Positions 1 through 64,000 of a stretch of 64,000 nucleotides of DNA are shown in pieces (within the stretch, counting starts at the first letter, position 1; each line of letters begins with the position of its first letter). This DNA comes from Pirellulales bacterium. Its GTDB lineage: Bacteria > Planctomycetota > Planctomycetia > Pirellulales > JALHPA01. Location: contig JANRLT010000008.1 in assembly GCA_033762255.1 (NCBI GenBank), positions 124,001 through 188,000 on the forward strand, written 5' to 3'. The notes beneath the pieces were generated by a model, which had not been told where the DNA came from, made no database searches, and worked only from the letters and a program-made list of their open reading frames with translations. Made by a program: the position numbers and the translations under genes.

Positions 1-798
1 ATCGGAAGAGTAATTTGCCTGATGGCTGGCAACACCGGCGGTTTGCCAGTTATCGCGCGCGGCGGATAATCGCATGGCAAGTTCGCGCTGGGGATCTCCG
101 CGATCACGCTCCACGTCATACGTGGCGGAGGTGTATTCCGGATGATTGGCCAGGCAATGGTAACATTCGCGGTTATTTTCGATAATAAGCTTCCAATTCG
201 CGGGGACCAAATACTCTATGCAATGGGCGACCTTGGTATTGGGCAAATCGTGGGGGAGCAATTCCGCCGCGAGCGCGGCGCGGGCCGGGGCAAAATCCGG
301 CGGATTTTGCCCCAAATGCATAAAGACCAGCCCCGCGACTTCTTCCATGCGCACCGGCAGTAACCCATGATCGCGCGGATCAAACCCCAGCCCCATGCCG
401 GGAGAGGAAATCAGCTTTCCACCCCCGCCGTAGCTCCAACGATGATAAGGGCAAGTCCAGCTAGAACGTTGGCCCGCCGAATCGGCGCAGATGCGCATCC
501 CGCGGTGCCGGCAGATATTGTGATAGGCGGATAACCCATGCTGGGGATCATGCCAGACTAAAATCGAGTCGTTAAAGAGATTTACAACGACAAAACTGCC
601 TGGTTCTCGCAATTCACAGAGATGAGCGGCGAATAACCACCCGGACTGCCAAACGGCCAAGCGGTCCCATTCAAAGACTTCCGTCGAGGTGTAATATTCT
701 CGCGGCAACGAATAGCCATCGCGCACCGTGCGCAGGCAGGCGGCCAATGCTGTCCGGCTGGTCGGCGTCAAGCATGGATTTTCCAGTGAATCAGCCAT
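1..798 (-). CDS. Rieske (2Fe-2S) ring-hydroxylating oxygenase, large subunit (partial)
   Basis: Rieske non-heme iron oxygenases use a 2Fe-2S centre to feed electrons to a mononuclear iron that hydroxylates or demethylates a small substrate. Reading leftward from an ATG at 798, 266 codons stay open to the window edge, so the C-terminus is missing. The Rieske ligands are visible as CRH at residues 96-98 and CPYH at 116-119. The catalytic iron site follows as ECYHC near 211-215 and NHPEY near 218-222, giving His214 and His219. The layout resembles the glycine-betaine/carnitine/choline oxygenase branch, but the substrate cannot be read from half a protein. No reductase partner is seen within the window. 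The family call is firm and the substrate is unknown. Confidence 0.88.
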   Translation of the reverse strand, partial: MADSLENPCLTPTSRTALAACLRTVRDGYSLPREYYTSTEVFEWDRLAVWQSGWLFAAHLCELREPGSFVVVNLFNDSILVWHDPQHGLSAYHNICRHRGMRICADSAGQRSSWTCPYHRWSYGGGGKLISSPGMGLGFDPRDHGLLPVRMEEVAGLVFMHLGQNPPDFAPARAALAAELLPHDLPNTKVAHCIEYLVPANWKLIIENNRECYHCLANHPEYTSATYDVERDRGDPQRELAMRLSAARDNWQTAGVASHQANYSSD

Positions 799-976
799 GA
801 AACGCAAAACCAGACAGTTGGGTGGAGTGGAACGGGCGGCCTGGCAAACTAAAGAAATTGAACTGGTGATATTTCAAACTGCCAGATCGCAAAAGCTCGT
901 GATATTGAGATTACCTGAAATCACGCTTTCTGCCATTCGCTTTCGCGCAACAACTCCCGATTTTTGCGCAAACCGC

Positions 977-3900
977 TTATTTTTCCGTCGCCGGCTCATA
1001 ATCAATAGGTTGTCCATCCAGATTCCACTTGGCCGGAATTTCCACTTCCAGATGTCGCAAGATCGTGGGATACAAGTCGACATTGGCATGGGTGTCCCGC
1101 AATCGTCCCGGTTTGACACCCCGTCCCGAAAGAATACAAAAACCGTTGCGAATTTCGGGAATATCCCGCCCGCCGGAATGCCCCCGCCCCTGGCCCCCAT
1201 GGTCGGTGCAAACCATGATCAACCAATCCTCCGTGGCGGCGGTTTTTCGGTTCTTGACGGCCGCTAGGACTTTTGCCAAATGCAGGTCCACCTCCTCGAT
1301 GGCATTGGTGTATTTGTAGGATTTGGGGTGAAAACCATAGCCATGTCCGGCGGAGTCGGTATGTCCAAAATAGACAAAGATTGCCGCCGGGTCGGAGGTT
1401 TCGAGGTATTTGGCCGCCGCTTCGGCCACCAGTCGGTCGGCGTCTCGATAACCGTTTTTGTCCCCATCCAGCACCAACCGGGCAAAGTCCGCCTGAGCCA
1501 GGCAATGATCGTACATCGGTTGCCAAGAGACAAAGGCCGCAACCTCCGCGGCGGGTCGGGCGGATTTGATGCGGGCCAGAAAAGAGGGGTAGGCGGCCAG
1601 TTTGTGCCCGCGAAAATCATTGCCGACGATGCCATGCTTGTCCGCCTGGATTCCATTAATAATCGTCGACCATCCCGAGCCGCTGGCGGTGTCGGCGTTG
1701 GTTTTGCGCTGACCCAGCACGTCCATCTTATCGGTGTAGGCGCCGGTGGCGATGAGCTGTTTTAAATTTTCGGCCTGGGAGTATTCAATGGCATCCCCGC
1801 GCACGCCATCAATCCCCACCAATAAGACTTTCTTAACCAATTGGCCTTGCGCCGCTGCGGAAGGAGCTACGACTGGCTCTTCCTGCAAACAATATATCGC
1901 ACTGGCGGGGAGGGGCTGTTTGGGGAGATTAGGCCCGGCGTACAAAAGCTTTAAATCGAGTGTTCCTCCTCCCTGAAAGTACTCAATTTCTAATTCCACG
2001 GGTCCGGCGGGCAATTCGATCGGGTCTCCCGATTTTTCGATCGCGGGATGAATGCCGTCGTTTTCCACCACGGTCCGGCCATTGACCCTGAGCCGACTAC
2101 CATCATCCGATGCCAGCGTAAAAGTGTAGGGACCGGCCTGGGGCAGCACGCATACTCCCCGAAACCGCAAAGCATAATTGCCCGCGGGACGGGCCATATC
2201 AAACTTTAGCCCGTCGATCACTCCCTCCCGCAGGCGGGTCATTTCATCCAGGTTAGGCAGACGGGCCAAATCGGAGCGGGATTCAAAGTAATCATAATGC
2301 CAGCCGGGAACTAGCTTTTTTCCTTGATATTCCAGCGGTTCCACCTTGGTAAAGGTGGCCTCACTGACCAAACTGGAACGGCCCGTGGGGGTAAATAACC
2401 GCGTCCGAATCTTGACGCTATCATGGATTTTCACCGTTTTGTCAAACAGTGGCGAATCCTGGGTGGGGACCGCTCCATCCAGCGTGTAACGCACTTCCCC
2501 GGAATTTCCCAGCATTTGCAGGGTTAAATCTTGGGCATCAGTAAAGCGTTCGTTACCGGTGACCTTGACCGCGTCGCAGTAATTTCGAAACGGCGACGCC
2601 GGCAGCCCCGCACCATTAATCAAATTGGGATTGGCCGATTTATTCCAGCCAAAGCGCACAAATTCCGCATCCGGCAGATCGTCACTCCAGACGGTAAGGG
2701 TTGTCCCCTCGATGGTCCCTTGCGCGGGAACAAACTTTTCCAATGTCCCCACCTCTAAATGGCTAGGGGGTTGCCCATCGCGGGTCTTTAATCCGTCGGC
2801 ATGCTCAAATTCGATGATAAACTTTTGGCCATCGCGTTTTGCCGACTTAAACAGCGGCCCCGAATACACCAGATCCCGCTTGCCATACGTTTTTGCCAAC
2901 GCCCATAAGGCCAAACGTTCCCCCACATCGTGTTTGTTATTGGGGTGAATGTCATTGACGTTATTCACCAAATCGGTGGTAACCGCCATGCCGGTTTGGG
3001 GAATGGCAAGGGCCCGCAATTGGGCATCCCAAATCCCCTCGAGATTGCCATCGGCATAGCGGGCGTACGGAGCGAGCTGCACATAGTAAAAAGGAAAGTC
3101 CCCTTGCTGCCAAACGCCGCGCCAACCGTGGATCAGAGCCTGCATCTTTTCATAATATTCCATCCCCTGGCCATTGTTGGCTTCCCCCTGGTACCAAATC
3201 ACCCCGCGCATGCCATAGGGCCGTAGGGGGTGGATCATGGCGTTATAAATGCACCCCGGTCCCGTCCCGACCAACGGATGCTGAACAAGGGCGGGCTGGG
3301 GAGGCCATTGACCAAAGGGAATTTCGCGTATTTTGGCCCCCCAAGCGGCTTGGCGGTCCAGGCTTTCGGGCAATTCCCGCTGGTATTGTTGATTGGCGGA
3401 GCGGATCTGTTGGCTGAAATGTTGCAAACCCGGCACATGGTCAAACCCCGCCAGCGGGGTCCAGGGTTCAATAGCCGTCCCGCCCCAGGAACTATTGATC
3501 AGACCAATCGGCACATTTAATTCGCCGTGCAACTTCTTGCCAAAGTAATACGCGACGGCGGAAAACTTGCGCGCGTTGTCGGGAGTGCAAGGGAGCCATT
3601 CGCCGACAAAATTGGTTTGGGGAACGCCGCTGGCGATCAGGGGAACGGTTAACAACCGAATGTTCGCATGCTTGGCGGCGGGAATATCTTGTCCAGCGCG
3701 GGCGCTGGATTCCAAGCCCCACTGCATGTTGGATTGGCCGGAACAAAGCCAGACTTCGCCGATTAGCACATCCTTATAAGTGATGCTATTTTTACCCACG
3801 ATTCGCAGTTCGTGCGGGCCCCCCGCGGCAAGGGGCGTAAGATCGACGCGCCAATTGCCGTATTTATCGGCCGTGGTTTGCTGGCGAAGATCGGCCAATT

Positions 3901-4075
3901 GGACAGTGATCTCTTCGCCCGGTTCGGACCAACCCCAAATGGGAATCGGCTGATCGCGCTGCAGCACCATATGATGGGAAAAGACCGCGGGCAATTCCAC
4001 CGCCGGGGCAATCCCAGGCAGGGCGGTTAAACAGATCGCGAATACAAAACTCAATAGCCAAGTTGGACGTGGCAT
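977..4075 (-). CDS. Secreted sialate O-acetylesterase / PA14 / type I phosphodiesterase fusion
   Basis: This is one uninterrupted protein of about 1032 residues carrying two hydrolases. A signal peptide (residues 1-25, ending near APA) leads into a sialate 9-O-acetylesterase (SASA) domain with the GQSN nucleophile motif at 113-116 and a DIH motif near 372-374. A chitobiase-C/FN3-like segment lies at about 500-580 and a PA14 domain at about 590-725. From about 745 there is an alkaline-phosphatase-superfamily type I phosphodiesterase. Its metal and nucleophile signatures are present: GIDG, GWST, HTDSAGHG, TDHGG and GHSG. The ORF extends 31 codons upstream, but ATG 4075 begins a clean signal peptide. 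SASA enzymes remove acetyl esters from sugars. The phosphodiesterase substrate is unknown; a joint role on decorated extracellular glycans is inference. Confidence 0.85.
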   Translation of the reverse strand: MPRPTWLLSFVFAICLTALPGIAPAVELPAVFSHHMVLQRDQPIPIWGWSEPGEEITVQLADLRQQTTADKYGNWRVDLTPLAAGGPHELRIVGKNSITYKDVLIGEVWLCSGQSNMQWGLESSARAGQDIPAAKHANIRLLTVPLIASGVPQTNFVGEWLPCTPDNARKFSAVAYYFGKKLHGELNVPIGLINSSWGGTAIEPWTPLAGFDHVPGLQHFSQQIRSANQQYQRELPESLDRQAAWGAKIREIPFGQWPPQPALVQHPLVGTGPGCIYNAMIHPLRPYGMRGVIWYQGEANNGQGMEYYEKMQALIHGWRGVWQQGDFPFYYVQLAPYARYADGNLEGIWDAQLRALAIPQTGMAVTTDLVNNVNDIHPNNKHDVGERLALWALAKTYGKRDLVYSGPLFKSAKRDGQKFIIEFEHADGLKTRDGQPPSHLEVGTLEKFVPAQGTIEGTTLTVWSDDLPDAEFVRFGWNKSANPNLINGAGLPASPFRNYCDAVKVTGNERFTDAQDLTLQMLGNSGEVRYTLDGAVPTQDSPLFDKTVKIHDSVKIRTRLFTPTGRSSLVSEATFTKVEPLEYQGKKLVPGWHYDYFESRSDLARLPNLDEMTRLREGVIDGLKFDMARPAGNYALRFRGVCVLPQAGPYTFTLASDDGSRLRVNGRTVVENDGIHPAIEKSGDPIELPAGPVELEIEYFQGGGTLDLKLLYAGPNLPKQPLPASAIYCLQEEPVVAPSAAAQGQLVKKVLLVGIDGVRGDAIEYSQAENLKQLIATGAYTDKMDVLGQRKTNADTASGSGWSTIINGIQADKHGIVGNDFRGHKLAAYPSFLARIKSARPAAEVAAFVSWQPMYDHCLAQADFARLVLDGDKNGYRDADRLVAEAAAKYLETSDPAAIFVYFGHTDSAGHGYGFHPKSYKYTNAIEEVDLHLAKVLAAVKNRKTAATEDWLIMVCTDHGGQGRGHSGGRDIPEIRNGFCILSGRGVKPGRLRDTHANVDLYPTILRHLEVEIPAKWNLDGQPIDYEPATEK

Positions 4076-4347
4076 GGATTTTGGCTCGTAAAAAACGTAA
4101 TGATATGCCACATGAGGGCGTGTGTCAGCGGTGGTCTTATCCTCATTGGTGCATCTATAAAACGTCAAGTGAGAATGTGATTAACCGCGGGAATTGCGCA
4201 AAATGCCGCGAACTCTGGATCATGCCAAAATTTACTGGTTGACCCAAGCTGGATGTGCTGGGTAGAGTAATTCTGCTTACGCCAGTCAGTTCCCCGCGAA
4301 AATGAAATGAGCGCATCCCGCTAAATTAGCTTGGAGTATTTTTGCAC

Positions 4348-5031
4348 ATGATGCCCGCAACCACGCCCAGCGCTGAAAAAATCGACTATCTTAATCCGGG
4401 CGTTCCCGGGGAATTGCCCTGGCACGAAGTTCCGTTAGTACGCGCCACGTCGGAAAGTCTGGCGGGATATGGGCTGTTGGTCGATGACCCGGATCATTTT
4501 CCCATTGAAATAGTCACCTGGCCCGCCCAAGGATGGCGGCCCGTTGACGCGGGGACCGGCAACGAAGCCGGCACGACCAAGGGGAATTTTCGTTTTTGGT
4601 GGGAAGGGGACGTGCTCTTTGGCAAAAATGAGGCGGTCCAGGCGGAATACTTACTGGGATGGTCGTGCAATCCCGGCATGGCCCAGCGTGGGCCGACTCC
4701 TGCCGCCACCCCTCCGCAAGTCCTGCTATGGCATGCCAATTATCATCCCGATGGGGGGCAACTCTTTTTCCCCCTTGATCGGCAGCCGTTTGTCTGTCCG
4801 CTGGCCCTTCCCGGGGATGATGTCCGCCCCGAAAATTTTGTGGCGTTTGTGTTTGATGGAAGCCAGGGTTTATACATTCACCCGAATGTCTGGCACGAAG
4901 GAATTTTTCCGCTGGTCCCTCAAGCGACGTTTTCCGATGAGCAGGGACGGGTCCACGCCCGGGTCAGTTGCAATTTGGCCCGGGAATTTGGCGTTTTCCT
5001 CAGTGTGCGCTTAACCGCAAATGGAATTTAA
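4348..5031 (+). CDS. Ureidoglycolate lyase (AllA)-like cupin protein
   Basis: About 227 residues resembling the ureidoglycolate lyase family, cupin-fold proteins that release urea from ureidoglycolate in purine/allantoin breakdown. Supporting features are the length, the ring of aromatic and acidic residues in the first half, and a C-terminal YIHPNVWHE stretch that matches the family's conserved His/Trp-His region. An in-frame TTG at 4342 sits 5 bases after a GGAG (4333-4336) and could be the true start; ATG codons at 4348 and 4351 are the alternatives. No other allantoin or urea genes are nearby, so the catabolic role is unsupported by context. It could be a related cupin of different function. 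The call rests on family resemblance only. Confidence 0.55.
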   Translation: MMPATTPSAEKIDYLNPGVPGELPWHEVPLVRATSESLAGYGLLVDDPDHFPIEIVTWPAQGWRPVDAGTGNEAGTTKGNFRFWWEGDVLFGKNEAVQAEYLLGWSCNPGMAQRGPTPAATPPQVLLWHANYHPDGGQLFFPLDRQPFVCPLALPGDDVRPENFVAFVFDGSQGLYIHPNVWHEGIFPLVPQATFSDEQGRVHARVSCNLAREFGVFLSVRLTANGI

Positions 5032-5197
5032 CACGATTCTCATTAATTTGTCGGCCTCACTTTGCTAAAAATGCCCCTCTCCCCATCTTTTTATAAGGCC
5101 CGCGAACTATAATTACTCAACGTTGTCCTCCTTGTGAGTTGGGGAGGATAAAGCAGGCATGATCCCGTCACGCGTTGATTAACAGTTAGCAAGTCTT

Positions 5198-6589
5198 ATG
5201 TCCGATCCATCGCCAGCGCATTTTCCACTAAAGAATTCGGCCTTGGGCCTGATCGCTTGCCTCTTGATAGCCGGTTGCCAGCCTCCTCCCCCCGCTTCCG
5301 GCCCACCCCCGGCAATGTCTGTCACTACGGTCAAGCCACTGGTCAAGTCGATAGTCGAGTGGGATGAATATGTGGGCCGGTTGGAGGCGATCGAATTTGT
5401 CGAGGTTCGCTCGCGCGTCGCGGGTTATTTGGATGAGATTAAATTTGGCGAAGGGGATATTGTCCAACAAGGCCAAGTGCTGTTTGTGATCGATCCCAAG
5501 CCCTTTGCCGCCCTGGTGAAGGCGTCACGGGCAATGGTGAACGAGTCGCAAGCCAACCTGGAAAAAGCCAAGTCCGGCATGATCGAGGCTGAAGCCCAGC
5601 AGGTATCAGCAAAGGCCCGCAATGACCTGGCGCAAAAGAATTTTAATCGAGCGGCCATTTTAATCAAAAACAACACAATTTCTCGCGAAGATTATGATCT
5701 GGCGGAATCGAAACAAGTCGAAACCGCCTCCGAGGTCGAAGCCGCCGCGGCGCAATTGGCGGTCTCGCGGGCAAATTATGAATCAGCCCAGGCCGCGGTG
5801 AAAACCGCCGAAGCCAACGCCGCCGTGGCGGAATTGGAGCTATCTTATACGCAAGTCACCGCGCCGATCACGGGTCGGATTAGCCGTCAATACATTACCC
5901 GTGGGAATTGGATTAGTGGCGGCACCTCTCCCCAGTCCACGTTGCTGACGACGATTGTTTCGCTCAATCCGATTCACTGCATATTCGACGCCGACGAAGC
6001 GGCCTATTTGAAATATGTCCGCCTAGCAAAATCCGGCGAGCGGGAAAGCAGTCGCGTGGTGCGAAACCCCGTGTACCTAGCCCTGGCGGATGAAAAATCA
6101 TTTCCCCATCAAGGCCACATGGACTTTGTCGATAATCGCCTGGACCAGGATACCGCGACCATCCGGGGGCGGGCCATTTTTAAAAATGACGATCTGACAT
6201 TGACGCCGGGACTTTTTGCGCGGGTTCGATTGCCGGGTAGCGAACGGCATTCCGCCATCATGCTGCCGGATCAGGCCATTGGCACCGATCTGGCTGAAAA
6301 ATTTGTCTATGTGGTGGAAGCGGGAAACAAGATTCGCCGCCAAGTTGTCACCCTAGGGCCAATTATCGACGGATTGCAATTGATTCGAGAGGGACTCAAA
6401 GGGGATGAAACGATCGTATTGGACGGCATCCAACGTGTGCGCCCCGGCAGCGAAGTCCAAGCCAAAATGGTCACCTTTGAACCTGTGGAAGATGGCCTGC
6501 CGGACGATTATCAACCCGTTCCCCAGGATCAATGGATTTCCCGCCAATCCAGTCCGGTTACTGTTGAAAACGAAGAATTAAAAAATTGA
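5198..6589 (+). CDS. RND efflux periplasmic adaptor (membrane fusion lipoprotein)
   Basis: A 463-residue adaptor that would bridge an inner-membrane RND pump and an outer-membrane channel. It begins with a lipoprotein signal whose lipobox LIAGC puts the acylated cysteine at residue 27, followed by a proline-rich linker. Next come a biotinyl/lipoyl-like half-motif, a long alanine- and glutamate-rich coiled-coil hairpin (about 110-230), the second lipoyl half with APITGRIS, and beta-barrel and membrane-proximal domains. This is the AcrA/MexA arrangement at a normal family length. The pump gene follows after 124 bases on the same strand, so the two are very likely co-expressed. No TolC-like channel or regulator gene adjoins them. 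A TATAAT at 5108-5113 is a possible promoter element. Confidence 0.93.
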   Translation: MSDPSPAHFPLKNSALGLIACLLIAGCQPPPPASGPPPAMSVTTVKPLVKSIVEWDEYVGRLEAIEFVEVRSRVAGYLDEIKFGEGDIVQQGQVLFVIDPKPFAALVKASRAMVNESQANLEKAKSGMIEAEAQQVSAKARNDLAQKNFNRAAILIKNNTISREDYDLAESKQVETASEVEAAAAQLAVSRANYESAQAAVKTAEANAAVAELELSYTQVTAPITGRISRQYITRGNWISGGTSPQSTLLTTIVSLNPIHCIFDADEAAYLKYVRLAKSGERESSRVVRNPVYLALADEKSFPHQGHMDFVDNRLDQDTATIRGRAIFKNDDLTLTPGLFARVRLPGSERHSAIMLPDQAIGTDLAEKFVYVVEAGNKIRRQVVTLGPIIDGLQLIREGLKGDETIVLDGIQRVRPGSEVQAKMVTFEPVEDGLPDDYQPVPQDQWISRQSSPVTVENEELKN

Positions 6590-6713
6590 TATTGGATGAT
6601 TTCAAGTTTGAGATTGTATTGATCCCCACTAGTCCCTCGCCCTACCCACTGCACCTCAGTTCCCCTCACTCCTGCACCTCCGCTCCACCGCTCTCCCCTC
6701 ACCCCTTACCCGC

Positions 6714-9700
6714 ATGCGGTTTGCACAGTTTTTTGTCGATCGACCCATCTTTGCCACGGTGATCAGCACGGTCATTGTGATTCTGGGCGTGGTGGCGTAT
6801 GGGACCCTGCCGACGGCCCAATATCCCGACATTGCCCCGCCGACCATCGTGGTGCGGGCAAGTTACCCGGGTGCCTCGCCCGAGGTCATCGCCGCGACCG
6901 TCGCCACCCCGATCGAACAAGAAGTCAACGGCGTGCAGAACATGCTGTATATGTCGTCGGTCAGCACGACCGACGGCCAGATGACGCTGACCATCACGTT
7001 TAAGTTGGGGACGGATTTGGACATCGCCCAGGTGCAGGTGCAAAATCGCGTGGCGATAGCCGAAGCCCGGCTGCCGGAGGAAGTACGACGGTTAGGAGTG
7101 ACCACGACCAAGTCCTCCCCCGATATCCTGATGGTGATTCACCTGAGATCACCCGATAAATCCTACGACCAACTGTATATCGGCAATTATGCCTTGGTGC
7201 AAATTCGCGACGCCTTGGCCCGTGTGGATGGCGTGGGAGACGTTACCCCGTTTGGCCTGCGCGAATATAGCATGCGGGTCTGGCTGGACCCCGAAAAGCT
7301 GGCCCATTTGCGGTTGACACCCGGCGATGTGGTAAAGGCCCTCCGCGATCAAAATGTGCAAGTGGCATCGGGGGTCATTGGGCAAGAGCCGATTCCCAAT
7401 GCCAGTAATTTCCAATTAAACGTTAACACCTTGGGCCGGCTCAACGACCCACGCCAATTTGAGGAAATCGTTGTCCGCACTGGTCGCCAAGGGCAAGTGG
7501 TCAAGGTACGGGATATCGCCCGGGTCGAGCTGGCCGCGCGTGATTATTCCGTGATCAGCTACCTGGACAATGAACCCGCGGTGGCAATCGTGGTCACACA
7601 ACGTCCTAGTTCCAACGCCGTGGCCACGGCCGAGGCCGTTAAACATGAGATGGCCGAACTGGCCAAAAATTTTCCCCGGGGGCTGGAATACCAGATCGTT
7701 TATAACCCGACCGAATTTGTCGAGGAGTCCATCACCTCGGTCATCCATACACTTCTTGAAGCGGTCGTCCTGGTAATCATTGTCGTGCTCGTATTTTTGC
7801 AAAATTGGCGGGCCACGGTGATTCCGTTGGTGGCGATTCCCGTTTCGCTGATTGGCACGTTTGCCGCCATGACGGTCTTTGGCTTTTCGCTGAACATGCT
7901 ATCGCTGTTTGGGCTAATTTTGGCGATCGGCATTGTGGTGGATGACGCGATTGTCGTTGTGGAAAACGTCGAACGGCACATCGCGGCGGGCATGTCCCCC
8001 CGCGCGGCGTCCTACCGCGCCATGAGCGAAATCACCGCGGCGGTTATTGCCATCGCCTTTGGCCTGTCCGCCGTGTTTGTCCCCACCGCATTTTTGACGG
8101 GCATCACCGGGCAGTTTTATCGGCAGTTCGCCCTGACCATCGCGGTCTCCACGCTCTTATCCGCGCTGGTTTCCTTGACATTGACTCCCGCGCTGTGCGC
8201 CATTTTGCTCAAACCGCACGACGCCCCCAAGGATTGGTTTACTAAACTCTATGACTTTCTCTTGGGCTGGTTTTTTCGCGGATTTAATCTGGCATTTGAC
8301 AAAACCAGCAACTGGTACGCGGGAGCGGTAAATTTTGTCGTCCGCTTTCCGGTCCTACCGCTCATGGTCTACGGAATTTTGATCGCCCTGACTGTGTACG
8401 GTTTTCAAATTGTGCCCACCGGATTTATCCCCGCCCAGGACAAGGGCTACCTCATCACCGCCATCCAATTGCCCGATGGCGCCTCGCTTAAACGGACCGA
8501 CGAGGTTGTCCGCCAGGCCACCGAAATCATCCTAAAACATCCCGGTGTGGAGCATGCCGTGGCGTTTGTCGGTTTTTCCGGGGCGACGCGGGCCAATGCC
8601 ACCAACGCCGCGGCGATTTTTGTCACGCCCAAGCCCTTTCATGAGCGGATCGCCCATGGGCCGACGGCCAATGAACTGCTCATGGATTTGCAGCGGGAAT
8701 TATCCCAAATTGAAAAAGCCGACATCTTTGTGGTTCCGCCTCCGCCGGTACAGGGGATCGGCACCGCGGGAGGATACAAATTTTTGGTCCAAGACCGCGC
8801 CGGTCGACCCCCCAGCGCCCTGCAGCAGGCGACCGATGACCTGGTCGGCGCGGCGTACCAGCCGGGGTTGCCCCTGATGGGCGTATTTTCCACCTATCGA
8901 GCCAGCGCGCCGCAGCTCTATGCCGAAATTGACCGCGTCAAGGCCCAGATGTTGAACGTTCCCTTGCCAAATATATTTGAAACTTTGCAGGTAAACCTCG
9001 GTTCGGCGTATGTGAATGACTTTAACCAATTTGGGCGGACGTTTCAGGTGCGGGCCCAGGCCGATGGGCAGTATCGCACGCGCCCCGAGGACATCCTCAA
9101 GCTCAAGACCCGCAACGCGCGGGGAGAAATGGTGCCGCTGGGGTCGGTGCTTAGTGTGAATTGGCGCAGCGGCCCCGACCGCGTCACCCGCTATAACATG
9201 TATCCCGCCGCCGAGGTGCAGGGAGACACCTTGCCGGGATATAGCTCCGGCCAGGCCATCGCCGAGATTGAGCGCCTAGCCGACGAAAAACTGCCTCCCG
9301 GCATGACCATCTCTTGGACGGACCTGGCCTATCAAGAGCAACTCGCCGGCAACACCGCCATCTATATTTTTCCCTTGTGCGTGCTGTTTGTATTTTTGGT
9401 TCACTCCGCCGAGTACGAAAGCTGGTCGCTGCCCCTGGCGATTATTTTGATCGCGCCGGTTTGCATACCCTTTGCCCTGGGGGGCGTCTGGCTGCGGGGG
9501 ATGGATAACAACCTGATCACGCAGATCGGCTTTGTGGTGTTGATCGGCCTGGCGGCCAAGAACGCCGTGTTGATCGTGGAATTTGCCAAACAACTCGAAG
9601 AAGAAGGCCGCGAAACCGTCGCCGCCGCGGTCGAGGCCTGCCGCCTGCGCCTGCGCCCCATCATGATGACCTCGTTCGCGTTTATCCTGGGCGTAGTCCC

Positions 9701-9959
9701 CCTGGCCCGCGCGGTCGGACCGGGGGCGGAACTGCGGCAGGTTTTGGGGACGGCGGTGTTTTTTGGCATGCTGGGCGTGACAATCTTTGGCCTATTTTTG
9801 ACCCCGGCGTTTTATGTGATCATTCGCCGCCTGACGGGGACCAAGTTTAAGAAACATGGGGAGGAAGATGGTGAATTAACAGCCTACACCCCCGAACCAG
9901 TATCATTAAATGGCGCAAACTCCACGCCACTCGCGGAATTGGAATACTCAAGAAAATAA
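6714..9959 (+). CDS. RND multidrug efflux pump, AcrB/HAE1 type
   Basis: A 1081-residue inner-membrane, proton-driven exporter of the hydrophobe/amphiphile efflux-1 family, normal in length for AcrB. It starts with the typical MRFAQFFVDRPIFA cap and has two large periplasmic loops, each after TM1 and TM7, and twelve predicted membrane segments. The TM4 proton-relay pair is visible as adjacent aspartates in GIVVDDAIVVVEN. The conserved GFIPAQDKGY stretch at the start of the second half is also present. It pairs with the adaptor gene just upstream. The last 40 or so residues are a non-conserved hydrophilic tail. Substrate range cannot be told from the sequence. The spacer before the gene is an unusual pyrimidine-rich tract lacking an obvious ribosome-binding site. 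Confidence 0.95.
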   Translation: MRFAQFFVDRPIFATVISTVIVILGVVAYGTLPTAQYPDIAPPTIVVRASYPGASPEVIAATVATPIEQEVNGVQNMLYMSSVSTTDGQMTLTITFKLGTDLDIAQVQVQNRVAIAEARLPEEVRRLGVTTTKSSPDILMVIHLRSPDKSYDQLYIGNYALVQIRDALARVDGVGDVTPFGLREYSMRVWLDPEKLAHLRLTPGDVVKALRDQNVQVASGVIGQEPIPNASNFQLNVNTLGRLNDPRQFEEIVVRTGRQGQVVKVRDIARVELAARDYSVISYLDNEPAVAIVVTQRPSSNAVATAEAVKHEMAELAKNFPRGLEYQIVYNPTEFVEESITSVIHTLLEAVVLVIIVVLVFLQNWRATVIPLVAIPVSLIGTFAAMTVFGFSLNMLSLFGLILAIGIVVDDAIVVVENVERHIAAGMSPRAASYRAMSEITAAVIAIAFGLSAVFVPTAFLTGITGQFYRQFALTIAVSTLLSALVSLTLTPALCAILLKPHDAPKDWFTKLYDFLLGWFFRGFNLAFDKTSNWYAGAVNFVVRFPVLPLMVYGILIALTVYGFQIVPTGFIPAQDKGYLITAIQLPDGASLKRTDEVVRQATEIILKHPGVEHAVAFVGFSGATRANATNAAAIFVTPKPFHERIAHGPTANELLMDLQRELSQIEKADIFVVPPPPVQGIGTAGGYKFLVQDRAGRPPSALQQATDDLVGAAYQPGLPLMGVFSTYRASAPQLYAEIDRVKAQMLNVPLPNIFETLQVNLGSAYVNDFNQFGRTFQVRAQADGQYRTRPEDILKLKTRNARGEMVPLGSVLSVNWRSGPDRVTRYNMYPAAEVQGDTLPGYSSGQAIAEIERLADEKLPPGMTISWTDLAYQEQLAGNTAIYIFPLCVLFVFLVHSAEYESWSLPLAIILIAPVCIPFALGGVWLRGMDNNLITQIGFVVLIGLAAKNAVLIVEFAKQLEEEGRETVAAAVEACRLRLRPIMMTSFAFILGVVPLARAVGPGAELRQVLGTAVFFGMLGVTIFGLFLTPAFYVIIRRLTGTKFKKHGEEDGELTAYTPEPVSLNGANSTPLAELEYSRK

Positions 9960-9993
9960 ATTGCGTTGCTGGAGCGAAATAGGGTCTTATTTT

Positions 9994-10434
9994 TCAGAGC
10001 GTTTCTATGTGTAATACCGAAGAATACCTTTTGAAATCCGCCATGTTGTGGGTCAGTAAACGTGGAATCTTATAGGCGATACATGTGGCAACAATGTTCG
10101 CATCATGAATTTGCTTTCCCGCCGCCAACCCATTTTGGATGAATCCCAGCAATTCTAGCGTGACTTGCGGTGTCTCATTGGCAACTTGATAGATTCTTTG
10201 TAGCGCATTGATTTGCCCGGGTAAGTCCGTGAGAGATAACGGGATTGGCAAAATGCCCGGTCGCGTCAACTGAACCAGGTATTCACGAATAACCTGGCGG
10301 CTTATCCATCCGACTGAACCGGATTGGGCAATACCATGTAACGCTTGAATTGCTGGCCGATGAAATGGCGAACCTGGAATCGTCGCAAAGACGAGTATAT
10401 TTGTATCAATAAATATTGGGTCAACGACCGTCAT
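9994..10434 (-). CDS. PIN-domain ribonuclease toxin (VapC-like)
   Basis: A 146-residue PIN domain, the RNase fold of VapC toxins, which cleave tRNA or other RNA. The N-terminal FIDTNI carries the first metal-binding aspartate. IHDANIVA and LTHNMADFKRY in the C-terminal third supply the remaining acidic/polar site. Its start overlaps the end of the upstream gene by 14 bases, the usual antitoxin-toxin coupling. It converges on the RND pump gene with only 34 bases between stops. The active site appears intact. The RNA target is unknown. Confidence 0.85.
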   Translation of the reverse strand: MTVVDPIFIDTNILVFATIPGSPFHRPAIQALHGIAQSGSVGWISRQVIREYLVQLTRPGILPIPLSLTDLPGQINALQRIYQVANETPQVTLELLGFIQNGLAAGKQIHDANIVATCIAYKIPRLLTHNMADFKRYSSVLHIETL

Positions 10435-10663
10435 CGCTGTACAACTCCCCGCGGCTTAGCGGTAAATCATAAGACCACTTAGCCTCGTTTAAAACGGGAA
10501 AACTCCATGTACCGGTCACCGGAGGTGAAGGAGCTAATTCTGTTGTTTCATCCAAGACAGCAATAAGCCGGTGCCTTCCCACCGGAACATCCAAGGGAAG
10601 TTGGACAAGTACGCGCCGATCTTCATCAATATCAACTACGGTTTCTATTGTGCGAATTGGCAT
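10421..10663 (-). CDS. Antitoxin partner of the PIN toxin
   Basis: An 80-residue protein whose reading frame overlaps the PIN-domain gene by 14 bases. The first half (RRVLVQLPLDVPVGRHRL) has the short beta-strand pattern seen in small antitoxins that sit before PIN toxins. The second half is proline- and tryptophan-bearing and probably unstructured until it binds the toxin, and it ends in an acidic tail. I do not recognise a classical AbrB, RHH or Phd DNA-binding motif. Translation from an ATG at 10663 is preferred over upstream starts because the homology-like pattern begins there. The antitoxin role rests on position and size more than on a clear domain. Confidence 0.68.
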   Translation of the reverse strand: MPIRTIETVVDIDEDRRVLVQLPLDVPVGRHRLIAVLDETTELAPSPPVTGTWSFPVLNEAKWSYDLPLSRGELYSDDGR

Positions 10664-10768
10664 GGAGATTCTCGCTGAATTTAATGTATGTCGCGGCAAT
10701 ACATATATCATCCCAGATCATTCCTGGCTTTGCAATTGGAGTTATTGGGATGCCAATTCTGGCAATCT

Positions 10769-12634
10769 CTATGATGATTTGAAAACTCCCGGCGACAATA
10801 GTCCCGTGCCATGATCAGCCCTTGTTGCGTGGTCACCCCCACACCACTCTGGCTCCCGGGCCTCATATGTCACCCGTTCATCACTTAGCGGATGCGTCAG
10901 CGTGATCCTCCATGCATGCAAGCAGAGCGGCGGGTCGGTCAACTCGTGGGTCTGGGTTTGGCCCAATTTGCGGTCGGGCAAATATGCCTGGTCACCGCAA
11001 ATGGGCAGGTTTAGGTGCCACAGGTGCACGCGAATTTGATTGGTCCGCCCCGTCAGCGGTCGTACCCTCAGTAATGACGTGCCATCGGCAAATTCGCGCA
11101 CCAGTTGAAAATGTGTCACAGCCGGTTGGCCGTTGGCAGCGACCACACGCGTTCCCAGTTCACCGGGACAGTCTCTGATCGGCTCTGCGCAGGCAAACTC
11201 GCGCTCCCGGGGAACGCCCCGCACCCGCGCCAGGTACTCTTTTTCCACCAGGCCGCGCTCAAATTGCGGTTGGACCAGTCCCGCATATTTTCGCGTGCGG
11301 GTCAAAACCACCACCCCCGTGGTGTTGGCATCCAACCGATGCGCGGGGCGCAGTTTTTGCGGCGCATAGACTAGATTTAATAAATTTTGCAGCGTGTTGC
11401 GATTATAGCGCCCGCACGGATGCAGCGGCAGCGGGGCGGGCTTGTCCACGATCACCAGCGCTTCATCTTCGTATCGAATGCTGATCGCGGAATTGACCGT
11501 CGGCTCAATCGTCCCCGGCAGCAGCCGCAAATACGTCTCTCCCGCGCGGACGATCCGCGTCGCGGTTACCCTTTGGTGGACGTGATCCAAAATTTCCCCA
11601 GCCGCAATCAGCCGCGACCATTCTTCCCCCGCGATATGCGGAAAGACGCCCGTCAATGCGCAAACTAGTTCCCGGCCATCGTACTGATGCGGTATATGAA
11701 TCGGTCGGAAATTATCATACGGCAGGCTGCCGGGAAGCGGCTTCACCGCCAATTCGAGGGCTTCTTGTCGCCGCGCCAATGTCTCCGCCGCTTGCTCCGC
11801 TGGCGTCCGGTAGCAGTGGGGACAGGACTGACCCGGCACATACCGCGGATCAGCTTGCTCGGCGGCGGTTAACGGTTCTTGACAGGCAAAACATTGCGTG
11901 TTGTCGCTCTCGGCCAGTTCGGGATCCACGCCCACGCGCTGGTCAAAGACAAAACATTCTCCGGCATAATGGGCGTTGCCGCATTCCTCAAAATATTTGA
12001 GGATTCCGCCGTCAAGCTGTAAAACATGCTCAAATCCGCGGGATTCCAGGTAGGGTCCAGCTTTCTCACAGCGGATGCCGCCGGTGCAAAACATGACCAC
12101 CGGCTGTTTTTTAAGCTCTGGGGCCAGTTGCTCGGCGGCGGCGGGAAAATGCCGAAAATGACGAATCGGCAGCGTGACCGCCCCGGCAAAAGTGCCGAGT
12201 TTTACTTCGTAATCGTTGCGCGTATCCAGCAGTGTAACGGGACGCCCCTCATCCAGCCACTGCTTAAGTTCCCGCGGGGCCAGCTTGGGCGATGTCCGCC
12301 GCGCGGGGTCGATCCCCGGCTGGCCAAAGGCGATGATTTCCCGCTTTATCCGCACCAGCATCCGCCGAAACGGCTGATGACTGCTATAGCTATACTTGGG
12401 CGTGAGTGCTTCCAGGCCGGGAATACTTTTTAATCGGGCGAGGAGATGCTCGATTGCCGGGGGTTTTCCCGCGACAAAGAGATTAATCCCCTCTGGAGCC
12501 AACAGGATCGTGCCGCGCAGTTCGTGCTGACGACAGAGGTTTTGCAATTCCGCGCGCAGCGGTTTTAGGTCCGCGAGCGCGGCAAATTGATAGGCGGCAA
12601 TGTTGGTAAAGCGACTGGGTGATTCCTGGTCCAT
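10769..12634 (-). CDS. TrhO-type tRNA hydroxylase fused to RluA-family pseudouridine synthase
   Basis: A 621-residue fusion of two RNA-modifying enzymes. Residues 1-280 match TrhO (YceA/UPF0176), which makes 5-hydroxyuridine at tRNA position 34. They comprise an N-terminal ferredoxin-like domain, a rhodanese domain with the FCTGGIRC loop (catalytic Cys183), and a C-terminal pair of CxxC motifs at 248-251 and 271-274. Residues 310-375 look like an S4-type RNA-binding segment. Residues 380-600 are an RluA/RluD-type pseudouridine synthase with the catalytic aspartate (435) in HRLDANTTG and the GRTNQIRVH motif. The ORF extends 25 codons upstream into a low-complexity spacer, so ATG 12634, preceded by an AGGGGG run, is preferred. 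Both active sites look intact. The synthase's target uridine is unknown. Confidence 0.88.
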   Translation of the reverse strand: MDQESPSRFTNIAAYQFAALADLKPLRAELQNLCRQHELRGTILLAPEGINLFVAGKPPAIEHLLARLKSIPGLEALTPKYSYSSHQPFRRMLVRIKREIIAFGQPGIDPARRTSPKLAPRELKQWLDEGRPVTLLDTRNDYEVKLGTFAGAVTLPIRHFRHFPAAAEQLAPELKKQPVVMFCTGGIRCEKAGPYLESRGFEHVLQLDGGILKYFEECGNAHYAGECFVFDQRVGVDPELAESDNTQCFACQEPLTAAEQADPRYVPGQSCPHCYRTPAEQAAETLARRQEALELAVKPLPGSLPYDNFRPIHIPHQYDGRELVCALTGVFPHIAGEEWSRLIAAGEILDHVHQRVTATRIVRAGETYLRLLPGTIEPTVNSAISIRYEDEALVIVDKPAPLPLHPCGRYNRNTLQNLLNLVYAPQKLRPAHRLDANTTGVVVLTRTRKYAGLVQPQFERGLVEKEYLARVRGVPREREFACAEPIRDCPGELGTRVVAANGQPAVTHFQLVREFADGTSLLRVRPLTGRTNQIRVHLWHLNLPICGDQAYLPDRKLGQTQTHELTDPPLCLHAWRITLTHPLSDERVTYEAREPEWCGGDHATRADHGTGLLSPGVFKSS

Positions 12635-12900
12635 CCCCCTAAAATAGCACGTTTGTTCGTGGGAAACGAGAGGCGGGTGATGGGAGACGGGAGGTGGGAG
12701 GTGGGACAACGTTTAGCCGCGACGCGCAGCGGAGCGCGTGCCAGCGGGTCCGGAAAATAGTTTTATCACGGAGCAGCGGAGGAGTTACTGAGGTTCACGG
12801 GGAAGACAACTCCTGGCATCGGCGTCCCGTCGATGATTGGAAAATGATGGCTGGCTTTTGGCATAATCGCATCACACCGCGCAGCGGTGTAGGATCGTAG

Positions 12901-12920
12901 CCGTGGACGCAAGTCCACGG
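12901..12920. repeat. Perfect 8-bp hairpin with GCAA tetraloop
   Basis: CCGTGGAC and GTCCACGG flank GCAA, so transcripts of the plus strand would fold into a perfect 8-bp stem closed by a GNRA tetraloop. There is no T-tract, so it is not a typical terminator. It lies in a spacer with no nearby gene end. It looks like a copy of a small interspersed palindromic element; copy number elsewhere in the genome is unknown. Confidence 0.6.
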
Positions 12921-13440
12921 ACAGCAATCATATCAATAAACAAGCCAGACAGGGGGGAGCGGCGTGGCACCGTCGAAGTTTTCTTTATCAACCAGTGCTG
13001 ACCTGCCCGTGCCGGATCCATTTCCCTTGCACCAGACTTCGCAATTATGAAAAGTCGAGTGTGGCACTGGTATTCTGCAAGTGTTTGCCACAGGATGTGC
13101 GATACCCAATAGCTTAGGAATTCTTACTCAAGACCTTTCTCTAGTTCTATTCATTTCCAATCATGAAGCTCACGTTTCAACGCTGGAGTTTAACCAGAGC
13201 ATTCCGGTGGTTTTCGCTGCGTTCAACCACCGACTAAGGGCTAATATCCATACGGGATAAGGCAAATTAAAAATTTAGAATTAATAATTAAGCATGATGT
13301 GGATTGATCGTATGCTATGAAGATCTCGCTCCTCTTGAGCTACCCCTCCTTTCACCCGCATCGCACACCGCCGATGCCATCGGCGGCTTTGTGTGAATCA
13401 CTGCTAACACATTACCAAACACCAGTCGCCAAATACTATT

Positions 13441-13494
13441 TCGCCAACGGAGTTGACTCCTACAATTCATCGCCAACGGGATTGCCTCCCACAA
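13441..13494. repeat. Two direct 25-base repeats, 29 bases apart
   Basis: The unit TCGCCAACGGAGTTGACTCC followed by TACAA (13441-13465) recurs with four substitutions at 13470-13494. The bases between them are only four long, so this is a tandem-like pair and not a CRISPR array. Parts of the unit, in inverse orientation (CAACTCCGTTGG, TAGGAGT), recur near 61291-61315, which suggests a genome-wide interspersed family. Confidence 0.6.
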
Positions 13495-13661
13495 ATCCCC
13501 CAAATCTAGCTTGCTTCAGTGACACGGGGGGGGTACCATAATAATCGCCCACCTAATGCCCGCTTTGTCACCCACCTCCCGCCCGCCTAGGCTTTTCCGC
13601 CTATAAATACCCCGCCTTGAACTTTTCCCCTTGCCAGGCTCTCCAACCACGTGGAGTTTTT

Positions 13662-15125
13662 ATGCCACGCTCTGTCAATGGCTCCAATAACGCCTGTTCC
13701 GAGTTGCGATCCCTGGCTCGGGCCAATCGACGCCAAATCTTGCAGGTCGGTGCATTGGGCATGTTGGGCCTGGGCTTGTCGGATTGGTTCCAGCGACGGG
13801 GAGCGGCGCAGGATCCGGTCATAACGGGCGTTAATGACCTCGCTGGTCCGTCCACGGCGGCGGTAACCGCGAACGGCACGTTTGGCCGGGCCAAGCGTTG
13901 CATCTTTCTTTTTATGTGGGGCGGACCGAGCCAGCTTGATACATTCGACATGAAGCCGCAGGCCCCCAGCGATATACGGGGTGAATTTTTACCCATCAGC
14001 ACCAACGTGCCCGGTATCCAGATTTGCGAGCATTTTCAGCACTTGTCCCGCCAAATGGACAAGGTCTGCGTCATACGCACGCTCGCCCATGATGATCCGG
14101 CACATTTGTCGAGTGCCCATGCGACGTTGACGGGGCATTGGGCGCCGGTGGTCCGCAGCGATAAGGACCCCCCCAGCGAAAAGGACAGCCCGCATCTGGG
14201 TTCGGTGTTGGCGCGGTTGCGTCCTGGTCCGCGGACGGTGCCATCGTTTGTGACGTTGCCTTGGATTTGTCATCATCCCGCGGCTCCCGGCGGAAACGCC
14301 CCCGGCCAGGACGGGGGCTGGTTTGGCAAACGGTATTCACCCCTTTTGGTCACGGGGGATCCCAACTCCGCGGGCTGGCAGGCACCCACGCTGGGGCTGG
14401 TGGATGGCATTTCCCCCGCGCGACTTGGGGATCGACAGGGTTTATTAAAGGAGTTGGATCAATTTCGCGCAGGGACCGACCAACTGGGAATCTTGAGCGA
14501 ACTCTCCGCCGTACAGGAACAAGCGTTTGGATTGTTAAGCTCCGCCCAGGTGCGGACCGCGTTTGACCTTGCCGCCGAAAGCGAGGCGACGCGCGACCGT
14601 TATGGTCGCAACCTGCATGGGCAGTGCGTGTTGCTGGCGCGGCGGCTGGTGGAACAGGGGGTCCCCCTGGTGAGTGTGAATTGGCACAATGACGGGCAGA
14701 ATTTTTGGGATACGCACGGCAATAACTTTGCCCGGCTAAAAAACGACCTAATTCCTCCATCGGATCAGGCCTTGGCCGCGCTCCTGGCCGATCTGGACGA
14801 ACGGGGCCTACTGGCCGACACGCTGGTTTGCTGGGTGGGAGAATTTGGCCGCAAACCGCAAATCACCGCGGCAAACGCCGGACGCGAGCATTGGCCCGGT
14901 TGCTATGCGGGATTGCTGGCGGGGGCGGGGATTCAAGGGGGGACCACCTATGGCACGAGCGATAATTTTGCCATGCGTCCGCTAGAAAACCCGGTCTCGC
15001 CGCTGGACTACGCCGCGACGGTGCTGCATCTGCTGGGGATTGACCCGATGACGCTGGTGAACGACCGCCTGGGTCGACCGCTGCAACTGTGCGAGGGTCG
15101 GGTGGTCCGCGGGGTGCTGGGGTAA
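13662..15125 (+). CDS. DUF1501 family Tat-exported protein
   Basis: A 487-residue member of the DUF1501 family, sulfatase-like (alkaline-phosphatase-fold) proteins that are extremely common in planctomycetes and usually paired with DUF1800/DUF1549 cytochrome-type partners. The N-terminus has a twin-arginine pattern (RRQILQVGALGMLGLG) consistent with export as a folded protein. Family landmarks are the FMWGGPSQLDTFDMKP stretch, the GEFGRKP motif and the late HWP segment. ATG 13662 is chosen because GTGGAG lies 5 bases upstream; the frame is open for 15 more codons. No partner gene is adjacent, which is unusual for the family. The biochemical function is not established. Confidence 0.9.
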   Translation: MPRSVNGSNNACSELRSLARANRRQILQVGALGMLGLGLSDWFQRRGAAQDPVITGVNDLAGPSTAAVTANGTFGRAKRCIFLFMWGGPSQLDTFDMKPQAPSDIRGEFLPISTNVPGIQICEHFQHLSRQMDKVCVIRTLAHDDPAHLSSAHATLTGHWAPVVRSDKDPPSEKDSPHLGSVLARLRPGPRTVPSFVTLPWICHHPAAPGGNAPGQDGGWFGKRYSPLLVTGDPNSAGWQAPTLGLVDGISPARLGDRQGLLKELDQFRAGTDQLGILSELSAVQEQAFGLLSSAQVRTAFDLAAESEATRDRYGRNLHGQCVLLARRLVEQGVPLVSVNWHNDGQNFWDTHGNNFARLKNDLIPPSDQALAALLADLDERGLLADTLVCWVGEFGRKPQITAANAGREHWPGCYAGLLAGAGIQGGTTYGTSDNFAMRPLENPVSPLDYAATVLHLLGIDPMTLVNDRLGRPLQLCEGRVVRGVLG

Positions 15126-15157
15126 GGTAAAGTGCCTAGTCTATTTGCAATTTATTT

Positions 15158-15166
15158 TGCTATAAT
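15158..15166 (+). promoter_or_regulatory. Extended -10 promoter (TGCTATAAT), possibly leaderless start
   Basis: TGCTATAAT matches an extended -10 element. Its last base is 7 bases before the ATG at 15173, so transcription would be expected to begin at or next to the start codon. There is no ribosome-binding site in the 47-base gap. A well-spaced -35 element is not evident. Confidence 0.5.
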
Positions 15167-15172
15167 ATCTAC

Positions 15173-16882
15173 ATGGCAAAAACAATTTTATTAGAGACGC
15201 GCACAGTCACGTTCTTGGAACTGGTTGGTAATGGCCGGCAGTTTGAGATTCCTAAATTTCAACGCGATTATTCGTGGGAAGAAGAACAATGGGATGACCT
15301 CTGGAATGACGTGCTAGCCTTACGGGACAATTTGGAAGATCGACATTATATGGGGGCTTTGGTTTCCCAACCGAAATCTGATCGGAAGTACGACATTATT
15401 GATGGCCAGCAGCGTTTGGCGACTTTGACTATTTTGGCATTGGCTATTATCAGTCAATTGCATATTCTGGCCGATTCCGGAATTGAAGCAGAACAAAATT
15501 CGGATCGGGCGGATTCTCTACGCGCCCGATTTATTGGCGAAAAAGACCCTGCTTCCCTGGTGGAAGTCAGCAAGTTGACGCTGAATGAAACCGATGATCC
15601 GTTCTTTCAAGAGTACCTAGTGCAATTACGAACACCTAGCAATCCCCGCGGTTTGCCAAAGTCGAACCGGTTGCTTTATCAATGCTTTCTATGGTTTAGC
15701 AAGCATTTAAGTGAACTGATCAGCGAGAAGAGTCTTACAGGTCAGCAAATCGCGGAACTACTTAATGAAGTTATTGCCCGTCGCTTGGTGTTTATACAGA
15801 TCAATGTGGATGATGATTTGAACGCCTACACAGTTTTTGAAACGCTCAATGCTCGCGGGTTGGAATTGTCCGCCACAGATTTACTGAAAAATTACTTATT
15901 TTCAAAAATTAAGACATCCTCGGATTTAAAATCTCTGCAACGCCGCTGGCAAATCCTCATGGGGATCGTCAAACAAGAACGCTTTCCCGAGTTTTTGCGA
16001 TATCATTTACTCTGCGATCAACCCAAGATTCGCACGAGTCGCTTATTTAAGATTGTGCGACAGCAAGTACAGAATGGCACGCAAGTTTTTCAATTAATGA
16101 ATGCCCTGGAAAGCCGCGCCGAAATTTTTGCGGCACTCACGGATGAATCGCACGAATATTGGGTAGAAAACAGAGATGCCAAAATGCTTATTCGCGAAAG
16201 AATATTATTGAAGAGTCAACAGTCCACGCCCCTGCTGTTTGCCGCCAAAGAAAAAATGAGTGATGGGGACTTTAACAGCGTTCTCAATGCAACAAATATC
16301 TTTACATTCCGCTACACAACGGTTAGCAGCCTGAATACCAATGAACTTGAACCATTATACCATCAAGCCGCCCAGGCAATTTTAAGCGGCCGAGCACGAA
16401 CACCGGCTGAAGTGTTTGCCATTCTGCGACCACATTATGTTGAAGACGCTCAATTTTGTAATGCTTTTGAGCTTTTGGATTTACCCGCCACAGGACAAAC
16501 AAAAAAACTGGCAAAGTATATTTTGTGCAAGCTGGAAAGCGATGCCAGCAATTCATTTCTGGATTATGAAACGGACCCTGGCACGATTGAGCATATTTTT
16601 CCGCAAAATCCGCTGCCCTTATGGTATGGTGAAGAATCTAATCAGGAATGGTCAAAGCAAGTAGACCGACTTGCGAATCTCACGCTACTCGAAGCGTTTT
16701 TAAATCGCGAAGTGGCCAATCTCCCTTATATTGATAAAGTTCCTGTTTACGCCCGCAGTGGCTATCGGATTACCCAGGCTCTAGCGGCGATGGCTCCGAA
16801 TGATTGGACGATCGCCCATTTAGAAAAACGTCAGTCGCTGTTTGCCGAGCGGGCCGTACATATTTGGCGAGTGGATTACTAA
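15173..16882 (+). CDS. GmrSD-like DUF262/DUF1524 protein
   Basis: A 569-residue protein with the two-domain plan of GmrSD-type restriction proteins, which use NTP to cleave modified (for example glucosylated) phage DNA. The N-terminal DUF262 part shows IPKFQRDYSW at 27-36 and DGQQR at 77-81, the ParB/sulfiredoxin-like nucleotide site. The C-terminal DUF1524 part shows the HNH-like TIEHIFPQNP near 471-480. Both domains are on one chain. The gene is visibly more AT-rich than its neighbours and has its own promoter, consistent with acquisition by transfer. No methyltransferase, integrase or other defence gene adjoins it. A role in anti-phage defence is inferred from the family and untested for this protein. 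Confidence 0.82.
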   Translation: MAKTILLETRTVTFLELVGNGRQFEIPKFQRDYSWEEEQWDDLWNDVLALRDNLEDRHYMGALVSQPKSDRKYDIIDGQQRLATLTILALAIISQLHILADSGIEAEQNSDRADSLRARFIGEKDPASLVEVSKLTLNETDDPFFQEYLVQLRTPSNPRGLPKSNRLLYQCFLWFSKHLSELISEKSLTGQQIAELLNEVIARRLVFIQINVDDDLNAYTVFETLNARGLELSATDLLKNYLFSKIKTSSDLKSLQRRWQILMGIVKQERFPEFLRYHLLCDQPKIRTSRLFKIVRQQVQNGTQVFQLMNALESRAEIFAALTDESHEYWVENRDAKMLIRERILLKSQQSTPLLFAAKEKMSDGDFNSVLNATNIFTFRYTTVSSLNTNELEPLYHQAAQAILSGRARTPAEVFAILRPHYVEDAQFCNAFELLDLPATGQTKKLAKYILCKLESDASNSFLDYETDPGTIEHIFPQNPLPLWYGEESNQEWSKQVDRLANLTLLEAFLNREVANLPYIDKVPVYARSGYRITQALAAMAPNDWTIAHLEKRQSLFAERAVHIWRVDY

Positions 16883-16923
16883 TAGTCATCTCTGCGGCGA
16901 AATATATACCAAAGTGACTGACC

Positions 16924-17715
16924 ATGTTCCACCTTCACGACCAACTCGCGCTTGTCACCGGGGCCAGCCGGGGGATCGGGCTGGGCATCGCGCGCGGCCT
17001 GAGGGAGGCCGGGGCAAGTGTGATCCTGGTCGCGCGGGACGAAGGCGCCTTAGCCGCGGCCGCGGAAAGCTTAACACAGGGTGACGTTTATACGCCTCCC
17101 GACACGGCGCACACTCTCCCGCGTATCATCACGGCCCCGTGCGATATAACAGCGGTCGATCGGCTAAAGCCCTGGTATCAGGACCTGGTGACACAGCATG
17201 GCCCGCCGAGCATTTTGGTCAATGCCGCTGGTACGACTAATCGCGGGGCCGCGCTCGAGCAGCCGCTGGACGATTTTGTCAATTTGCACACGCTGAACGT
17301 CACCGCGCTCTATGAACTTTGCCGTTTGTTTGCCCGCGAACGTATCACCCGCGGGTTGCCGGGTAAGATTATCAACATTGCATCGTTGATGTCGTTTGCC
17401 AGCCGTCCCGGCACCGCAGCCTACACCAGCACCAAAGGGGCCGTCGCCCAACTGACCAAGGCGTTGGCCGTGGAATGGGCCAAGCACCGCATTCTGGTCA
17501 ACGCCCTCGCCCCCGGCTATATCGCCACGCCCCTCACCCAGGCTCTAGCCGATGATCCGCAATTTTCCGCCTGGGTGCGGCAGCGCTGTCCGCTGGGTCG
17601 ATGGGGGACACCCGCGGACCTGGCTGGACCGGCGGTCTTTTTGGCCTCATCCGCCGCGGATTTTATCACCGGTCACATCCTGACTGTGGATGGGGGGTGG
17701 TTGGCTGGATTTTAA
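16924..17715 (+). CDS. Short-chain dehydrogenase/reductase
   Basis: A 263-residue NAD(P)-dependent oxidoreductase of the classical SDR family. The cofactor motif is TGASRGIG at residues 12-19. NAAG follows near 100-103 and the catalytic Ser, Tyr and Lys appear in IASLMS and YTSTKGAV. The C-terminal GHILTVDGGW is typical of gluconate-5-dehydrogenase/3-oxoacyl-ACP-reductase-like members. Compared with such relatives there is a small insertion after the third strand (about residues 52-64). The substrate cannot be told. It starts 41 bases after the GmrSD-like gene and probably does not belong to it functionally, since its base composition is that of the rest of the region. Confidence 0.9.
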   Translation: MFHLHDQLALVTGASRGIGLGIARGLREAGASVILVARDEGALAAAAESLTQGDVYTPPDTAHTLPRIITAPCDITAVDRLKPWYQDLVTQHGPPSILVNAAGTTNRGAALEQPLDDFVNLHTLNVTALYELCRLFARERITRGLPGKIINIASLMSFASRPGTAAYTSTKGAVAQLTKALAVEWAKHRILVNALAPGYIATPLTQALADDPQFSAWVRQRCPLGRWGTPADLAGPAVFLASSAADFITGHILTVDGGWLAGF

Positions 17716-17934
17716 GTTTCATGGAAATCACTCTCGCCAGGCAAATATAGTCTGGTTCATTGAGATAAACCGTCTTGCTCTTGCGACAGTGGGTGGCAAC
17801 GCAACTGGACGGCATTTGCATTTTTTACGATCTTGCGTCAAAATGTATCTATAGCCGCAAAGTCAATCAGGTTAAGCTGTTGCAATTCGTTTTGGCACCA
17901 ATTCCCTCCGATAGTCGCCGCCGGATCACCCGCC

Positions 17935-18669
17935 ATGCCGTTTCAATTTGCCTGTCCCCAGGGGCATTTGCTTTCCGCCGACGAGTCGCAACAGGGGCGG
18001 CGCTGCACTTGTCCGCACTGCGGTCTACAATTTGCCATACCTTTTTTGCATCCTTCCCATCCCGCGGAAGTCCACCCCGCTGCTCCGGGGATGCCCTTTG
18101 GCCAACCGGGCTACCCGGCCTTAGGCCAGGGTGCCCCCCCTACCGCGGGCTTTCCCCCTCATTTTGGCCAGTCGCCGGATTCGCCGCCCTGGGCGCAGAC
18201 GGGGCCAGCCATGTATCCCCAGGCCGCGTCTGTACCTGGGCACCCCGGATTTCCGCCTGCGGGGATGGCGGGGCAGCGGGAAACTCCGGCTTTTCCGTTT
18301 CTTAATGAGCAAGCGACCGCCACGGATAAAAAGTACAGCTTGAATGACCTGGCCGGCGAAATTTCCGCGCCGGCGGAGGATCTAGGTGGGGGGCAAAGCG
18401 CGTCGCGGATTTTGCATATTCCTTGTCCCAAGGGACATATTTTGGAGACCGGGGACGATATGCTGGATCAGGATGTGTTATGTCCTTTTTGCGAGACCCA
18501 ATTTCGCCTGAAATACGCCAACAGCCTGGAATCACGCAAAAAAGTCGAAGAAGAACTGGCGATTCGCGACGCCCGCAGCGGGGATTTTTGGCTGAAGGCG
18601 GCGATCGGTTTGGCGATTGTTGTGCTGGCGGGCTTGGTGGGGATGATTGTCTGGATTAACACCAAGTAA
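17935..18669 (+). CDS. Double zinc-ribbon, tail-anchored membrane protein
   Basis: A 244-residue protein of unknown function. Residues 5-30 form a zinc-ribbon-like motif (CPQGHLL...CPHC). A long proline/glycine/glutamine-rich linker follows (about 45-125), then a second ribbon of the same build (CPKGHIL...CPFC) near 163-188. A single membrane segment (about 220-240) ends the protein, placing the ribbons in the cytoplasm if it is inserted as a tail anchor. ATG 17935 is preferred because the longer ORF's extra 34 codons lack any pattern. The repeated CPxGH(L/I)L module indicates an internal duplication. It could sense or bind nucleic acid, metal or protein; I do not assign a function. Confidence 0.6.
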   Translation: MPFQFACPQGHLLSADESQQGRRCTCPHCGLQFAIPFLHPSHPAEVHPAAPGMPFGQPGYPALGQGAPPTAGFPPHFGQSPDSPPWAQTGPAMYPQAASVPGHPGFPPAGMAGQRETPAFPFLNEQATATDKKYSLNDLAGEISAPAEDLGGGQSASRILHIPCPKGHILETGDDMLDQDVLCPFCETQFRLKYANSLESRKKVEEELAIRDARSGDFWLKAAIGLAIVVLAGLVGMIVWINTK

Positions 18670-19705
18670 CCACGGCGAAACATTTTCCCGTGCCCCATCA
18701 TCACCCCTAGGCGTCCCCTTGATCCAGGCTTACCACGACGGCGATCCCCCGTTACCGCCTACACTAGCCGGTGAGGAAATCCTGGCCGAGTCCGGCGGTG
18801 TTCCCCAGGACTCGACACACTCCTCCCCGCCCAACGATTTACCCTTCCAGGAAAATCTGTGGTCCGCGCGGCTGGCCATTTTTGCCGCGGCCATTTTATG
18901 GAGCAGTAGCGGTCTCTTTGCCAAGCTAGAGGTTTTTCACGATTGGCCCGCCGATTACCGGGGAGTGCTGTTGGCGTTTTGGCGGGCCCTCTTTGCGGGG
19001 CTGGGGGTGCTCCCCTTTGTGCGGCGCCCCGTCTGGCGTTGGAGCATCTTGCCGATGGGGCTAACTTTTGCCGCGATGACCGGTTCTTACCTAACGGCCC
19101 TGACGCTGGGGACCGGGGCCAACGCCATTTGGATTCAAAATACCGCCCCTGGATGGGTGTTTTTGTGCGGCGTCCTGTGGTTGCGGCAGCCTCCGGATCG
19201 GGGGGCGCTGGTAACTTTGGGGACGGCAGTGGCGGGAATCGGGTTGATTGTGGTTTGCGAGTTGACTTTTTCCTCCACATCCCATTCCCACTGGGGAATT
19301 CTTTGCGCCTTGGTGTCGGCCATCACCTATGCGGGCGTGATTATGCAGTTGCGGCGACTCCGAGGGGAGGATAGCGCTTGGCTGGTCGTGTGCAATCAGG
19401 GAATCTCGGTGTTGACACTGTTGCCGCTGGCGTTGTGGATCAATGTTTGGCCCTCGGCGGAGCAACTGGCGTGGTTGGCGGCATTCGGCGTATTGCAAAT
19501 GGGTTTGCCGTACCTGCTGTTTAGTCGGGCTTTGCAAAAAATTGACAGCCAAGAGGCCTCCATCATCAATCTGGCCGAGCCGCTGTTATTGCCCGTGTGG
19601 GCGTATGTGGCCGTGGGAGAAATCCCCGCATGGTGGACAATCACCGGGGCGGGAATTATCCTGGCGGGGCTGCTCTGGCGTTACCGCGGGGCATGGCGCG
19701 GCTAG
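18647..19705 (+). CDS. EamA/DMT-family permease
   Basis: A roughly 350-residue drug/metabolite transporter with two EamA repeats and about ten membrane helices. Repeat one begins at AAAILWSSSGLFAKLE and repeat two at ILCALVSAITYAGVIM. The conserved EPLLLPVWAYV near the end is the family's signature EP motif. No ATG precedes the first helix. Possible starts are TTG at 18647, which overlaps the preceding gene by 23 bases, and TTG at 18719. The N-terminal 60 or so residues are acidic/proline-rich and not conserved. The substrate is unknown. The tight placement suggests co-transcription with the zinc-ribbon gene. Confidence 0.85.
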   Translation: MSGLTPSNHGETFSRAPSSPLGVPLIQAYHDGDPPLPPTLAGEEILAESGGVPQDSTHSSPPNDLPFQENLWSARLAIFAAAILWSSSGLFAKLEVFHDWPADYRGVLLAFWRALFAGLGVLPFVRRPVWRWSILPMGLTFAAMTGSYLTALTLGTGANAIWIQNTAPGWVFLCGVLWLRQPPDRGALVTLGTAVAGIGLIVVCELTFSSTSHSHWGILCALVSAITYAGVIMQLRRLRGEDSAWLVVCNQGISVLTLLPLALWINVWPSAEQLAWLAAFGVLQMGLPYLLFSRALQKIDSQEASIINLAEPLLLPVWAYVAVGEIPAWWTITGAGIILAGLLWRYRGAWRG

Positions 19706-20039
19706 GGGATTCGATCAACTGTCATTAGCATTTATTCGTGAGTTACGAAAAAACAGGGCTTTCACGGGCTAACGGAGTGCCGGAAAGACTCGGTTAGGAA
19801 ATAAATACGGCTAAATGTCTGCTTGTCACCGGGTTGCGGCAGAAAGCATTCAGCCAGTCGAATAATTTATTGAGAGTTAACATCATTTTGTGGGGATTAT
19901 CATCCATAATGTCGGCCGGGCCAGCAACGACCAAGTCTTCCCCGGTGGAGTGGTGCAAAATTTCAGCAAGCCAAACAGACCGGTTAAATTTTCAAAGCGA
20001 GGATGATCCTCAAAGGATTAAAGCGGTCGTGGGGGTGGT
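19706..20039. other. Spacer between convergent genes
   Basis: 334 bases between the EamA and citrate synthase stop codons. Both strands stay open for a while near 19834-20040, but neither reading resembles a protein I know. I see no terminator, RNA gene or repeat in it. Confidence 0.5.
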
Positions 20040-21149
20040 TTATTTTAATTGCCGCTCCGCGGGGCCGATGTATCGGGCCTCGGGACGGATTAACCGGTTG
20101 TGAGCCTGTTGCTCGAGCACATGCGCTGACCAGCCCGTTACGCGGCTAGCCACAAATAGCGGCGTATAAACAGGAATCGGTAACCGCAGATAATGGTACA
20201 GTCGAGCGCTGGGCCAGTCCAAATTTGGAGGTAGCCCTTTTTCCGCCAGAACGATCCGTTCAATCGTGTCGGCCATTTGCTCCAACGACTCTTGGCCGGT
20301 CTGCGTGGCCAGCCGAGCGCAGAGCGGTTTTAAATACTTGGCCCGCGGGTCCCCTGCTTTATAGACGCGATGCCCAAAGCCCATGATCCGGCGTTTGGAG
20401 GCCAAGGCCGCTTTGATCCAGCTTTCGGCCCGCTCCGGAGAGGCGACTTCGGTTAATACGGCCATGACTTGCTCGTTTGCCCCGCCATGCAACGGACCCT
20501 TGAGTGCCCCGATCGCCGCGGTGATGGCGGAATGCAAGTCGGCCAGCGTGCTAGCCACCACTCGCGCGGTAAACGTGCTGGCGTTGAATTCGTGCTCGGC
20601 ATAGAGGATCAAAGATACGTCCAGCGCCCGCGCTTCGTCGGCGGTGGGTGTGTCGCCGCGCAACATCATTAGCACATTCGCGGCAAAGCCCAGATCCGCG
20701 CGGTAAGGCAAAGGATTTTTCCCGCGGCGTATCCGCTCCCACCCCCCCACAGCGCAGGCCAGTTGTGCCAGCAGGCGCTCGGCCTTACGCAACGTGGCCC
20801 CGGGCGTGTTATCGGCGACCTCTGGATCAAAATGGGCAGTCAAACTGCACGTGCTGCGCAGGATGTCCATAAAATTTGTCGTGGCGGGCAAATTTCGCAG
20901 CGTGATCCAGACCCGCTCGGGCAGATCCGCGGCGGCGGCGATTCGCTGGTTAAAAGCGGCCAATTCGTCCGCGGTGGGAAATTCTCCGTGCAAAAGCAAA
21001 TACGCCACTTGTTCAAAATTGGCCCGCGTTGCCAGTTCCTCGACGGGATAGCCACGATACAATAGTCCGCCAGCGATGGAGCTTATAGCAGTCTCGCCGG
21101 CGATGATCCCTTCGAGTCCCGGACGATAGAGGGATTGGGTGGAGGACAT
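20040..21149 (-). CDS. Citrate synthase (or 2-methylcitrate synthase)
   Basis: A 369-residue citrate synthase of the short, dimeric type. It condenses acetyl-CoA (or propionyl-CoA) with oxaloacetate. The catalytic residues are visible: His in AEHEFNAST, His in GFGHRVYK, and Asp in NLDWPSARLYHY. The substrate-binding RVTGWSAHVLEQ follows near the C-terminus. The start at LYRPGLEGIIAGETAIS is the family's usual N-terminus. No prpBCD or other cycle genes are adjacent, so citrate and methylcitrate activity cannot be separated from sequence alone. It is transcribed alone. Confidence 0.92.
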   Translation of the reverse strand: MSSTQSLYRPGLEGIIAGETAISSIAGGLLYRGYPVEELATRANFEQVAYLLLHGEFPTADELAAFNQRIAAAADLPERVWITLRNLPATTNFMDILRSTCSLTAHFDPEVADNTPGATLRKAERLLAQLACAVGGWERIRRGKNPLPYRADLGFAANVLMMLRGDTPTADEARALDVSLILYAEHEFNASTFTARVVASTLADLHSAITAAIGALKGPLHGGANEQVMAVLTEVASPERAESWIKAALASKRRIMGFGHRVYKAGDPRAKYLKPLCARLATQTGQESLEQMADTIERIVLAEKGLPPNLDWPSARLYHYLRLPIPVYTPLFVASRVTGWSAHVLEQQAHNRLIRPEARYIGPAERQLK

Positions 21150-21640
21150 CGGGAAAAGCGTGGAAGTGGTAAATGGGAAGTGAAGACAACCATAAGTTCA
21201 ATCAGAATGGATTCGGTAACAAAGTGGTCTCCTTGTATCTTAGTGTAATCAATTAAAATGATAACAAAAGAGCGTTGGAGCCGCAGCGTAGCACCCACGG
21301 GGTCCTCGCCCCCAAACAAAGTTAGAATGTTGAAAGATGAATGCAGAATGAAATGACAATTATTCTTGATGAGAATTCCTGCTTCTGACTTTCTCGCACT
21401 ATCCACGATCCACTTCCCCCACGGGGTCCGCTCTCTGGCTTGTCCCTCGCCACACACCCTCCCCAACCACCCTTCTCTCGTCTTCCTGCACCCTGCGCGA
21501 ATTGTTTCATTTCAGTGTAGCACGCGAAATATTTCCCCAAACGTGCTAAAATCACGCCCAAGGTAACACCGATCGCTCCGCCAACTGGCACACTTGCTCT
21601 TTAGTCACGGCGGAAAATATTTTGGCCCGAGAATTATTTT
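21150..21640. other. Divergent spacer with low-complexity tracts
   Basis: 491 bases between divergent citrate synthase and PhoD-type genes. It holds AT-rich simple sequence (about 21240-21265, 21320-21375) and a pyrimidine-rich tract (about 21410-21500) like those before the RND pump and the TrhO-RluA gene. A short ORF on the minus strand is not convincing. Promoters of both genes must lie here, but I see no clear pair of hexamers. Confidence 0.5.
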
Positions 21641-23218
21641 ATGTCACGGATCTCGCGACGCAGTTTGCATGGATGGGCCCTCAGTTCCGCCGCCGCCTGG
21701 TCGGCGGGCATCCCCCGCGTGCATGGGTGGGGACTGGGAAGCAGTTCCACCCCCTTGATCACCCATGGTGTCATGGCGGGCGAGGTTACCGACGGTTCCG
21801 CCGTCATCTGGAGCCGCTGCGACCAACCCGCGCGAATGATGGTCGAAGTGCAAATCGAAGGAAAAGACAGACCAATGTTATTTACCGGCCCTCAAGTGAC
21901 CGCGGAAACCGATTTTACCGGTAAAGTGGTCATCGATGGATTGCGCCACGGTGAAGGCGATTATCGCGTCTGGTTTGTGGGGCCGGACGGTAAACCGGGT
22001 GATTCCGTGCCGGGCCAGCTTATCGGCGTGGAAAACGAAAAGGGGGATGTCATGTTCGCCTGGTCCGGCGACACCGTGGGCCAGGGGTTCGGAATTAATT
22101 CCGAATGGGGAGGGCTAAAAATCTATGACGCCATTCGCCGACTAAAGCCTGATTTCTTTGTGCACTGTGGCGACATGATTTATGCCGACAATCCCATTCC
22201 CTCCGAAATCAAACTGGCCGATGGAACCATATGGAAAAACCTGACCACGCAGGCCAAAGATCATGTGGCGGTTACGCTGGACGATTTTCGAGGGAATTAC
22301 GCGTATAACTTGCTGGACGAAAATCTGCGCCGCTTTCATGCCGCCGTCCCCCAATACGTGCTCTGGGACGATCACGAAACGACAAATAACTGGTATCCCC
22401 AGCAACAGCTTGCCAGTCGCAAAGATCGCCAGTTTTATGAAGAAGTGCAATTTGGCCACCAGCTGGCCGCGCGTTCCCGCGAAGCGTTTTTTAATTACAC
22501 CCCCCTGTCCTACTCGCAGCAGAATCAGCAACGGATTTATCGCAAAATTAGCCGTGGGAATAAGCTCGATCTCTTTCTGTTGGACCTGCGCAGTTATCGT
22601 GGACCAAACAGCCCCAATCTGCAAAAAGAATCTTCTTCCGCCGCGGCGATCCTGGGCGCGACGCAACTGGCCTGGTTAAAAAAACAACTTCAGGCCAGCA
22701 CCGCATTGTGGAAAATCATCTGTTGCGATATGCCACTAGGGTTGGTGATACCAGACGCGATGGAAGGAGCCGCCTGGCAAGAAGGAGTGTCCAATGCCGA
22801 ACATGGCCCACCGCTGGGACGCGAGCACGAATTTGCCGAGTTGCTGCGATTTATCAAAACCGCGGGCGTCAAAAATATCATTTGGCTGACCGCGGATGTG
22901 CATTATGCCGCGGCGCACTACTATGATCCGTCCCGTTCCGCGTTGCCCGGCCAGTTTGAACCCTTTTGGGAGTTTGTCGCCGGACCGTTGCACGCGGGAA
23001 CCTTTGGACCAAATGAACTGGATGGCACATTTGGCCCCGAAGTGAAATTTCAATGGGCACCGGACAAAGCCCTCCCCCGTCCCGTTCCGCCATCGGCGGG
23101 GATGCAGTCGTTTGGCACAATCAAGATGAATGGTCGCAGTGGCGGCCTGACCGTGACTCTGCGAGACTTAACTGGCAAGGGGATCCCCGGCGGGGAATTT
23201 GAACTAACCCCAGAGTAA
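21641..23218 (+). CDS. PhoD-like metallophosphatase, Tat-exported
   Basis: A 525-residue phosphatase of the PhoD family, secreted phosphodiesterase/alkaline phosphatases with an Fe-Ca centre. The N-terminus SRRSLHGWALSSAAA fits a twin-arginine signal. An N-terminal beta domain (about 40-130) precedes the metallophosphatase core. Metal-site motifs are SGDTVGQG, HCGDMIYAD, WDDHETTNNW and LTADVHYAAAH. The length is typical. It would release phosphate from extracellular organic phosphate, though planctomycete members may have other substrates. No phosphate-transport or regulatory genes are nearby. Confidence 0.88.
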   Translation: MSRISRRSLHGWALSSAAAWSAGIPRVHGWGLGSSSTPLITHGVMAGEVTDGSAVIWSRCDQPARMMVEVQIEGKDRPMLFTGPQVTAETDFTGKVVIDGLRHGEGDYRVWFVGPDGKPGDSVPGQLIGVENEKGDVMFAWSGDTVGQGFGINSEWGGLKIYDAIRRLKPDFFVHCGDMIYADNPIPSEIKLADGTIWKNLTTQAKDHVAVTLDDFRGNYAYNLLDENLRRFHAAVPQYVLWDDHETTNNWYPQQQLASRKDRQFYEEVQFGHQLAARSREAFFNYTPLSYSQQNQQRIYRKISRGNKLDLFLLDLRSYRGPNSPNLQKESSSAAAILGATQLAWLKKQLQASTALWKIICCDMPLGLVIPDAMEGAAWQEGVSNAEHGPPLGREHEFAELLRFIKTAGVKNIIWLTADVHYAAAHYYDPSRSALPGQFEPFWEFVAGPLHAGTFGPNELDGTFGPEVKFQWAPDKALPRPVPPSAGMQSFGTIKMNGRSGGLTVTLRDLTGKGIPGGEFELTPE

Positions 23219-23624
23219 GGATTAGCAGAGGGGGGAAAGAAGGGACAGTTTCGTAGATTGTGAAATTCTTCACAAACCCCCAGATAACCCAATAGCTCCA
23301 TTTTCTCATTCCTTTTAACCCCTCAGGCTGTAAATATGTATCGATTTTGTTGATTTTTTTACTCATTTGTTGCAATATCTCCACTTTTTAAGTACGAATT
23401 AGATATGCCTAACTTTTTCGTAATAATGCCCGGGGGGGCATGATTACGCTTGTTTCGACCTCATCTACTGGTTTTATCGTTTTTATCCTTTGGATAAGAC
23501 GGATTACCTTAGTAAGCGTCGTATTAGTGCATTACTTATCTTGGTTTACTAATGTCCCGGCAGCTAGAGAGATTTGCCCAAAATCTTTCGCTGTAATACT
23601 TTGTATCTATTTCTGGAGTACTTC
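23219..23624. other. AT-rich leader region of the giant surface protein
   Basis: 406 bases, AT-rich, with no credible gene. It contains the hairpin at 23420-23447 and ends with a good ribosome-binding site (GGAG, 23615-23618) 6 bases before the ATG at 23625. The promoter of the giant gene probably lies here, but I cannot point to a clear -35/-10 pair. Confidence 0.5.
23420..23447. promoter_or_regulatory. Imperfect 12-bp hairpin with GGGG loop
   Basis: GTAATAATGCCC (23420-23431) pairs with GGGCATGATTAC (23436-23447) at 11 of 12 positions around a GGGG loop. No T-run follows, so it is a weak terminator candidate for the PhoD-type gene. Its place 180 bases before the giant gene would also suit a leader structure or an operator. 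Confidence 0.4.
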
Positions 23625-26600
23625 ATGCGCCGTCGCCCCCATGCACGTAACCTTCGCAAAGCATTTCAAGCGCAGATTGAGCAACTCGAGTCGCGCTGGG
23701 CGTATAATGTCGCACCTTTAACTCCACCGATCAATGAACCGACCCTGGGTCGCTTGGTAAATCCGCAAGATTTGCACATGGAGGCCGGTCCATTTAGCGA
23801 CCCCGATGTGGGTGACACGCATACCCAGACCCAATGGGAAGTGCGGCTGTTATCCACCAATGAGTTGGTGTGGAGTTCGACGGCGGCCGCCCCGCAAGTG
23901 GAATTGGTGCATACGCACATTGGCGACGGGACGTTTCAGGGGACGCATGCGGGCCGGACCTCGTTTTTACCCGATACGAATTATAAATTGCGGGCCCGTT
24001 TTCGGGATTCCAGCGGGGATGTTGCCACGCAATATAGTGGGTTTGCTGAGCGGAACTTTACCACGGGTCCGTTGACGGGGACTTTTGCTTTAGAAGTGGC
24101 GGACGTGCTGAATTTTCCCGCCCCGACCTGGAGTTTTAATAGTGGCGGAACTAGTGTGATCCTGCCGGGGGGCGTTACCCCTCCCCACATGTATCTCGAA
24201 ACAGCCAATGGCACGCTGGTGGATGTATCCGGGACGGGGGGAGGCAGCAACAATGTGGTAAATAACAGCACCCTGGGAAGCGGCAAACCCCTGAAGGTTC
24301 GCTTTACATCGGGGAGTAATCCCCTTTCCCTGGCGGAGTCCAACTACGAATTCGTCGATGATGACGGTAAAAACCGGATCATTTATTTGCCGGCGATTTC
24401 ATTGGCGGCGAATCAGACCGCCGTCTACTGGGTGTCGCTCAACGGCAGCACCTATGTGGGGGCCGTGGGAGAGACCGACCCCAACTTTGCCCTGTTAGCC
24501 CGCGGTTCGGCGGTACCCTGGACCGCGCCTAATGGCTACCGGGTGGAAGTCGTCTCCACGGGATATCAACTGCCAATTGATGTGGCCTTTGTACCGAATC
24601 CCGGTCCCAATCCCACCGATCCGTACTATTACGTGGCAGAGCTTTACGGCAACATCAAGGTGGTGCTGCGCAACGGCACGGTCTTGCCGTATGCCTCGAA
24701 CTTATTGAATTTCAATCCCACGGGTAATTTTCCCGGCTCGGGCGAGCAAGGTTTGGCCAGCATTGTGGTTGATCCCGCCAGCGGGGACGTCTTTGCCAGT
24801 TTGGTGTATAGCTCTGTCAACGGAGTTGAAAACGTTCCTCATTACCCGCGCATTGTGCGGTTTAGCAGCAATAATGGCGGCGTCTCGGCCACTTCACAGA
24901 CCGTTATTTTAAACATGGTGGGGGAAAGCCAGGGACAATCTCACCAGATCAGCAGCTTAAATATCGGCCCGGATGGCAAACTTTATTTGAATAACGGCGA
25001 TGGTTTTGACGCTTCCACCGCTCTCAATCTGGAATCATATCGCGGCAAGATTCTGCGGATGAACCTGAATGGGACTCCCGCCACGGATAATCCGTTTTAT
25101 AACGGTGGAACCATCACCTCCCGCGATTATGTCTATTCCTATGGCGTGCGCAATCCGTTTGGCGGCGCCTTTCGCGCGTCGGACGGCAAACTGTACTTTG
25201 TGGAAAACGGACCCAGCGTGGACCGCTTTGCCCAGGCCAACGCGGGTGTCAGTTATGGCTGGAACGGCAGCGATGCCAGCATGACCATCAATGCCAAGTA
25301 CAATTGGAGCCCCGCCACCGCGCCCGTCAACATCACCTTTGTGCAGCCCAGCACGTTTAGCGGCAGCGCTTTTCCCGCGGGAAAACAGGACCGCGCGTTT
25401 GTCACGCTGTCCGGCGGCACCTGGGCGACCGGTCCCGGGGGCAAGAACATCGTGGAATTCGCATTGGATGCCAGCGGCAACGTGATAGGAGGCGCGCCGA
25501 CCAACTTTGTCAGTTATAACGGCGGCGGCAAAGCCACGGCCGCCGGTCTAACCAGCGGACCAGACGGTTTGTACTTTACGGATTTGTACAAGGACGAAAA
25601 CTACGTTTCGCCCATCGACGCGGGCGCAAATGTCTTGCGGATCAAGTATGTCGGTGCCGCGGAATTCACCGCCGATAACCGTACGGGCAACTCCCCTTTG
25701 ACCGTGCAGTTTACCAACACGAGCGATGTTCCCGGCGCGTCCTCGTACTTTTGGGAATTTGGCGACGGCACGACCAGCACCTTGCAAAATCCGTCCAAGA
25801 CTTACACCGTCGACGGCAACTACAACGTGCGCCTAACCGTGACGGGAACCAACGGACCGGTCAGCACGACCAAGCCAAATTACATTCGCGTGGGTAATAT
25901 CGCCGTCCCGGGTCTGACGGGCACATATTATAACAATATCAACTTTACCGGCACGACCGTGGAGCGGATTGATAACACGGTGAACTTTAACTGGGGGAAT
26001 GGTCAGCCTGATCCCTTGATTGGCGCGGATACTTTTTCAGTGCGTTGGACGGGCCAGATCGAGCCTCAATTCAGCCAGAACTATACATTTTACACCACCT
26101 CCGATGACGGCGTCCGTTTGTACGTCAATAACCAGTTAATCATCAACAACTGGACGGATCATGGCCCCACCGAGGATATCGGCACGATTACCTTGGTGGC
26201 GGGGCAACGGTACGACATTCAAATGGACTTTTATGAAAATGGGGGGGGAGCGGTGGCCACCCTGTCCTGGTCCAGCCCCTCGCAGCCAAAGCAAATCATT
26301 CCCAACAATCGGCTCTTCTCTTTTGGCACGACGCCCGCCGCCCCCACGGGATTGGACGCCACCGTGGGTGGCCCCACGACGGTGAACCTGGTCTGGAATG
26401 ACCTGGCCAATAATGAGACCGGTTATCAAATCGAACGTTCGCTCGATGGCAGCAACTTTACCACGCTGACCACCGTCGGCATGAACGTCACCTCCTATAG
26501 CAACACCGGGCTGACCGCCGGAACCACGTATTTTTATCGGGTGCGGTCGGTAAATACCTATGGCAATTCCACGCCGTCAAATGTGGATTCCGCCACGCCC

Positions 26601-29156
26601 AACTATACCCAACCGGCGGCACCCACATCGTTGTTAGCGGCGGCCGCCGGGGCGACCACGGTCAATCTGACCTGGGTGGATAACGCCAACAACGAGGATA
26701 ACTACGCGGTTGAACGCTCGCTGGACGGTGTAAATTTTTCCGTGATTGCCACCATCCCCGCGAACAGCATCAACTATTCCGATACGGGCCGCACTCCGGG
26801 AACCACGTATTTTTATCAGGTGCGGGCGTTTAATCCCGGTTTTTCATCCAACTATTCAAATATTTCGAGCGCCACGCCCAACTTTACCCTTCCCGCCGCG
26901 CCCAGTTCGCTATCGGCGGTTTCATCCGGTCCGACCAGCATCAATCTGACGTGGTTGGATAACGCCACCGATGAACAAGGCTTTTTGGTCGAACGTTCCA
27001 CGGATAATGTGAATTTCACCCAAATCGCCAACTTGGCCAGCAACACCGTGGCCTACAGCAGCACCGGCCTGACGACCGGGGTCACATATTACTACCGGGT
27101 CCTGGCTTATAACCAGGCGGGAAATTCCGCCTTTAGCAATACCGCGAGCGCCGTCCCCCAAACAGCCCCCCTCGTGGCTCCGTCGTCGCTGGTGGCCACC
27201 GCCATCGGTTATGACCGGATTCGCCTGACGTGGGTGGATAACTCTAATAATGAACAGCGTTTCAACATTGAACGCTCGGCTAACGGGGTCAACTTTACGC
27301 TGGTGGGATTTGTGTCGGCAAACACAACCAGCTTTATTGACCAGGCGCTGAACGCGGGGTCCGCCTACACCTATCGCGTGCGCGCCCAATCGACGGGCGG
27401 AAATTCCGCCTACTCAAACACCAGCACAGCCACCCCGGGCAATAACGCGTCGGCCGTGTTGGTGCTGCGGTTGGATGAACGGACCGGCAATCCGGCCGAT
27501 ACGTCGGGCAATGGCAACACCGCCACCCTGCAGGGAGGAGCCACCTGGGACGCCGGTGTGGTGGGACCGGGGGCGATTTACTTGCCCGGAACATCCGCCC
27601 GCGTGCAAGTCGCCAATAACGCGTCGCTTAACCCCACCAGCGGGTTAGGTATTGCCGCATGGATTCGACCGACAAGCTGGAATGGCAGCACCCGCATCGT
27701 GCAAAAAGGCTCCACGGATAACCAATATCGGTTGTTCCAGGATGGCGGTGACCTCCGATTTGAAGTGAGCGGCGTCGGCTCGGTGGCGGCGCCGTTGCCT
27801 GCCTTGGGTCAATGGAGTCATGTGGCCGGCAGTTGGAATGGCACTTCGCTCCAGTTGTATATCAATGGCGTGTTGGCGGCCACTCAGGTAGCCGCGGGGA
27901 CGATGGCGACCTCGACGGATATTTTGACCGTCGGATACAAAGGGGGCACCGCGACCGCCGCTGATGCGTTTACGGGCATCATTGATGATGTGCGGGTTTA
28001 TAACCGCGGTATCACAATCACCGATGCCCGCGCGTTGGCCACGGTGCGCACCTCCGACATGATTAAGATTAATTTTCAACCCGCGGCTTCGCCGACCTAT
28101 TCTGACTATTTCGTGGATAGCGGAGCGGTCTTTGGAAATCGCGGAAATGGTTATGACTATGGCTGGAACTTGAATACCGCCGCCGCGACAGCCGACCGCA
28201 ATTCGGCCGCATCCCCCGACCAACGGTATGACACGCTCATTCAAACCCAGGCCGCCGGAAATTCCAACGCCAGTTGGCGGATTTCCGTCCCTAACGGGTA
28301 CTTTCAGGTGCGCGTGGTCGCGGGGGATCCCACCGCTTCCACTGGCACCATGCATTACTTGGCGGAGGGGACTTCCGTGCTAAATGGCGCTTTGAACGCC
28401 AGCGTCAAATGGCAAGAGGGAACCGTCGTCGTCCATGTGCTGGACGAGCTACTCGATATCACCAACGGCGGCAGCGCCAGCACCAACAAACTGAGCTTTG
28501 TCGAGCTCAATCCCGTTCCCCGCGTGGACATTATTGACATCTCCCCCGACCCGCGTAATTCCGCCGTGGCCCAGGCGATGATTGTCTTTAGCGAACCGGT
28601 CACCGGATTTGACATTTCCGACATTAGCTTGACCCGTAACGCCGGCTCCAACCTCATCACCGACGCCCAGCGCCTGAGCACCAGCGATGGCAGAACCTGG
28701 TTCATTACCCTAGGCTCTATAAGCGGGGCGGTCGGAACGTACAATCTGTCGGTCAGCACGACCGGGGGCATTACCGATGCTGCGGGCGCACCACTGGTCG
28801 TCGGCGCCAGCGATACCTGGGTGGTCCAACCGCTGGGTGGCGGATTATCCGGGGGAGACGTGATCGCGCTCGGGGGGCCTGATGATACCGCTACTCAGAT
28901 CGCGGGGGTGGCGCTGCAGTCCTCCGCTAGCGCTGGCTCTAGCACGAACTTTGCCGCCGCGACCCTACCGCCGCAATACGGTCCCTTCCGCGAACGCGTT
29001 CGCGAGGCTATCGGTCGGGTCCTCTCCCGCGAAGAGATCAAGAGCGCGATCAGCGAATTCCGCTCCGCGATTGAAGAACTCGTGAAAAACCGCAAAGGCC
29101 CGCGGGGTGGAACCTTGGCGGATTTCTTTAGCAAACTGGGGAAAAACCCTGGTTAG
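23625..29156 (+). CDS. Giant mosaic extracellular protein (sorbosone-dehydrogenase-like propeller, PKD, PA14, FN3, LamG)
   Basis: An approximately 1843-residue secreted protein. It opens with a basic segment and IEQLESR, resembling the planctomycete N-terminal sorting region. A beta-rich domain (about 20-130) is followed by a glucose/sorbosone-dehydrogenase-type propeller (about 305-675; note GEQGLASIVVDP and YSYGVRNPFG). Next come a PKD domain (680-755), a PA14 domain (760-900), four consecutive FN3 domains (905-1270), a LamG-type domain (1275-1475), a malectin-like domain (1480-1630) and an Ig-like SwmB-type domain (1632-1737). A charged helical tail ends it (from about 1780). ATG 23625 has GGAG 6 bases upstream. 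The propeller may oxidise sugars using PQQ, and the remainder looks adhesive or carbohydrate-binding. It is transcribed alone, with a strong terminator after it. Confidence 0.85.
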   Translation: MRRRPHARNLRKAFQAQIEQLESRWAYNVAPLTPPINEPTLGRLVNPQDLHMEAGPFSDPDVGDTHTQTQWEVRLLSTNELVWSSTAAAPQVELVHTHIGDGTFQGTHAGRTSFLPDTNYKLRARFRDSSGDVATQYSGFAERNFTTGPLTGTFALEVADVLNFPAPTWSFNSGGTSVILPGGVTPPHMYLETANGTLVDVSGTGGGSNNVVNNSTLGSGKPLKVRFTSGSNPLSLAESNYEFVDDDGKNRIIYLPAISLAANQTAVYWVSLNGSTYVGAVGETDPNFALLARGSAVPWTAPNGYRVEVVSTGYQLPIDVAFVPNPGPNPTDPYYYVAELYGNIKVVLRNGTVLPYASNLLNFNPTGNFPGSGEQGLASIVVDPASGDVFASLVYSSVNGVENVPHYPRIVRFSSNNGGVSATSQTVILNMVGESQGQSHQISSLNIGPDGKLYLNNGDGFDASTALNLESYRGKILRMNLNGTPATDNPFYNGGTITSRDYVYSYGVRNPFGGAFRASDGKLYFVENGPSVDRFAQANAGVSYGWNGSDASMTINAKYNWSPATAPVNITFVQPSTFSGSAFPAGKQDRAFVTLSGGTWATGPGGKNIVEFALDASGNVIGGAPTNFVSYNGGGKATAAGLTSGPDGLYFTDLYKDENYVSPIDAGANVLRIKYVGAAEFTADNRTGNSPLTVQFTNTSDVPGASSYFWEFGDGTTSTLQNPSKTYTVDGNYNVRLTVTGTNGPVSTTKPNYIRVGNIAVPGLTGTYYNNINFTGTTVERIDNTVNFNWGNGQPDPLIGADTFSVRWTGQIEPQFSQNYTFYTTSDDGVRLYVNNQLIINNWTDHGPTEDIGTITLVAGQRYDIQMDFYENGGGAVATLSWSSPSQPKQIIPNNRLFSFGTTPAAPTGLDATVGGPTTVNLVWNDLANNETGYQIERSLDGSNFTTLTTVGMNVTSYSNTGLTAGTTYFYRVRSVNTYGNSTPSNVDSATPNYTQPAAPTSLLAAAAGATTVNLTWVDNANNEDNYAVERSLDGVNFSVIATIPANSINYSDTGRTPGTTYFYQVRAFNPGFSSNYSNISSATPNFTLPAAPSSLSAVSSGPTSINLTWLDNATDEQGFLVERSTDNVNFTQIANLASNTVAYSSTGLTTGVTYYYRVLAYNQAGNSAFSNTASAVPQTAPLVAPSSLVATAIGYDRIRLTWVDNSNNEQRFNIERSANGVNFTLVGFVSANTTSFIDQALNAGSAYTYRVRAQSTGGNSAYSNTSTATPGNNASAVLVLRLDERTGNPADTSGNGNTATLQGGATWDAGVVGPGAIYLPGTSARVQVANNASLNPTSGLGIAAWIRPTSWNGSTRIVQKGSTDNQYRLFQDGGDLRFEVSGVGSVAAPLPALGQWSHVAGSWNGTSLQLYINGVLAATQVAAGTMATSTDILTVGYKGGTATAADAFTGIIDDVRVYNRGITITDARALATVRTSDMIKINFQPAASPTYSDYFVDSGAVFGNRGNGYDYGWNLNTAAATADRNSAASPDQRYDTLIQTQAAGNSNASWRISVPNGYFQVRVVAGDPTASTGTMHYLAEGTSVLNGALNASVKWQEGTVVVHVLDELLDITNGGSASTNKLSFVELNPVPRVDIIDISPDPRNSAVAQAMIVFSEPVTGFDISDISLTRNAGSNLITDAQRLSTSDGRTWFITLGSISGAVGTYNLSVSTTGGITDAAGAPLVVGASDTWVVQPLGGGLSGGDVIALGGPDDTATQIAGVALQSSASAGSSTNFAAATLPPQYGPFRERVREAIGRVLSREEIKSAISEFRSAIEELVKNRKGPRGGTLADFFSKLGKNPG

Positions 29157-29197
29157 ATTCTTTGGCAAGAATCGGATATGTCAATTTTTAGCAGTAG

Positions 29198-29230
29198 GCG
29201 GCTGGCAAGATATCATGCCAGCCGCTTTTT
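29198..29230 (+). terminator. Rho-independent terminator of the giant gene
   Basis: A perfect 10-bp stem, GCGGCTGGCA (29198-29207) with TGCCAGCCGC (29216-29225), has an 8-base loop and is followed directly by TTTTT. It starts 42 bases after the giant gene's stop. Confidence 0.92.
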
Positions 29231-29621
29231 GATGCGCGATCCGCCGGGATTTCCTAAACTTGTTGTGAAAAACAGTGGAAATTGTTGGGGTGATGGTGCT
29301 AAAATATAGATGTTACAGATTGTTGACCTGCGAGATTTTCAAGACGACACGTCCCTTCTTTGCGACATTTTGCTAATGCCTGATCCGAGCGGGTTATAAC
29401 ACCTCTTTAAAAAGACCGCGCGGCCCCAAGCCGAGCGGTACCAGGGAAGCCGCTCATTCTGTCTTTGAACTATCTTGGCTGGCATTAGTATTTACTATTT
29501 TTGCTCAGCCATGAGCCGTAGTTGTTCTTGTTTCACCGCGCAAAAATCAATGGCGCGACGCTTCTGCCAGCATTTTTCCGTAGATTTTTTTTTGTTATTA
29601 ACACACGAGGATACATCGCCG
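29231..29621. other. Spacer before the PEP-CTERM gene
   Basis: 391 bases from the terminator to the chosen start at 29622. The frame of the PEP-CTERM gene is open back to 29475, but that part has no signal-peptide or domain pattern. A TGCTAAAAT at 29297-29305 is a possible extended -10 element. Nothing else stands out. Confidence 0.45.
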
Positions 29622-30392
29622 ATGTCGCAGCATTCTTGGATTTTTTTGATCCGTCCGTCTCAGGTCGCTGTTTGGTCCGTGGGAGTTATGTGTTTTCTGC
29701 TGGCTTGTGGCTTTGCACCCTCGCGGGCGGACGCCCACGGCGTGCAAATCGTGTTGGGAAACAGCGGCGGCCAGATCACCACCGACCAAAGTTATTATGC
29801 CGATCGCGAGTTGCGAATCTTCAGCTTTACTGATCGTCCGGACTTTGTCTTGACGGCCATCCCAAGTGCTGCCGAATTACAACTGCAAATTCTCGAGAAA
29901 CTGGTTTACTGGAGTCCGACGCTGGGTTTGAACGACACGACCAACGCAACGCTGTCAGTATTGTCGGCGGAAAACAATTTTCAATTCAGCGTTGCCTCAC
30001 AATCATTTATTTCCAACCCCAACCCGTTTGTGATCCGCGACTTTGACAACCCCATTCAGGATCACTTACTGAATTTTATTTTATCGAATGGCGCTCCATT
30101 GGGAGCCTACGGAGTGAAGGTTCGCCTGCTAACCACGGACTTTTCCTTGCAGCCGTCGGAACCGTTCTGGATCATCCATAATCGTGGTTTATCAAATAAT
30201 TTTTCCATCGGCGGTAATTCACCTGGAAATTTACAGCCCCTCAACGATGGCAGCCAGTTTGGCGCCGCGGTCGCCGCCATTACCGCCATCCCCGAACCAG
30301 AAGCCTGGACAGCATTATTCGCCGTGGTGGTGGCGGGAATGGCGCGTGTCGTTTTTCGCCACGCGGCTAAATTGCAAACGGCCGCGGTATAA
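29622..30392 (+). CDS. PEP-CTERM sorted exported protein
   Basis: About 256 residues with a signal peptide (hydrophobic stretch near 12-30, ending near ADA) and a PEP-CTERM tail: IPEPEAW, a hydrophobic helix and a basic end (RHAAK). PEP-CTERM proteins are recognised by exosortase (EpsH/XrtA family) and placed at the cell surface, often with polysaccharide. The mature part (about 36-220) is beta-rich and I do not recognise it. ATG 29622 is chosen for the signal peptide; a weak CGAGG lies 11 bases upstream. Its 3' end overlaps the convergent M50 protease gene by 26 bases. No exosortase gene is in the window. Confidence 0.8.
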   Translation: MSQHSWIFLIRPSQVAVWSVGVMCFLLACGFAPSRADAHGVQIVLGNSGGQITTDQSYYADRELRIFSFTDRPDFVLTAIPSAAELQLQILEKLVYWSPTLGLNDTTNATLSVLSAENNFQFSVASQSFISNPNPFVIRDFDNPIQDHLLNFILSNGAPLGAYGVKVRLLTTDFSLQPSEPFWIIHNRGLSNNFSIGGNSPGNLQPLNDGSQFGAAVAAITAIPEPEAWTALFAVVVAGMARVVFRHAAKLQTAAV

Positions 30393-31416
30393 AGCAAAAG
30401 ATGGGTATCGACAGGGAAAGCACTCCGAGGACCACGCGAAACCAGCCCAAGGGGACGGTATCATCCGTGGTGGGGGGGTGATTGACCCCCAAAACTGCCG
30501 TGACGATGAGAATCATCACGGTCCAGAGATAGTTATTGGTTAAAATGATCATCGCCATACAAAAAATCAACGTCAAGCGCGCGATTTGATTGCCAAATTT
30601 GCCAAACAGGCAATACACGACATGGCCTCCGTCGAGTTGGCTCAGCGGAAACATGTTTAAGCCCGTAATCAGGCAGCCAATCCAACCCGCCATTAGCCAG
30701 GGATTGGGAACCAACTCTTGATGAGGGAGCACCTCGGGCCGTAGCCAATCCACCAAAAGCTCGTACAGCCAGGGATGTCCGGCAAATCCCTGATTTCCCA
30801 CGGCTAAATAGTTGCGCACATGGGCGGTGGTGATACCGTAATACAACACCGGCAGAATCACGGCCAAACCAGCCAGCGGGCCCGCGATGCCGATATCAAA
30901 TAATTGCTTACGGTTGGCCCGGCTGTTATCCATGGAAATGACCGCCCCCATCGTCCCCGTAAATAACGATGGAAACGGAATGAAAATGGGATACGTCGCC
31001 ATGATCTGGTGGCGTACGGTCATTAAAAAATGCCCCATCTCGTGGGCGAGTAAAATGGCCATCATCGCGCTCATGTATTCCAGGCCCACCTTTACCCGGG
31101 GGGGATCGACGGCCATGTTCCATAAACTGGGATAAGCGCCGATCATGGCCTGGGACCAATTTGACACACCCGCTAAATACGTGGTGGCGCAGGTTAAGAA
31201 AAACAACACCAGGGCCAGGACGGGACGGCGATTGATTTCCGCCGAGCGCCCCGCGGATTGAAAAGAGACCCGCCGGCGTGGTTGGGGCAGTTTTGCGCTG
31301 TTGCCGGGCGTGCCCAACAGTTCTTCCAGGGTCAACTCCGTGCCAGCGGGGGTATTTGCCAGTGATTGACTGGCGGTCGGGGAGGAGGGTTGCGGCGCAG
31401 GAGGGGGAGAGTGCAT
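30367..31416 (-). CDS. Membrane site-2 protease, M50 family
   Basis: A 349-residue intramembrane zinc metalloprotease. A proline/serine-rich cytoplasmic N-terminus (1-60) precedes several membrane helices. The zinc motif HEMGH is at 125-129 and the third-ligand motif QLDGGH near 260-265. Site-2 proteases cut membrane-bound regulators such as anti-sigma factors, or act in protein maintenance. No PDZ domain is visible, which places it with the short, plant EGY/SREBP-like M50B type. The tiny CxxC ORF ends 4 bases upstream of its ATG, so the two may be co-translated. The substrate is unknown. Confidence 0.88.
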   Translation of the reverse strand: MHSPPPAPQPSSPTASQSLANTPAGTELTLEELLGTPGNSAKLPQPRRRVSFQSAGRSAEINRRPVLALVLFFLTCATTYLAGVSNWSQAMIGAYPSLWNMAVDPPRVKVGLEYMSAMMAILLAHEMGHFLMTVRHQIMATYPIFIPFPSLFTGTMGAVISMDNSRANRKQLFDIGIAGPLAGLAVILPVLYYGITTAHVRNYLAVGNQGFAGHPWLYELLVDWLRPEVLPHQELVPNPWLMAGWIGCLITGLNMFPLSQLDGGHVVYCLFGKFGNQIARLTLIFCMAMIILTNNYLWTVMILIVTAVLGVNHPPTTDDTVPLGWFRVVLGVLSLSIPIFCFIPRPFAI

Positions 31417-31420
31417 GAAT

Positions 31421-31549
31421 CTAGCATACCATGTTAGCGCGACGGCGGAAAAGCCCGGTTGCCCACAGAATGCCGACGCCGCAATACGGACAAAAGCGGA
31501 TCGCCACGGGGTTATTTAGCGGGGGTGGCAAGCCGCGCGTTCTGGTCAA
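31421..31549 (-). CDS. Possible 42-residue CxxC micro-protein
   Basis: A short open frame between the HDOD and M50 genes, all on the minus strand. From a TTG at 31549 it reads 42 residues, with a proline-rich first part, the knuckle RFCPYCG and a basic C-terminus. The stop lies 4 bases before the ATG of the M50 gene. RFCPYCG resembles one half of a zinc ribbon, so two copies or a partner would be needed to bind zinc. It may be a real micro-protein, a relic of a larger gene, or chance. Tight spacing and the CPYCG motif are the only support. Confidence 0.35.
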   Translation of the reverse strand: MTRTRGLPPPLNNPVAIRFCPYCGVGILWATGLFRRRANMVC

Positions 31550-31567
31550 AAAACCCGCTCAAGCAGG

Positions 31568-33133
31568 TTAAACCTCGATGCTTTTGAGCGCATTTCCGCC
31601 CGAAAGCACACTCCCCTGCAAACAACGCTCGGCGGCGGTTAACAGTTCGCGGGAGGGCAAGTTACGCGGAATTTCGCTGGCCGTGGCAAGACCCAGGCTC
31701 AGACTATGCATCGCTGGCAAGAGTAATGAGTCCTCCGGGGCTGGCTGGAGGCACAAGCGTTGCCGTAATTCTCCCGCCAGCCGCGCCGCGGTAAAGCGGT
31801 CGCAGTCAGGCAATAGTATCGCAAATCTCGATTCGTGTAATTGCAGGACCGCGCTGGGTGGACATCCTAGCCCGCCAAAGGCATTCCAGACCAGTTGACG
31901 CAGATCAGAGTCGTCACACGGTGCCCCATGCTCCCCCTGCCCACGACGGGTTTCAAACTGGCACAACAGCAAACTCATGGGCTGGCGCGACATTCGACAA
32001 CGGGCCAGGGAAGATTGAATTAGCGGGAGCAGCACCGACTGCTCGACGGTTGTTTCATGATCCGGGGATGGCGGGGCAAGCGGTTGTTCAAGATTTGCCG
32101 TTTGCCGCCGAGCCGCCACTTCAACTAGTGTTTGTTCCGCCGCGCGCAACTCGTCATCGGATAAGGCGCGTAACTGCTTGCCGCGCAACTCCCGCGAGAT
32201 TTCCTCGGAAGTAAGCGTTGCCAATCGCTCCAATGCTTGTTGGGACAACGCCGCGTATTCCGCCGGCGGGGGAAGCGTCAGTTGGAGGGCCGAGGCCAGT
32301 TGATCAATTTGGTCCTGAACTGTCTTTACAACTTGGCGAAATTCCACCGTTCCCAGGCGTTGCTCCCGCACCGCCAGTGAAATCGTCCCGGGCCACAAAT
32401 CTTGCCGATCTTCCGCCAAGGCCCAGGCCAGTTGATCCGCCAAGCGTAAGATATTTGCTAACTCGCGCTGTGCGGGGGGGAGCGCGGCGATTCGCTCTTC
32501 GGCCGTCCCCGCGGCCACGATTTTTGCCAATTTTTCTGGTAATTGCCATTGCCGCAGCAAGGCCCCTCCCAGGGTGTAATGGTCAAAACCGAGCGCGGCA
32601 AACTCTAAGCCAGCCAGCTGCGACGCCTGGGCAAGGGTCAAATCCAAAAACCTGCAATAGGCTTGGCCATATTCCTGAATCAATACCAGCCAGCCCAAGT
32701 CCCCAAGAATGGCCGCGACAAACGCTTCGTCGGATGAGGCGCGCCGTTGGCAGCGGGCAAGTTCTCTCGCGGCCAACGCCTTGATCAATGTTCGCCGCCA
32801 ATAACGCCCCAGGATCTCGCCGTTAATTTCGGCAAACAACCGCTCGGACAGGCTAAAGCCAAGCACCAGCATTTTTAACGGTCCGCTACCCAGATGGGAC
32901 AGGGCCTGCCCCAGGTCGGCTACTTGCCGACTAAGTCCAAAGAGCGAACTATTGACCACCCGCAATAGCTTGGCGGTCAGGGCGGGATCCCGCTCGATGC
33001 AAGCGCGCAATTCCCTCAAATCCAAACTGGGGGAGTTGGTCAACTCCAACACCCTCGCCGCCACGGTCGGCGGGGAATATAGGCGTTGGCAACGTTCCAG
33101 GATGTAATCGAGCGTTGTGCCAGTGCTGTGCAT
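31568..33133 (-). CDS. HDOD-domain regulator with degenerate GGDEF-like C-terminus
   Basis: A 521-residue cytoplasmic signalling protein. Residues 10-210 form an HDOD domain (note IERDPALTAKLLRVVNSS and the helical ILGDLGWLVL), a catalytically inactive relative of HD hydrolases used in signalling. A helical/linker zone (about 260-345) follows. The last 150 residues fold like a diguanylate-cyclase domain, but the catalytic GGDEF signature is replaced by ESRFAILLP, so cyclase activity is not expected. It may bind nucleotide or protein. It is divergent from the sigma-54 regulator gene at 33547 and shares a promoter region with it. The fold of the C-terminal part is an inference from pattern. Confidence 0.78.
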   Translation of the reverse strand: MHSTGTTLDYILERCQRLYSPPTVAARVLELTNSPSLDLRELRACIERDPALTAKLLRVVNSSLFGLSRQVADLGQALSHLGSGPLKMLVLGFSLSERLFAEINGEILGRYWRRTLIKALAARELARCQRRASSDEAFVAAILGDLGWLVLIQEYGQAYCRFLDLTLAQASQLAGLEFAALGFDHYTLGGALLRQWQLPEKLAKIVAAGTAEERIAALPPAQRELANILRLADQLAWALAEDRQDLWPGTISLAVREQRLGTVEFRQVVKTVQDQIDQLASALQLTLPPPAEYAALSQQALERLATLTSEEISRELRGKQLRALSDDELRAAEQTLVEVAARRQTANLEQPLAPPSPDHETTVEQSVLLPLIQSSLARCRMSRQPMSLLLCQFETRRGQGEHGAPCDDSDLRQLVWNAFGGLGCPPSAVLQLHESRFAILLPDCDRFTAARLAGELRQRLCLQPAPEDSLLLPAMHSLSLGLATASEIPRNLPSRELLTAAERCLQGSVLSGGNALKSIEV

Positions 33134-33546
33134 GCCAGTTCAAATCGGTAATTGCGCTCGCGCGGGTGGGCAATTTTTTGGGTTGGCGTTCCCGGTAGGA
33201 CGCGCGTGGCATCCCCCGCGGAGCGCTCGTTTTGCCGCTGCGCAAAAATCCACTTTTCACTAGCAATAATTTAGCTTAAACGCCAGACGACTGCGGCTGG
33301 CCGCCCCTTGTCTTTGACGAATCGCCGCGACGCGGGGCATTTCCCCCGCCGCGCATAACTTTCCGCTGACTTATGCTTATTTTGCCGGTTTTGCCCTTTA
33401 GCGCGATTGCGCCGTCCCCGCGCTGTTTCCCCTTTGCCGCATGTTGACTTTTCGCCCAAGTAACGTAGATATCTTGCGCCCGCGGAAATAGCGCGCGGGC
33501 CGGGCGGACATCCTTGAACTCTTGTACTGTACCCAGCGGTGAGGCG
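33134..33546. other. Divergent promoter region
   Basis: 413 bases between the HDOD and sigma-54-regulator genes. A lysine/arginine-rich open frame on the minus strand at 33271-33459 has no recognisable pattern and I do not accept it. Promoters for both genes should lie here. No clear sigma-54 (GG-N10-GC) element was picked out by eye. Confidence 0.45.
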
Positions 33547-34944
33547 ATGCAGCGCGGTTCCCTGTTACTTATTGACGATGATCGGCAGGTCCTGGAGTCC
33601 ATGGCTGATTGGCTGCGCGGCCAGGGCTACAAGGTTGACACCGCGGCGGACCGCGCGCCGGCCATCCAACTGCTGGACCGAAAGAATTTTGACGTCGTGC
33701 TGTGCGATGTCCGTTTGCGCGAAGGGGATGGCCTGGAAATTTTGCGGTATTGCCGCGATAAAATGCCGCATACCACGGTGATTCTGCTTAGCGGGTACGG
33801 GACGGTGGAAACCGCGATGGAAGCGATTCGCGGCGGGGCGTTTGACTTTTTGTCCAAACCCCTGATCGATCAAGAGTTGGAAATGTCGCTGCAGCGGGCG
33901 TTTTCCCAGCGCAAGGTGCTAGCCGAAAACCAAGCGCTCAAAAAGCAATTGGATCTGCGGTATGGTTTGGAAAATATCGTGGGCCACGATAACCGCATGC
34001 AGCGGATCTTTGACATGATTGAGAGCGTGGCCGACACCAAAGCCACGATATTAATCACCGGCGAAAGCGGCACCGGCAAATCATTGATCGCCCGCGCCAT
34101 CCATCGCCACAGCGCTCGCCGCAACAAAGCCTTTGTCGAGGTGGCCTGCGGCGCCCTGCCCGAAACCCTCTTGGAAAGCGAGCTGTTTGGCCATGTCGCC
34201 GGCGCGTTTACCGGCGCAAACACCGATAAACCCGGAAAATTCACCCATGCCGACGGCGGGACGATTTTTTTGGACGAGATCGGCACCGCCCCCGCCAGCA
34301 TGCAGGTCAAACTGCTGCGGGTCTTGCAGGAATTTGAATTTGAGCCGGTGGGCAGCAATAAAACCCAGCGCGTGGACACCCGCGTGATCCTGGCCACCAA
34401 CGAAAACCTGCAAACCGCCGTCGCGGCGGGACGTTTTCGCCAGGATCTGTACTACCGCGTTAATGTAATCAATATCGAGCTTCCCCCGCTACGCGAACGG
34501 ATCGGCGATTTGCCGCTCTTGGCGGATTACTTTTTTAAGAAACTTTGCGAAGAGACCGGCAAAAAAATGCGCGGCCTGCACGAGGAAACTCTGGCGCTGC
34601 TAGCCCGCCATAGCTGGCCGGGCAATGTCCGCGAATTGCAAAATGTCATCGAACGAGCAGTGCTCTTAGGCAAGGGAGAATGGATCGTGCCGGCTGACTT
34701 GCCCCAGCAACTGCTGCACTCACCCGCCATTACCGCCGCGGCGCAGGCACTTCCCGGTTTGTCCGCCAGCGGTCATTCCCTCAAGTCTTCCCTCCAAGGA
34801 CCAGAACGACAAATCATTTTGGACATGCTGGAACTCAATAACTGGAATCGCAATTTGACCGCCGAGCAATTGGGGATCAATCGCACCACACTCTATAAAA
34901 AAATGAAAAAGCTGGGCCTGGATGAAAGCAAATTGACGGAGTAA
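33547..34944 (+). CDS. Sigma-54-dependent response regulator (NtrC family)
   Basis: A 465-residue transcription activator of the NtrC family. The receiver domain has the acidic pair (Asp10, Asp11), phospho-acceptor Asp54 in LCDVRL and Lys104 in FLSKPL. The AAA+ domain has GESGTGKS (172-179) and the sigma-54-contacting GAFTGA loop (219-224). A Fis-type helix-turn-helix lies at the C-terminus ([19 protein letters not shown]). All signature residues look intact. ATG 33547 begins the receiver; an upstream in-frame TTG adds 11 residues without pattern. No histidine kinase gene is adjacent, so it is an orphan regulator. Its target genes are unknown. Confidence 0.94.
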
Positions 34945-34987
34945 TTTCCCAGGTAATTCTCGCGGTGGGGGCAACTTGATAACTTGT

Positions 34988-37425
<2,438 letters not shown>

Positions 37426-37476
37426 GGGTAAGAATAACGTGAAGTGGGATGAATGAGAATAAAGTGAGAATGTGTC

Positions 37477-37833
37477 TTACAGCGTGGTCGTTTCAGAAAG
37501 GGGAGCCGCACGGGTGGCGGCCAATTTTTGAGCTTGTAGGTCGCGCCAGCGGTCCAGACCAATTGCCCCGCAGGTAAGCGCCGCGATCCCCGCGATTTGG
37601 CCGGCCAGCAAACGATCGCCATGTTTTCGCATCCAGTCCAGCCATTCCCCCCCGGCCATCGGGGCGGGCGCCGCGGCGTCAACCGGCGCTGCCGCCACCG
37701 GCAGCAAGGGCTGGCGATTCTCGCGGACAAGCACAATTGTGTATGAAACGGCTGTGACGGTAAACACAAACCCCAAGATACCCAACAGGGGATGAAATGG
37801 ATTCCAGCGGGATTTGGTGGATTGCAACGACAT
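37477..37833 (-). CDS. Small double-membrane-segment protein of unknown function
   Basis: About 118 residues, reading from ATG 37833. One hydrophobic helix lies near residues 15-38 (GILGFVFTVTAVSYTIVLV). A second, weaker one lies near 75-95 (QIAGIAALTCGAIGLD). Between them is an alanine/proline-rich linker, and the C-terminus is basic then alanine-rich. The same frame is open 92 codons further upstream. That part would overlap the divergent PilT-type gene and has no pattern, so the short form is preferred. I do not recognise a family. Confidence 0.55.
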   Translation of the reverse strand: MSLQSTKSRWNPFHPLLGILGFVFTVTAVSYTIVLVRENRQPLLPVAAAPVDAAAPAPMAGGEWLDWMRKHGDRLLAGQIAGIAALTCGAIGLDRWRDLQAQKLAATRAAPLSETTTL

Positions 37834-38117
37834 GGCTGCGACCAGTAAGGGCGACAGAGCTATTGTGGCCGGTGGGGACAGATCATACTCGCGTGGATTT
37901 ACGCGGTAAAACCGATTGTAACAATTATTCGCCTCTCCTCCAAGCAAGCCCGTCCACTCGGGGGGAATTTTGCCCGGGACTTTGTCGCGTTTTTCCGACG
38001 TACATTCTTTTAGTCGACACTCAAATCCTGGCAGGTCGGATAGGCCCATGTAGCTAAGACCAAAATGGTTCTGACTTGTGGCGGATGAGCTTTGCATTTT
38101 TATTATCATTTATCGCC

Positions 38118-39236
38118 ATGTCGCCCCACTTCCCCACTCCGGCCTGGCAAGAACTGCTAACCGCCGTCATTGTCCACAATGCGTCCGATTTGCACCTGAC
38201 CGAAGGGGTGGCGGCCTATCTGCGCGTGGATAATGAATTACGAGCGTTTCCCGAATTATGCCAAGGTAAAGGGGAAATCGACCAATTACTCAAAGATTTG
38301 CTCAGCCCGTCCCAAAGGGAGAAATATCACGCCCTGTCACAACTGGATCTGGCTTTTTTTAGTCCGGGACATGGGCGATTCCGGGTGAATCTATATCGTC
38401 AGCGGGGGTCGTCGGCCCTGGCCGTGCGGCGGTTGGATGAAAATTACCGTTCATTCGACGCCCTTCATTTGCCCGTGCAATTAGAGGCGCTCACCCGCTT
38501 TCCCGATGGTCTGGTGCTGGTTACGGGGCCAACGGGAAGCGGCAAATCAACAACCTTGGCGACGATGTTGCACCAGATCAACCTGTTTAGAGCTTGCCAT
38601 ATCATCACCATCGAGGATCCCATTGAGTATATTCACCATAACCACAATAGCCTGGTGCATCAGCGGGAAGTCCATTCTGACGTGCCCAGCTTTGCCGCCG
38701 CGGTGACCGCCGCCCTGCGCGAAGACCCGGATGTGCTGCTGGTGGGGGAAATGCGCGACCTCGAGACAATGCGCGCCACCTTAATTGCGGCCGAAACTGG
38801 TCACCTGGTGTTTTCCACCCTGCATACCAATGACGTGCCGGGCACCATCAGCCGGTTGGTCAACGCATTTCCCGGTGATGAACAAATTTTAGTCCGCGAG
38901 CAACTTTCCCGCGGGTTGCGCGCGATTGTCAGCCAACGATTGCAAACCGTTAGCGGAGGCCGGGGGCGAGTACCCATTTGCGAAATCTTGCGGGTAACGC
39001 CCGCCGTGGCCAATTTGATCCGTACCGGCCAACTCCACCAACTCACCAGCCAAATGCAGACAGGCTCGGCCGAGGGGATGCTAATTGCCGAGCAGTCCCT
39101 GGCCGAATGCGTGGTCAAAGGCCAATTGACCAAAGGGGAGGCTTTACGGCTAGCCCGGGACGAATCAATTTTTGAGCAGCGCTTGCAGATGACGGCCAAT
39201 CAACCCCGAGGATTCCCTCTACTGGCTAGAAAATAG
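38118..39236 (+). CDS. PilT-type retraction ATPase
   Basis: A 372-residue hexameric ATPase of the PilT/GspE superfamily, in the PilT branch that depolymerises type IV pili. The N-terminal PAS-like domain includes ASDLHL. Walker A is GPTGSGKST (about 137-145). The Asp box is IEDPIEYIHHN, the Walker B region is VLLVGEMRD, and the His box is VFSTLHTND. ATG 38118 follows the rules for the family start; the frame is open 14 codons earlier. It lies about 8 kb from the secretion/pilus block, separated by the lipoprotein and beta-helix genes, which read the other way. Presence of a PilT favours a dynamic pilus over a pure type II secretion role for the block. Confidence 0.9.
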   Translation: MSPHFPTPAWQELLTAVIVHNASDLHLTEGVAAYLRVDNELRAFPELCQGKGEIDQLLKDLLSPSQREKYHALSQLDLAFFSPGHGRFRVNLYRQRGSSALAVRRLDENYRSFDALHLPVQLEALTRFPDGLVLVTGPTGSGKSTTLATMLHQINLFRACHIITIEDPIEYIHHNHNSLVHQREVHSDVPSFAAAVTAALREDPDVLLVGEMRDLETMRATLIAAETGHLVFSTLHTNDVPGTISRLVNAFPGDEQILVREQLSRGLRAIVSQRLQTVSGGRGRVPICEILRVTPAVANLIRTGQLHQLTSQMQTGSAEGMLIAEQSLAECVVKGQLTKGEALRLARDESIFEQRLQMTANQPRGFPLLARK

Positions 39237-39349
39237 CAATCATACAGACAATCGCCTAACCGATTGCGGTTCCCCGGATCGTGCGGGGGCGGAATGCCTC
39301 ACTCAAAAAGTCTAATCCTGGTAGCCGGGAAGAGGGGATGAATCGGATG

Positions 39350-39835
39350 TCAACGTAGCGAGGGAATTTCTATCGCTGGCTGTGGCAAAGCGAGTGGCGG
39401 CTCTACCGGGTTTACAGCGGGCAATAACTGGGGGGCTTCGGAATGGGAAATCAGCGCGGGAAATGGTAAGGATGGAAATTGCGGTTGGGGAGGCGCGGTC
39501 CCCAAATTTTTGCCCAAGGGATATTGTTGCTCCGCGAGGGATGGGTTTTCCGTCATATCCCCGGCATCGCTAGCCGTCACCGGGGGAGGCAATTGTTCGC
39601 TGGTTAAAAGGCCCGCCTGCGGATCGGGAAACGGAGGCGAATCGGGAAATTCCGCGGGAGCAATACTTTCTTCAGACAGGGGTTGAATCCGCGCGTCCGC
39701 GGCCGCGTCCTGGAGCGCTGTGACCGCTGGATGCGGCTCGCTCGTGGCGGTGGCCTGCTGTTGGCAGCCGCCACAGGCAACCAGTCCCAACCCCAAGAGC
39801 AGCCCCATCGCAATTAATTCTTTGGTGCTACACAT
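39350..39835 (-). CDS. Proline-rich lipoprotein
   Basis: A 161-residue predicted lipoprotein. The lipobox LVAC puts the acylated cysteine at residue 21 after a clear hydrophobic signal. The mature part is rich in proline, glutamate and serine and probably unstructured, with PxP spacing reminiscent of cell-wall- or peptidoglycan-spanning linkers. No known domain is visible. It lies 132 bases downstream of the beta-helix gene on the same strand and may share its transcript. Confidence 0.65.
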   Translation of the reverse strand: MCSTKELIAMGLLLGLGLVACGGCQQQATATSEPHPAVTALQDAAADARIQPLSEESIAPAEFPDSPPFPDPQAGLLTSEQLPPPVTASDAGDMTENPSLAEQQYPLGKNLGTAPPQPQFPSLPFPALISHSEAPQLLPAVNPVEPPLALPQPAIEIPSLR

Positions 39836-39967
39836 AGTTTTTCACTTGTGAAAAATGCATTTTGCCAATGACGGTAAAGTAAACCCGCAACCAGGATTAT
39901 CCCAGTGTAAAAATCAATTTCCCTAGCAAACTCCCTGTCCCCGAGAAGGTGCCGCAAAGTTAGCGGG

Positions 39968-42900
39968 TCATTTTTGCTCGCCCCACTTGAGCACGCGCAG
40001 CGAGCCATCGACGGAGGTAAATTCATAAGCTCCCATTTCCCATCCGCGGTACGTCCCCCGCCGCTGGCCCAAGATATCAAAAGGGGAAGCGGCATCCTCC
40101 GTTCCGGCGTTAATAGCCGGCGATCCCTTGGCCAGGGAAAAATCTCCTCCCAGCAAGTTTTTAAACCGGGGAGGTTTGATTAAACCCGTGGTCCCTTTAA
40201 GATCCTCATCCGTCGCTAGCGGGTGATAGTAATGCCGGCTGTGCAAAAAGGTCAGATTATGCGAACCAGTAAACTGAACCGGCAATTCCAAATAAAATCC
40301 GTACGGCCCATTATGGGAAATAATGTTATTGTGCGCGGCCAACGAACCATTTTGGGCGTAAAGGCCGAAGTTGGCATTGCGCGCGATGGTGTTGTTCCAT
40401 ACCGTATGCGTCCCGGGGGAATTATAAAATGCGACGCCATAGGCGTTATTGGTAATGAGGTTGTTACGCAGGGTGGTATTGACCAGGCTGTCGCAGCGCA
40501 CGCCGATGTAGGCGTTGTTGCTGGCCTGCGTATTTGTCACACTTGCCCGATTTTGCTGGCTGCAGACGATGCCGTAGCCCTTATTGCGGCTGGCGTGGGA
40601 ACGATCAATGGTGGTGGAATTGTAGGCAGTATAAATCCCATGGCTGCCAGTATCTAACTGTTGATCCGTGGCTGTGCAATTGGTAAAGATCGCCTGGCAA
40701 TCATCGACCCCCACATAGTTCCCGCCGACCTGGGCATACCTACCAAAAGCCAGCATGCCATAGGCGTTTTGTACAGCTTGGCAATTGGCAAACTCCGCCC
40801 GCTTGACCGATGTCACATAATAGGCCCAGTTGGTAGCGGTTCCCTTGACCAGACAGGCATCCGCCACCAGGGAATCCAAATAATGGGCCTGAATTCCACT
40901 GCCAGCCGCGGAATCCAAGACCGAGACATTGCGCAGTTCGGCCGTCCCCCCTTGACAAGCCAAATACGCCCCGGTTCCCTCGTTTTCCTGAAATTTGCAG
41001 TTGGTCAGCAGATAGCGAAACCGTCGACTGTCCGTGGTGGGATTGGTTAATTCTAAAACCGTGGCGCCCCACTTTTGCGGCTTTCCCGCGCTGTCCGGCC
41101 AACGACCGTAGCAATTACGGCGAAAGTCACAATCCGTCAAGGTGGCGTCCCCATTCCAGACCAGCGCTCCCGCGAGGCCATTGTTGCGTATGTTAAGTTT
41201 ATCCAAAGTAATGTTGAGCGCGTAACTTTCGAGTCCCCGCCACCCGTTATCGCTAAAGGAGCAATTGGCCACCGAGACCGGAATGCGCCGATTCGTGGTC
41301 TGCCAATTGTAAGAACTGTCAATGTACGCGCCACTAGCGCGGTTCTGGCTAAGGTCGCAGTTGACAATTTCCAACGCGTCGGGATTTTTCCAACGCACGT
41401 CGGGATGAGAGTTTGCCACCCAGGTTTCATAGGCTCCCCACGCGCTTTGCAGGCCATACCAGCCTTGCTTTATCGTGGAGTTTGCCACGGTGACCTTACC
41501 CTGGGGCTGGTTTAAATACACGCCCCCCCGCAAAGTCGCACGATCGATGGTCACATGGTGCGGAGCATCAAAGGCCAAAGCCCAGTTGGTATTGCCGTCG
41601 CTCGCGCAATTCCAGTTTCGCACGGTCACGCCGTGCGGTTGCCACTGATAGTAATTGCGATTGGTCGCGGGATCATAAATCCCATAATGCATGTGATAAA
41701 AGTGGATTCCCCGGTCCTTATTATTATTCACGGTCAACCCCAGGGAAGCATCCAGTACAATCTCCCGTTGGGGCCAGTAAAACTCGATGCCCACGCCGTA
41801 TTTATCCCCCGTGCCAAACTGATTGGCGTTGGCCACGACATAACCATTATTACTGCAACTGATATTTAATGGCTTGCGGGTGGTATCGAGCCAACCATTA
41901 GCCAAATGCAGTCCCCGCGCGCGGTTGTTATCGCATGTCAGGCTTTTCAGGGGGTAGGTGTAATTCCCCGGATAAGCCCGGCTGTCGGCGTCAAAAATGA
42001 CCGACGTGGCGGTCATCCCATATAGATTTTCATTGCACACCACATTCTCTAGTTCCAGGCTCTCCACGGTTTTTCTTCCGCGATACGCGGCGGTCGCGGG
42101 CCACTGGGTGGTGACCTGCAGCCACAATCCTGTGTCGGTATTTTGCACATTGCGCAAGTTGGTAAATTGATGGTGGCTATTGCGGTCCAACAGACAGCCA
42201 TACTTATTTGCCTGGCAGGTTACCCCGTCCAACGTGACTTGTCCGGAATACGAATATACTCCCGCCTCGCGATTATCATGCAGCCGGGAATCGCGAATTG
42301 TCAATTTACTGTCGGTATTCACCACGCCATAGGCCTGATTGCCGATGTCATAACCTTCGATTTCCAAGTGCCCGGTTTGTTCCTCCCAATAACCCTGGTT
42401 ATAAATCCCATAGTAATTCCCTTCGATTGCCGCAAATTCGCGCTGCCGGGCCAGCAGCAGGTCGCAATCCAACAAACTGACGCCGACCGAGTAATTATTG
42501 GCAACCGTATTTTGGGACAAATCCGCCCGCTCCCGCGAGATGCGGGCCAACCGCAGCCCCGCCTCACCCGAACGGCCATAATCGCCGTTATTTTCAAATC
42601 GGCAATTCTGAATGGTCACCGGGACCGGCAGTAATCGCCCGTAAACATTGTATTCGGTATGCCAGTTCCAACTGGGATCGTTGACCCCGGCCGCTGGCGC
42701 GGGACGGCGGGGAGATTTTTGCCCTTCCACAAATAAGCCCACGCCGTACCAGTTGGTGGCATTATGTGAAAACTCGCTATTTACCGCCGTAAATCCATAC
42801 GACCAGCTACAGTACGCCCCGTAGATGCTGTTGTAACTAAGGTTGCAATGGGTGAAGGTGGGATTCGCCCAGGTGGTATACACGCCATTCCAGTTTTTAT

Positions 42901-44413
42901 ACAATTCCAGCCGGTCAAAGCGGCATTCCAAGGGGTTTTTATCGTTGCCGCTGGCCAGGATGCACCACCACAAATTGCTAAAGGACAACTTTTGATCCGC
43001 CGAAAAATCCATGCGGCTGCAATTCCAGCCCACTTCAATACCTTGGGAATAGCTCTCAAACTGGCGTTTGTCGTTGAGTTGCGTATTTCCTTCAAATGAG
43101 ATTTCGTTTAATTCCAGATTATCACTGGCGACTAATAATCCCCGCCGCAAATTTTTTAACGCGCAGTGGGAAACGGTCCCGCGCGGATCGGGATGGTCAT
43201 GGCGGCAGGTGGCCAGGGGGTTGTGGTTGGTCGGCGCGGAAAAAACCGTCGCGTAAATCCCCCAATTATCATTCAGTCCCCAATCCGCCGCATCCGGATG
43301 GGTCAATTCGCATTTGGCGATGTTGATTTCCTCGGCATGGGCCTGCAAATTATACCGACAATTGTCAAAACTGTTCCCCACGGCCGTTACGCCGTATATC
43401 CAAGAGGTGCACAGGGCGATCCCCGTGCAGTTGCGAAACGTGCAAGATTCGACCGTTAGTTGGGTATTTGAATATTTGGAATTATTGTCGCTGCCATTGC
43501 CAGAGGCATAGACCTGGTACACCGTTCGATAGACATAGGGGGACATGTCTGTCCATTTAGCCAATTCCGCGACAGAAACATCATACAAATTCCCCGTGTT
43601 GTCAAACACGCAATTCGTGATGGTCGTATTGGTCAAATTGGTCAAAATACTATAGCAACTGTTGGTATAGGTGGGGGATTTGGGCGTGCGAAACGCGCAA
43701 TCCCAAATCCGCAAACCACTCCCCAACAGGCTATAAAGTTGGATATAACGGGTTTCCTGAAAACCGCACTGCGTGACGCTGGTGTCCGCGCACGATTCTA
43801 AATATAGCGCGTATAAGTGATTGTGGAACTGGCAATTGTGTAACAACGTGCCGCTACACGAGCTAAGATAGACTCCGTACGGCCATATCGCGCGGGATGC
43901 GCTTTGAAAGTAACTGTTGTGGGCGTCCGCGGATTTTACAACGGAATAATCCAGGTAAGTCCCCAGCGGGTTTTCCACAAATTGCAGGCCGCTCAGCACG
44001 ACTCGGGTGCAGCCGTTAATGTGCATCGCCCAACGATTGGAAGTAGCAATGGATAGAATCGACACATTTCCCGCGTCGCCGCTATACTTACCCGTGGTAT
44101 CGCCAAAAATAACCAGGGGGGCCTTTTCTGTCGCCGCCACTTTGGATAGATACAGCGTGTCGGCTTCCGCATATGTCCCCCCCCCGACGATAATTGTCAC
44201 GCCTGATCCCGCTTGCTTGAGCGCGCGGGTCAAGGTGCGAAAGGCCCGGGCCGGGGAGGAACCATCCGCGGAATCATTCCCGGACATTCGCACATAGTAT
44301 TTGACGCCGCGTTCCCAGTTGGGAGAAAGTTTATCCAGCGTCTGCGCCGGCAATGCCCCACTTAGAAAAAAATGCAAAAACAGCATCATTCCCGCGCATA
44401 TCTTGGATTGCAT
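39968..44413 (-). CDS. Exported 1481-residue parallel beta-helix protein
   Basis: A very long exported protein. A signal peptide (1-24, cleavage near LPAQT) is followed by the entry segment KYYVRMSGNDSADGSSPARA and the GGTYAE motif typical of right-handed beta-helices. Well over a thousand residues of irregular helix coils follow, with asparagine and cysteine ladders (NCxF, NNxx). The C-terminus INAGTEDAAS...GWEMGAYEF matches the terminal anchor domain (choice-of-anchor Q type) of such proteins. Right-handed beta-helices are typical of pectate lyases, adhesins and surface polysaccharide-active proteins; no catalytic set is evident. It lies between two lipoprotein genes and divergent from the secretion/pilus genes, making it a candidate cargo of that system. 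Confidence 0.82.
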   Translation of the reverse strand: MQSKICAGMMLFLHFFLSGALPAQTLDKLSPNWERGVKYYVRMSGNDSADGSSPARAFRTLTRALKQAGSGVTIIVGGGTYAEADTLYLSKVAATEKAPLVIFGDTTGKYSGDAGNVSILSIATSNRWAMHINGCTRVVLSGLQFVENPLGTYLDYSVVKSADAHNSYFQSASRAIWPYGVYLSSCSGTLLHNCQFHNHLYALYLESCADTSVTQCGFQETRYIQLYSLLGSGLRIWDCAFRTPKSPTYTNSCYSILTNLTNTTITNCVFDNTGNLYDVSVAELAKWTDMSPYVYRTVYQVYASGNGSDNNSKYSNTQLTVESCTFRNCTGIALCTSWIYGVTAVGNSFDNCRYNLQAHAEEINIAKCELTHPDAADWGLNDNWGIYATVFSAPTNHNPLATCRHDHPDPRGTVSHCALKNLRRGLLVASDNLELNEISFEGNTQLNDKRQFESYSQGIEVGWNCSRMDFSADQKLSFSNLWWCILASGNDKNPLECRFDRLELYKNWNGVYTTWANPTFTHCNLSYNSIYGAYCSWSYGFTAVNSEFSHNATNWYGVGLFVEGQKSPRRPAPAAGVNDPSWNWHTEYNVYGRLLPVPVTIQNCRFENNGDYGRSGEAGLRLARISRERADLSQNTVANNYSVGVSLLDCDLLLARQREFAAIEGNYYGIYNQGYWEEQTGHLEIEGYDIGNQAYGVVNTDSKLTIRDSRLHDNREAGVYSYSGQVTLDGVTCQANKYGCLLDRNSHHQFTNLRNVQNTDTGLWLQVTTQWPATAAYRGRKTVESLELENVVCNENLYGMTATSVIFDADSRAYPGNYTYPLKSLTCDNNRARGLHLANGWLDTTRKPLNISCSNNGYVVANANQFGTGDKYGVGIEFYWPQREIVLDASLGLTVNNNKDRGIHFYHMHYGIYDPATNRNYYQWQPHGVTVRNWNCASDGNTNWALAFDAPHHVTIDRATLRGGVYLNQPQGKVTVANSTIKQGWYGLQSAWGAYETWVANSHPDVRWKNPDALEIVNCDLSQNRASGAYIDSSYNWQTTNRRIPVSVANCSFSDNGWRGLESYALNITLDKLNIRNNGLAGALVWNGDATLTDCDFRRNCYGRWPDSAGKPQKWGATVLELTNPTTDSRRFRYLLTNCKFQENEGTGAYLACQGGTAELRNVSVLDSAAGSGIQAHYLDSLVADACLVKGTATNWAYYVTSVKRAEFANCQAVQNAYGMLAFGRYAQVGGNYVGVDDCQAIFTNCTATDQQLDTGSHGIYTAYNSTTIDRSHASRNKGYGIVCSQQNRASVTNTQASNNAYIGVRCDSLVNTTLRNNLITNNAYGVAFYNSPGTHTVWNNTIARNANFGLYAQNGSLAAHNNIISHNGPYGFYLELPVQFTGSHNLTFLHSRHYYHPLATDEDLKGTTGLIKPPRFKNLLGGDFSLAKGSPAINAGTEDAASPFDILGQRRGTYRGWEMGAYEFTSVDGSLRVLKWGEQK

Positions 44414-44510
44414 AGTTCACTCCCGTAGGGGATTAGCATCACATCCCGTCTGCTAGATAAAATTCCCAATGATTGATTACCCGCAGGTTACGCACGCCAT
44501 GGAATTTAGA

Positions 44511-45575
44511 TCAATTGGGAGGCCCCGCGATCCCGCCGGGCGTTCCCGGTAAACCAACCCCCGGAATTCCGGTCCCGGGTAAGCCCGGCGGTGCCATGTT
44601 GAGGGTGGGCATAACAGGTAATGTCGAATTCAGCTCCTGGTTTGATCCATTCATGCCGGGCAAGGGGACGGCCCCCATTCCCGACAAGCCCGGTGTATTT
44701 GTGACGGGGGGCAAAGCAGGCGCTGGGCCCGCGACCGTGGTTAAATTGCCAATCGCAGGGGGAGGGGGACCATAATTGGAAGCATAACTTCCGCCTCCGC
44801 TCACCGGGGTTGTACGTTCCAGTGAATAGGGATTTCCCCCGATGCTGGCGGTATTGGCTTCGTGTAGCCAATCCTGGGCAAACAGTCGCGTCTGCCATTT
44901 TTCCGAATAGAGTTGAAATGTAACGCTTTGCTTACCTAATTCCACGACTTGGATCTGATCCACGTAGTCTCCCGCGGCCAGAGCTTTGACTTCTCCCTCG
45001 AACTCGACCAAAACCTGCGGCTGGCCGACCTGGACAAAGCCAATGACCCGTAATTTGGGTTTTTCCTGGGTAGTAACCGGCACCGGTTGTTTGACTAGCG
45101 CGGTGGGATCCAGACTGGCTATTGGCAGCGGAACGTCGGGAGGATTAAACATGGCGTCGGCGTGCGACTTGGATGGTTTATTTTGTTTACCCTGGGTGGC
45201 AGGTAAGCGTTGTACCGATGGCTCGGTGGCGACGGTGGATGGCTCCAGGGTGATAGGTCCCACCGGAAGAGAACTCGTTGCCAGATTAGTCCGTGACACA
45301 ATCGCCACCGGGGAAGCAGTCTTAGCCTTGGCTGGCGGCGCTTTGTTTGGGTCAACTGCCCAGGTTGCAACGGCTGATCCAAGCTCGCGCGCGGGCAATT
45401 CAGGTGTGGATGTTGGAGGATTTGCCCCCGTGTCGGTGACGGCGTGGGGAGCGTTGGAGTGAGTGACGTTGTCGGGCGCTTTGACCGCGGTGGCCGCCTG
45501 GCCGCCACAGCCGGTGATAAACGCTAAAGACGCCCCTAAGGCACCCAAGGCCATGATTGCCTGCCGCATAACCAT
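44511..45575 (-). CDS. PilP-like lipoprotein
   Basis: A 354-residue lipoprotein. The lipobox ITGC gives the acylated cysteine at 23. A low-complexity region (about 30-170) precedes a compact domain near 175-250 (LRVIGFVQVGQPQVLVEFEG and ALAAGDYVD) that follows the beta pattern of PilP/GspC-type proteins. Those link inner-membrane assembly parts to the secretin. The C-terminus is glycine- and proline-rich. It is divergent from the secretion/pilus genes and shares their 507-base promoter region. The PilP assignment is by pattern and position; similarity is moderate. Confidence 0.55.
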   Translation of the reverse strand: MVMRQAIMALGALGASLAFITGCGGQAATAVKAPDNVTHSNAPHAVTDTGANPPTSTPELPARELGSAVATWAVDPNKAPPAKAKTASPVAIVSRTNLATSSLPVGPITLEPSTVATEPSVQRLPATQGKQNKPSKSHADAMFNPPDVPLPIASLDPTALVKQPVPVTTQEKPKLRVIGFVQVGQPQVLVEFEGEVKALAAGDYVDQIQVVELGKQSVTFQLYSEKWQTRLFAQDWLHEANTASIGGNPYSLERTTPVSGGGSYASNYGPPPPAIGNLTTVAGPAPALPPVTNTPGLSGMGAVPLPGMNGSNQELNSTLPVMPTLNMAPPGLPGTGIPGVGLPGTPGGIAGPPN

Positions 45576-46082
45576 CTCATGAAAAGAGAATCATTGGGAA
45601 AGACAACGCGGGAATCCGCGAAGTCGCGAAAAACCACCCGTTTGCAGGCCGTGGGGGAGAAGGAGTGACGGCCCGCTGGATTTCGGGATATCCAAGTTTA
45701 GTGCGCAGTTCCGGTGGCGTTGCCATTACTCCGGGGAACAACTGGCTTTAGCGAATGACTCTGCGGCTTATGCCGATAATCGGGATAAAATGGGCAGATT
45801 TGCCAGGATTGACCCCCTATCCACCACTCACTTCGAGGTGGGTTGGCAACAACCCTCCCAACGGGCGGTGATGTCCCCAAAATGATCAAATGTTGAAAAT
45901 TTGACACATCGTCGCTTCAAGCTACTTTTGGCTAGGGTGCCGCGCGTCCTCGCGGCGCGAATGACCCTGCGCAATAACATAGCCAAGTCGTCCCGGTATC
46001 GAGCGCGCATGCTCATTTGCGTCGTTTACGCCGGGATGTTCGCCCGCGGATCAACACGTCACGTTTTTTACGGTAATGTTTT
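45576..46082. other. Divergent promoter region of the secretion/pilus block
   Basis: 507 bases between the PilP-like gene and the receiver gene. Several short open frames on both strands lack any pattern. An inverted GC-rich segment lies near 45835-45870. I cannot identify the promoters or a sigma-54 site by eye. Confidence 0.45.
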
Positions 46083-46505
46083 ATGCCGCTGATATTAATG
46101 CTGCAACCCGAAGCCCTGATCGCGGAGATTACCGCGTTTCGGCTGGAGCTGCTGGGTTATCAGGTGCACACGGTTGAATCGGCCGCTGCCGCCGAAACGT
46201 TCCTGAACGCAACAGTTCCGGATTTGATCCTTTTGGATATGCAATTGCCCGGCAAATCGAGCCTGACTTTTTGCGAGCGGGTGGGAAACAACGCCGCCTG
46301 GAATCAAATTCCCCTGCTGGGAATGCTGCTCGATGGCGATTTGGAAAATGTGCAAAAAGCGTTTCAGGCGGGCATCCAAGATTTGATCTTGATCCCGTTT
46401 GACCCCAGCGTGCTCGAGGAAAAAATCCTCCATCTGATTCAACCAAAAGACTCTCCTGCGACCACCCTGCCGACGGGTGGAATCACGCGGGGAATTTCCA
46501 ATTAA
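46083..46505 (+). CDS. Degenerate receiver-domain protein
   Basis: A 140-residue stand-alone receiver (REC) domain at the head of the secretion/pilus genes. The acceptor aspartate is kept in LLDMQLPG (about residue 52). The metal-binding acidic pair at the start is replaced by LQPE, and the conserved lysine near the end is isoleucine (LILIPFDP). Without those residues phosphorylation in the normal way is unlikely. It probably acts as a protein-binding scaffold or a constitutive regulator. A short basic tail follows. The next gene, GspE-like, starts 95 bases downstream on the same strand. Confidence 0.75.
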   Translation: MPLILMLQPEALIAEITAFRLELLGYQVHTVESAAAAETFLNATVPDLILLDMQLPGKSSLTFCERVGNNAAWNQIPLLGMLLDGDLENVQKAFQAGIQDLILIPFDPSVLEEKILHLIQPKDSPATTLPTGGITRGISN

Positions 46506-46600
46506 CCTATGCGGTTCCATCCCCCGCCGGTTGCCTGAAAGCAATAGTTGTCATCCGTTTGCATCCCCCACTAGACTTGAATCATCACAAGTAACACGCC

Positions 46601-48289
46601 ATGGCATCCGCAAGACTGGGCGATATTTTGATCGAACGGGGGTGGGTCTCGGCCGAGGCCCTCGACTCCGTGCTAAAGCTGCAAGAAGCCCGCGGGGGGA
46701 TGCTGGGCATGTTTTTGGTCAAGCAGGGCTTGATCAATTCACGGCAACTGGGAGAGGCACTGTCGATCCAGCTCAAAGTCCCCTTTCAGCCGATCGACCC
46801 CCAGCTAATCAATCCGCAGGTGGTACGGCTACTTCCCGAGCGTTTGGCCCGACAGCGAAAAATGGCGCCCGTTACCATCAACGCCGGATCGCTTACCCTG
46901 GCCATGGCCGCCCCGGACGACATCGAGGCCATCTCCGAAGTGGAACTGATCACCGGCTACCATGTCACGCCGGTCGTGGGCATTCCCACTGATATTGAGG
47001 ATTTGCTGGATCGCGGATATGACGAGCGGATCACCGCCCGGCAAACCATTGTCGATCTGAAATTGGCGGAACTGCGTGAAAAGCGGGAACGAGGGGAGTT
47101 AGCGGAAACAAACGCGGTCGAGGATGAAGACGCCCCCGTGGTGAAGCTGGTCCGCTCTATTCTAATGGGGGCGGTCAACGCGGGAGCGAGCGACATCCAC
47201 CTGGAACCGCACCAACCCCAAATGCGCGTCCGCTATCGCGTGGATGGCCAATTGCAGCAGGTCATGACCATTCCCACCCAAAGCGAGGAAGCCGTGGTGG
47301 GCCGGATCAAAGTCATGGCCGATATGGATACCACCGAAAAGCGTAAACCGCAGGACGGCAACCTGTCGCTGGAGGAAAAAGGGATGCGGGCCAGCTTTCG
47401 CGTCTCCACCATTCCCACCGTCGATGGCGAAAAAGTCGTCATGCGCGTCATCGACGAAGACAGCAAAGTCTTTACCTTTGCCGCCTTGGGCATGCCCGAA
47501 AAGCAAACCGCCATTGTGCGCGAGCTAATTAATAAGCCGCATGGCATGATCGTGATGACTGGTCCCACCGGTTCGGGCAAAACCACGACCATGTACACCA
47601 TGCTCACCAATATCAACGCCAACGAGAACAACATTTCCACCGTCGAGGATCCGGTGGAATTCAAGCTGCCGGGCATCAATCAGGTGCATGCCAATAGCGA
47701 ACATGGAATGGGCTTTGCCAACGCGCTGAAATACCTGATGCGCCAAGACCCCGATGTCATCATGGTCGGCGAGATTCGCGACGCCGAAACCGCTCAAACC
47801 GCGGTCCAGGCCGCCCTGACCGGCCACTTGCTGATTAGCACCCTACACACCAACGACGCCGTGGGGGCGGTCCAACGTCTGCAAGACCTGGGCGTGGATA
47901 AATTCAAGATTGGCGGCTCGTTGCTGGCGGCGATCGCCCAGCGGCTGCTGCGCAAGATTTGCGTGCATTGCAAGGAACCCGCGCCGCTCAACGAAAAGCT
48001 GCTGACGCAGATCGCCCACGGCCGCAAAATTCCCCAGCAACCTCGGTTTTTTGCGGGAAAAGGTTGCCCAAAGTGCCTGGGGACGGGCTTTATGGGCCGA
48101 GTGCCGGTGTACGAGATCATGGTTGTCACGCCTAACGTCGCGAATGCTATCGAAACCGGTCTGCCTTACTCCAAGCTACGGGATTTGGCGATTTTGGAGG
48201 GGATGGAGGATTTGACCACCAATGGGTTGGCGTTGGCACTGGCGGGCGAGACCACCCTCGAAGAAGTTTATTATCGGTTATCCAGCTAA
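46601..48289 (+). CDS. GspE/PilB-type assembly ATPase
   Basis: A 562-residue cytoplasmic ATPase that powers pseudopilus or pilus extension. The N-terminal MshEN-like domain (about 1-140) resembles the c-di-GMP- or platform-binding module of PilB/MshE. The catalytic core shows Walker A GPTGSGKTT (about 323-331), the Asp box VEDPVEFKLPGI, VIMVGEIRDAET and STLHTNDA. A zinc finger with CVHC (about 453-456) and CPKC (about 488-491) lies near the C-terminus, as in GspE/PilB. The length is normal. It is the first of a run of same-strand genes extending to the secretin. Confidence 0.94.
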   Translation: MASARLGDILIERGWVSAEALDSVLKLQEARGGMLGMFLVKQGLINSRQLGEALSIQLKVPFQPIDPQLINPQVVRLLPERLARQRKMAPVTINAGSLTLAMAAPDDIEAISEVELITGYHVTPVVGIPTDIEDLLDRGYDERITARQTIVDLKLAELREKRERGELAETNAVEDEDAPVVKLVRSILMGAVNAGASDIHLEPHQPQMRVRYRVDGQLQQVMTIPTQSEEAVVGRIKVMADMDTTEKRKPQDGNLSLEEKGMRASFRVSTIPTVDGEKVVMRVIDEDSKVFTFAALGMPEKQTAIVRELINKPHGMIVMTGPTGSGKTTTMYTMLTNINANENNISTVEDPVEFKLPGINQVHANSEHGMGFANALKYLMRQDPDVIMVGEIRDAETAQTAVQAALTGHLLISTLHTNDAVGAVQRLQDLGVDKFKIGGSLLAAIAQRLLRKICVHCKEPAPLNEKLLTQIAHGRKIPQQPRFFAGKGCPKCLGTGFMGRVPVYEIMVVTPNVANAIETGLPYSKLRDLAILEGMEDLTTNGLALALAGETTLEEVYYRLSS

Positions 48290-48320
48290 TTGCGGCAGAA
48301 CCACGGCGGGAGCATCACTT

Positions 48321-49463
48321 ATGGCACAGAGCACGTTACTGGCAGGCACCCCGGGGGAAATCTGGCAACAACTGGCCAGTATTCAGATCGGCGGGGCAAA
48401 AAATGGGCAGCCCACGCTAAAGCCGCGCGAAAAAATATTTATTTTTCGTAATATCGCCACATTGGTCGAAAACGGGTTGCCCTTGCCCAAAGCGCTGGAA
48501 ACACTGATCCAGGAAAGAAGCCTGTCGCGATTTGCCCCGATGCTGGGGAATATTCGCCAAAAAGTGGCGGGCGGGGACACCTTTAGCGCGGGGTTGTCCC
48601 TGTACCCGGAAACTTTTGGCGAAATGTTTATCAATCAGATCAAAGTGGGGGAACGTTCGGGGACGCTCCCCGCGACCATTGAGCGGATTGTGTACCAGCT
48701 GGAACACGCCGATAACTTAAAAAATCAAATCATCAAGAAGCTGACTTACCCGGCGATTTTGTGCGTGGCGGGGGGGGCATCGGTGGCGTTTATGATCACG
48801 TTTGTGGTGCCCACATTTGAAAAGACCTACCAAGAAGCCGGAGCCAAACTTCCCGCCATCACGGAATTTTTAATCAATTGTGGTTGGTTCGCCCAACATT
48901 ATGGCTGGTTTATTGTGCTGGTGGTGATGGGGCTGGTGCTCTCGCTGGTGTTTTCCCGCCGTCATCAGCGGATCCGATTTTGGATGGATCAGCAACTGTT
49001 GCGCGTGCCGATCTTGGGTGACACGCTTAAAAATATCGCGGTTCTCCAGTTCATGGAGGTGCTGGGAAATTTAATGGAGTCCGGATTTACCATCGTCGAA
49101 GCGCTCCATTCCTGCGCGCGGTCCATCAATAACCTGGCGGTGCGGCGCAGCGTGGAACAACTGCATAGCGCCGTGCTGCGCGGAGAACGCTTTAGCCAGG
49201 AACTGGAACGCCATGATGATCTTTTTCCCCCGATCGTCAAGCAACTCACGATCGTCGGCGAAAAAACCGGCACGCTATCCAAATGCACCGAGCATATCCG
49301 CGCGCACCTGCGGCGGGAAGTGGAACGGACCCTGTCCATCATGGTCGGGGCGATCGAACCCATCATGACGCTGGGATTGGCCGCGGCTATTGGAACGATC
49401 CTGCTGGCGATTTACCTGCCCATGTTTGACATGATCGGCACCATGGGCGAGACTCCCAACTAA
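48321..49463 (+). CDS. GspF/PilC-type inner-membrane platform protein
   Basis: About 380 residues of the polytopic platform that docks the ATPase. Two GspF/PilC domains (about 60-185 and 265-370), each with FxxxL and G(E/D)xSGTLP-like motifs (GERSGTLPATIE and GEKTGTLSKCTE), flank the membrane helices. ATG 48321 has GGGAG 8 bases upstream and lies 31 bases after the GspE stop. The ORF is open earlier, overlapping gspE, but that part lacks pattern. The length is normal. Confidence 0.92.
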   Translation: MAQSTLLAGTPGEIWQQLASIQIGGAKNGQPTLKPREKIFIFRNIATLVENGLPLPKALETLIQERSLSRFAPMLGNIRQKVAGGDTFSAGLSLYPETFGEMFINQIKVGERSGTLPATIERIVYQLEHADNLKNQIIKKLTYPAILCVAGGASVAFMITFVVPTFEKTYQEAGAKLPAITEFLINCGWFAQHYGWFIVLVVMGLVLSLVFSRRHQRIRFWMDQQLLRVPILGDTLKNIAVLQFMEVLGNLMESGFTIVEALHSCARSINNLAVRRSVEQLHSAVLRGERFSQELERHDDLFPPIVKQLTIVGEKTGTLSKCTEHIRAHLRREVERTLSIMVGAIEPIMTLGLAAAIGTILLAIYLPMFDMIGTMGETPN

Positions 49464-49472
49464 CGAGCAACC

Positions 49473-49820
49473 ATGACCTTGTCACAACTTGATTTCCCTT
49501 GCCGCGGGCGCGGGGGATTTAACCTGCTGGAAATGCTGGCCACGGTGACCATTATTGGCATCGTCGCGATGATCGTATTGCCGCGGTTCGGCGACCATGC
49601 CCGCCAATCGCAAACAGAGTCTTGCGCCTTGCAACGGTTGAACCTGGAAGTGCAAGCGCAATTGTGGTTTCGGGGCAAAGGGACCTGGCCGGCTGGGAAT
49701 TTACAAGATCTGGGTAACGACCCCGCCTATCTGCCGGATGGCTTGCCGGCGTGTCCCGTCGATGGCAGCGCTTACATGTTAGATCCCGTCACTCATCGCA
49801 TCCAGGGACACCAACATTAG
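49473..49820 (+). CDS. GspG-like major pseudopilin, copy 1
   Basis: A 115-residue prepilin. The type III signal has a short basic leader, then cleavage at G|FNLLE with Glu at +5, then a hydrophobic helix. The C-terminal part carries the pattern KGTWPAGNL, YLPDGLP, CPVDGSAYMLD that is shared with the next gene. It starts 9 bases after the GspF stop, so translation is likely coupled. Prepilin peptidase would process it; none is in the window. Confidence 0.86.
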   Translation: MTLSQLDFPCRGRGGFNLLEMLATVTIIGIVAMIVLPRFGDHARQSQTESCALQRLNLEVQAQLWFRGKGTWPAGNLQDLGNDPAYLPDGLPACPVDGSAYMLDPVTHRIQGHQH

Positions 49821-50037
49821 CGGACGCCGCCCGATACCCCGCGTAATCGGCAAAATCGAACCTGCGTTTTACCGCTTTTTTAGCGCTATTAACCGATTTA
49901 TGGCACGCGATAAGCTACATATGAGTAGCGAAACTTGAAATGGGGCTAAAGCAGCATCCTTACGGCAATTGATCGTCTTTTGCCATCGACAAAAATCAGC
50001 AGGCGATTACCACATCTTTGCAGGAGAAATGATAGCC

Positions 50038-50367
50038 ATGTTTTTACGTAGTTCACACAAGCGAAATCGAAAGGGATTTTCGTTGTTGGAATTGTTGGCC
50101 GTGATCACGATTTTGGGCATTATCGCCGTCGTGGTCGTGCCCCGTATTTCCACCAGCAGCGCCCGGGCCAAAAGCGAGGCGGATAAGCAGAATCGTTCGG
50201 AAATCAATTCCGCGGTCGAGCGCTGGTACTTTGAAAAAGGGACCTGGCCGGCGAATAACCTGTCGGACATCGGCGCTGATATAAATTATTTTCCCAGCGG
50301 CATCCCCACCAACCCCGTTAATGGCAAGGCTTATACCCTGGACGGTACCACCCGCCGGGTGAAGTAG
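50038..50367 (+). CDS. GspG-like major pseudopilin, copy 2
   Basis: About 109 residues. Leader MFLRSSHKRNRKG, cleavage at G|FSLLE, hydrophobic helix with the typical GIIAVVVVPRI. The C-terminal domain repeats the KGTWPANNL...YFPSGIP..PVNGKAYTLD pattern of the preceding gene, so the two are paralogues, probably from a tandem duplication. ATG 50038 is 11 bases past AGGAG (50022-50026); an in-frame ATG at 50029 is close behind that site and possible. A spacer of 217 bases precedes it, longer than elsewhere in the block, so it may have its own promoter. Confidence 0.87.
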   Translation: MFLRSSHKRNRKGFSLLELLAVITILGIIAVVVVPRISTSSARAKSEADKQNRSEINSAVERWYFEKGTWPANNLSDIGADINYFPSGIPTNPVNGKAYTLDGTTRRVK

Positions 50368-50422
50368 CTCTTGGCCCATGTTGGCGGTTGAGTTCTCCGG
50401 AGTATTTCCGCAACTTTTCTGG

Positions 50423-50920
50423 ATGGCCGCCACGATGCGCGCATGCACCTATCAAAAACAACGGCGGGGGGTTACGCTTGTCGAGCTCCTCGCCGTTGTT
50501 GTGTTATTGGGGATCTTTGGCAGTCTGGCGATGATGCGTTATGGCCGCGCAATCCTGGGCGACTTTGGGGCGGGGGCGGACGCCACTAAATTGGCCAATG
50601 GCTTGAATTACGCCAAACGGACTGCCATCATGTCCGGCAATCCCCATGCGTTGCAGTTTATTCCCTCGGCGGATGGCAGCGTCGCGGTCGGCGGTTTTCA
50701 GTTGGTCCAACTGGATGACTCTCTGCGGCAAATCGCGGTCGTGGATGGGCCGTTTTATTTTGCGCCGGAAGTCGCCGTCACATCCGTCTTGACGCAGATT
50801 ACGTTCAATTTTGAGGGGCAATCCCTGCAGGCGGCCAGTGTCACGCTGGCGGGCCCGGATATTAGCTACCAAGTCACCGTGCAACCCATTAACGGGGGCA
50901 TTAGCACGCGCAAACTATAA
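50423..50920 (+). CDS. GspH-like minor pseudopilin
   Basis: About 165 residues. Cleavage at G|VTLVE with Glu at +5 after a basic leader (KQRRG), then a hydrophobic helix. A beta-rich C-terminal part follows with the spacing of GspH/FimT, for example NGLNYAKRTAIMSGNPHAL near 55-75, which matches the family's 'AR..A..r...V.L' stretch. The start is uncertain: ATG codons at 50423, 50435 and 50378 all fit. Minor pseudopilins cap and prime the pseudopilus. Confidence 0.78.
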   Translation: MAATMRACTYQKQRRGVTLVELLAVVVLLGIFGSLAMMRYGRAILGDFGAGADATKLANGLNYAKRTAIMSGNPHALQFIPSADGSVAVGGFQLVQLDDSLRQIAVVDGPFYFAPEVAVTSVLTQITFNFEGQSLQAASVTLAGPDISYQVTVQPINGGISTRKL

Positions 50921-51104
50921 TTGGCGGGCGTAATTTTCTCAATTTATCAGGGTACGGGGCAAGACCCCCGGAAAATCCGTTTTTTTCAGCCTATTCCGGC
51001 GCCAGGCCGCCATCCGTGGCCTACATTCTAGTACGCGGTTTTTTGCGCTAAGCATGAAAGGTATCCCCCCGCGCCAATCAACGATTTTTTACGATTTCAT
51101 TGCC

Positions 51105-51578
51105 ATGCATTTCCGTCGCCCTAGCAACAAACCTTGCCGCGGATCGGCCCGCCGTACCGGGCAAACGCTGCTAGAATTGGTGGCGGCCTCGGGAATCATC
51201 GCCATCGCCTTGACTCCAGCGCTGCGCATCATGCGGGACAGCCTCACCGTCAGCCGCGACCTGGAAACGGCAAATGCCCTGGCGACCCTGAGTGTGGACA
51301 AACTTGAGGAGTATCTGTCGCGGACATGTGGTCAATGGGGAACCGACGATGCCAGTGGGAATTTTGCCGACCGGGGTTATCCCCAACTCCGCTACACGCT
51401 CAGCCGCGGTGATGACGCTAGCGAAGGGGGAATTCCCGATCGGCTAATGGTCCTTACAGCGGTGTCTTGGGACGACCGCAATGGTAATTCCGTCCTTGAT
51501 CAAAATGAAAAAAGCGTCCGTTTTTCCACAAAGCTATCCCGTAGCGTCAGCTATCACTATGAAGCCCGGGGAGAATAA
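51105..51578 (+). CDS. GspI-like minor pseudopilin
   Basis: About 157 residues from ATG 51105. The prepilin signal reads RRTG|QTLLE: Glu at +5 is kept but the +1 residue is glutamine where phenylalanine (or methionine/leucine) is usual. The helix AASGIIAIALTPALRIM and a GspI/PilV-like C-terminal part follow. The GspJ-like gene begins inside its last 20 bases, so the two are translationally coupled. Assignment to I is by order and size. Confidence 0.72.
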   Translation: MHFRRPSNKPCRGSARRTGQTLLELVAASGIIAIALTPALRIMRDSLTVSRDLETANALATLSVDKLEEYLSRTCGQWGTDDASGNFADRGYPQLRYTLSRGDDASEGGIPDRLMVLTAVSWDDRNGNSVLDQNEKSVRFSTKLSRSVSYHYEARGE

Positions 51579-52080
51579 AAAACGCCGCGGGTTGACCTTG
51601 CTGGAATTGGTCATCTCGTGCTCGATGCTGGCGATCTTGTTGACCGCCATGAGCACCGCACTGCGCACCGGGCGGCAGGCCTGGGAAGCGCATCAGGGGG
51701 ATGCCTCCCGATTGGAGGCCCAACATGGGGTCCTGCGGCATATCGTGCGCCAGGCGCGTCAGGCAACCAGTGTTAGCGCTGTTACCGCGGAAGGCGTTAC
51801 CACGGGCAGCCTCAGCCTAAAAATGCCTGATCAAAGCATCGTCACCTGGTCGCGGGACTCCGCTAATCAGGTTTGGTACGGCACGGGAGGGGCGATTGAA
51901 CCCCTGGCGGCGGATATTACGCATTTATCCTTTACCGGTTACAAAGCGGATGGCCAAACAACCACCACGGTTCCCGCCGAAATTCGGTCCCTGAGGATCA
52001 GCGTTGGCGTTCAATTACCGCGGGAAGTCAACGGCGCAAAAACCCTTTTTTCCTTGGTTTGGATTCGGAGTTGGCAATGA
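51559..52080 (+). CDS. GspJ-like minor pseudopilin
   Basis: About 173 residues. Leader MKPGENKKRRG, cleavage at G|LTLLE, helix LVISCSMLAILLTAM. The mature domain contains the helical RLEAQHGVLRHIVRQAR and the beta-rich second half common to GspJ/PilW. ATG 51559 gives a short leader; the frame is open further back inside the GspI-like gene. Its last bases overlap the next start as ATGA at 52077-52080. Confidence 0.78.
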   Translation: MKPGENKKRRGLTLLELVISCSMLAILLTAMSTALRTGRQAWEAHQGDASRLEAQHGVLRHIVRQARQATSVSAVTAEGVTTGSLSLKMPDQSIVTWSRDSANQVWYGTGGAIEPLAADITHLSFTGYKADGQTTTTVPAEIRSLRISVGVQLPREVNGAKTLFSLVWIRSWQ

Positions 52081-52502
52081 CCGGCGCGATTATCAATTCC
52101 ATGCCCCCCGTATTATCACGCTTCCCGCGGTCCCGCGGCGGAACCGATCGGCGCGCTGGGGCGGCCATGCTGATGGCCCTGTTTGTCATGACCGTAACAA
52201 CGATCATTGTCATCTCGATCGTGGATACCGAAATTTTGCAATATGCCTCGTTGCGTAATACGTTCGACTGGGACCGGGCCCGCTACCTGGCGGAAGCCGG
52301 CACCCAACATGCCTTTGCCGAATTAGAAAGTAACATCCAATGGCGGGAAGGCATTCCCCGCACCGAATTTCCCGCGGGAAGCGGGCAAAGCTATTCCGCC
52401 ACTGTCACGGACGGCCCGGCGGGCTCCGTGATCGTGACCAGTTGGGGCACGTCGGGAACGGTGACGCGCAGCCTGCAGACCACGCTCAAGCAAGGGGGCT
52501 AA
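52077..52502 (+). CDS. GspK/PilX-like minor component
   Basis: About 141 residues from ATG 52077, which overlaps the previous stop as ATGA. The leader DRRAG|AAMLMALFVMTV lacks Glu at +5, as is normal for GspK and PilX. The mature part includes YLAEAGTQHAFAELES, the helical stretch found after the PilX/GspK N-terminal helix ('AEAGlx.A...l'). It is much shorter than GspK (about 300 residues), so it is nearer PilX. It would be part of the tip complex. Confidence 0.72.
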   Translation: MTGAIINSMPPVLSRFPRSRGGTDRRAGAAMLMALFVMTVTTIIVISIVDTEILQYASLRNTFDWDRARYLAEAGTQHAFAELESNIQWREGIPRTEFPAGSGQSYSATVTDGPAGSVIVTSWGTSGTVTRSLQTTLKQGG

Positions 52503-52511
52503 CAGTCACAC

Positions 52512-54011
52512 ATGAAAAATCCCTTTATTAAATCCGCGTCATCACTCCGCCGCGAACTGGTTTTGCAAATCACCCGCAATACCGTCTTGGCCCTGGTGAC
52601 CGAACGTAGCGGTAAATATTCCGACACAAATGCCAAGTGGGTGCAACTTCCCTGGCAGGGACCGACGAATGGCTTGCCGGTGGGGAATGAAGCGGAAAAA
52701 CTCTCCGCGCTTTTACATTCCCTGGTCGAACAAGAAAAACTATCCGGATGCCGCACGTCGCTTAATCTCGCGGGAGACTTTTGCGTGACAAGGGTGGTGG
52801 CGGGAACCCACACCCACGTCCAACAAGAGTTGTTGCAGTTGCAGCAGCGCTGTGAACGCTATTTATCGCTTGGCTCCGGACCCAAAGCGATCGCTCAATC
52901 GCGGCATCCCTTGGATGCCCGGCGGGAAATCGCCTGGTTGACCGTGGCAAATCAAACCACGCTGCAAACCATGGTTGGCGGCATTGTCGCGGCGGGACTT
53001 AAGCTGGACTTGATCGAACATTCGCTCATCGCCCTCGCGCGGATCCTTGGCCAGCGGGGCTTGGACCAGCGGGCACCGGTCTTGATTATCGAAATCGGGT
53101 CTAATGGCGTGGATTTGGGCGTCACTTACCAGGGAAAGTTGCTGTTGGATTATCGACCGGGCGGGCTGAATCGCGTGGAAAAAATTCCCGCCATGCTGGA
53201 TTTGCACCTGGAGCGCATTCAACGCTACTGCCTGAGGATTCTTCAAAAAACCGACTTATCCATTGCCAAAATTGTACTGTGCGGCGAGCCGGAAGCAGTG
53301 GCCGCCGCCCAGCGGCAATTTGACCAGGCGGGGGGCCTGCGGGCCGAAATATTTACCCCCGTGGAGGGGACGCCCGACTGGAACTGGCCCGCCAACGCCG
53401 AACCCGGGGCGGAATTAACTTCGCTGGTGGGAACCTGCAAAGCCCGGCAAAATTTGCCAGGAGACGCGCAAGGTCCCAATCTTATGGATTTTCTCCACAA
53501 ATTATTCCGCGAACCGTTGTTGCCGCTGATTACCAAAAATTGCTGGCCGATCGCCGCGGCGGTCGCCCTGGTCGCCTGCCTATGGAGCCTCAACTGGTGG
53601 CAAGAATGGAAAAACCAGGACTTGGCCGCACGGTGCGAAGTGGCCACTTCCCAGGAATTGCGGGTCAAACAAATTCAATATCGCCTGGCTGAAATCGAGA
53701 CCAAAATCCGGCATTATGAACGTTTAGGCCAAGGACTGGAAAAAGCGGCCTGGTCGGACTTGCTGGCAAAAGTGGGAGAATGCCTGCCCTCGGGCGTCTG
53801 GCTGGAAAATTTGCGTGTGGAACGGGATCGCAAATTGGTCCTTTCGGGACCTAGCCTGTCGGAGGGAGGGATTTACGAGTTTTTGAAAAACCTGAAAACC
53901 ATCAGTGAATTAAAAAACATTGACTTAGAGGCGACCCATCCCACGCAATTGAAATACGGTGCCGCCACGGTTTTTGACATTAAGGGAAACTTTGCCGATC
54001 GTAAGGAATAA
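52512..54011 (+). CDS. PilM-PilN-like (GspL-like) assembly protein
   Basis: A 499-residue protein joining an actin-like cytoplasmic domain with a membrane-anchored PilN-type part. Residues 1-310 follow the PilM/GspL actin-fold pattern, with the nucleotide-site-like motif EIGSNGVDLGV near 195-205. One transmembrane helix lies at about 350-368 (AAAVALVACLWSL). A coiled-coil (380-430) and a periplasmic beta domain end in FDIKGNF. In type IV pili PilM and PilN are separate proteins; GspL has them fused, so this resembles GspL. The gene begins 9 bases after the PilX-like stop. Confidence 0.72.
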   Translation: MKNPFIKSASSLRRELVLQITRNTVLALVTERSGKYSDTNAKWVQLPWQGPTNGLPVGNEAEKLSALLHSLVEQEKLSGCRTSLNLAGDFCVTRVVAGTHTHVQQELLQLQQRCERYLSLGSGPKAIAQSRHPLDARREIAWLTVANQTTLQTMVGGIVAAGLKLDLIEHSLIALARILGQRGLDQRAPVLIIEIGSNGVDLGVTYQGKLLLDYRPGGLNRVEKIPAMLDLHLERIQRYCLRILQKTDLSIAKIVLCGEPEAVAAAQRQFDQAGGLRAEIFTPVEGTPDWNWPANAEPGAELTSLVGTCKARQNLPGDAQGPNLMDFLHKLFREPLLPLITKNCWPIAAAVALVACLWSLNWWQEWKNQDLAARCEVATSQELRVKQIQYRLAEIETKIRHYERLGQGLEKAAWSDLLAKVGECLPSGVWLENLRVERDRKLVLSGPSLSEGGIYEFLKNLKTISELKNIDLEATHPTQLKYGAATVFDIKGNFADRKE

Positions 54012-54027
54012 CCTGGGAGACCCGGCC

Positions 54028-54660
54028 ATGCTGAATGAATCAATTGTGCGCGTTATGCTAACCCATCCCCGGCGATTTTGGGGCGTAATAGGCGTTACCG
54101 TCGGAATCTTGTTCCTTTGCGGACTACCAGAGGTCGATAAGTACAACGAACTCCGGGCACAGGCGCGGGATTTCCGAGCCGAGCTAGCGCAGTTGGGCGC
54201 CCTGGACCAGCGATTTGCCAGGTACCAGCAACAGTTGGATCGGCGGCTGACCAGCTTGCGCGAATTGGAAAAAAAAGCCCTCACGCCGGAGAATGTCCAG
54301 GAGTTCCGGGAAAACATGGTCGAGTTGACGCGGGATAGCGGCTGCACGCTGCGTAGGATTCGCGTGCAGGATCCGCAATTGCGGGATTGGCTGGAAAACG
54401 ACGACCCCCTGCAATTTCACACCCCCACGGAGAAAGAAACCAAGACACCGTATCAATTGCAAACCCAGCAGCTTTCGATCCAGGTGACCGGACCATTGGC
54501 CAATATTCGGGCAATGCTGGACAAATTATCGCGCATGGATCGCTATTTTGACACCGCCGGCTTTGTGCTCAATCGTTCGAGTGAAGACACGGGCTTGGTG
54601 GATTTGGATTTGCAATTGTTGCTGTTTGATTTGGTTAAGCCTAGCACGGCGGCTAATTGA
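54028..54660 (+). CDS. PilO/GspM-like assembly protein
   Basis: About 210 residues. One N-terminal membrane helix (about 18-33, VIGVTVGILFLCGL), then a charged coiled-coil (about 38-90) and a ferredoxin-like beta domain (about 95-205). This matches PilO/GspM, which pairs with PilN/GspL in the inner-membrane alignment complex. GGGAGA lies 9 bases before ATG 54028. It sits between the PilM/N-like and secretin genes, as in pilMNOPQ, but a PilP gene is missing here; the PilP-like gene is on the other strand at 44511. Confidence 0.76.
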   Translation: MLNESIVRVMLTHPRRFWGVIGVTVGILFLCGLPEVDKYNELRAQARDFRAELAQLGALDQRFARYQQQLDRRLTSLRELEKKALTPENVQEFRENMVELTRDSGCTLRRIRVQDPQLRDWLENDDPLQFHTPTEKETKTPYQLQTQQLSIQVTGPLANIRAMLDKLSRMDRYFDTAGFVLNRSSEDTGLVDLDLQLLLFDLVKPSTAAN

Positions 54661-54703
54661 CAGCCGCAGAATCGGGACCGGGCGACTTCACGGATGAAGC
54701 CAA

Positions 54704-57169
54704 ATGCACGCACTGCCAGGGAAGCGACAACTTTGCTTTAGCCCGCCGAATTCCGGGCTGCTGCGCGCCGCTGTCACCGCGTGGCTGCTGCTAGCGCAAT
54801 TGGCTGGACCCGCGTTTTTGTTCGCGCAAACTCCGCTGTCGGATTCTTCGATTTTATCCGACCAAATGCGGGCCAAGCTGTTGACCACGGGCAGCATCAC
54901 GCTCCGCGACGCCAATTTTATTGAGGCGCTGTTTGCCATTCGCCGCGCCTGGGACGTGAATATTGTCGCGGGTAATGATCTAAAGTCCGAGACCGTTAAT
55001 TGTGAATTTGTCGATACCCCGCTGCACGAAGTCCTGGATACGATCCTCAGCTCCCGGGGTTATTGTTATCGCCCCGTGGGAAATTCGCTCATCGTGGCCA
55101 AGCTAGAAGACACCGACGCCCTCAAACCGCTGTTTGAATCGGCCGTCATCCCCATTCAAAATGTCAACCCGGAAGAGATCGTCCCCGCGGTCACGCTGTA
55201 CCTTTCCAAGTTTGGCAAAATCCAGCCGGTTCCCGGCGCGCGACGCATCATGGTCCTGGATTATCCCGACCGGATCGAATTAATTCGCGCGAAAATTGCC
55301 GAGTTTGACAGCGCCGCTGCGGGAAATACCCCCGCCGATACCGCACAACCGGGAACCATCGTGGGTGATGCGGGCGGAGCTACTCCGGGACCGCAACAAC
55401 CGCTTAAAGTGGCGTATTTCCGCCCTCAATTTGTCAAGGCGGAAACCTTGGTCCCTCCCCTGCAACAATTGCTCAGCGTGTATGGGCGTGTTTCGGCAAT
55501 TCCGTTGGAAAATCGCATCTTGGTCGTGGACACCCCCGAAAAACTAGAGCTTATCACCGAAGCCATCAAAACCCTAGACGTTCCCCGCCCGCAAGTTCGC
55601 ATTTACGCGCTGATCTATGACGCCAGCATGAGCGATGTGGCAAAACTAGGCGTGAATTGGAGTTCCGTAGCCAAGGGGAATAACCTGGACGCGGCGGGGG
55701 TCGCCCAGGATCAATTGGCGTTAAACACCATTACCGCCGCCGCTCCAGCCGCCGGTGCCGCCAACGGCGCGCTTACCGTGTTAAGTCTAAATAGCAATCT
55801 GGACTTGAATAGCGTCATCAATGCCTTGGCAACCCTCAAGGACTCGCGCTTATTGGCCGACCCCAATGTGTCCGTGGTGGATAATGAAACCGCCAGGATA
55901 GAAATTGTCACCGAGATACCATATCAACAATTGACACAAAGCTCTGGCGGGGGAAATATCGGCACCACCGCGTTCCGAGAAGCGGGCGTGACGCTCAATG
56001 TGACCCCCCAAATCGCCCATGACGGCACGATCCTGATGAAGGTCAATCCCAAGTTCAGCTTGCTGACCGGCTTTACGCCCCAAGACAATCAACCGATTAT
56101 CGACCGCCGCGAGACTAACACCACCGTGCGCGTTTCAAATCGGCAAACAATTGTCCTGGGGGGGTTGCGTCAACGTAGTTCCATTGACGAAAACAGCGGG
56201 ATCCCGTTTCTGAAGGATATTAAATTTTTGGGGATCGGGTATCTCTTTAAATATCGCGAAACATCTAAAAGGGACAGCGAGTTGCTAGTCTTTATTACCC
56301 CTGAAATCATGGACTTTGAGGGGTTTAACCGGGTGCGCGATCAGAACACGTTTTACGCCTCCCAGGAATGTCTGGATAGCCAGGCGGATTCACTAACCCC
56401 ACTCCAATGCCAGGGTCCTTATTGCGATAAATGCGGCAAACATCATCATCGCAAACGAATTGTGGATCAGCGGTACCCGCCGGTCGCCGGTACTTTTGAC
56501 GATGCCGGAATACCCGCGGATGCCATCCTGGTGGAGGATCGACCCGCTCCCTCTACTGGCGCGCCGGTCAGCATCGCGCCAGAATCAGCCAGCACCAGCG
56601 AGGTCCTTCCCCCGGTCGCCCCCAACAGCGCGGGAAGTCTTCAGAATCCTCCTTTACGGCAACCCACTCCCGCGCCGACAACGACCGAGCCACTCCCTCC
56701 CATCGAACCAAACGGCCCCATCCCTCCGCGGTTACAACCCGTCCCCCCCGTACAGCCCAATTTACGCGAGTCGGCGATTCGCTACCCTGGCACCGCACAA
56801 CAGGTGTCAAATCTACAACCCGCGAAACTTCAATCACCTCCATTGCCAGCCCCCCATCAAACTAACAGTAGTGTCAAAGTGGTGTTGCCAGGAAATCGAC
56901 CATTGATCGCCCCCCTGCCCCCCGCCGCGCCAATGACCACCCCCCAACAACGACTTGCGCAACGCCCTCCAGCGTCTTTGTCTCCGGTAAGCGGCGCTAA
57001 AAACGCGACGCTTTCATCCCAGGCAAGCTCCGCAAACAAACCGCCGCAACCCGGAAAAGAGGCGGCCTCCAACAGTTGGTTATTTCCCGCAAATTCCTCG
57101 ACTAAGCCCTCCCCCTCCAAAAAACCAGCGAAGCCGCGGACTAGCGGTATCAAACCTTCGCACTTTTAA
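54704..57169 (+). CDS. Secretin GspD/PilQ with Cys/His-rich insert and proline-rich tail
   Basis: An 821-residue outer-membrane secretin. A signal peptide (about 1-41) is followed by secretin N-domains with NIVAGNDLKSET (N0/STN) and several N1-type repeats ending near 315. The beta-barrel secretin domain (about 320-545) has VVDNETARIEI, GVTLNVTPQI and VRVSNRQTIVLGGL. After the barrel a short Cys/His run (CQGPYCDKCGKHHH, about 566-580) is followed by about 240 residues rich in proline and serine. Usual secretins end soon after the barrel. It is the last gene of the block. Confidence 0.9.
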   Translation: MHALPGKRQLCFSPPNSGLLRAAVTAWLLLAQLAGPAFLFAQTPLSDSSILSDQMRAKLLTTGSITLRDANFIEALFAIRRAWDVNIVAGNDLKSETVNCEFVDTPLHEVLDTILSSRGYCYRPVGNSLIVAKLEDTDALKPLFESAVIPIQNVNPEEIVPAVTLYLSKFGKIQPVPGARRIMVLDYPDRIELIRAKIAEFDSAAAGNTPADTAQPGTIVGDAGGATPGPQQPLKVAYFRPQFVKAETLVPPLQQLLSVYGRVSAIPLENRILVVDTPEKLELITEAIKTLDVPRPQVRIYALIYDASMSDVAKLGVNWSSVAKGNNLDAAGVAQDQLALNTITAAAPAAGAANGALTVLSLNSNLDLNSVINALATLKDSRLLADPNVSVVDNETARIEIVTEIPYQQLTQSSGGGNIGTTAFREAGVTLNVTPQIAHDGTILMKVNPKFSLLTGFTPQDNQPIIDRRETNTTVRVSNRQTIVLGGLRQRSSIDENSGIPFLKDIKFLGIGYLFKYRETSKRDSELLVFITPEIMDFEGFNRVRDQNTFYASQECLDSQADSLTPLQCQGPYCDKCGKHHHRKRIVDQRYPPVAGTFDDAGIPADAILVEDRPAPSTGAPVSIAPESASTSEVLPPVAPNSAGSLQNPPLRQPTPAPTTTEPLPPIEPNGPIPPRLQPVPPVQPNLRESAIRYPGTAQQVSNLQPAKLQSPPLPAPHQTNSSVKVVLPGNRPLIAPLPPAAPMTTPQQRLAQRPPASLSPVSGAKNATLSSQASSANKPPQPGKEAASNSWLFPANSSTKPSPSKKPAKPRTSGIKPSHF

Positions 57170-57219
57170 TAAGCTGGAAAAATAGTCTTTTCAGTGTGAG
57201 AATTAATGCCGCTCAACAT

Positions 57220-58668
57220 TTAAACCGTGGCGTCCCGGGGCCGAGCCGCCGCGACCCGCTCCGCTTGCGGCAAGTTCTTATAAAAGGGGTCCAGCGGATA
57301 ACATCCGCTTTCGATATGCAAACGGGCGGCGGTGGTGCAATCGCTGAATGTCCGGCAAATTTGCTTGCGTACAAGATTGCCCCCACCCAACACATCCTGC
57401 GGCAACGTCGGATAAGAAAGCACCATTCTGCCCAACCCCACAAAGTCCGCCCAGCCAGCCCGCACGACACCTTGGGCCACGTGCGGCAGATACTCTTGTA
57501 AATACGAATACCCCGATCCAACACATAACAATTGCGGAAACCGTTCCTTGCAAATTCGCGTGGCGGTGATCTGCCGTGCCACGCCCACCAACGGGTCCTC
57601 CGGGGGAAGGTAACCATCGCTAGGGGGATAACTGGCGGGGCGTAGAATGTGCGGATTATAGTAAGCGCTGCCAGCGGAAAGGTTGACCAGGGAAACCTGG
57701 CGTTCCATGAGCCAGTTTATTAACCGCAATGGTTCCGTCAGGTCATATTCCAACGGGTTATCGGGATTAACGCCAAAACCCCATTCATAAGGAAGCAATT
57801 GCGCATGGGGAACAGGCTGCCCTGACCCAGGCCCCGCCTCAAACGGGATCAAGTCAAACAGACTGAGGCGAACCCCCAGACCCAGCCGTGGCGCCGCGGC
57901 TTTGACGTTATCAATAATTTTTAGTAACAATCGGCAACGACCCGCCAAATCACCTCCATAATCTCCGGGACGGCGCCGCGCGCCCAGAAATTCATGCAGG
58001 CAGTACCCATGGCAGGCTTTGATATCCACAAAATCAAATCCCGCGGCATCCGCGGTTTGCGCGGCCAGCACATAATCAACCACCAGTTGTTCCAACTCTG
58101 CATCTTTCCAGATCAAGCGGTCATTCGCGCTGTCGATGCCAAACTTGGCGTCCAAAATAGGATGCCGACAGGCGATTTTAGGCTCTAACTGGGTGGAGTT
58201 TGGTCGGGAAAACCGCCCCGAATGCGTTAATTGCAAGCCCACATAACTATCGTCGGGGGAATGCCCGGCTTGCTCATGGGCGGCTAGCAATTCCAACCGC
58301 AACCGCCGTAGGCCCGACAAATGCGCGGGCGTGGCCAGTAATTGCCGAGGGTTGGCGCGCCCCGCTGGTTGTACAGCCGCGGCTTCCCCTCCCCAAATCA
58401 GTTTTGCGCCGCTACGACCAAAATTTTGCCAACGGCGAAAAACCAACTCCGACGGCGTGCCGTCGGGATGGGCATCCCAACCTTCCATGGGTTGAATACA
58501 CCAGCGATTACCAATGACGCGATTTCCCAACATGTACGGCGCGGCCAGGGGAGACGCGGCGGAGGTCAACACCTCTTTGTCCAACGGCAAATCCAAATTC
58601 AATTGCCGCAACCTATCCTGCAAGGCGGCGGGGGATTTAAATTGGGCCAGTTTGGGAAAGGAAGTCAC
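57220..58668 (-). CDS. Old-yellow-enzyme-family NADH:flavin oxidoreductase
   Basis: A 482-residue flavin enzyme, probably FMN-binding, of the OYE/2,4-dienoyl-CoA-reductase family. The TIM-barrel motifs include IQPMEGWDAHPDG, IWGGEAAAV, VGLQLTHSGRFS and FVDIKACHGYCLHEFLG, the last being the family's catalytic His-x-x-His-like stretch. VGLGRMVLSYP lies in the phosphate-binding region. It is longer than simple OYE, but I see no second nucleotide-binding domain like that of dienoyl-CoA reductase; the C-terminus carries CRTFSDC. The substrate is unknown. It is convergent with the secretin gene (50 bases between stops) and 2 bases from the next gene downstream in coordinate. Confidence 0.85.
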   Translation of the reverse strand: MTSFPKLAQFKSPAALQDRLRQLNLDLPLDKEVLTSAASPLAAPYMLGNRVIGNRWCIQPMEGWDAHPDGTPSELVFRRWQNFGRSGAKLIWGGEAAAVQPAGRANPRQLLATPAHLSGLRRLRLELLAAHEQAGHSPDDSYVGLQLTHSGRFSRPNSTQLEPKIACRHPILDAKFGIDSANDRLIWKDAELEQLVVDYVLAAQTADAAGFDFVDIKACHGYCLHEFLGARRRPGDYGGDLAGRCRLLLKIIDNVKAAAPRLGLGVRLSLFDLIPFEAGPGSGQPVPHAQLLPYEWGFGVNPDNPLEYDLTEPLRLINWLMERQVSLVNLSAGSAYYNPHILRPASYPPSDGYLPPEDPLVGVARQITATRICKERFPQLLCVGSGYSYLQEYLPHVAQGVVRAGWADFVGLGRMVLSYPTLPQDVLGGGNLVRKQICRTFSDCTTAARLHIESGCYPLDPFYKNLPQAERVAAARPRDATV

Positions 58669-58670
58669 GG

Positions 58671-60038
58671 CTATTCCTTGCCCTGAATTTTATAAATGGC
58701 TTTATCCGTGCGGATGTATAGCGCTTGTTCCAGGGCAATTGGTGAGGCCATGATAGCGCCATCCAACTGGTTATCAGCCAATTTTTCAAACTTTACTCCT
58801 GGATTGATGACAGTCGTTACCCCGTCCGTGTTACAAAATAATACCTTCCCATCCACAAACAGGGGGGATGCGCAGAATTTTCCCCCCAGGCGTTCCGTCC
58901 AATGAACGGTTCCCTGACGGGCATCCAGACAGGTGGCAACACCATTATCATGGACCAAAAATAACTCGTTACCCACCAAAAGCGGGGAAGACATGCTGGG
59001 GACCTGCTTGCCATACCGCCAAGCGATGTGCGGTTCCGGTATTTTACCCTGACCGTCTAATTGCACCGCGAGCAATTCCGACTTCATAAAACTGGTACAC
59101 ATAAACATTTTTCCGTGTCCCGTGACCGGCCGGGGGACAATCGAAAACCCGAGTGCCCCGTAATTCAATTTCCACAATTCCTGGCCATTCGCCGGATCAT
59201 AGGCATATAGCCAATCCGCGGCGGGGGATAACAATACCTCGCGCTCAGTTCCTTGCCAGTTTTGCTTTACGATCAGGGGAGTTCCGTACGCCTTTTTCAA
59301 CTGCTTGTTGCTATTCAGCTCGCCCGTGCGATCTGTGCGCCAGGCCAGCTCCCCCGTGGCTTTATCAAGGGCGACAATATATTGATAGTCGCTCCCATCA
59401 CAGTGAAAAATAAGCTTGTCGTCATGCAGAATGGGCGTGCTGCCGGGACCATTTTCGTGCATGATCACCAATTTTTGATTCGTCCAGATAACATTCCCCG
59501 TGGAAGTATCCAGGCAGGCATTGCCAAACGCTCCAAAGTGACAATAGAGACGATCCCCCTCGATGACGGGTGTGGGTGAGGCGAAACTATTTAGAGTGTG
59601 AATTTGCTGGGGTTCGTCGACCTCTAGCAATTTAACCTGTTTGACTAATTCCCCGGTTTGGGGATCCACGCCTAGGGCAAAAAAATCGACATGTCCCGCA
59701 ATATCCAGTGGTTGATCCCCCGTGTTAACTTTCAGTCGTTTTTGCTTTAGTTCTTCGCTGGCGGGTTGAACCTCGGCGCAGGTCATCCATAACAGTTTCC
59801 CTGCGGTCACGGGGGAAGACCAACCTTTGCCGGGCAAAGGCGTTTTCCAAGCGATATTTTGGGTTTCGCTCCAAGTTGACGGGATATTGGTTGCCCGGGC
59901 ATGCCCTTGACCGGTGGGTCCGCGAAATTCCGGCCAAGTTTTGTCCTCCGGGGATAATTCCACGGCGTACCCCCTTAACAACACCGCCGCCAACGCCAAG
60001 GAAACAATAAGGCCACGTCTCGAAATAATCTTCATCAT
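58671..60038 (-). CDS. Secreted PQQ-like beta-propeller protein
   Basis: About 455 residues. A signal peptide (about 1-24; MKIISRRGLIVSLALAAVLL) precedes a seven- or eight-bladed propeller built of the PQQ-enzyme repeat, recognisable by WEFRGPTGQGHA at the start and by repeated LWxxT-like blades. This family of exported planctomycete proteins rarely has the catalytic residues of PQQ dehydrogenases and may be structural or sensory. Two ATG codons at 60038 and 60035 fit; the longer frame adds 17 residues without pattern. It reads toward the OYE gene 2 bases away, so the pair likely forms an operon. Confidence 0.83.
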   Translation of the reverse strand: MMKIISRRGLIVSLALAAVLLRGYAVELSPEDKTWPEFRGPTGQGHARATNIPSTWSETQNIAWKTPLPGKGWSSPVTAGKLLWMTCAEVQPASEELKQKRLKVNTGDQPLDIAGHVDFFALGVDPQTGELVKQVKLLEVDEPQQIHTLNSFASPTPVIEGDRLYCHFGAFGNACLDTSTGNVIWTNQKLVIMHENGPGSTPILHDDKLIFHCDGSDYQYIVALDKATGELAWRTDRTGELNSNKQLKKAYGTPLIVKQNWQGTEREVLLSPAADWLYAYDPANGQELWKLNYGALGFSIVPRPVTGHGKMFMCTSFMKSELLAVQLDGQGKIPEPHIAWRYGKQVPSMSSPLLVGNELFLVHDNGVATCLDARQGTVHWTERLGGKFCASPLFVDGKVLFCNTDGVTTVINPGVKFEKLADNQLDGAIMASPIALEQALYIRTDKAIYKIQGKE

Positions 60039-60306
60039 AAACAGCGTTCCCGAATGTTTGATTTGCAAATGAGAATGGTTGGTTGGCATAAAGTCCGTTC
60101 ATGGGAGTAAGGCGTTACTAGAAATTGGGTCCATTCCCGGATATTTTTAGGGGGACCAAATTCACTGTTAATTTAGCCCAGTAGGGAAGCGACGTCTACA
60201 GACCGCGGTGCGTCGCGTGCGATGTGCCCCTTACGGTCGCACGTTTTTTCCCGGTGAATTTATTTGATTATTGGATGCTGCATTACCTTTTCTCAACGGG
60301 TGGCAC

Positions 60307-61254
60307 ATGCCGGCGACAACTACCGAGCAAAAACTGCGTGGGATCTTTACCCCTAATTTGGTTCCCCTGGATGAAAATGGCGAGATCCATGAGACCGAAC
60401 TGCGCCGATACACTGACTGGTTGATAGAGCGCGGCGTGCATGGGCTGTACCCCAATGGTTCCACCGGCGAATTTCCCCGCTTTACCGCCGAGGAACGCCA
60501 ACGAATCATCCAGATAGTCTGTGATCAGGCGCAAGGCCGGGTGCCGGTCCTGGCGGGAGCGGCGGAAGCCAACACCCGTGAAACCCTTCGCGCCTGCGAA
60601 AAATATCAAGAATATGGCGCGCGGGCGGTGGCCATTGTCGCCCCATTTTATTACAAGCTCGGCCCCGAAGCGGTTTATGCCTACTTCCGCGAAATTGCCC
60701 AAAATTCGCCAATCGATGTGACACTTTACAATATTCCCATGTTTGCCAGTCCGATTGATGTCGCCACGATTCAGCGATTGGCGGAACTTCCGAAAATCGT
60801 GGGGATCAAGGATTCGACCGGCGACTTTAGCCTGATGCAACGGATGATGCGGGCTGTGCGGCCGATTCGACCCGACTTTGTTTTTTTGACCGGCTGGGAC
60901 GCCGCCCTGGTCCCGATGTTATTAGGGGGGTGCCAGGGAGGTACCCACGCCAGTTCCGGCGTTGTGCCAGAATTAACTCGCCAGATTTTCGACTATACCC
61001 AACAGGGAAAAAATGACCTTGCCTGGAAATTACAGGCAGTACTGGCGGAGTTGTTTGATAAAATGTTACTGAATGTGGAATTTCCAGAAGGATTCCGCCT
61101 GGGAGTGGAAATTCGCGGGTTTAGGATGGGCCGGGGACGCCAGCCCCAGACGACGATTCAAGCCGCACAACTAAAGGAATTGCGCGGCCAACTCGAGCAG
61201 ATACTAGCCGAATCCCTGACGACGCTGCCGACAGATTACACTAATCGCAAGTAA
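60307..61254 (+). CDS. DapA-family class I aldolase/lyase
   Basis: A 315-residue TIM-barrel enzyme of the dihydrodipicolinate synthase / N-acetylneuraminate lyase family. The Schiff-base lysine is Lys168 in VGIKDST and the catalytic tyrosine is Tyr141 in LYNIP. The GSTGE motif (51-55) binds the carboxylate of the keto acid. Members cleave or form C-C bonds with pyruvate; the substrate here is unknown and the lysine-pathway role is not supported by neighbours. ATG 60307 begins the conserved part; the frame is open 12 codons earlier. Confidence 0.88.
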
Positions 61255-61289
61255 TTATTGCGCGGTTTTTACACAATTTACCAAAGGAT

Positions 61290-61500
61290 TCCGCAACTCC
61301 GTTGGAGTAGGAGTTCACTGGTTTTGTTCTTTTCCCAGGGTTGTTCGCTGCGCTCCAACCCGTGGGCTTTGTTACAGAACCGCGTTGCGGTAGCAGATTA
61401 CCGCGAAGCGGTTATGGAACTCAGCCCAGGGTTGCCGCGCAGCGGTTACCCTGGGTCTAACGCAAGCCAAGAATCCTACCGCAACGCGGTTGCGTCATGC
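61290..61500. repeat. Cluster of nested palindromes (interspersed repeat)
   Basis: Several hairpin elements in about 200 bases. CCCAGGGT (61425-61432) pairs with ACCCTGGG (61448-61455), with a CCGC/GCGG stem inside. An imperfect 15-bp stem joins 61378-61392 and 61399-61413 around 6 bases. AACCGCGTTGCGGTAG (61378-61393) recurs as an exact reverse complement at 61476-61491. CAACTCCGTTGG and TAGGAGT near 61291-61310 echo the direct repeats at 13441-13494. An open frame passes through but is surely not coding. Confidence 0.75.
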
Positions 61501-61630
61501 CGTAATTATCATTAACAGTTCACGTCATCACAAAATGCTAGCTGCGCTGTATTTGGTTAGAAAGCGTATTAAATTGCTCACTCACCTTGGAAAAATATGA
61601 CATTCGCATTTGACGAATAGCCAAAACAAA

Positions 61631-61662
61631 AAAAGCCTTGGACATAATTGTCCAAGGCTTTT
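61631..61662. terminator. Rho-independent terminator (bidirectional form)
   Basis: A perfect 14-bp stem, AAAAGCCTTGGACA with TGTCCAAGGCTTTT, and a TAAT loop. On the minus strand seven T's follow, so it ends the PEP-CTERM gene at 61731. On the plus strand the T-run is four bases, so termination of the aldolase transcript from the other side is also possible. Confidence 0.9.
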
Positions 61663-61730
61663 GTGAATTGTTGCTGTGTGTGTGTACGGTCTGGGCAGTA
61701 CAAGGATAATCGAAACTAGTTCGTGCAAAA

Positions 61731-62453
61731 CTAGCTAACCCGGCGACGCCAAGTCAAAGCCAAACCGCCAATGCCAGCCAAAGCGGCCAAGATCATTGTG
61801 CTGGGCTCAGGAACAATCCCATCCGGGGGAATGCTTTGACGGAGGGTAAAGGAACGAACATCGGGTGGCAAATTCGGTACGTCAATGCGGAACTGGTAAA
61901 ATTCTGCACCGGTGGAGTGAAGGCCGTTGTTGAAAAGCAGCACGTCTTCGTTTAATACGACATTGGTAAATGCTGTCGCATTTGGAGCGGTGTCATAAGT
62001 CGGACCGTCAAAATCCAACCCATCTCCGGCGGGAGAGGGAACAAAGCCGGCACCTACGCCAAAGCCCAATTCCATCCGATAAAAACGCCAGTTATAGCCA
62101 GTGTTGTTATCGACGGATTCGAACAATTTGTATTCGGTAGTGCCATTTGTCGGGTCGACATTGAAAACAATGTCAATGTAGCCCGGATTGTCAAAACGCT
62201 TGATCGGCACTGTGATGTTGTTGTCAAACTCACCACCGCCAACCTGATTATCGTTGTCTTTGTTGAATGAGTTGACCACGGGAACTTGCACAGTTCCCAA
62301 ACCGGGACCAGTCCCAGCCTGGAGACCGAACATTTGCACGCCAGTGATCATACCGGCTTGCGAATCTTGTGCAAAAGAAATGCACAGCGCAGCGGAAGCG
62401 GCTGATAAAAGAAGTTTTCGGAAAGCTGTAGTCGGCACAAGCTGCCCTTTCAT
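61731..62453 (-). CDS. PEP-CTERM sorted exported protein
   Basis: 240 residues. The signal peptide (1-33; LLLSAASAALCISFA then QAG) and a C-terminal PEP-CTERM signal (VPEPSTMILAALAGIGGLALTWRRR) are both complete. The mature part (about 34-210) has a beta-rich, acidic, tyrosine-rich region that I do not recognise beyond general similarity to anchor-type domains of this class. It is transcribed alone, with a strong terminator. Exosortase would process the tail; the enzyme gene is not in the window. Confidence 0.86.
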   Translation of the reverse strand: MKGQLVPTTAFRKLLLSAASAALCISFAQDSQAGMITGVQMFGLQAGTGPGLGTVQVPVVNSFNKDNDNQVGGGEFDNNITVPIKRFDNPGYIDIVFNVDPTNGTTEYKLFESVDNNTGYNWRFYRMELGFGVGAGFVPSPAGDGLDFDGPTYDTAPNATAFTNVVLNEDVLLFNNGLHSTGAEFYQFRIDVPNLPPDVRSFTLRQSIPPDGIVPEPSTMILAALAGIGGLALTWRRRVS

Positions 62454-62811
62454 AGTTGAAGGAAACTGCTACTCAGCCAAGTGTGTAGTCTAGCACGTGT
62501 GGGATCTATTCACTCAATCCGCAAAATCAGCAATGACTGTTGCTCATCGCACAAATCTCACTTCAGAGATCATAACTTACACCCCGCACATAAAGCAATA
62601 ATTTGGCAAAAATAATCGGCAAATGTAGCAAAATCGATAGAACAGTCTATTTTAAGTATTTTAACCACTAAAAAAGCCATAAATATGAAATAGAAAACAC
62701 CAATCCAATTAATTTACCAACCCGTGTTACAATTATTTCTAAAAAACACCAAAAAATTTGCTCCCATTTCCCACGAAATGACTCGTTTTTCAGCCTGGAA
62801 CCCCCAATTAC
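62454..62811. other. AT-rich spacer
   Basis: 358 bases upstream of the PEP-CTERM gene and downstream of the phosphopantetheinyl transferase stop. It is strongly AT-rich with a run of A/T tracts near 62595-62760. It contains the promoter candidate at 62569-62598. No gene is seen. Confidence 0.5.
62569..62598 (-). promoter_or_regulatory. Possible sigma-70-type promoter of the PEP-CTERM gene
   Basis: On the minus strand, TTGCTT (62598-62593) and TATGAT (62574-62569) are 18 bases apart. This would place the transcript start about 110 bases before the PEP-CTERM ATG. In the surrounding AT-rich DNA such matches arise easily. Confidence 0.35.
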
Positions 62812-63519
62812 TCAAAACCAATCCTCCACCTTGCAGTTCCATGCTCCCGCGGGAGCCGCCACGGTCGCGGAGTAGCCTGGTTCCAGCTCGAGGTGTTGTA
62901 AACGCCAGCCAACCGCGTCCCCCGAGCTGTCATGGATCGCAAGTAAGCGTGCAGGCAGGTTCGGTCTTGCCTGAACAGTAAAGTTGGCCAAAGGGTAGCT
63001 CAACCCTTGGCCTATGGCTTTGATAAAAGCCTCTTTTTGCGTCCAAATGGCAAAAAAACCAGCCACTTGCTGGTTAGCGGGTAACTCTTGCCATTCGGCA
63101 AATTCACCGGAAGAAAAGAACCGCTGCGCTAAATCGGCCAATTTCTCTTCCTTGCGATACTGTTCAACATCGATTCCCACGGTGGCTAGATTTGTCACGG
63201 CCACTAGGGCCAGATCGCCCGTATGGCTGATATTAAAGTGGCCATAATCTGTTCCCCGGCATTGCTCCCGCGAGACTGCTGGTCGGCCATGCCCGTTATA
63301 AACAAAGCTAATTTCCTGGGGTAAAACCCGCAAAATCCCGGCTAAAATCCGCCGCAGCACCCCTCTGCCGACAATGAATCGGTGTTGGAGGCTTTCTCCC
63401 CGGAAACGATCGGCCCTGACTATTTCATCCTCCGACAAAATTTGCCGCAAGGATGCTACCTGCTCAGTAGGAGCATCCAGGCAAAGTCGCCAAATTTTGA
63501 TCCACGGAGAGTTGGCCAT
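62812..63519 (-). CDS. 4'-phosphopantetheinyl transferase, Sfp type
   Basis: About 235 residues. These enzymes load the phosphopantetheine arm from CoA onto carrier proteins. The Sfp-family motifs are NISHTGDLALVAV, VGIDVEQ and the FFAIWTQKEAFIKAIGQGLS stretch, giving the magnesium-binding Asp and Glu. An ATG at 63519 begins the conserved part, and an in-frame TTG at 63528 is an alternative. No polyketide, peptide or fatty-acid synthase genes adjoin it; it may serve genes elsewhere or act as a general transferase. Confidence 0.9.
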   Translation of the reverse strand: MANSPWIKIWRLCLDAPTEQVASLRQILSEDEIVRADRFRGESLQHRFIVGRGVLRRILAGILRVLPQEISFVYNGHGRPAVSREQCRGTDYGHFNISHTGDLALVAVTNLATVGIDVEQYRKEEKLADLAQRFFSSGEFAEWQELPANQQVAGFFAIWTQKEAFIKAIGQGLSYPLANFTVQARPNLPARLLAIHDSSGDAVGWRLQHLELEPGYSATVAAPAGAWNCKVEDWF

Positions 63520-63841
63520 ATAATACAATCAACTGAACAACAATAAATCGCTACTTGGCGAACCATGCACGCTGCTTAAACCAGTTGCACTTGTTGACTC
63601 AACGACGCTAGCCAATTAACTCAATTGGCTGAATGTGGTGGCAATCCGGCTAAAAATCCACGATTATTTGTGCCGCAAGCCTACCGCAAAAAAACAACCT
63701 GACCTGCCATTATTCTTGACAGAAATGCGAACTCCGGGCACAACAAATGCATCACCTACCCATGGGTCGCCACAACAGCCGCCAAAAGCTGTTAATCCCA
63801 ATTTTGCAGGATGAAGGAACCCTTTTCAACTGAACTTACAC
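63520..63841. other. Divergent spacer with an inverted repeat
   Basis: 322 bases between the phosphopantetheinyl transferase and hflX starts. AGCCAATT (63610-63617) and AATTGGCT (63623-63630) form a perfect 8-bp inverted repeat, a possible operator or terminator-like stem. TTGACA near 63716 is a lone -35-like match without a good -10. No gene is seen. Confidence 0.45.
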
Positions 63842-64000
63842 GTGACAGAACTGCAAAGAAGTCAAAGCGTTGCTCGCGAAGCCGCCATTTTGGTCGGTGT
63901 CCTGCTGGATCAACGGATCACCGAGGAAGAGCCGTTGGAAGAATTAGCCGGGTTGGTAACTTCCGCCGGCGCCCGGGTGGCCGGCAAACTAACCCAGCGA
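63842..64000 (+). CDS. hflX: HflX GTPase (N-terminal part only)
   Basis: 53 codons run to the right edge from a GTG at 63842. The sequence begins REAAILVGVLLDQR and continues LEELAGLVTSAGARVAG, matching the N-terminal domain of HflX, the ribosome-splitting GTPase (family pattern 'A.LVGv.l......eeSL.EL..Ll.taGa.vvg'). The GTPase domain is outside the window. No ribosome-binding site is clear; upstream CTG and TTA codons are in frame but less likely starts. Confidence 0.75.
   Translation, partial: MTELQRSQSVAREAAILVGVLLDQRITEEEPLEELAGLVTSAGARVAGKLTQR

Follow-up and report, generated by a model that had tools for sequence, protein, structure and literature searches.

Does a giant beta-helix protein encoded beside a secretion machine represent the dedicated cargo of that machine, and by what feature would it be recognised? 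We have addressed this question for a locus in a 64 kb stretch of DNA (the window) from the 5.47 Mb genome of a bacterium whose relatives in the named collection are Pirellulales. The original prediction, made from the sequence alone, placed a parallel beta-helix giant with a signal peptide between two lipoproteins, divergent from a type II secretion/type IV pilus-like gene block, and interpreted the three proteins as a dedicated substrate and its anchors. Coordinates, Pfam matches and AlphaFold models confirm each element of this layout, the beta-helix gene and both flanking lipoprotein genes lying on the minus strand with their coordinates unchanged (Table 1). Promoter and terminator scans of the locus gave matches at chance level only and were uninformative with respect to operons.

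Table 1. Features of the beta-helix locus and the adjacent machine, with positions in the window.
Feature	Position	Strand	Basis or remarks
PilT-like retraction ATPase, adjoining the cargo genes on the other side from the machine	38076..39236	+	T2SSE 2e-45
Proline-rich lipoprotein 2	39350..39835	-	161 aa, 17% Pro
Giant parallel beta-helix protein, proposed dedicated cargo	39968..44413	-	1481 aa, ATG start; Pfam, model, homologues by machine
C-terminal tag GSLRVLKWGEQK	39971..40006	-	Common to relatives' beta-helix and LamG giants
Choice-of-anchor Q cap, beta-helix residues 1425-1465	40019..40141	-	NCBIfam NF041518 2.6e-7
Lipoprotein 1, PilP/GspC-like HR domain and proline-rich tail	44511..45575	-	354 aa, lipobox ITGC
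Proline-rich C-terminal tail of lipoprotein 1	44514..44879	-	Comparison with homologues
HR domain of lipoprotein 1, residues 172-232	44880..45062	-	Six strands, AlphaFold pLDDT ~95
Response-regulator receiver domain gene, upstream of gspE	46083..46505	+	Pfam Response_reg 1.4e-13
GspE/PilB-like ATPase with MshEN domain	46601..48289	+	T2SSE 1.3e-124
GspF/PilC-like platform protein	48222..49463	+	T2SSF 5e-46
Six pseudopilin-like genes: two GspG-like, then H-, I-, J-, K-like	49473..52502	+	Pfam/NCBIfam, gene order
PilM-PilN fusion (GspL-like)	52512..54011	+	Pfam PilN 2e-6; orthologues in 70/396 genomes
PilO/GspM-like protein	53959..54660	+	Inferred from position and order kept in relatives
Secretin (PilQ/GspD)	54704..57169	+	Pfam Secretin 1e-44; TIGR02515 4e-63

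The divergent plus-strand block encodes a full machine, extending from the response regulator through the secretin, as judged by Pfam and NCBIfam matches and by gene order. Its predicted products correspond to the component set of type II secretion (secretin, GspE, GspF, GspG-K and GspL/M), with the H, I, J and K pseudopilin assignments resting on weak scores and position, and the machine either belongs to the type II/type IV pilus class or is closely sister to it. Among solved structures those nearest to the ATPase are PilF and PilB. A close homologue of the PilT-like gene adjoins the secretin in one relative (genome G143, locus L170), and among the machine loci read no PilT-like neighbour was found besides those of the window and G143. 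The ATPase and the PilT-like neighbour are more pilus-like than secretion-like in character, a point which counts against the reading preferred below.

The giant itself begins with a hydrophobic signal-like stretch. Pfam detects Beta_helix in eight stretches (5e-45), NosD (5e-22) and an N-terminal DUF1565 in the protein, and AlphaFold models its last 499 residues as a parallel beta-helix with pLDDT of 80-92 over the best part, the closest solved folds being beta-helix glycosidases, epimerases and phage tailspikes. Matches and model alike indicate that the protein is a member of the right-handed parallel beta-helix family.

Conservation of the neighbourhood depended strongly on sampling. A survey of 57 relatives returned weak and partial beta-helix matches only, together with a close secretin orthologue in nine genomes, and the resulting view that the beta-helix protein has no orthologue was overturned by wider sampling of 396 Pirellulales genomes. 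The PilM-PilN fusion, taken as the marker of the machine, is present in 70 of these genomes, and a beta-helix homologue, in most cases matching both ends of the window protein, occurs in 11, all of which fall among the 70. In 8 of the 11 the beta-helix gene adjoins gspE, and most of these share the window's layout, in which it directly follows the HR lipoprotein gene and diverges from gspE; gene order and strand are different in one of the eight (G143). It lies away from the machine in G187, G330 and G293. Scanning named genomes with the beta-helix protein as query found nothing; the major pseudopilin as query yielded the relatives' loci, and a window-like arrangement was observed in Rhodopirellula baltica BR-MGV (L305), Rhodopirellula sp. 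JC639 (L304) and SM50 (L307), as well as in Stieleria sedimenti (L310) and strains TBK1r (L308) and K23_9 (L306). In a GspE tree, the window falls inside a 17-member clade (support 100/97) containing 16 beta-helix carriers, from a family that differs from that of its clade-mates; G161, a further beta-helix case, lies outside this clade. The conservation anticipated by the original prediction is therefore found, both beside gspE in the homologue genomes and in named Rhodopirellula and Stieleria, and by these comparisons the beta-helix protein is a real partner of the machine in relatives.

The PilP-like nature proposed for the upstream lipoprotein was confirmed at the level of fold. AlphaFold, run with 27 homologues, produced one confident domain (residues 172-232), most of the remaining protein being of low confidence. 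Foldseek returned PilP and GspC HR domains as the best solved matches to this domain, nearly all of the top solved folds being PilP, GspC or GspB, and VIA-align gave Z scores of 9.5 to the GspC HR domain (3oss_C), 8.2 to PilP within 3jc8, a model of the pilus machine, and 8.1 to PilP 2y4y, with unrelated rows at ~3.8. Sequence profiles, including Pfam, missed the domain and fold comparison recognised it; the predicted structure thus places lipoprotein 1 among PilP/GspC HR-domain proteins. A profile of the core of its homologues found the lipoprotein in ~50 genomes. A tailless form, with 1-16 residues after the HR domain, occurs in ~36 genomes having no detected beta-helix homologue, and in these its gene adjoins the secretin; four short-form table rows show long tails solely through a partial-domain pick. 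Genomes with the tailless form often hold LamG giants in place of the beta-helix protein. A tailed form is carried by 13 beta-helix genomes, the tail extending over 71-123 residues with 11-21% proline, and its gene is located on the gspE side in 12 of the 13 and adjoins the unlinked beta-helix gene in G293. Both forms are carried by G161. There is one exception, locus L322, which contains a tailed HR lipoprotein with no beta-helix gene in view, and this also runs against the preferred reading.

Because lipoprotein 1 has a modelled PilP/GspC HR domain and a tailless homologue beside the secretin in ~36 relatives, it is best regarded as a machine part, the PilP/GspC (secretin-binding) subunit. 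Its role as an anchor for the beta-helix protein has consequently been dropped. The other supposed anchor, lipoprotein 2, has no family match in Pfam or NCBIfam; a similar proline-rich lipoprotein lacking an HR domain adjoins the beta-helix gene in G143 (locus L087, 12853-13275). Thus, of the interpretation of these genes as a substrate and its anchors, the anchors found no support, whereas the dedicated substrate gained strong comparative support from the neighbourhood kept in distant relatives, the GspE clade shared with carriers and a common C-terminal tag.

This tag is found in giants of unrelated fold. In other genomes the slot beside gspE is occupied by unrelated giants, mostly LamG proteins, and these nearly always share with the beta-helix giants the terminal pattern G-[VIL]-[RK]-[IV]-[LI]-x-W-x-E-x-[RKQ]-COOH, represented by GSLRVLKWGEQK in the window, GARIISWQEIR in G024, GIRLIKWTEAR in G007, GGWRVIQWLEVR in G161 and GIKILKWVETR in G221. 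Over 49 tagged proteins the residue before the Trp is [KRQ] and the Trp is situated at -5 in 40, the Trp and Glu being partly fixed by how the 49 were selected. All 10 of the LamG giants first chosen by position carry the tag. It follows beta-helices with an anchor-Q cap, LamG domains, mixed beta-helix/LamG proteins and proteins with an N-terminal C-type lectin and a beta-helix, and in G161 it stands at the end of a different C-terminal region. Tagged giants usually number one, sometimes two, per genome. Where no giant adjoins gspE, many machine genomes encode a tagged giant elsewhere (G032, G087, G104, G155, G191, G022 and G368). The original prediction had regarded absence of the beta-helix gene from relatives that keep the secretion genes as refuting it; such absence is indeed observed in many genomes, yet many of them hold another giant with the same tag, and the idea of a dedicated substrate is therefore generalised, not refuted. 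Many tagged LamG genes are unlinked to the machine, a further point against the preferred reading. NCBIfam matches to "TafC" fell on LamG regions far below the cut-off and were rejected, and no literature on TafC was found. Literature searches of partial coverage found no earlier description of the tag.

Association of the tag with the machine was assessed at two scales. In the machine loci read, with ORFs counted from 300 residues upwards, the tag is present on 27 of 30 beta-helix/LamG proteins versus 0 of 574 others; the three untagged exceptions are a gene with a frame break near its end (L088), a protein with the motif 19 residues before the end (L313) and a PA14/LamG protein of the window encoded 17 kb away. 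Across the order, a strict DNA pattern was counted over the 396 genomes after removal of non-stops and short frames, and large tagged ORFs were detected in 31 of 70 machine genomes versus 2 of 326 others (Fisher p ~2e-24), a value that overstates independence because the genomes are related and the regex was drawn after the first sequences had been seen, the motif having been noticed in part of the same data. Of the two tagged genomes without the marker, G205 carries gspE on the contig of its tagged ORF (L301) and G209 is only 68% complete. Addition, by reading, of slot proteins with variant tags raises the number of tagged machine genomes to ~43 of 70; the remainder may have variant tags or none, a shortfall that also counts against the preferred reading. 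Pattern matches from genomes without the machine nearly all proved to be short ORFs or no ORF at all, and no tag was detected among the 493 LamG matches found in 44 such genomes. In the window's own genome, the beta-helix protein is the only convincing match to a relaxed pattern, other matches being rejected as a heparinase-like enzyme (L213) or as having no terminal stop (L212).

Combined, the gene arrangement, the HR fold, the common tag and its co-occurrence with the machine suggest that the cluster probably encodes a type II/type IV pilus-like machine together with its own giant tagged cargo, either exported or mounted on a pseudopilus. The beta-helix protein would cross the inner membrane by means of its signal peptide and fold in the periplasm, where the short linear C-terminal tag would hand it to the machine, and it would then exit through the secretin or ride the pseudopilus tip. 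The HR domain of lipoprotein 1 would bind the secretin, and the candidate for the part facing the cargo is the proline-rich tail that the beta-helix lineage carries; the tailed lipoprotein is a putative cargo-specific version of the clamp subunit. We infer recognition of the tag by the machine, assistance from the tail and delivery of the protein to the cell surface or past it. The simplest account would be a machine that serves, in each genome, one or two giant cargo proteins bearing the tag. A more specific proposal, that a branch of Pirellulales machines uses a linear export tag of about ten residues on unrelated folds, plus a dedicated HR-lipoprotein adaptor for beta-helix cargo, is advanced tentatively, as we judge it slightly more apt to fail than to hold.

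Type II systems of Dickeya export parallel beta-helix pectate lyases. The machine described here resembles type II secretion in its component set and in having an HR clamp subunit whose C-terminal part varies; of the parts of canonical systems, this one is the clearest candidate recruiter of cargo (PMC12369372). It differs in that the clamp is a PilP-like lipoprotein in which a proline-rich tail replaces the PDZ domain, and in that a linear C-terminal tag is common to unrelated folds, whereas canonical type II secretion has no linear universal secretion signal (PMC12369372). Since no linear signal is known, cargo choice by type II systems has been a long-standing open question, and the C-terminal tag would therefore constitute a testable exception: if the proposal is true, the tag acts as a plug-in address label, which systems of this class were thought to lack. 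With a short tag nearly confined to machine genomes, the cargo question becomes testable by single-residue changes and tag transplants, for which cultured environmental Rhodopirellula or Stieleria are candidate hosts. Through the tag, surface giants could also be identified in Planctomycetota, and large proteins might be exported with its aid.

Alternative explanations survive to different degrees. The strongest is that the machine builds a pilus or pseudopilus on which the giant is a PilY1-like tip adhesin, docked by its tag on the minor pseudopilin complex and retracted by the PilT-like ATPase. In its favour, PilB and PilF are the solved structures most like the ATPase, and a PilT-like gene adjoins the cargo genes in the window and the secretin in G143; the PilB-like ATPase with its MshEN domain, the PilP-like lipoprotein and the PilT-like neighbour all recall type IV pili. 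LamG, lectin and beta-helix folds are adhesive or sugar-binding, one or sometimes two tagged giants per genome would suit a tip protein, and several genomes have an extra GspG-like gene adjoining LamG giants. However, PilT-like neighbours are limited to two of the machine loci read, the K-like minor pseudopilin and the GspL-like fusion are secretion-type features, this fusion and the G-H-I-J-K-like pseudopilin set differ from type IV pili, and no PilY1 homology was found in the cargo. We consider a tip adhesin unlikely, although deserving of serious attention.

Improbable, by comparison, is that a protein outside the machine recognises the motif, for anchoring or processing, and that the machine merely occurs in the same hosts. 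Sorting tags of this logic are known: GlyGly-CTERM/rhombosortase and PEP-CTERM/exosortase systems likewise place a C-terminal tag on otherwise unrelated secreted proteins and were found via co-occurrence, and species with GlyGly-CTERM usually have type II secretion (PMC3237569). In contrast to those tags, the present motif occupies ~11 residues up to the last residue without a transmembrane helix or basic tail, is carried by usually one, sometimes two, cargo proteins per genome and is tied to a specific machine. The window protein ends in ...TSVDGSLRVLKWGEQK with no hydrophobic helix, and NCBIfam CTERM models had no match in it or in the tagged relatives scanned. Adjacency of tagged genes to the machine in many genomes, and the distribution of large tagged ORFs between machine and other genomes, also argue against a different reader. 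Type IX secretion of Bacteroidota is similar in that a C-terminal signal is read by an outer-membrane export machine. The type IX sorting signal is a folded domain of ~80 residues, and no NCBIfam model of it matched the window protein or any of the eight tagged relatives scanned. That a surface beta-helix gene lies by chance near a secretion operon, the motif being one family's inherited end, is very improbable. In its favour, many machine genomes lack a beta-helix and the tagged LamG proteins are relatives of one another, but the same end follows anchor-Q beta-helices, LamG domains and the different C-terminal region of G161, and the divergent arrangement with the HR lipoprotein is kept in separate families.

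The type II secretion/type IV pilus-like machine is probably inactive in one relative (G007), because a DDE transposase gene interrupts its gspE. The LamG giant of this genome, which carries the C-terminal tag of the proposed cargo, and its PilP/GspC-like HR lipoprotein are both intact.

The tag is absent from a 1860-residue protein of the window with PA14, glucose-sorbosone dehydrogenase-like, PKD, fn3 and LamG domains. A 1490-residue SdrD-B protein in G028, adjoining an HR lipoprotein and a secretin, bears PEP-CTERM in place of the tag and is a different sorting class at the same site. The beta-helix cargo of locus L313 carries the motif VRILDWGEM followed by 19 further residues, and so offers a natural test of the tag's dependence on a terminal position.

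A 1981-residue beta-helix giant in G330, with a C-type lectin domain at its N-terminus, adjoins a separate PilB-PilT-PilB cluster, and two tailed HR lipoproteins are encoded in this genome (L147).

Coordinates of the features discussed
Feature	Locus	Position
gspE, G007	L049	6950-9751
DDE transposase gene within gspE, G007	L049	8012-8992
Beta-helix giant, G330	L086	7807-13752
SdrD-B protein, G028	L050	3651-8123
PA14/LamG protein	window	23574-29156
Beta-helix cargo	L313	712-4296
AFRGYNxTNLGRTPELL gene, family f7	L125	3416-4561
AFRGYNxTNLGRTPELL gene, family f7	L128	8986-10131

A further GspG-like major pseudopilin lies immediately upstream of gspE on the opposite strand at nine loci (L128, L130, L132, L133, L137, L150, L152, L156 and L165), and in several of the genomes concerned it is adjacent to the LamG giant. 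A conserved gene of ~380 residues, containing AFRGYNxTNLGRTPELL, adjoins the machine at many loci of one family of relatives (f7; two examples tabulated). The planctomycete machine is also borne by a contig titled Candidatus Nealsonbacteria (L318), a bin name which is probably wrong.
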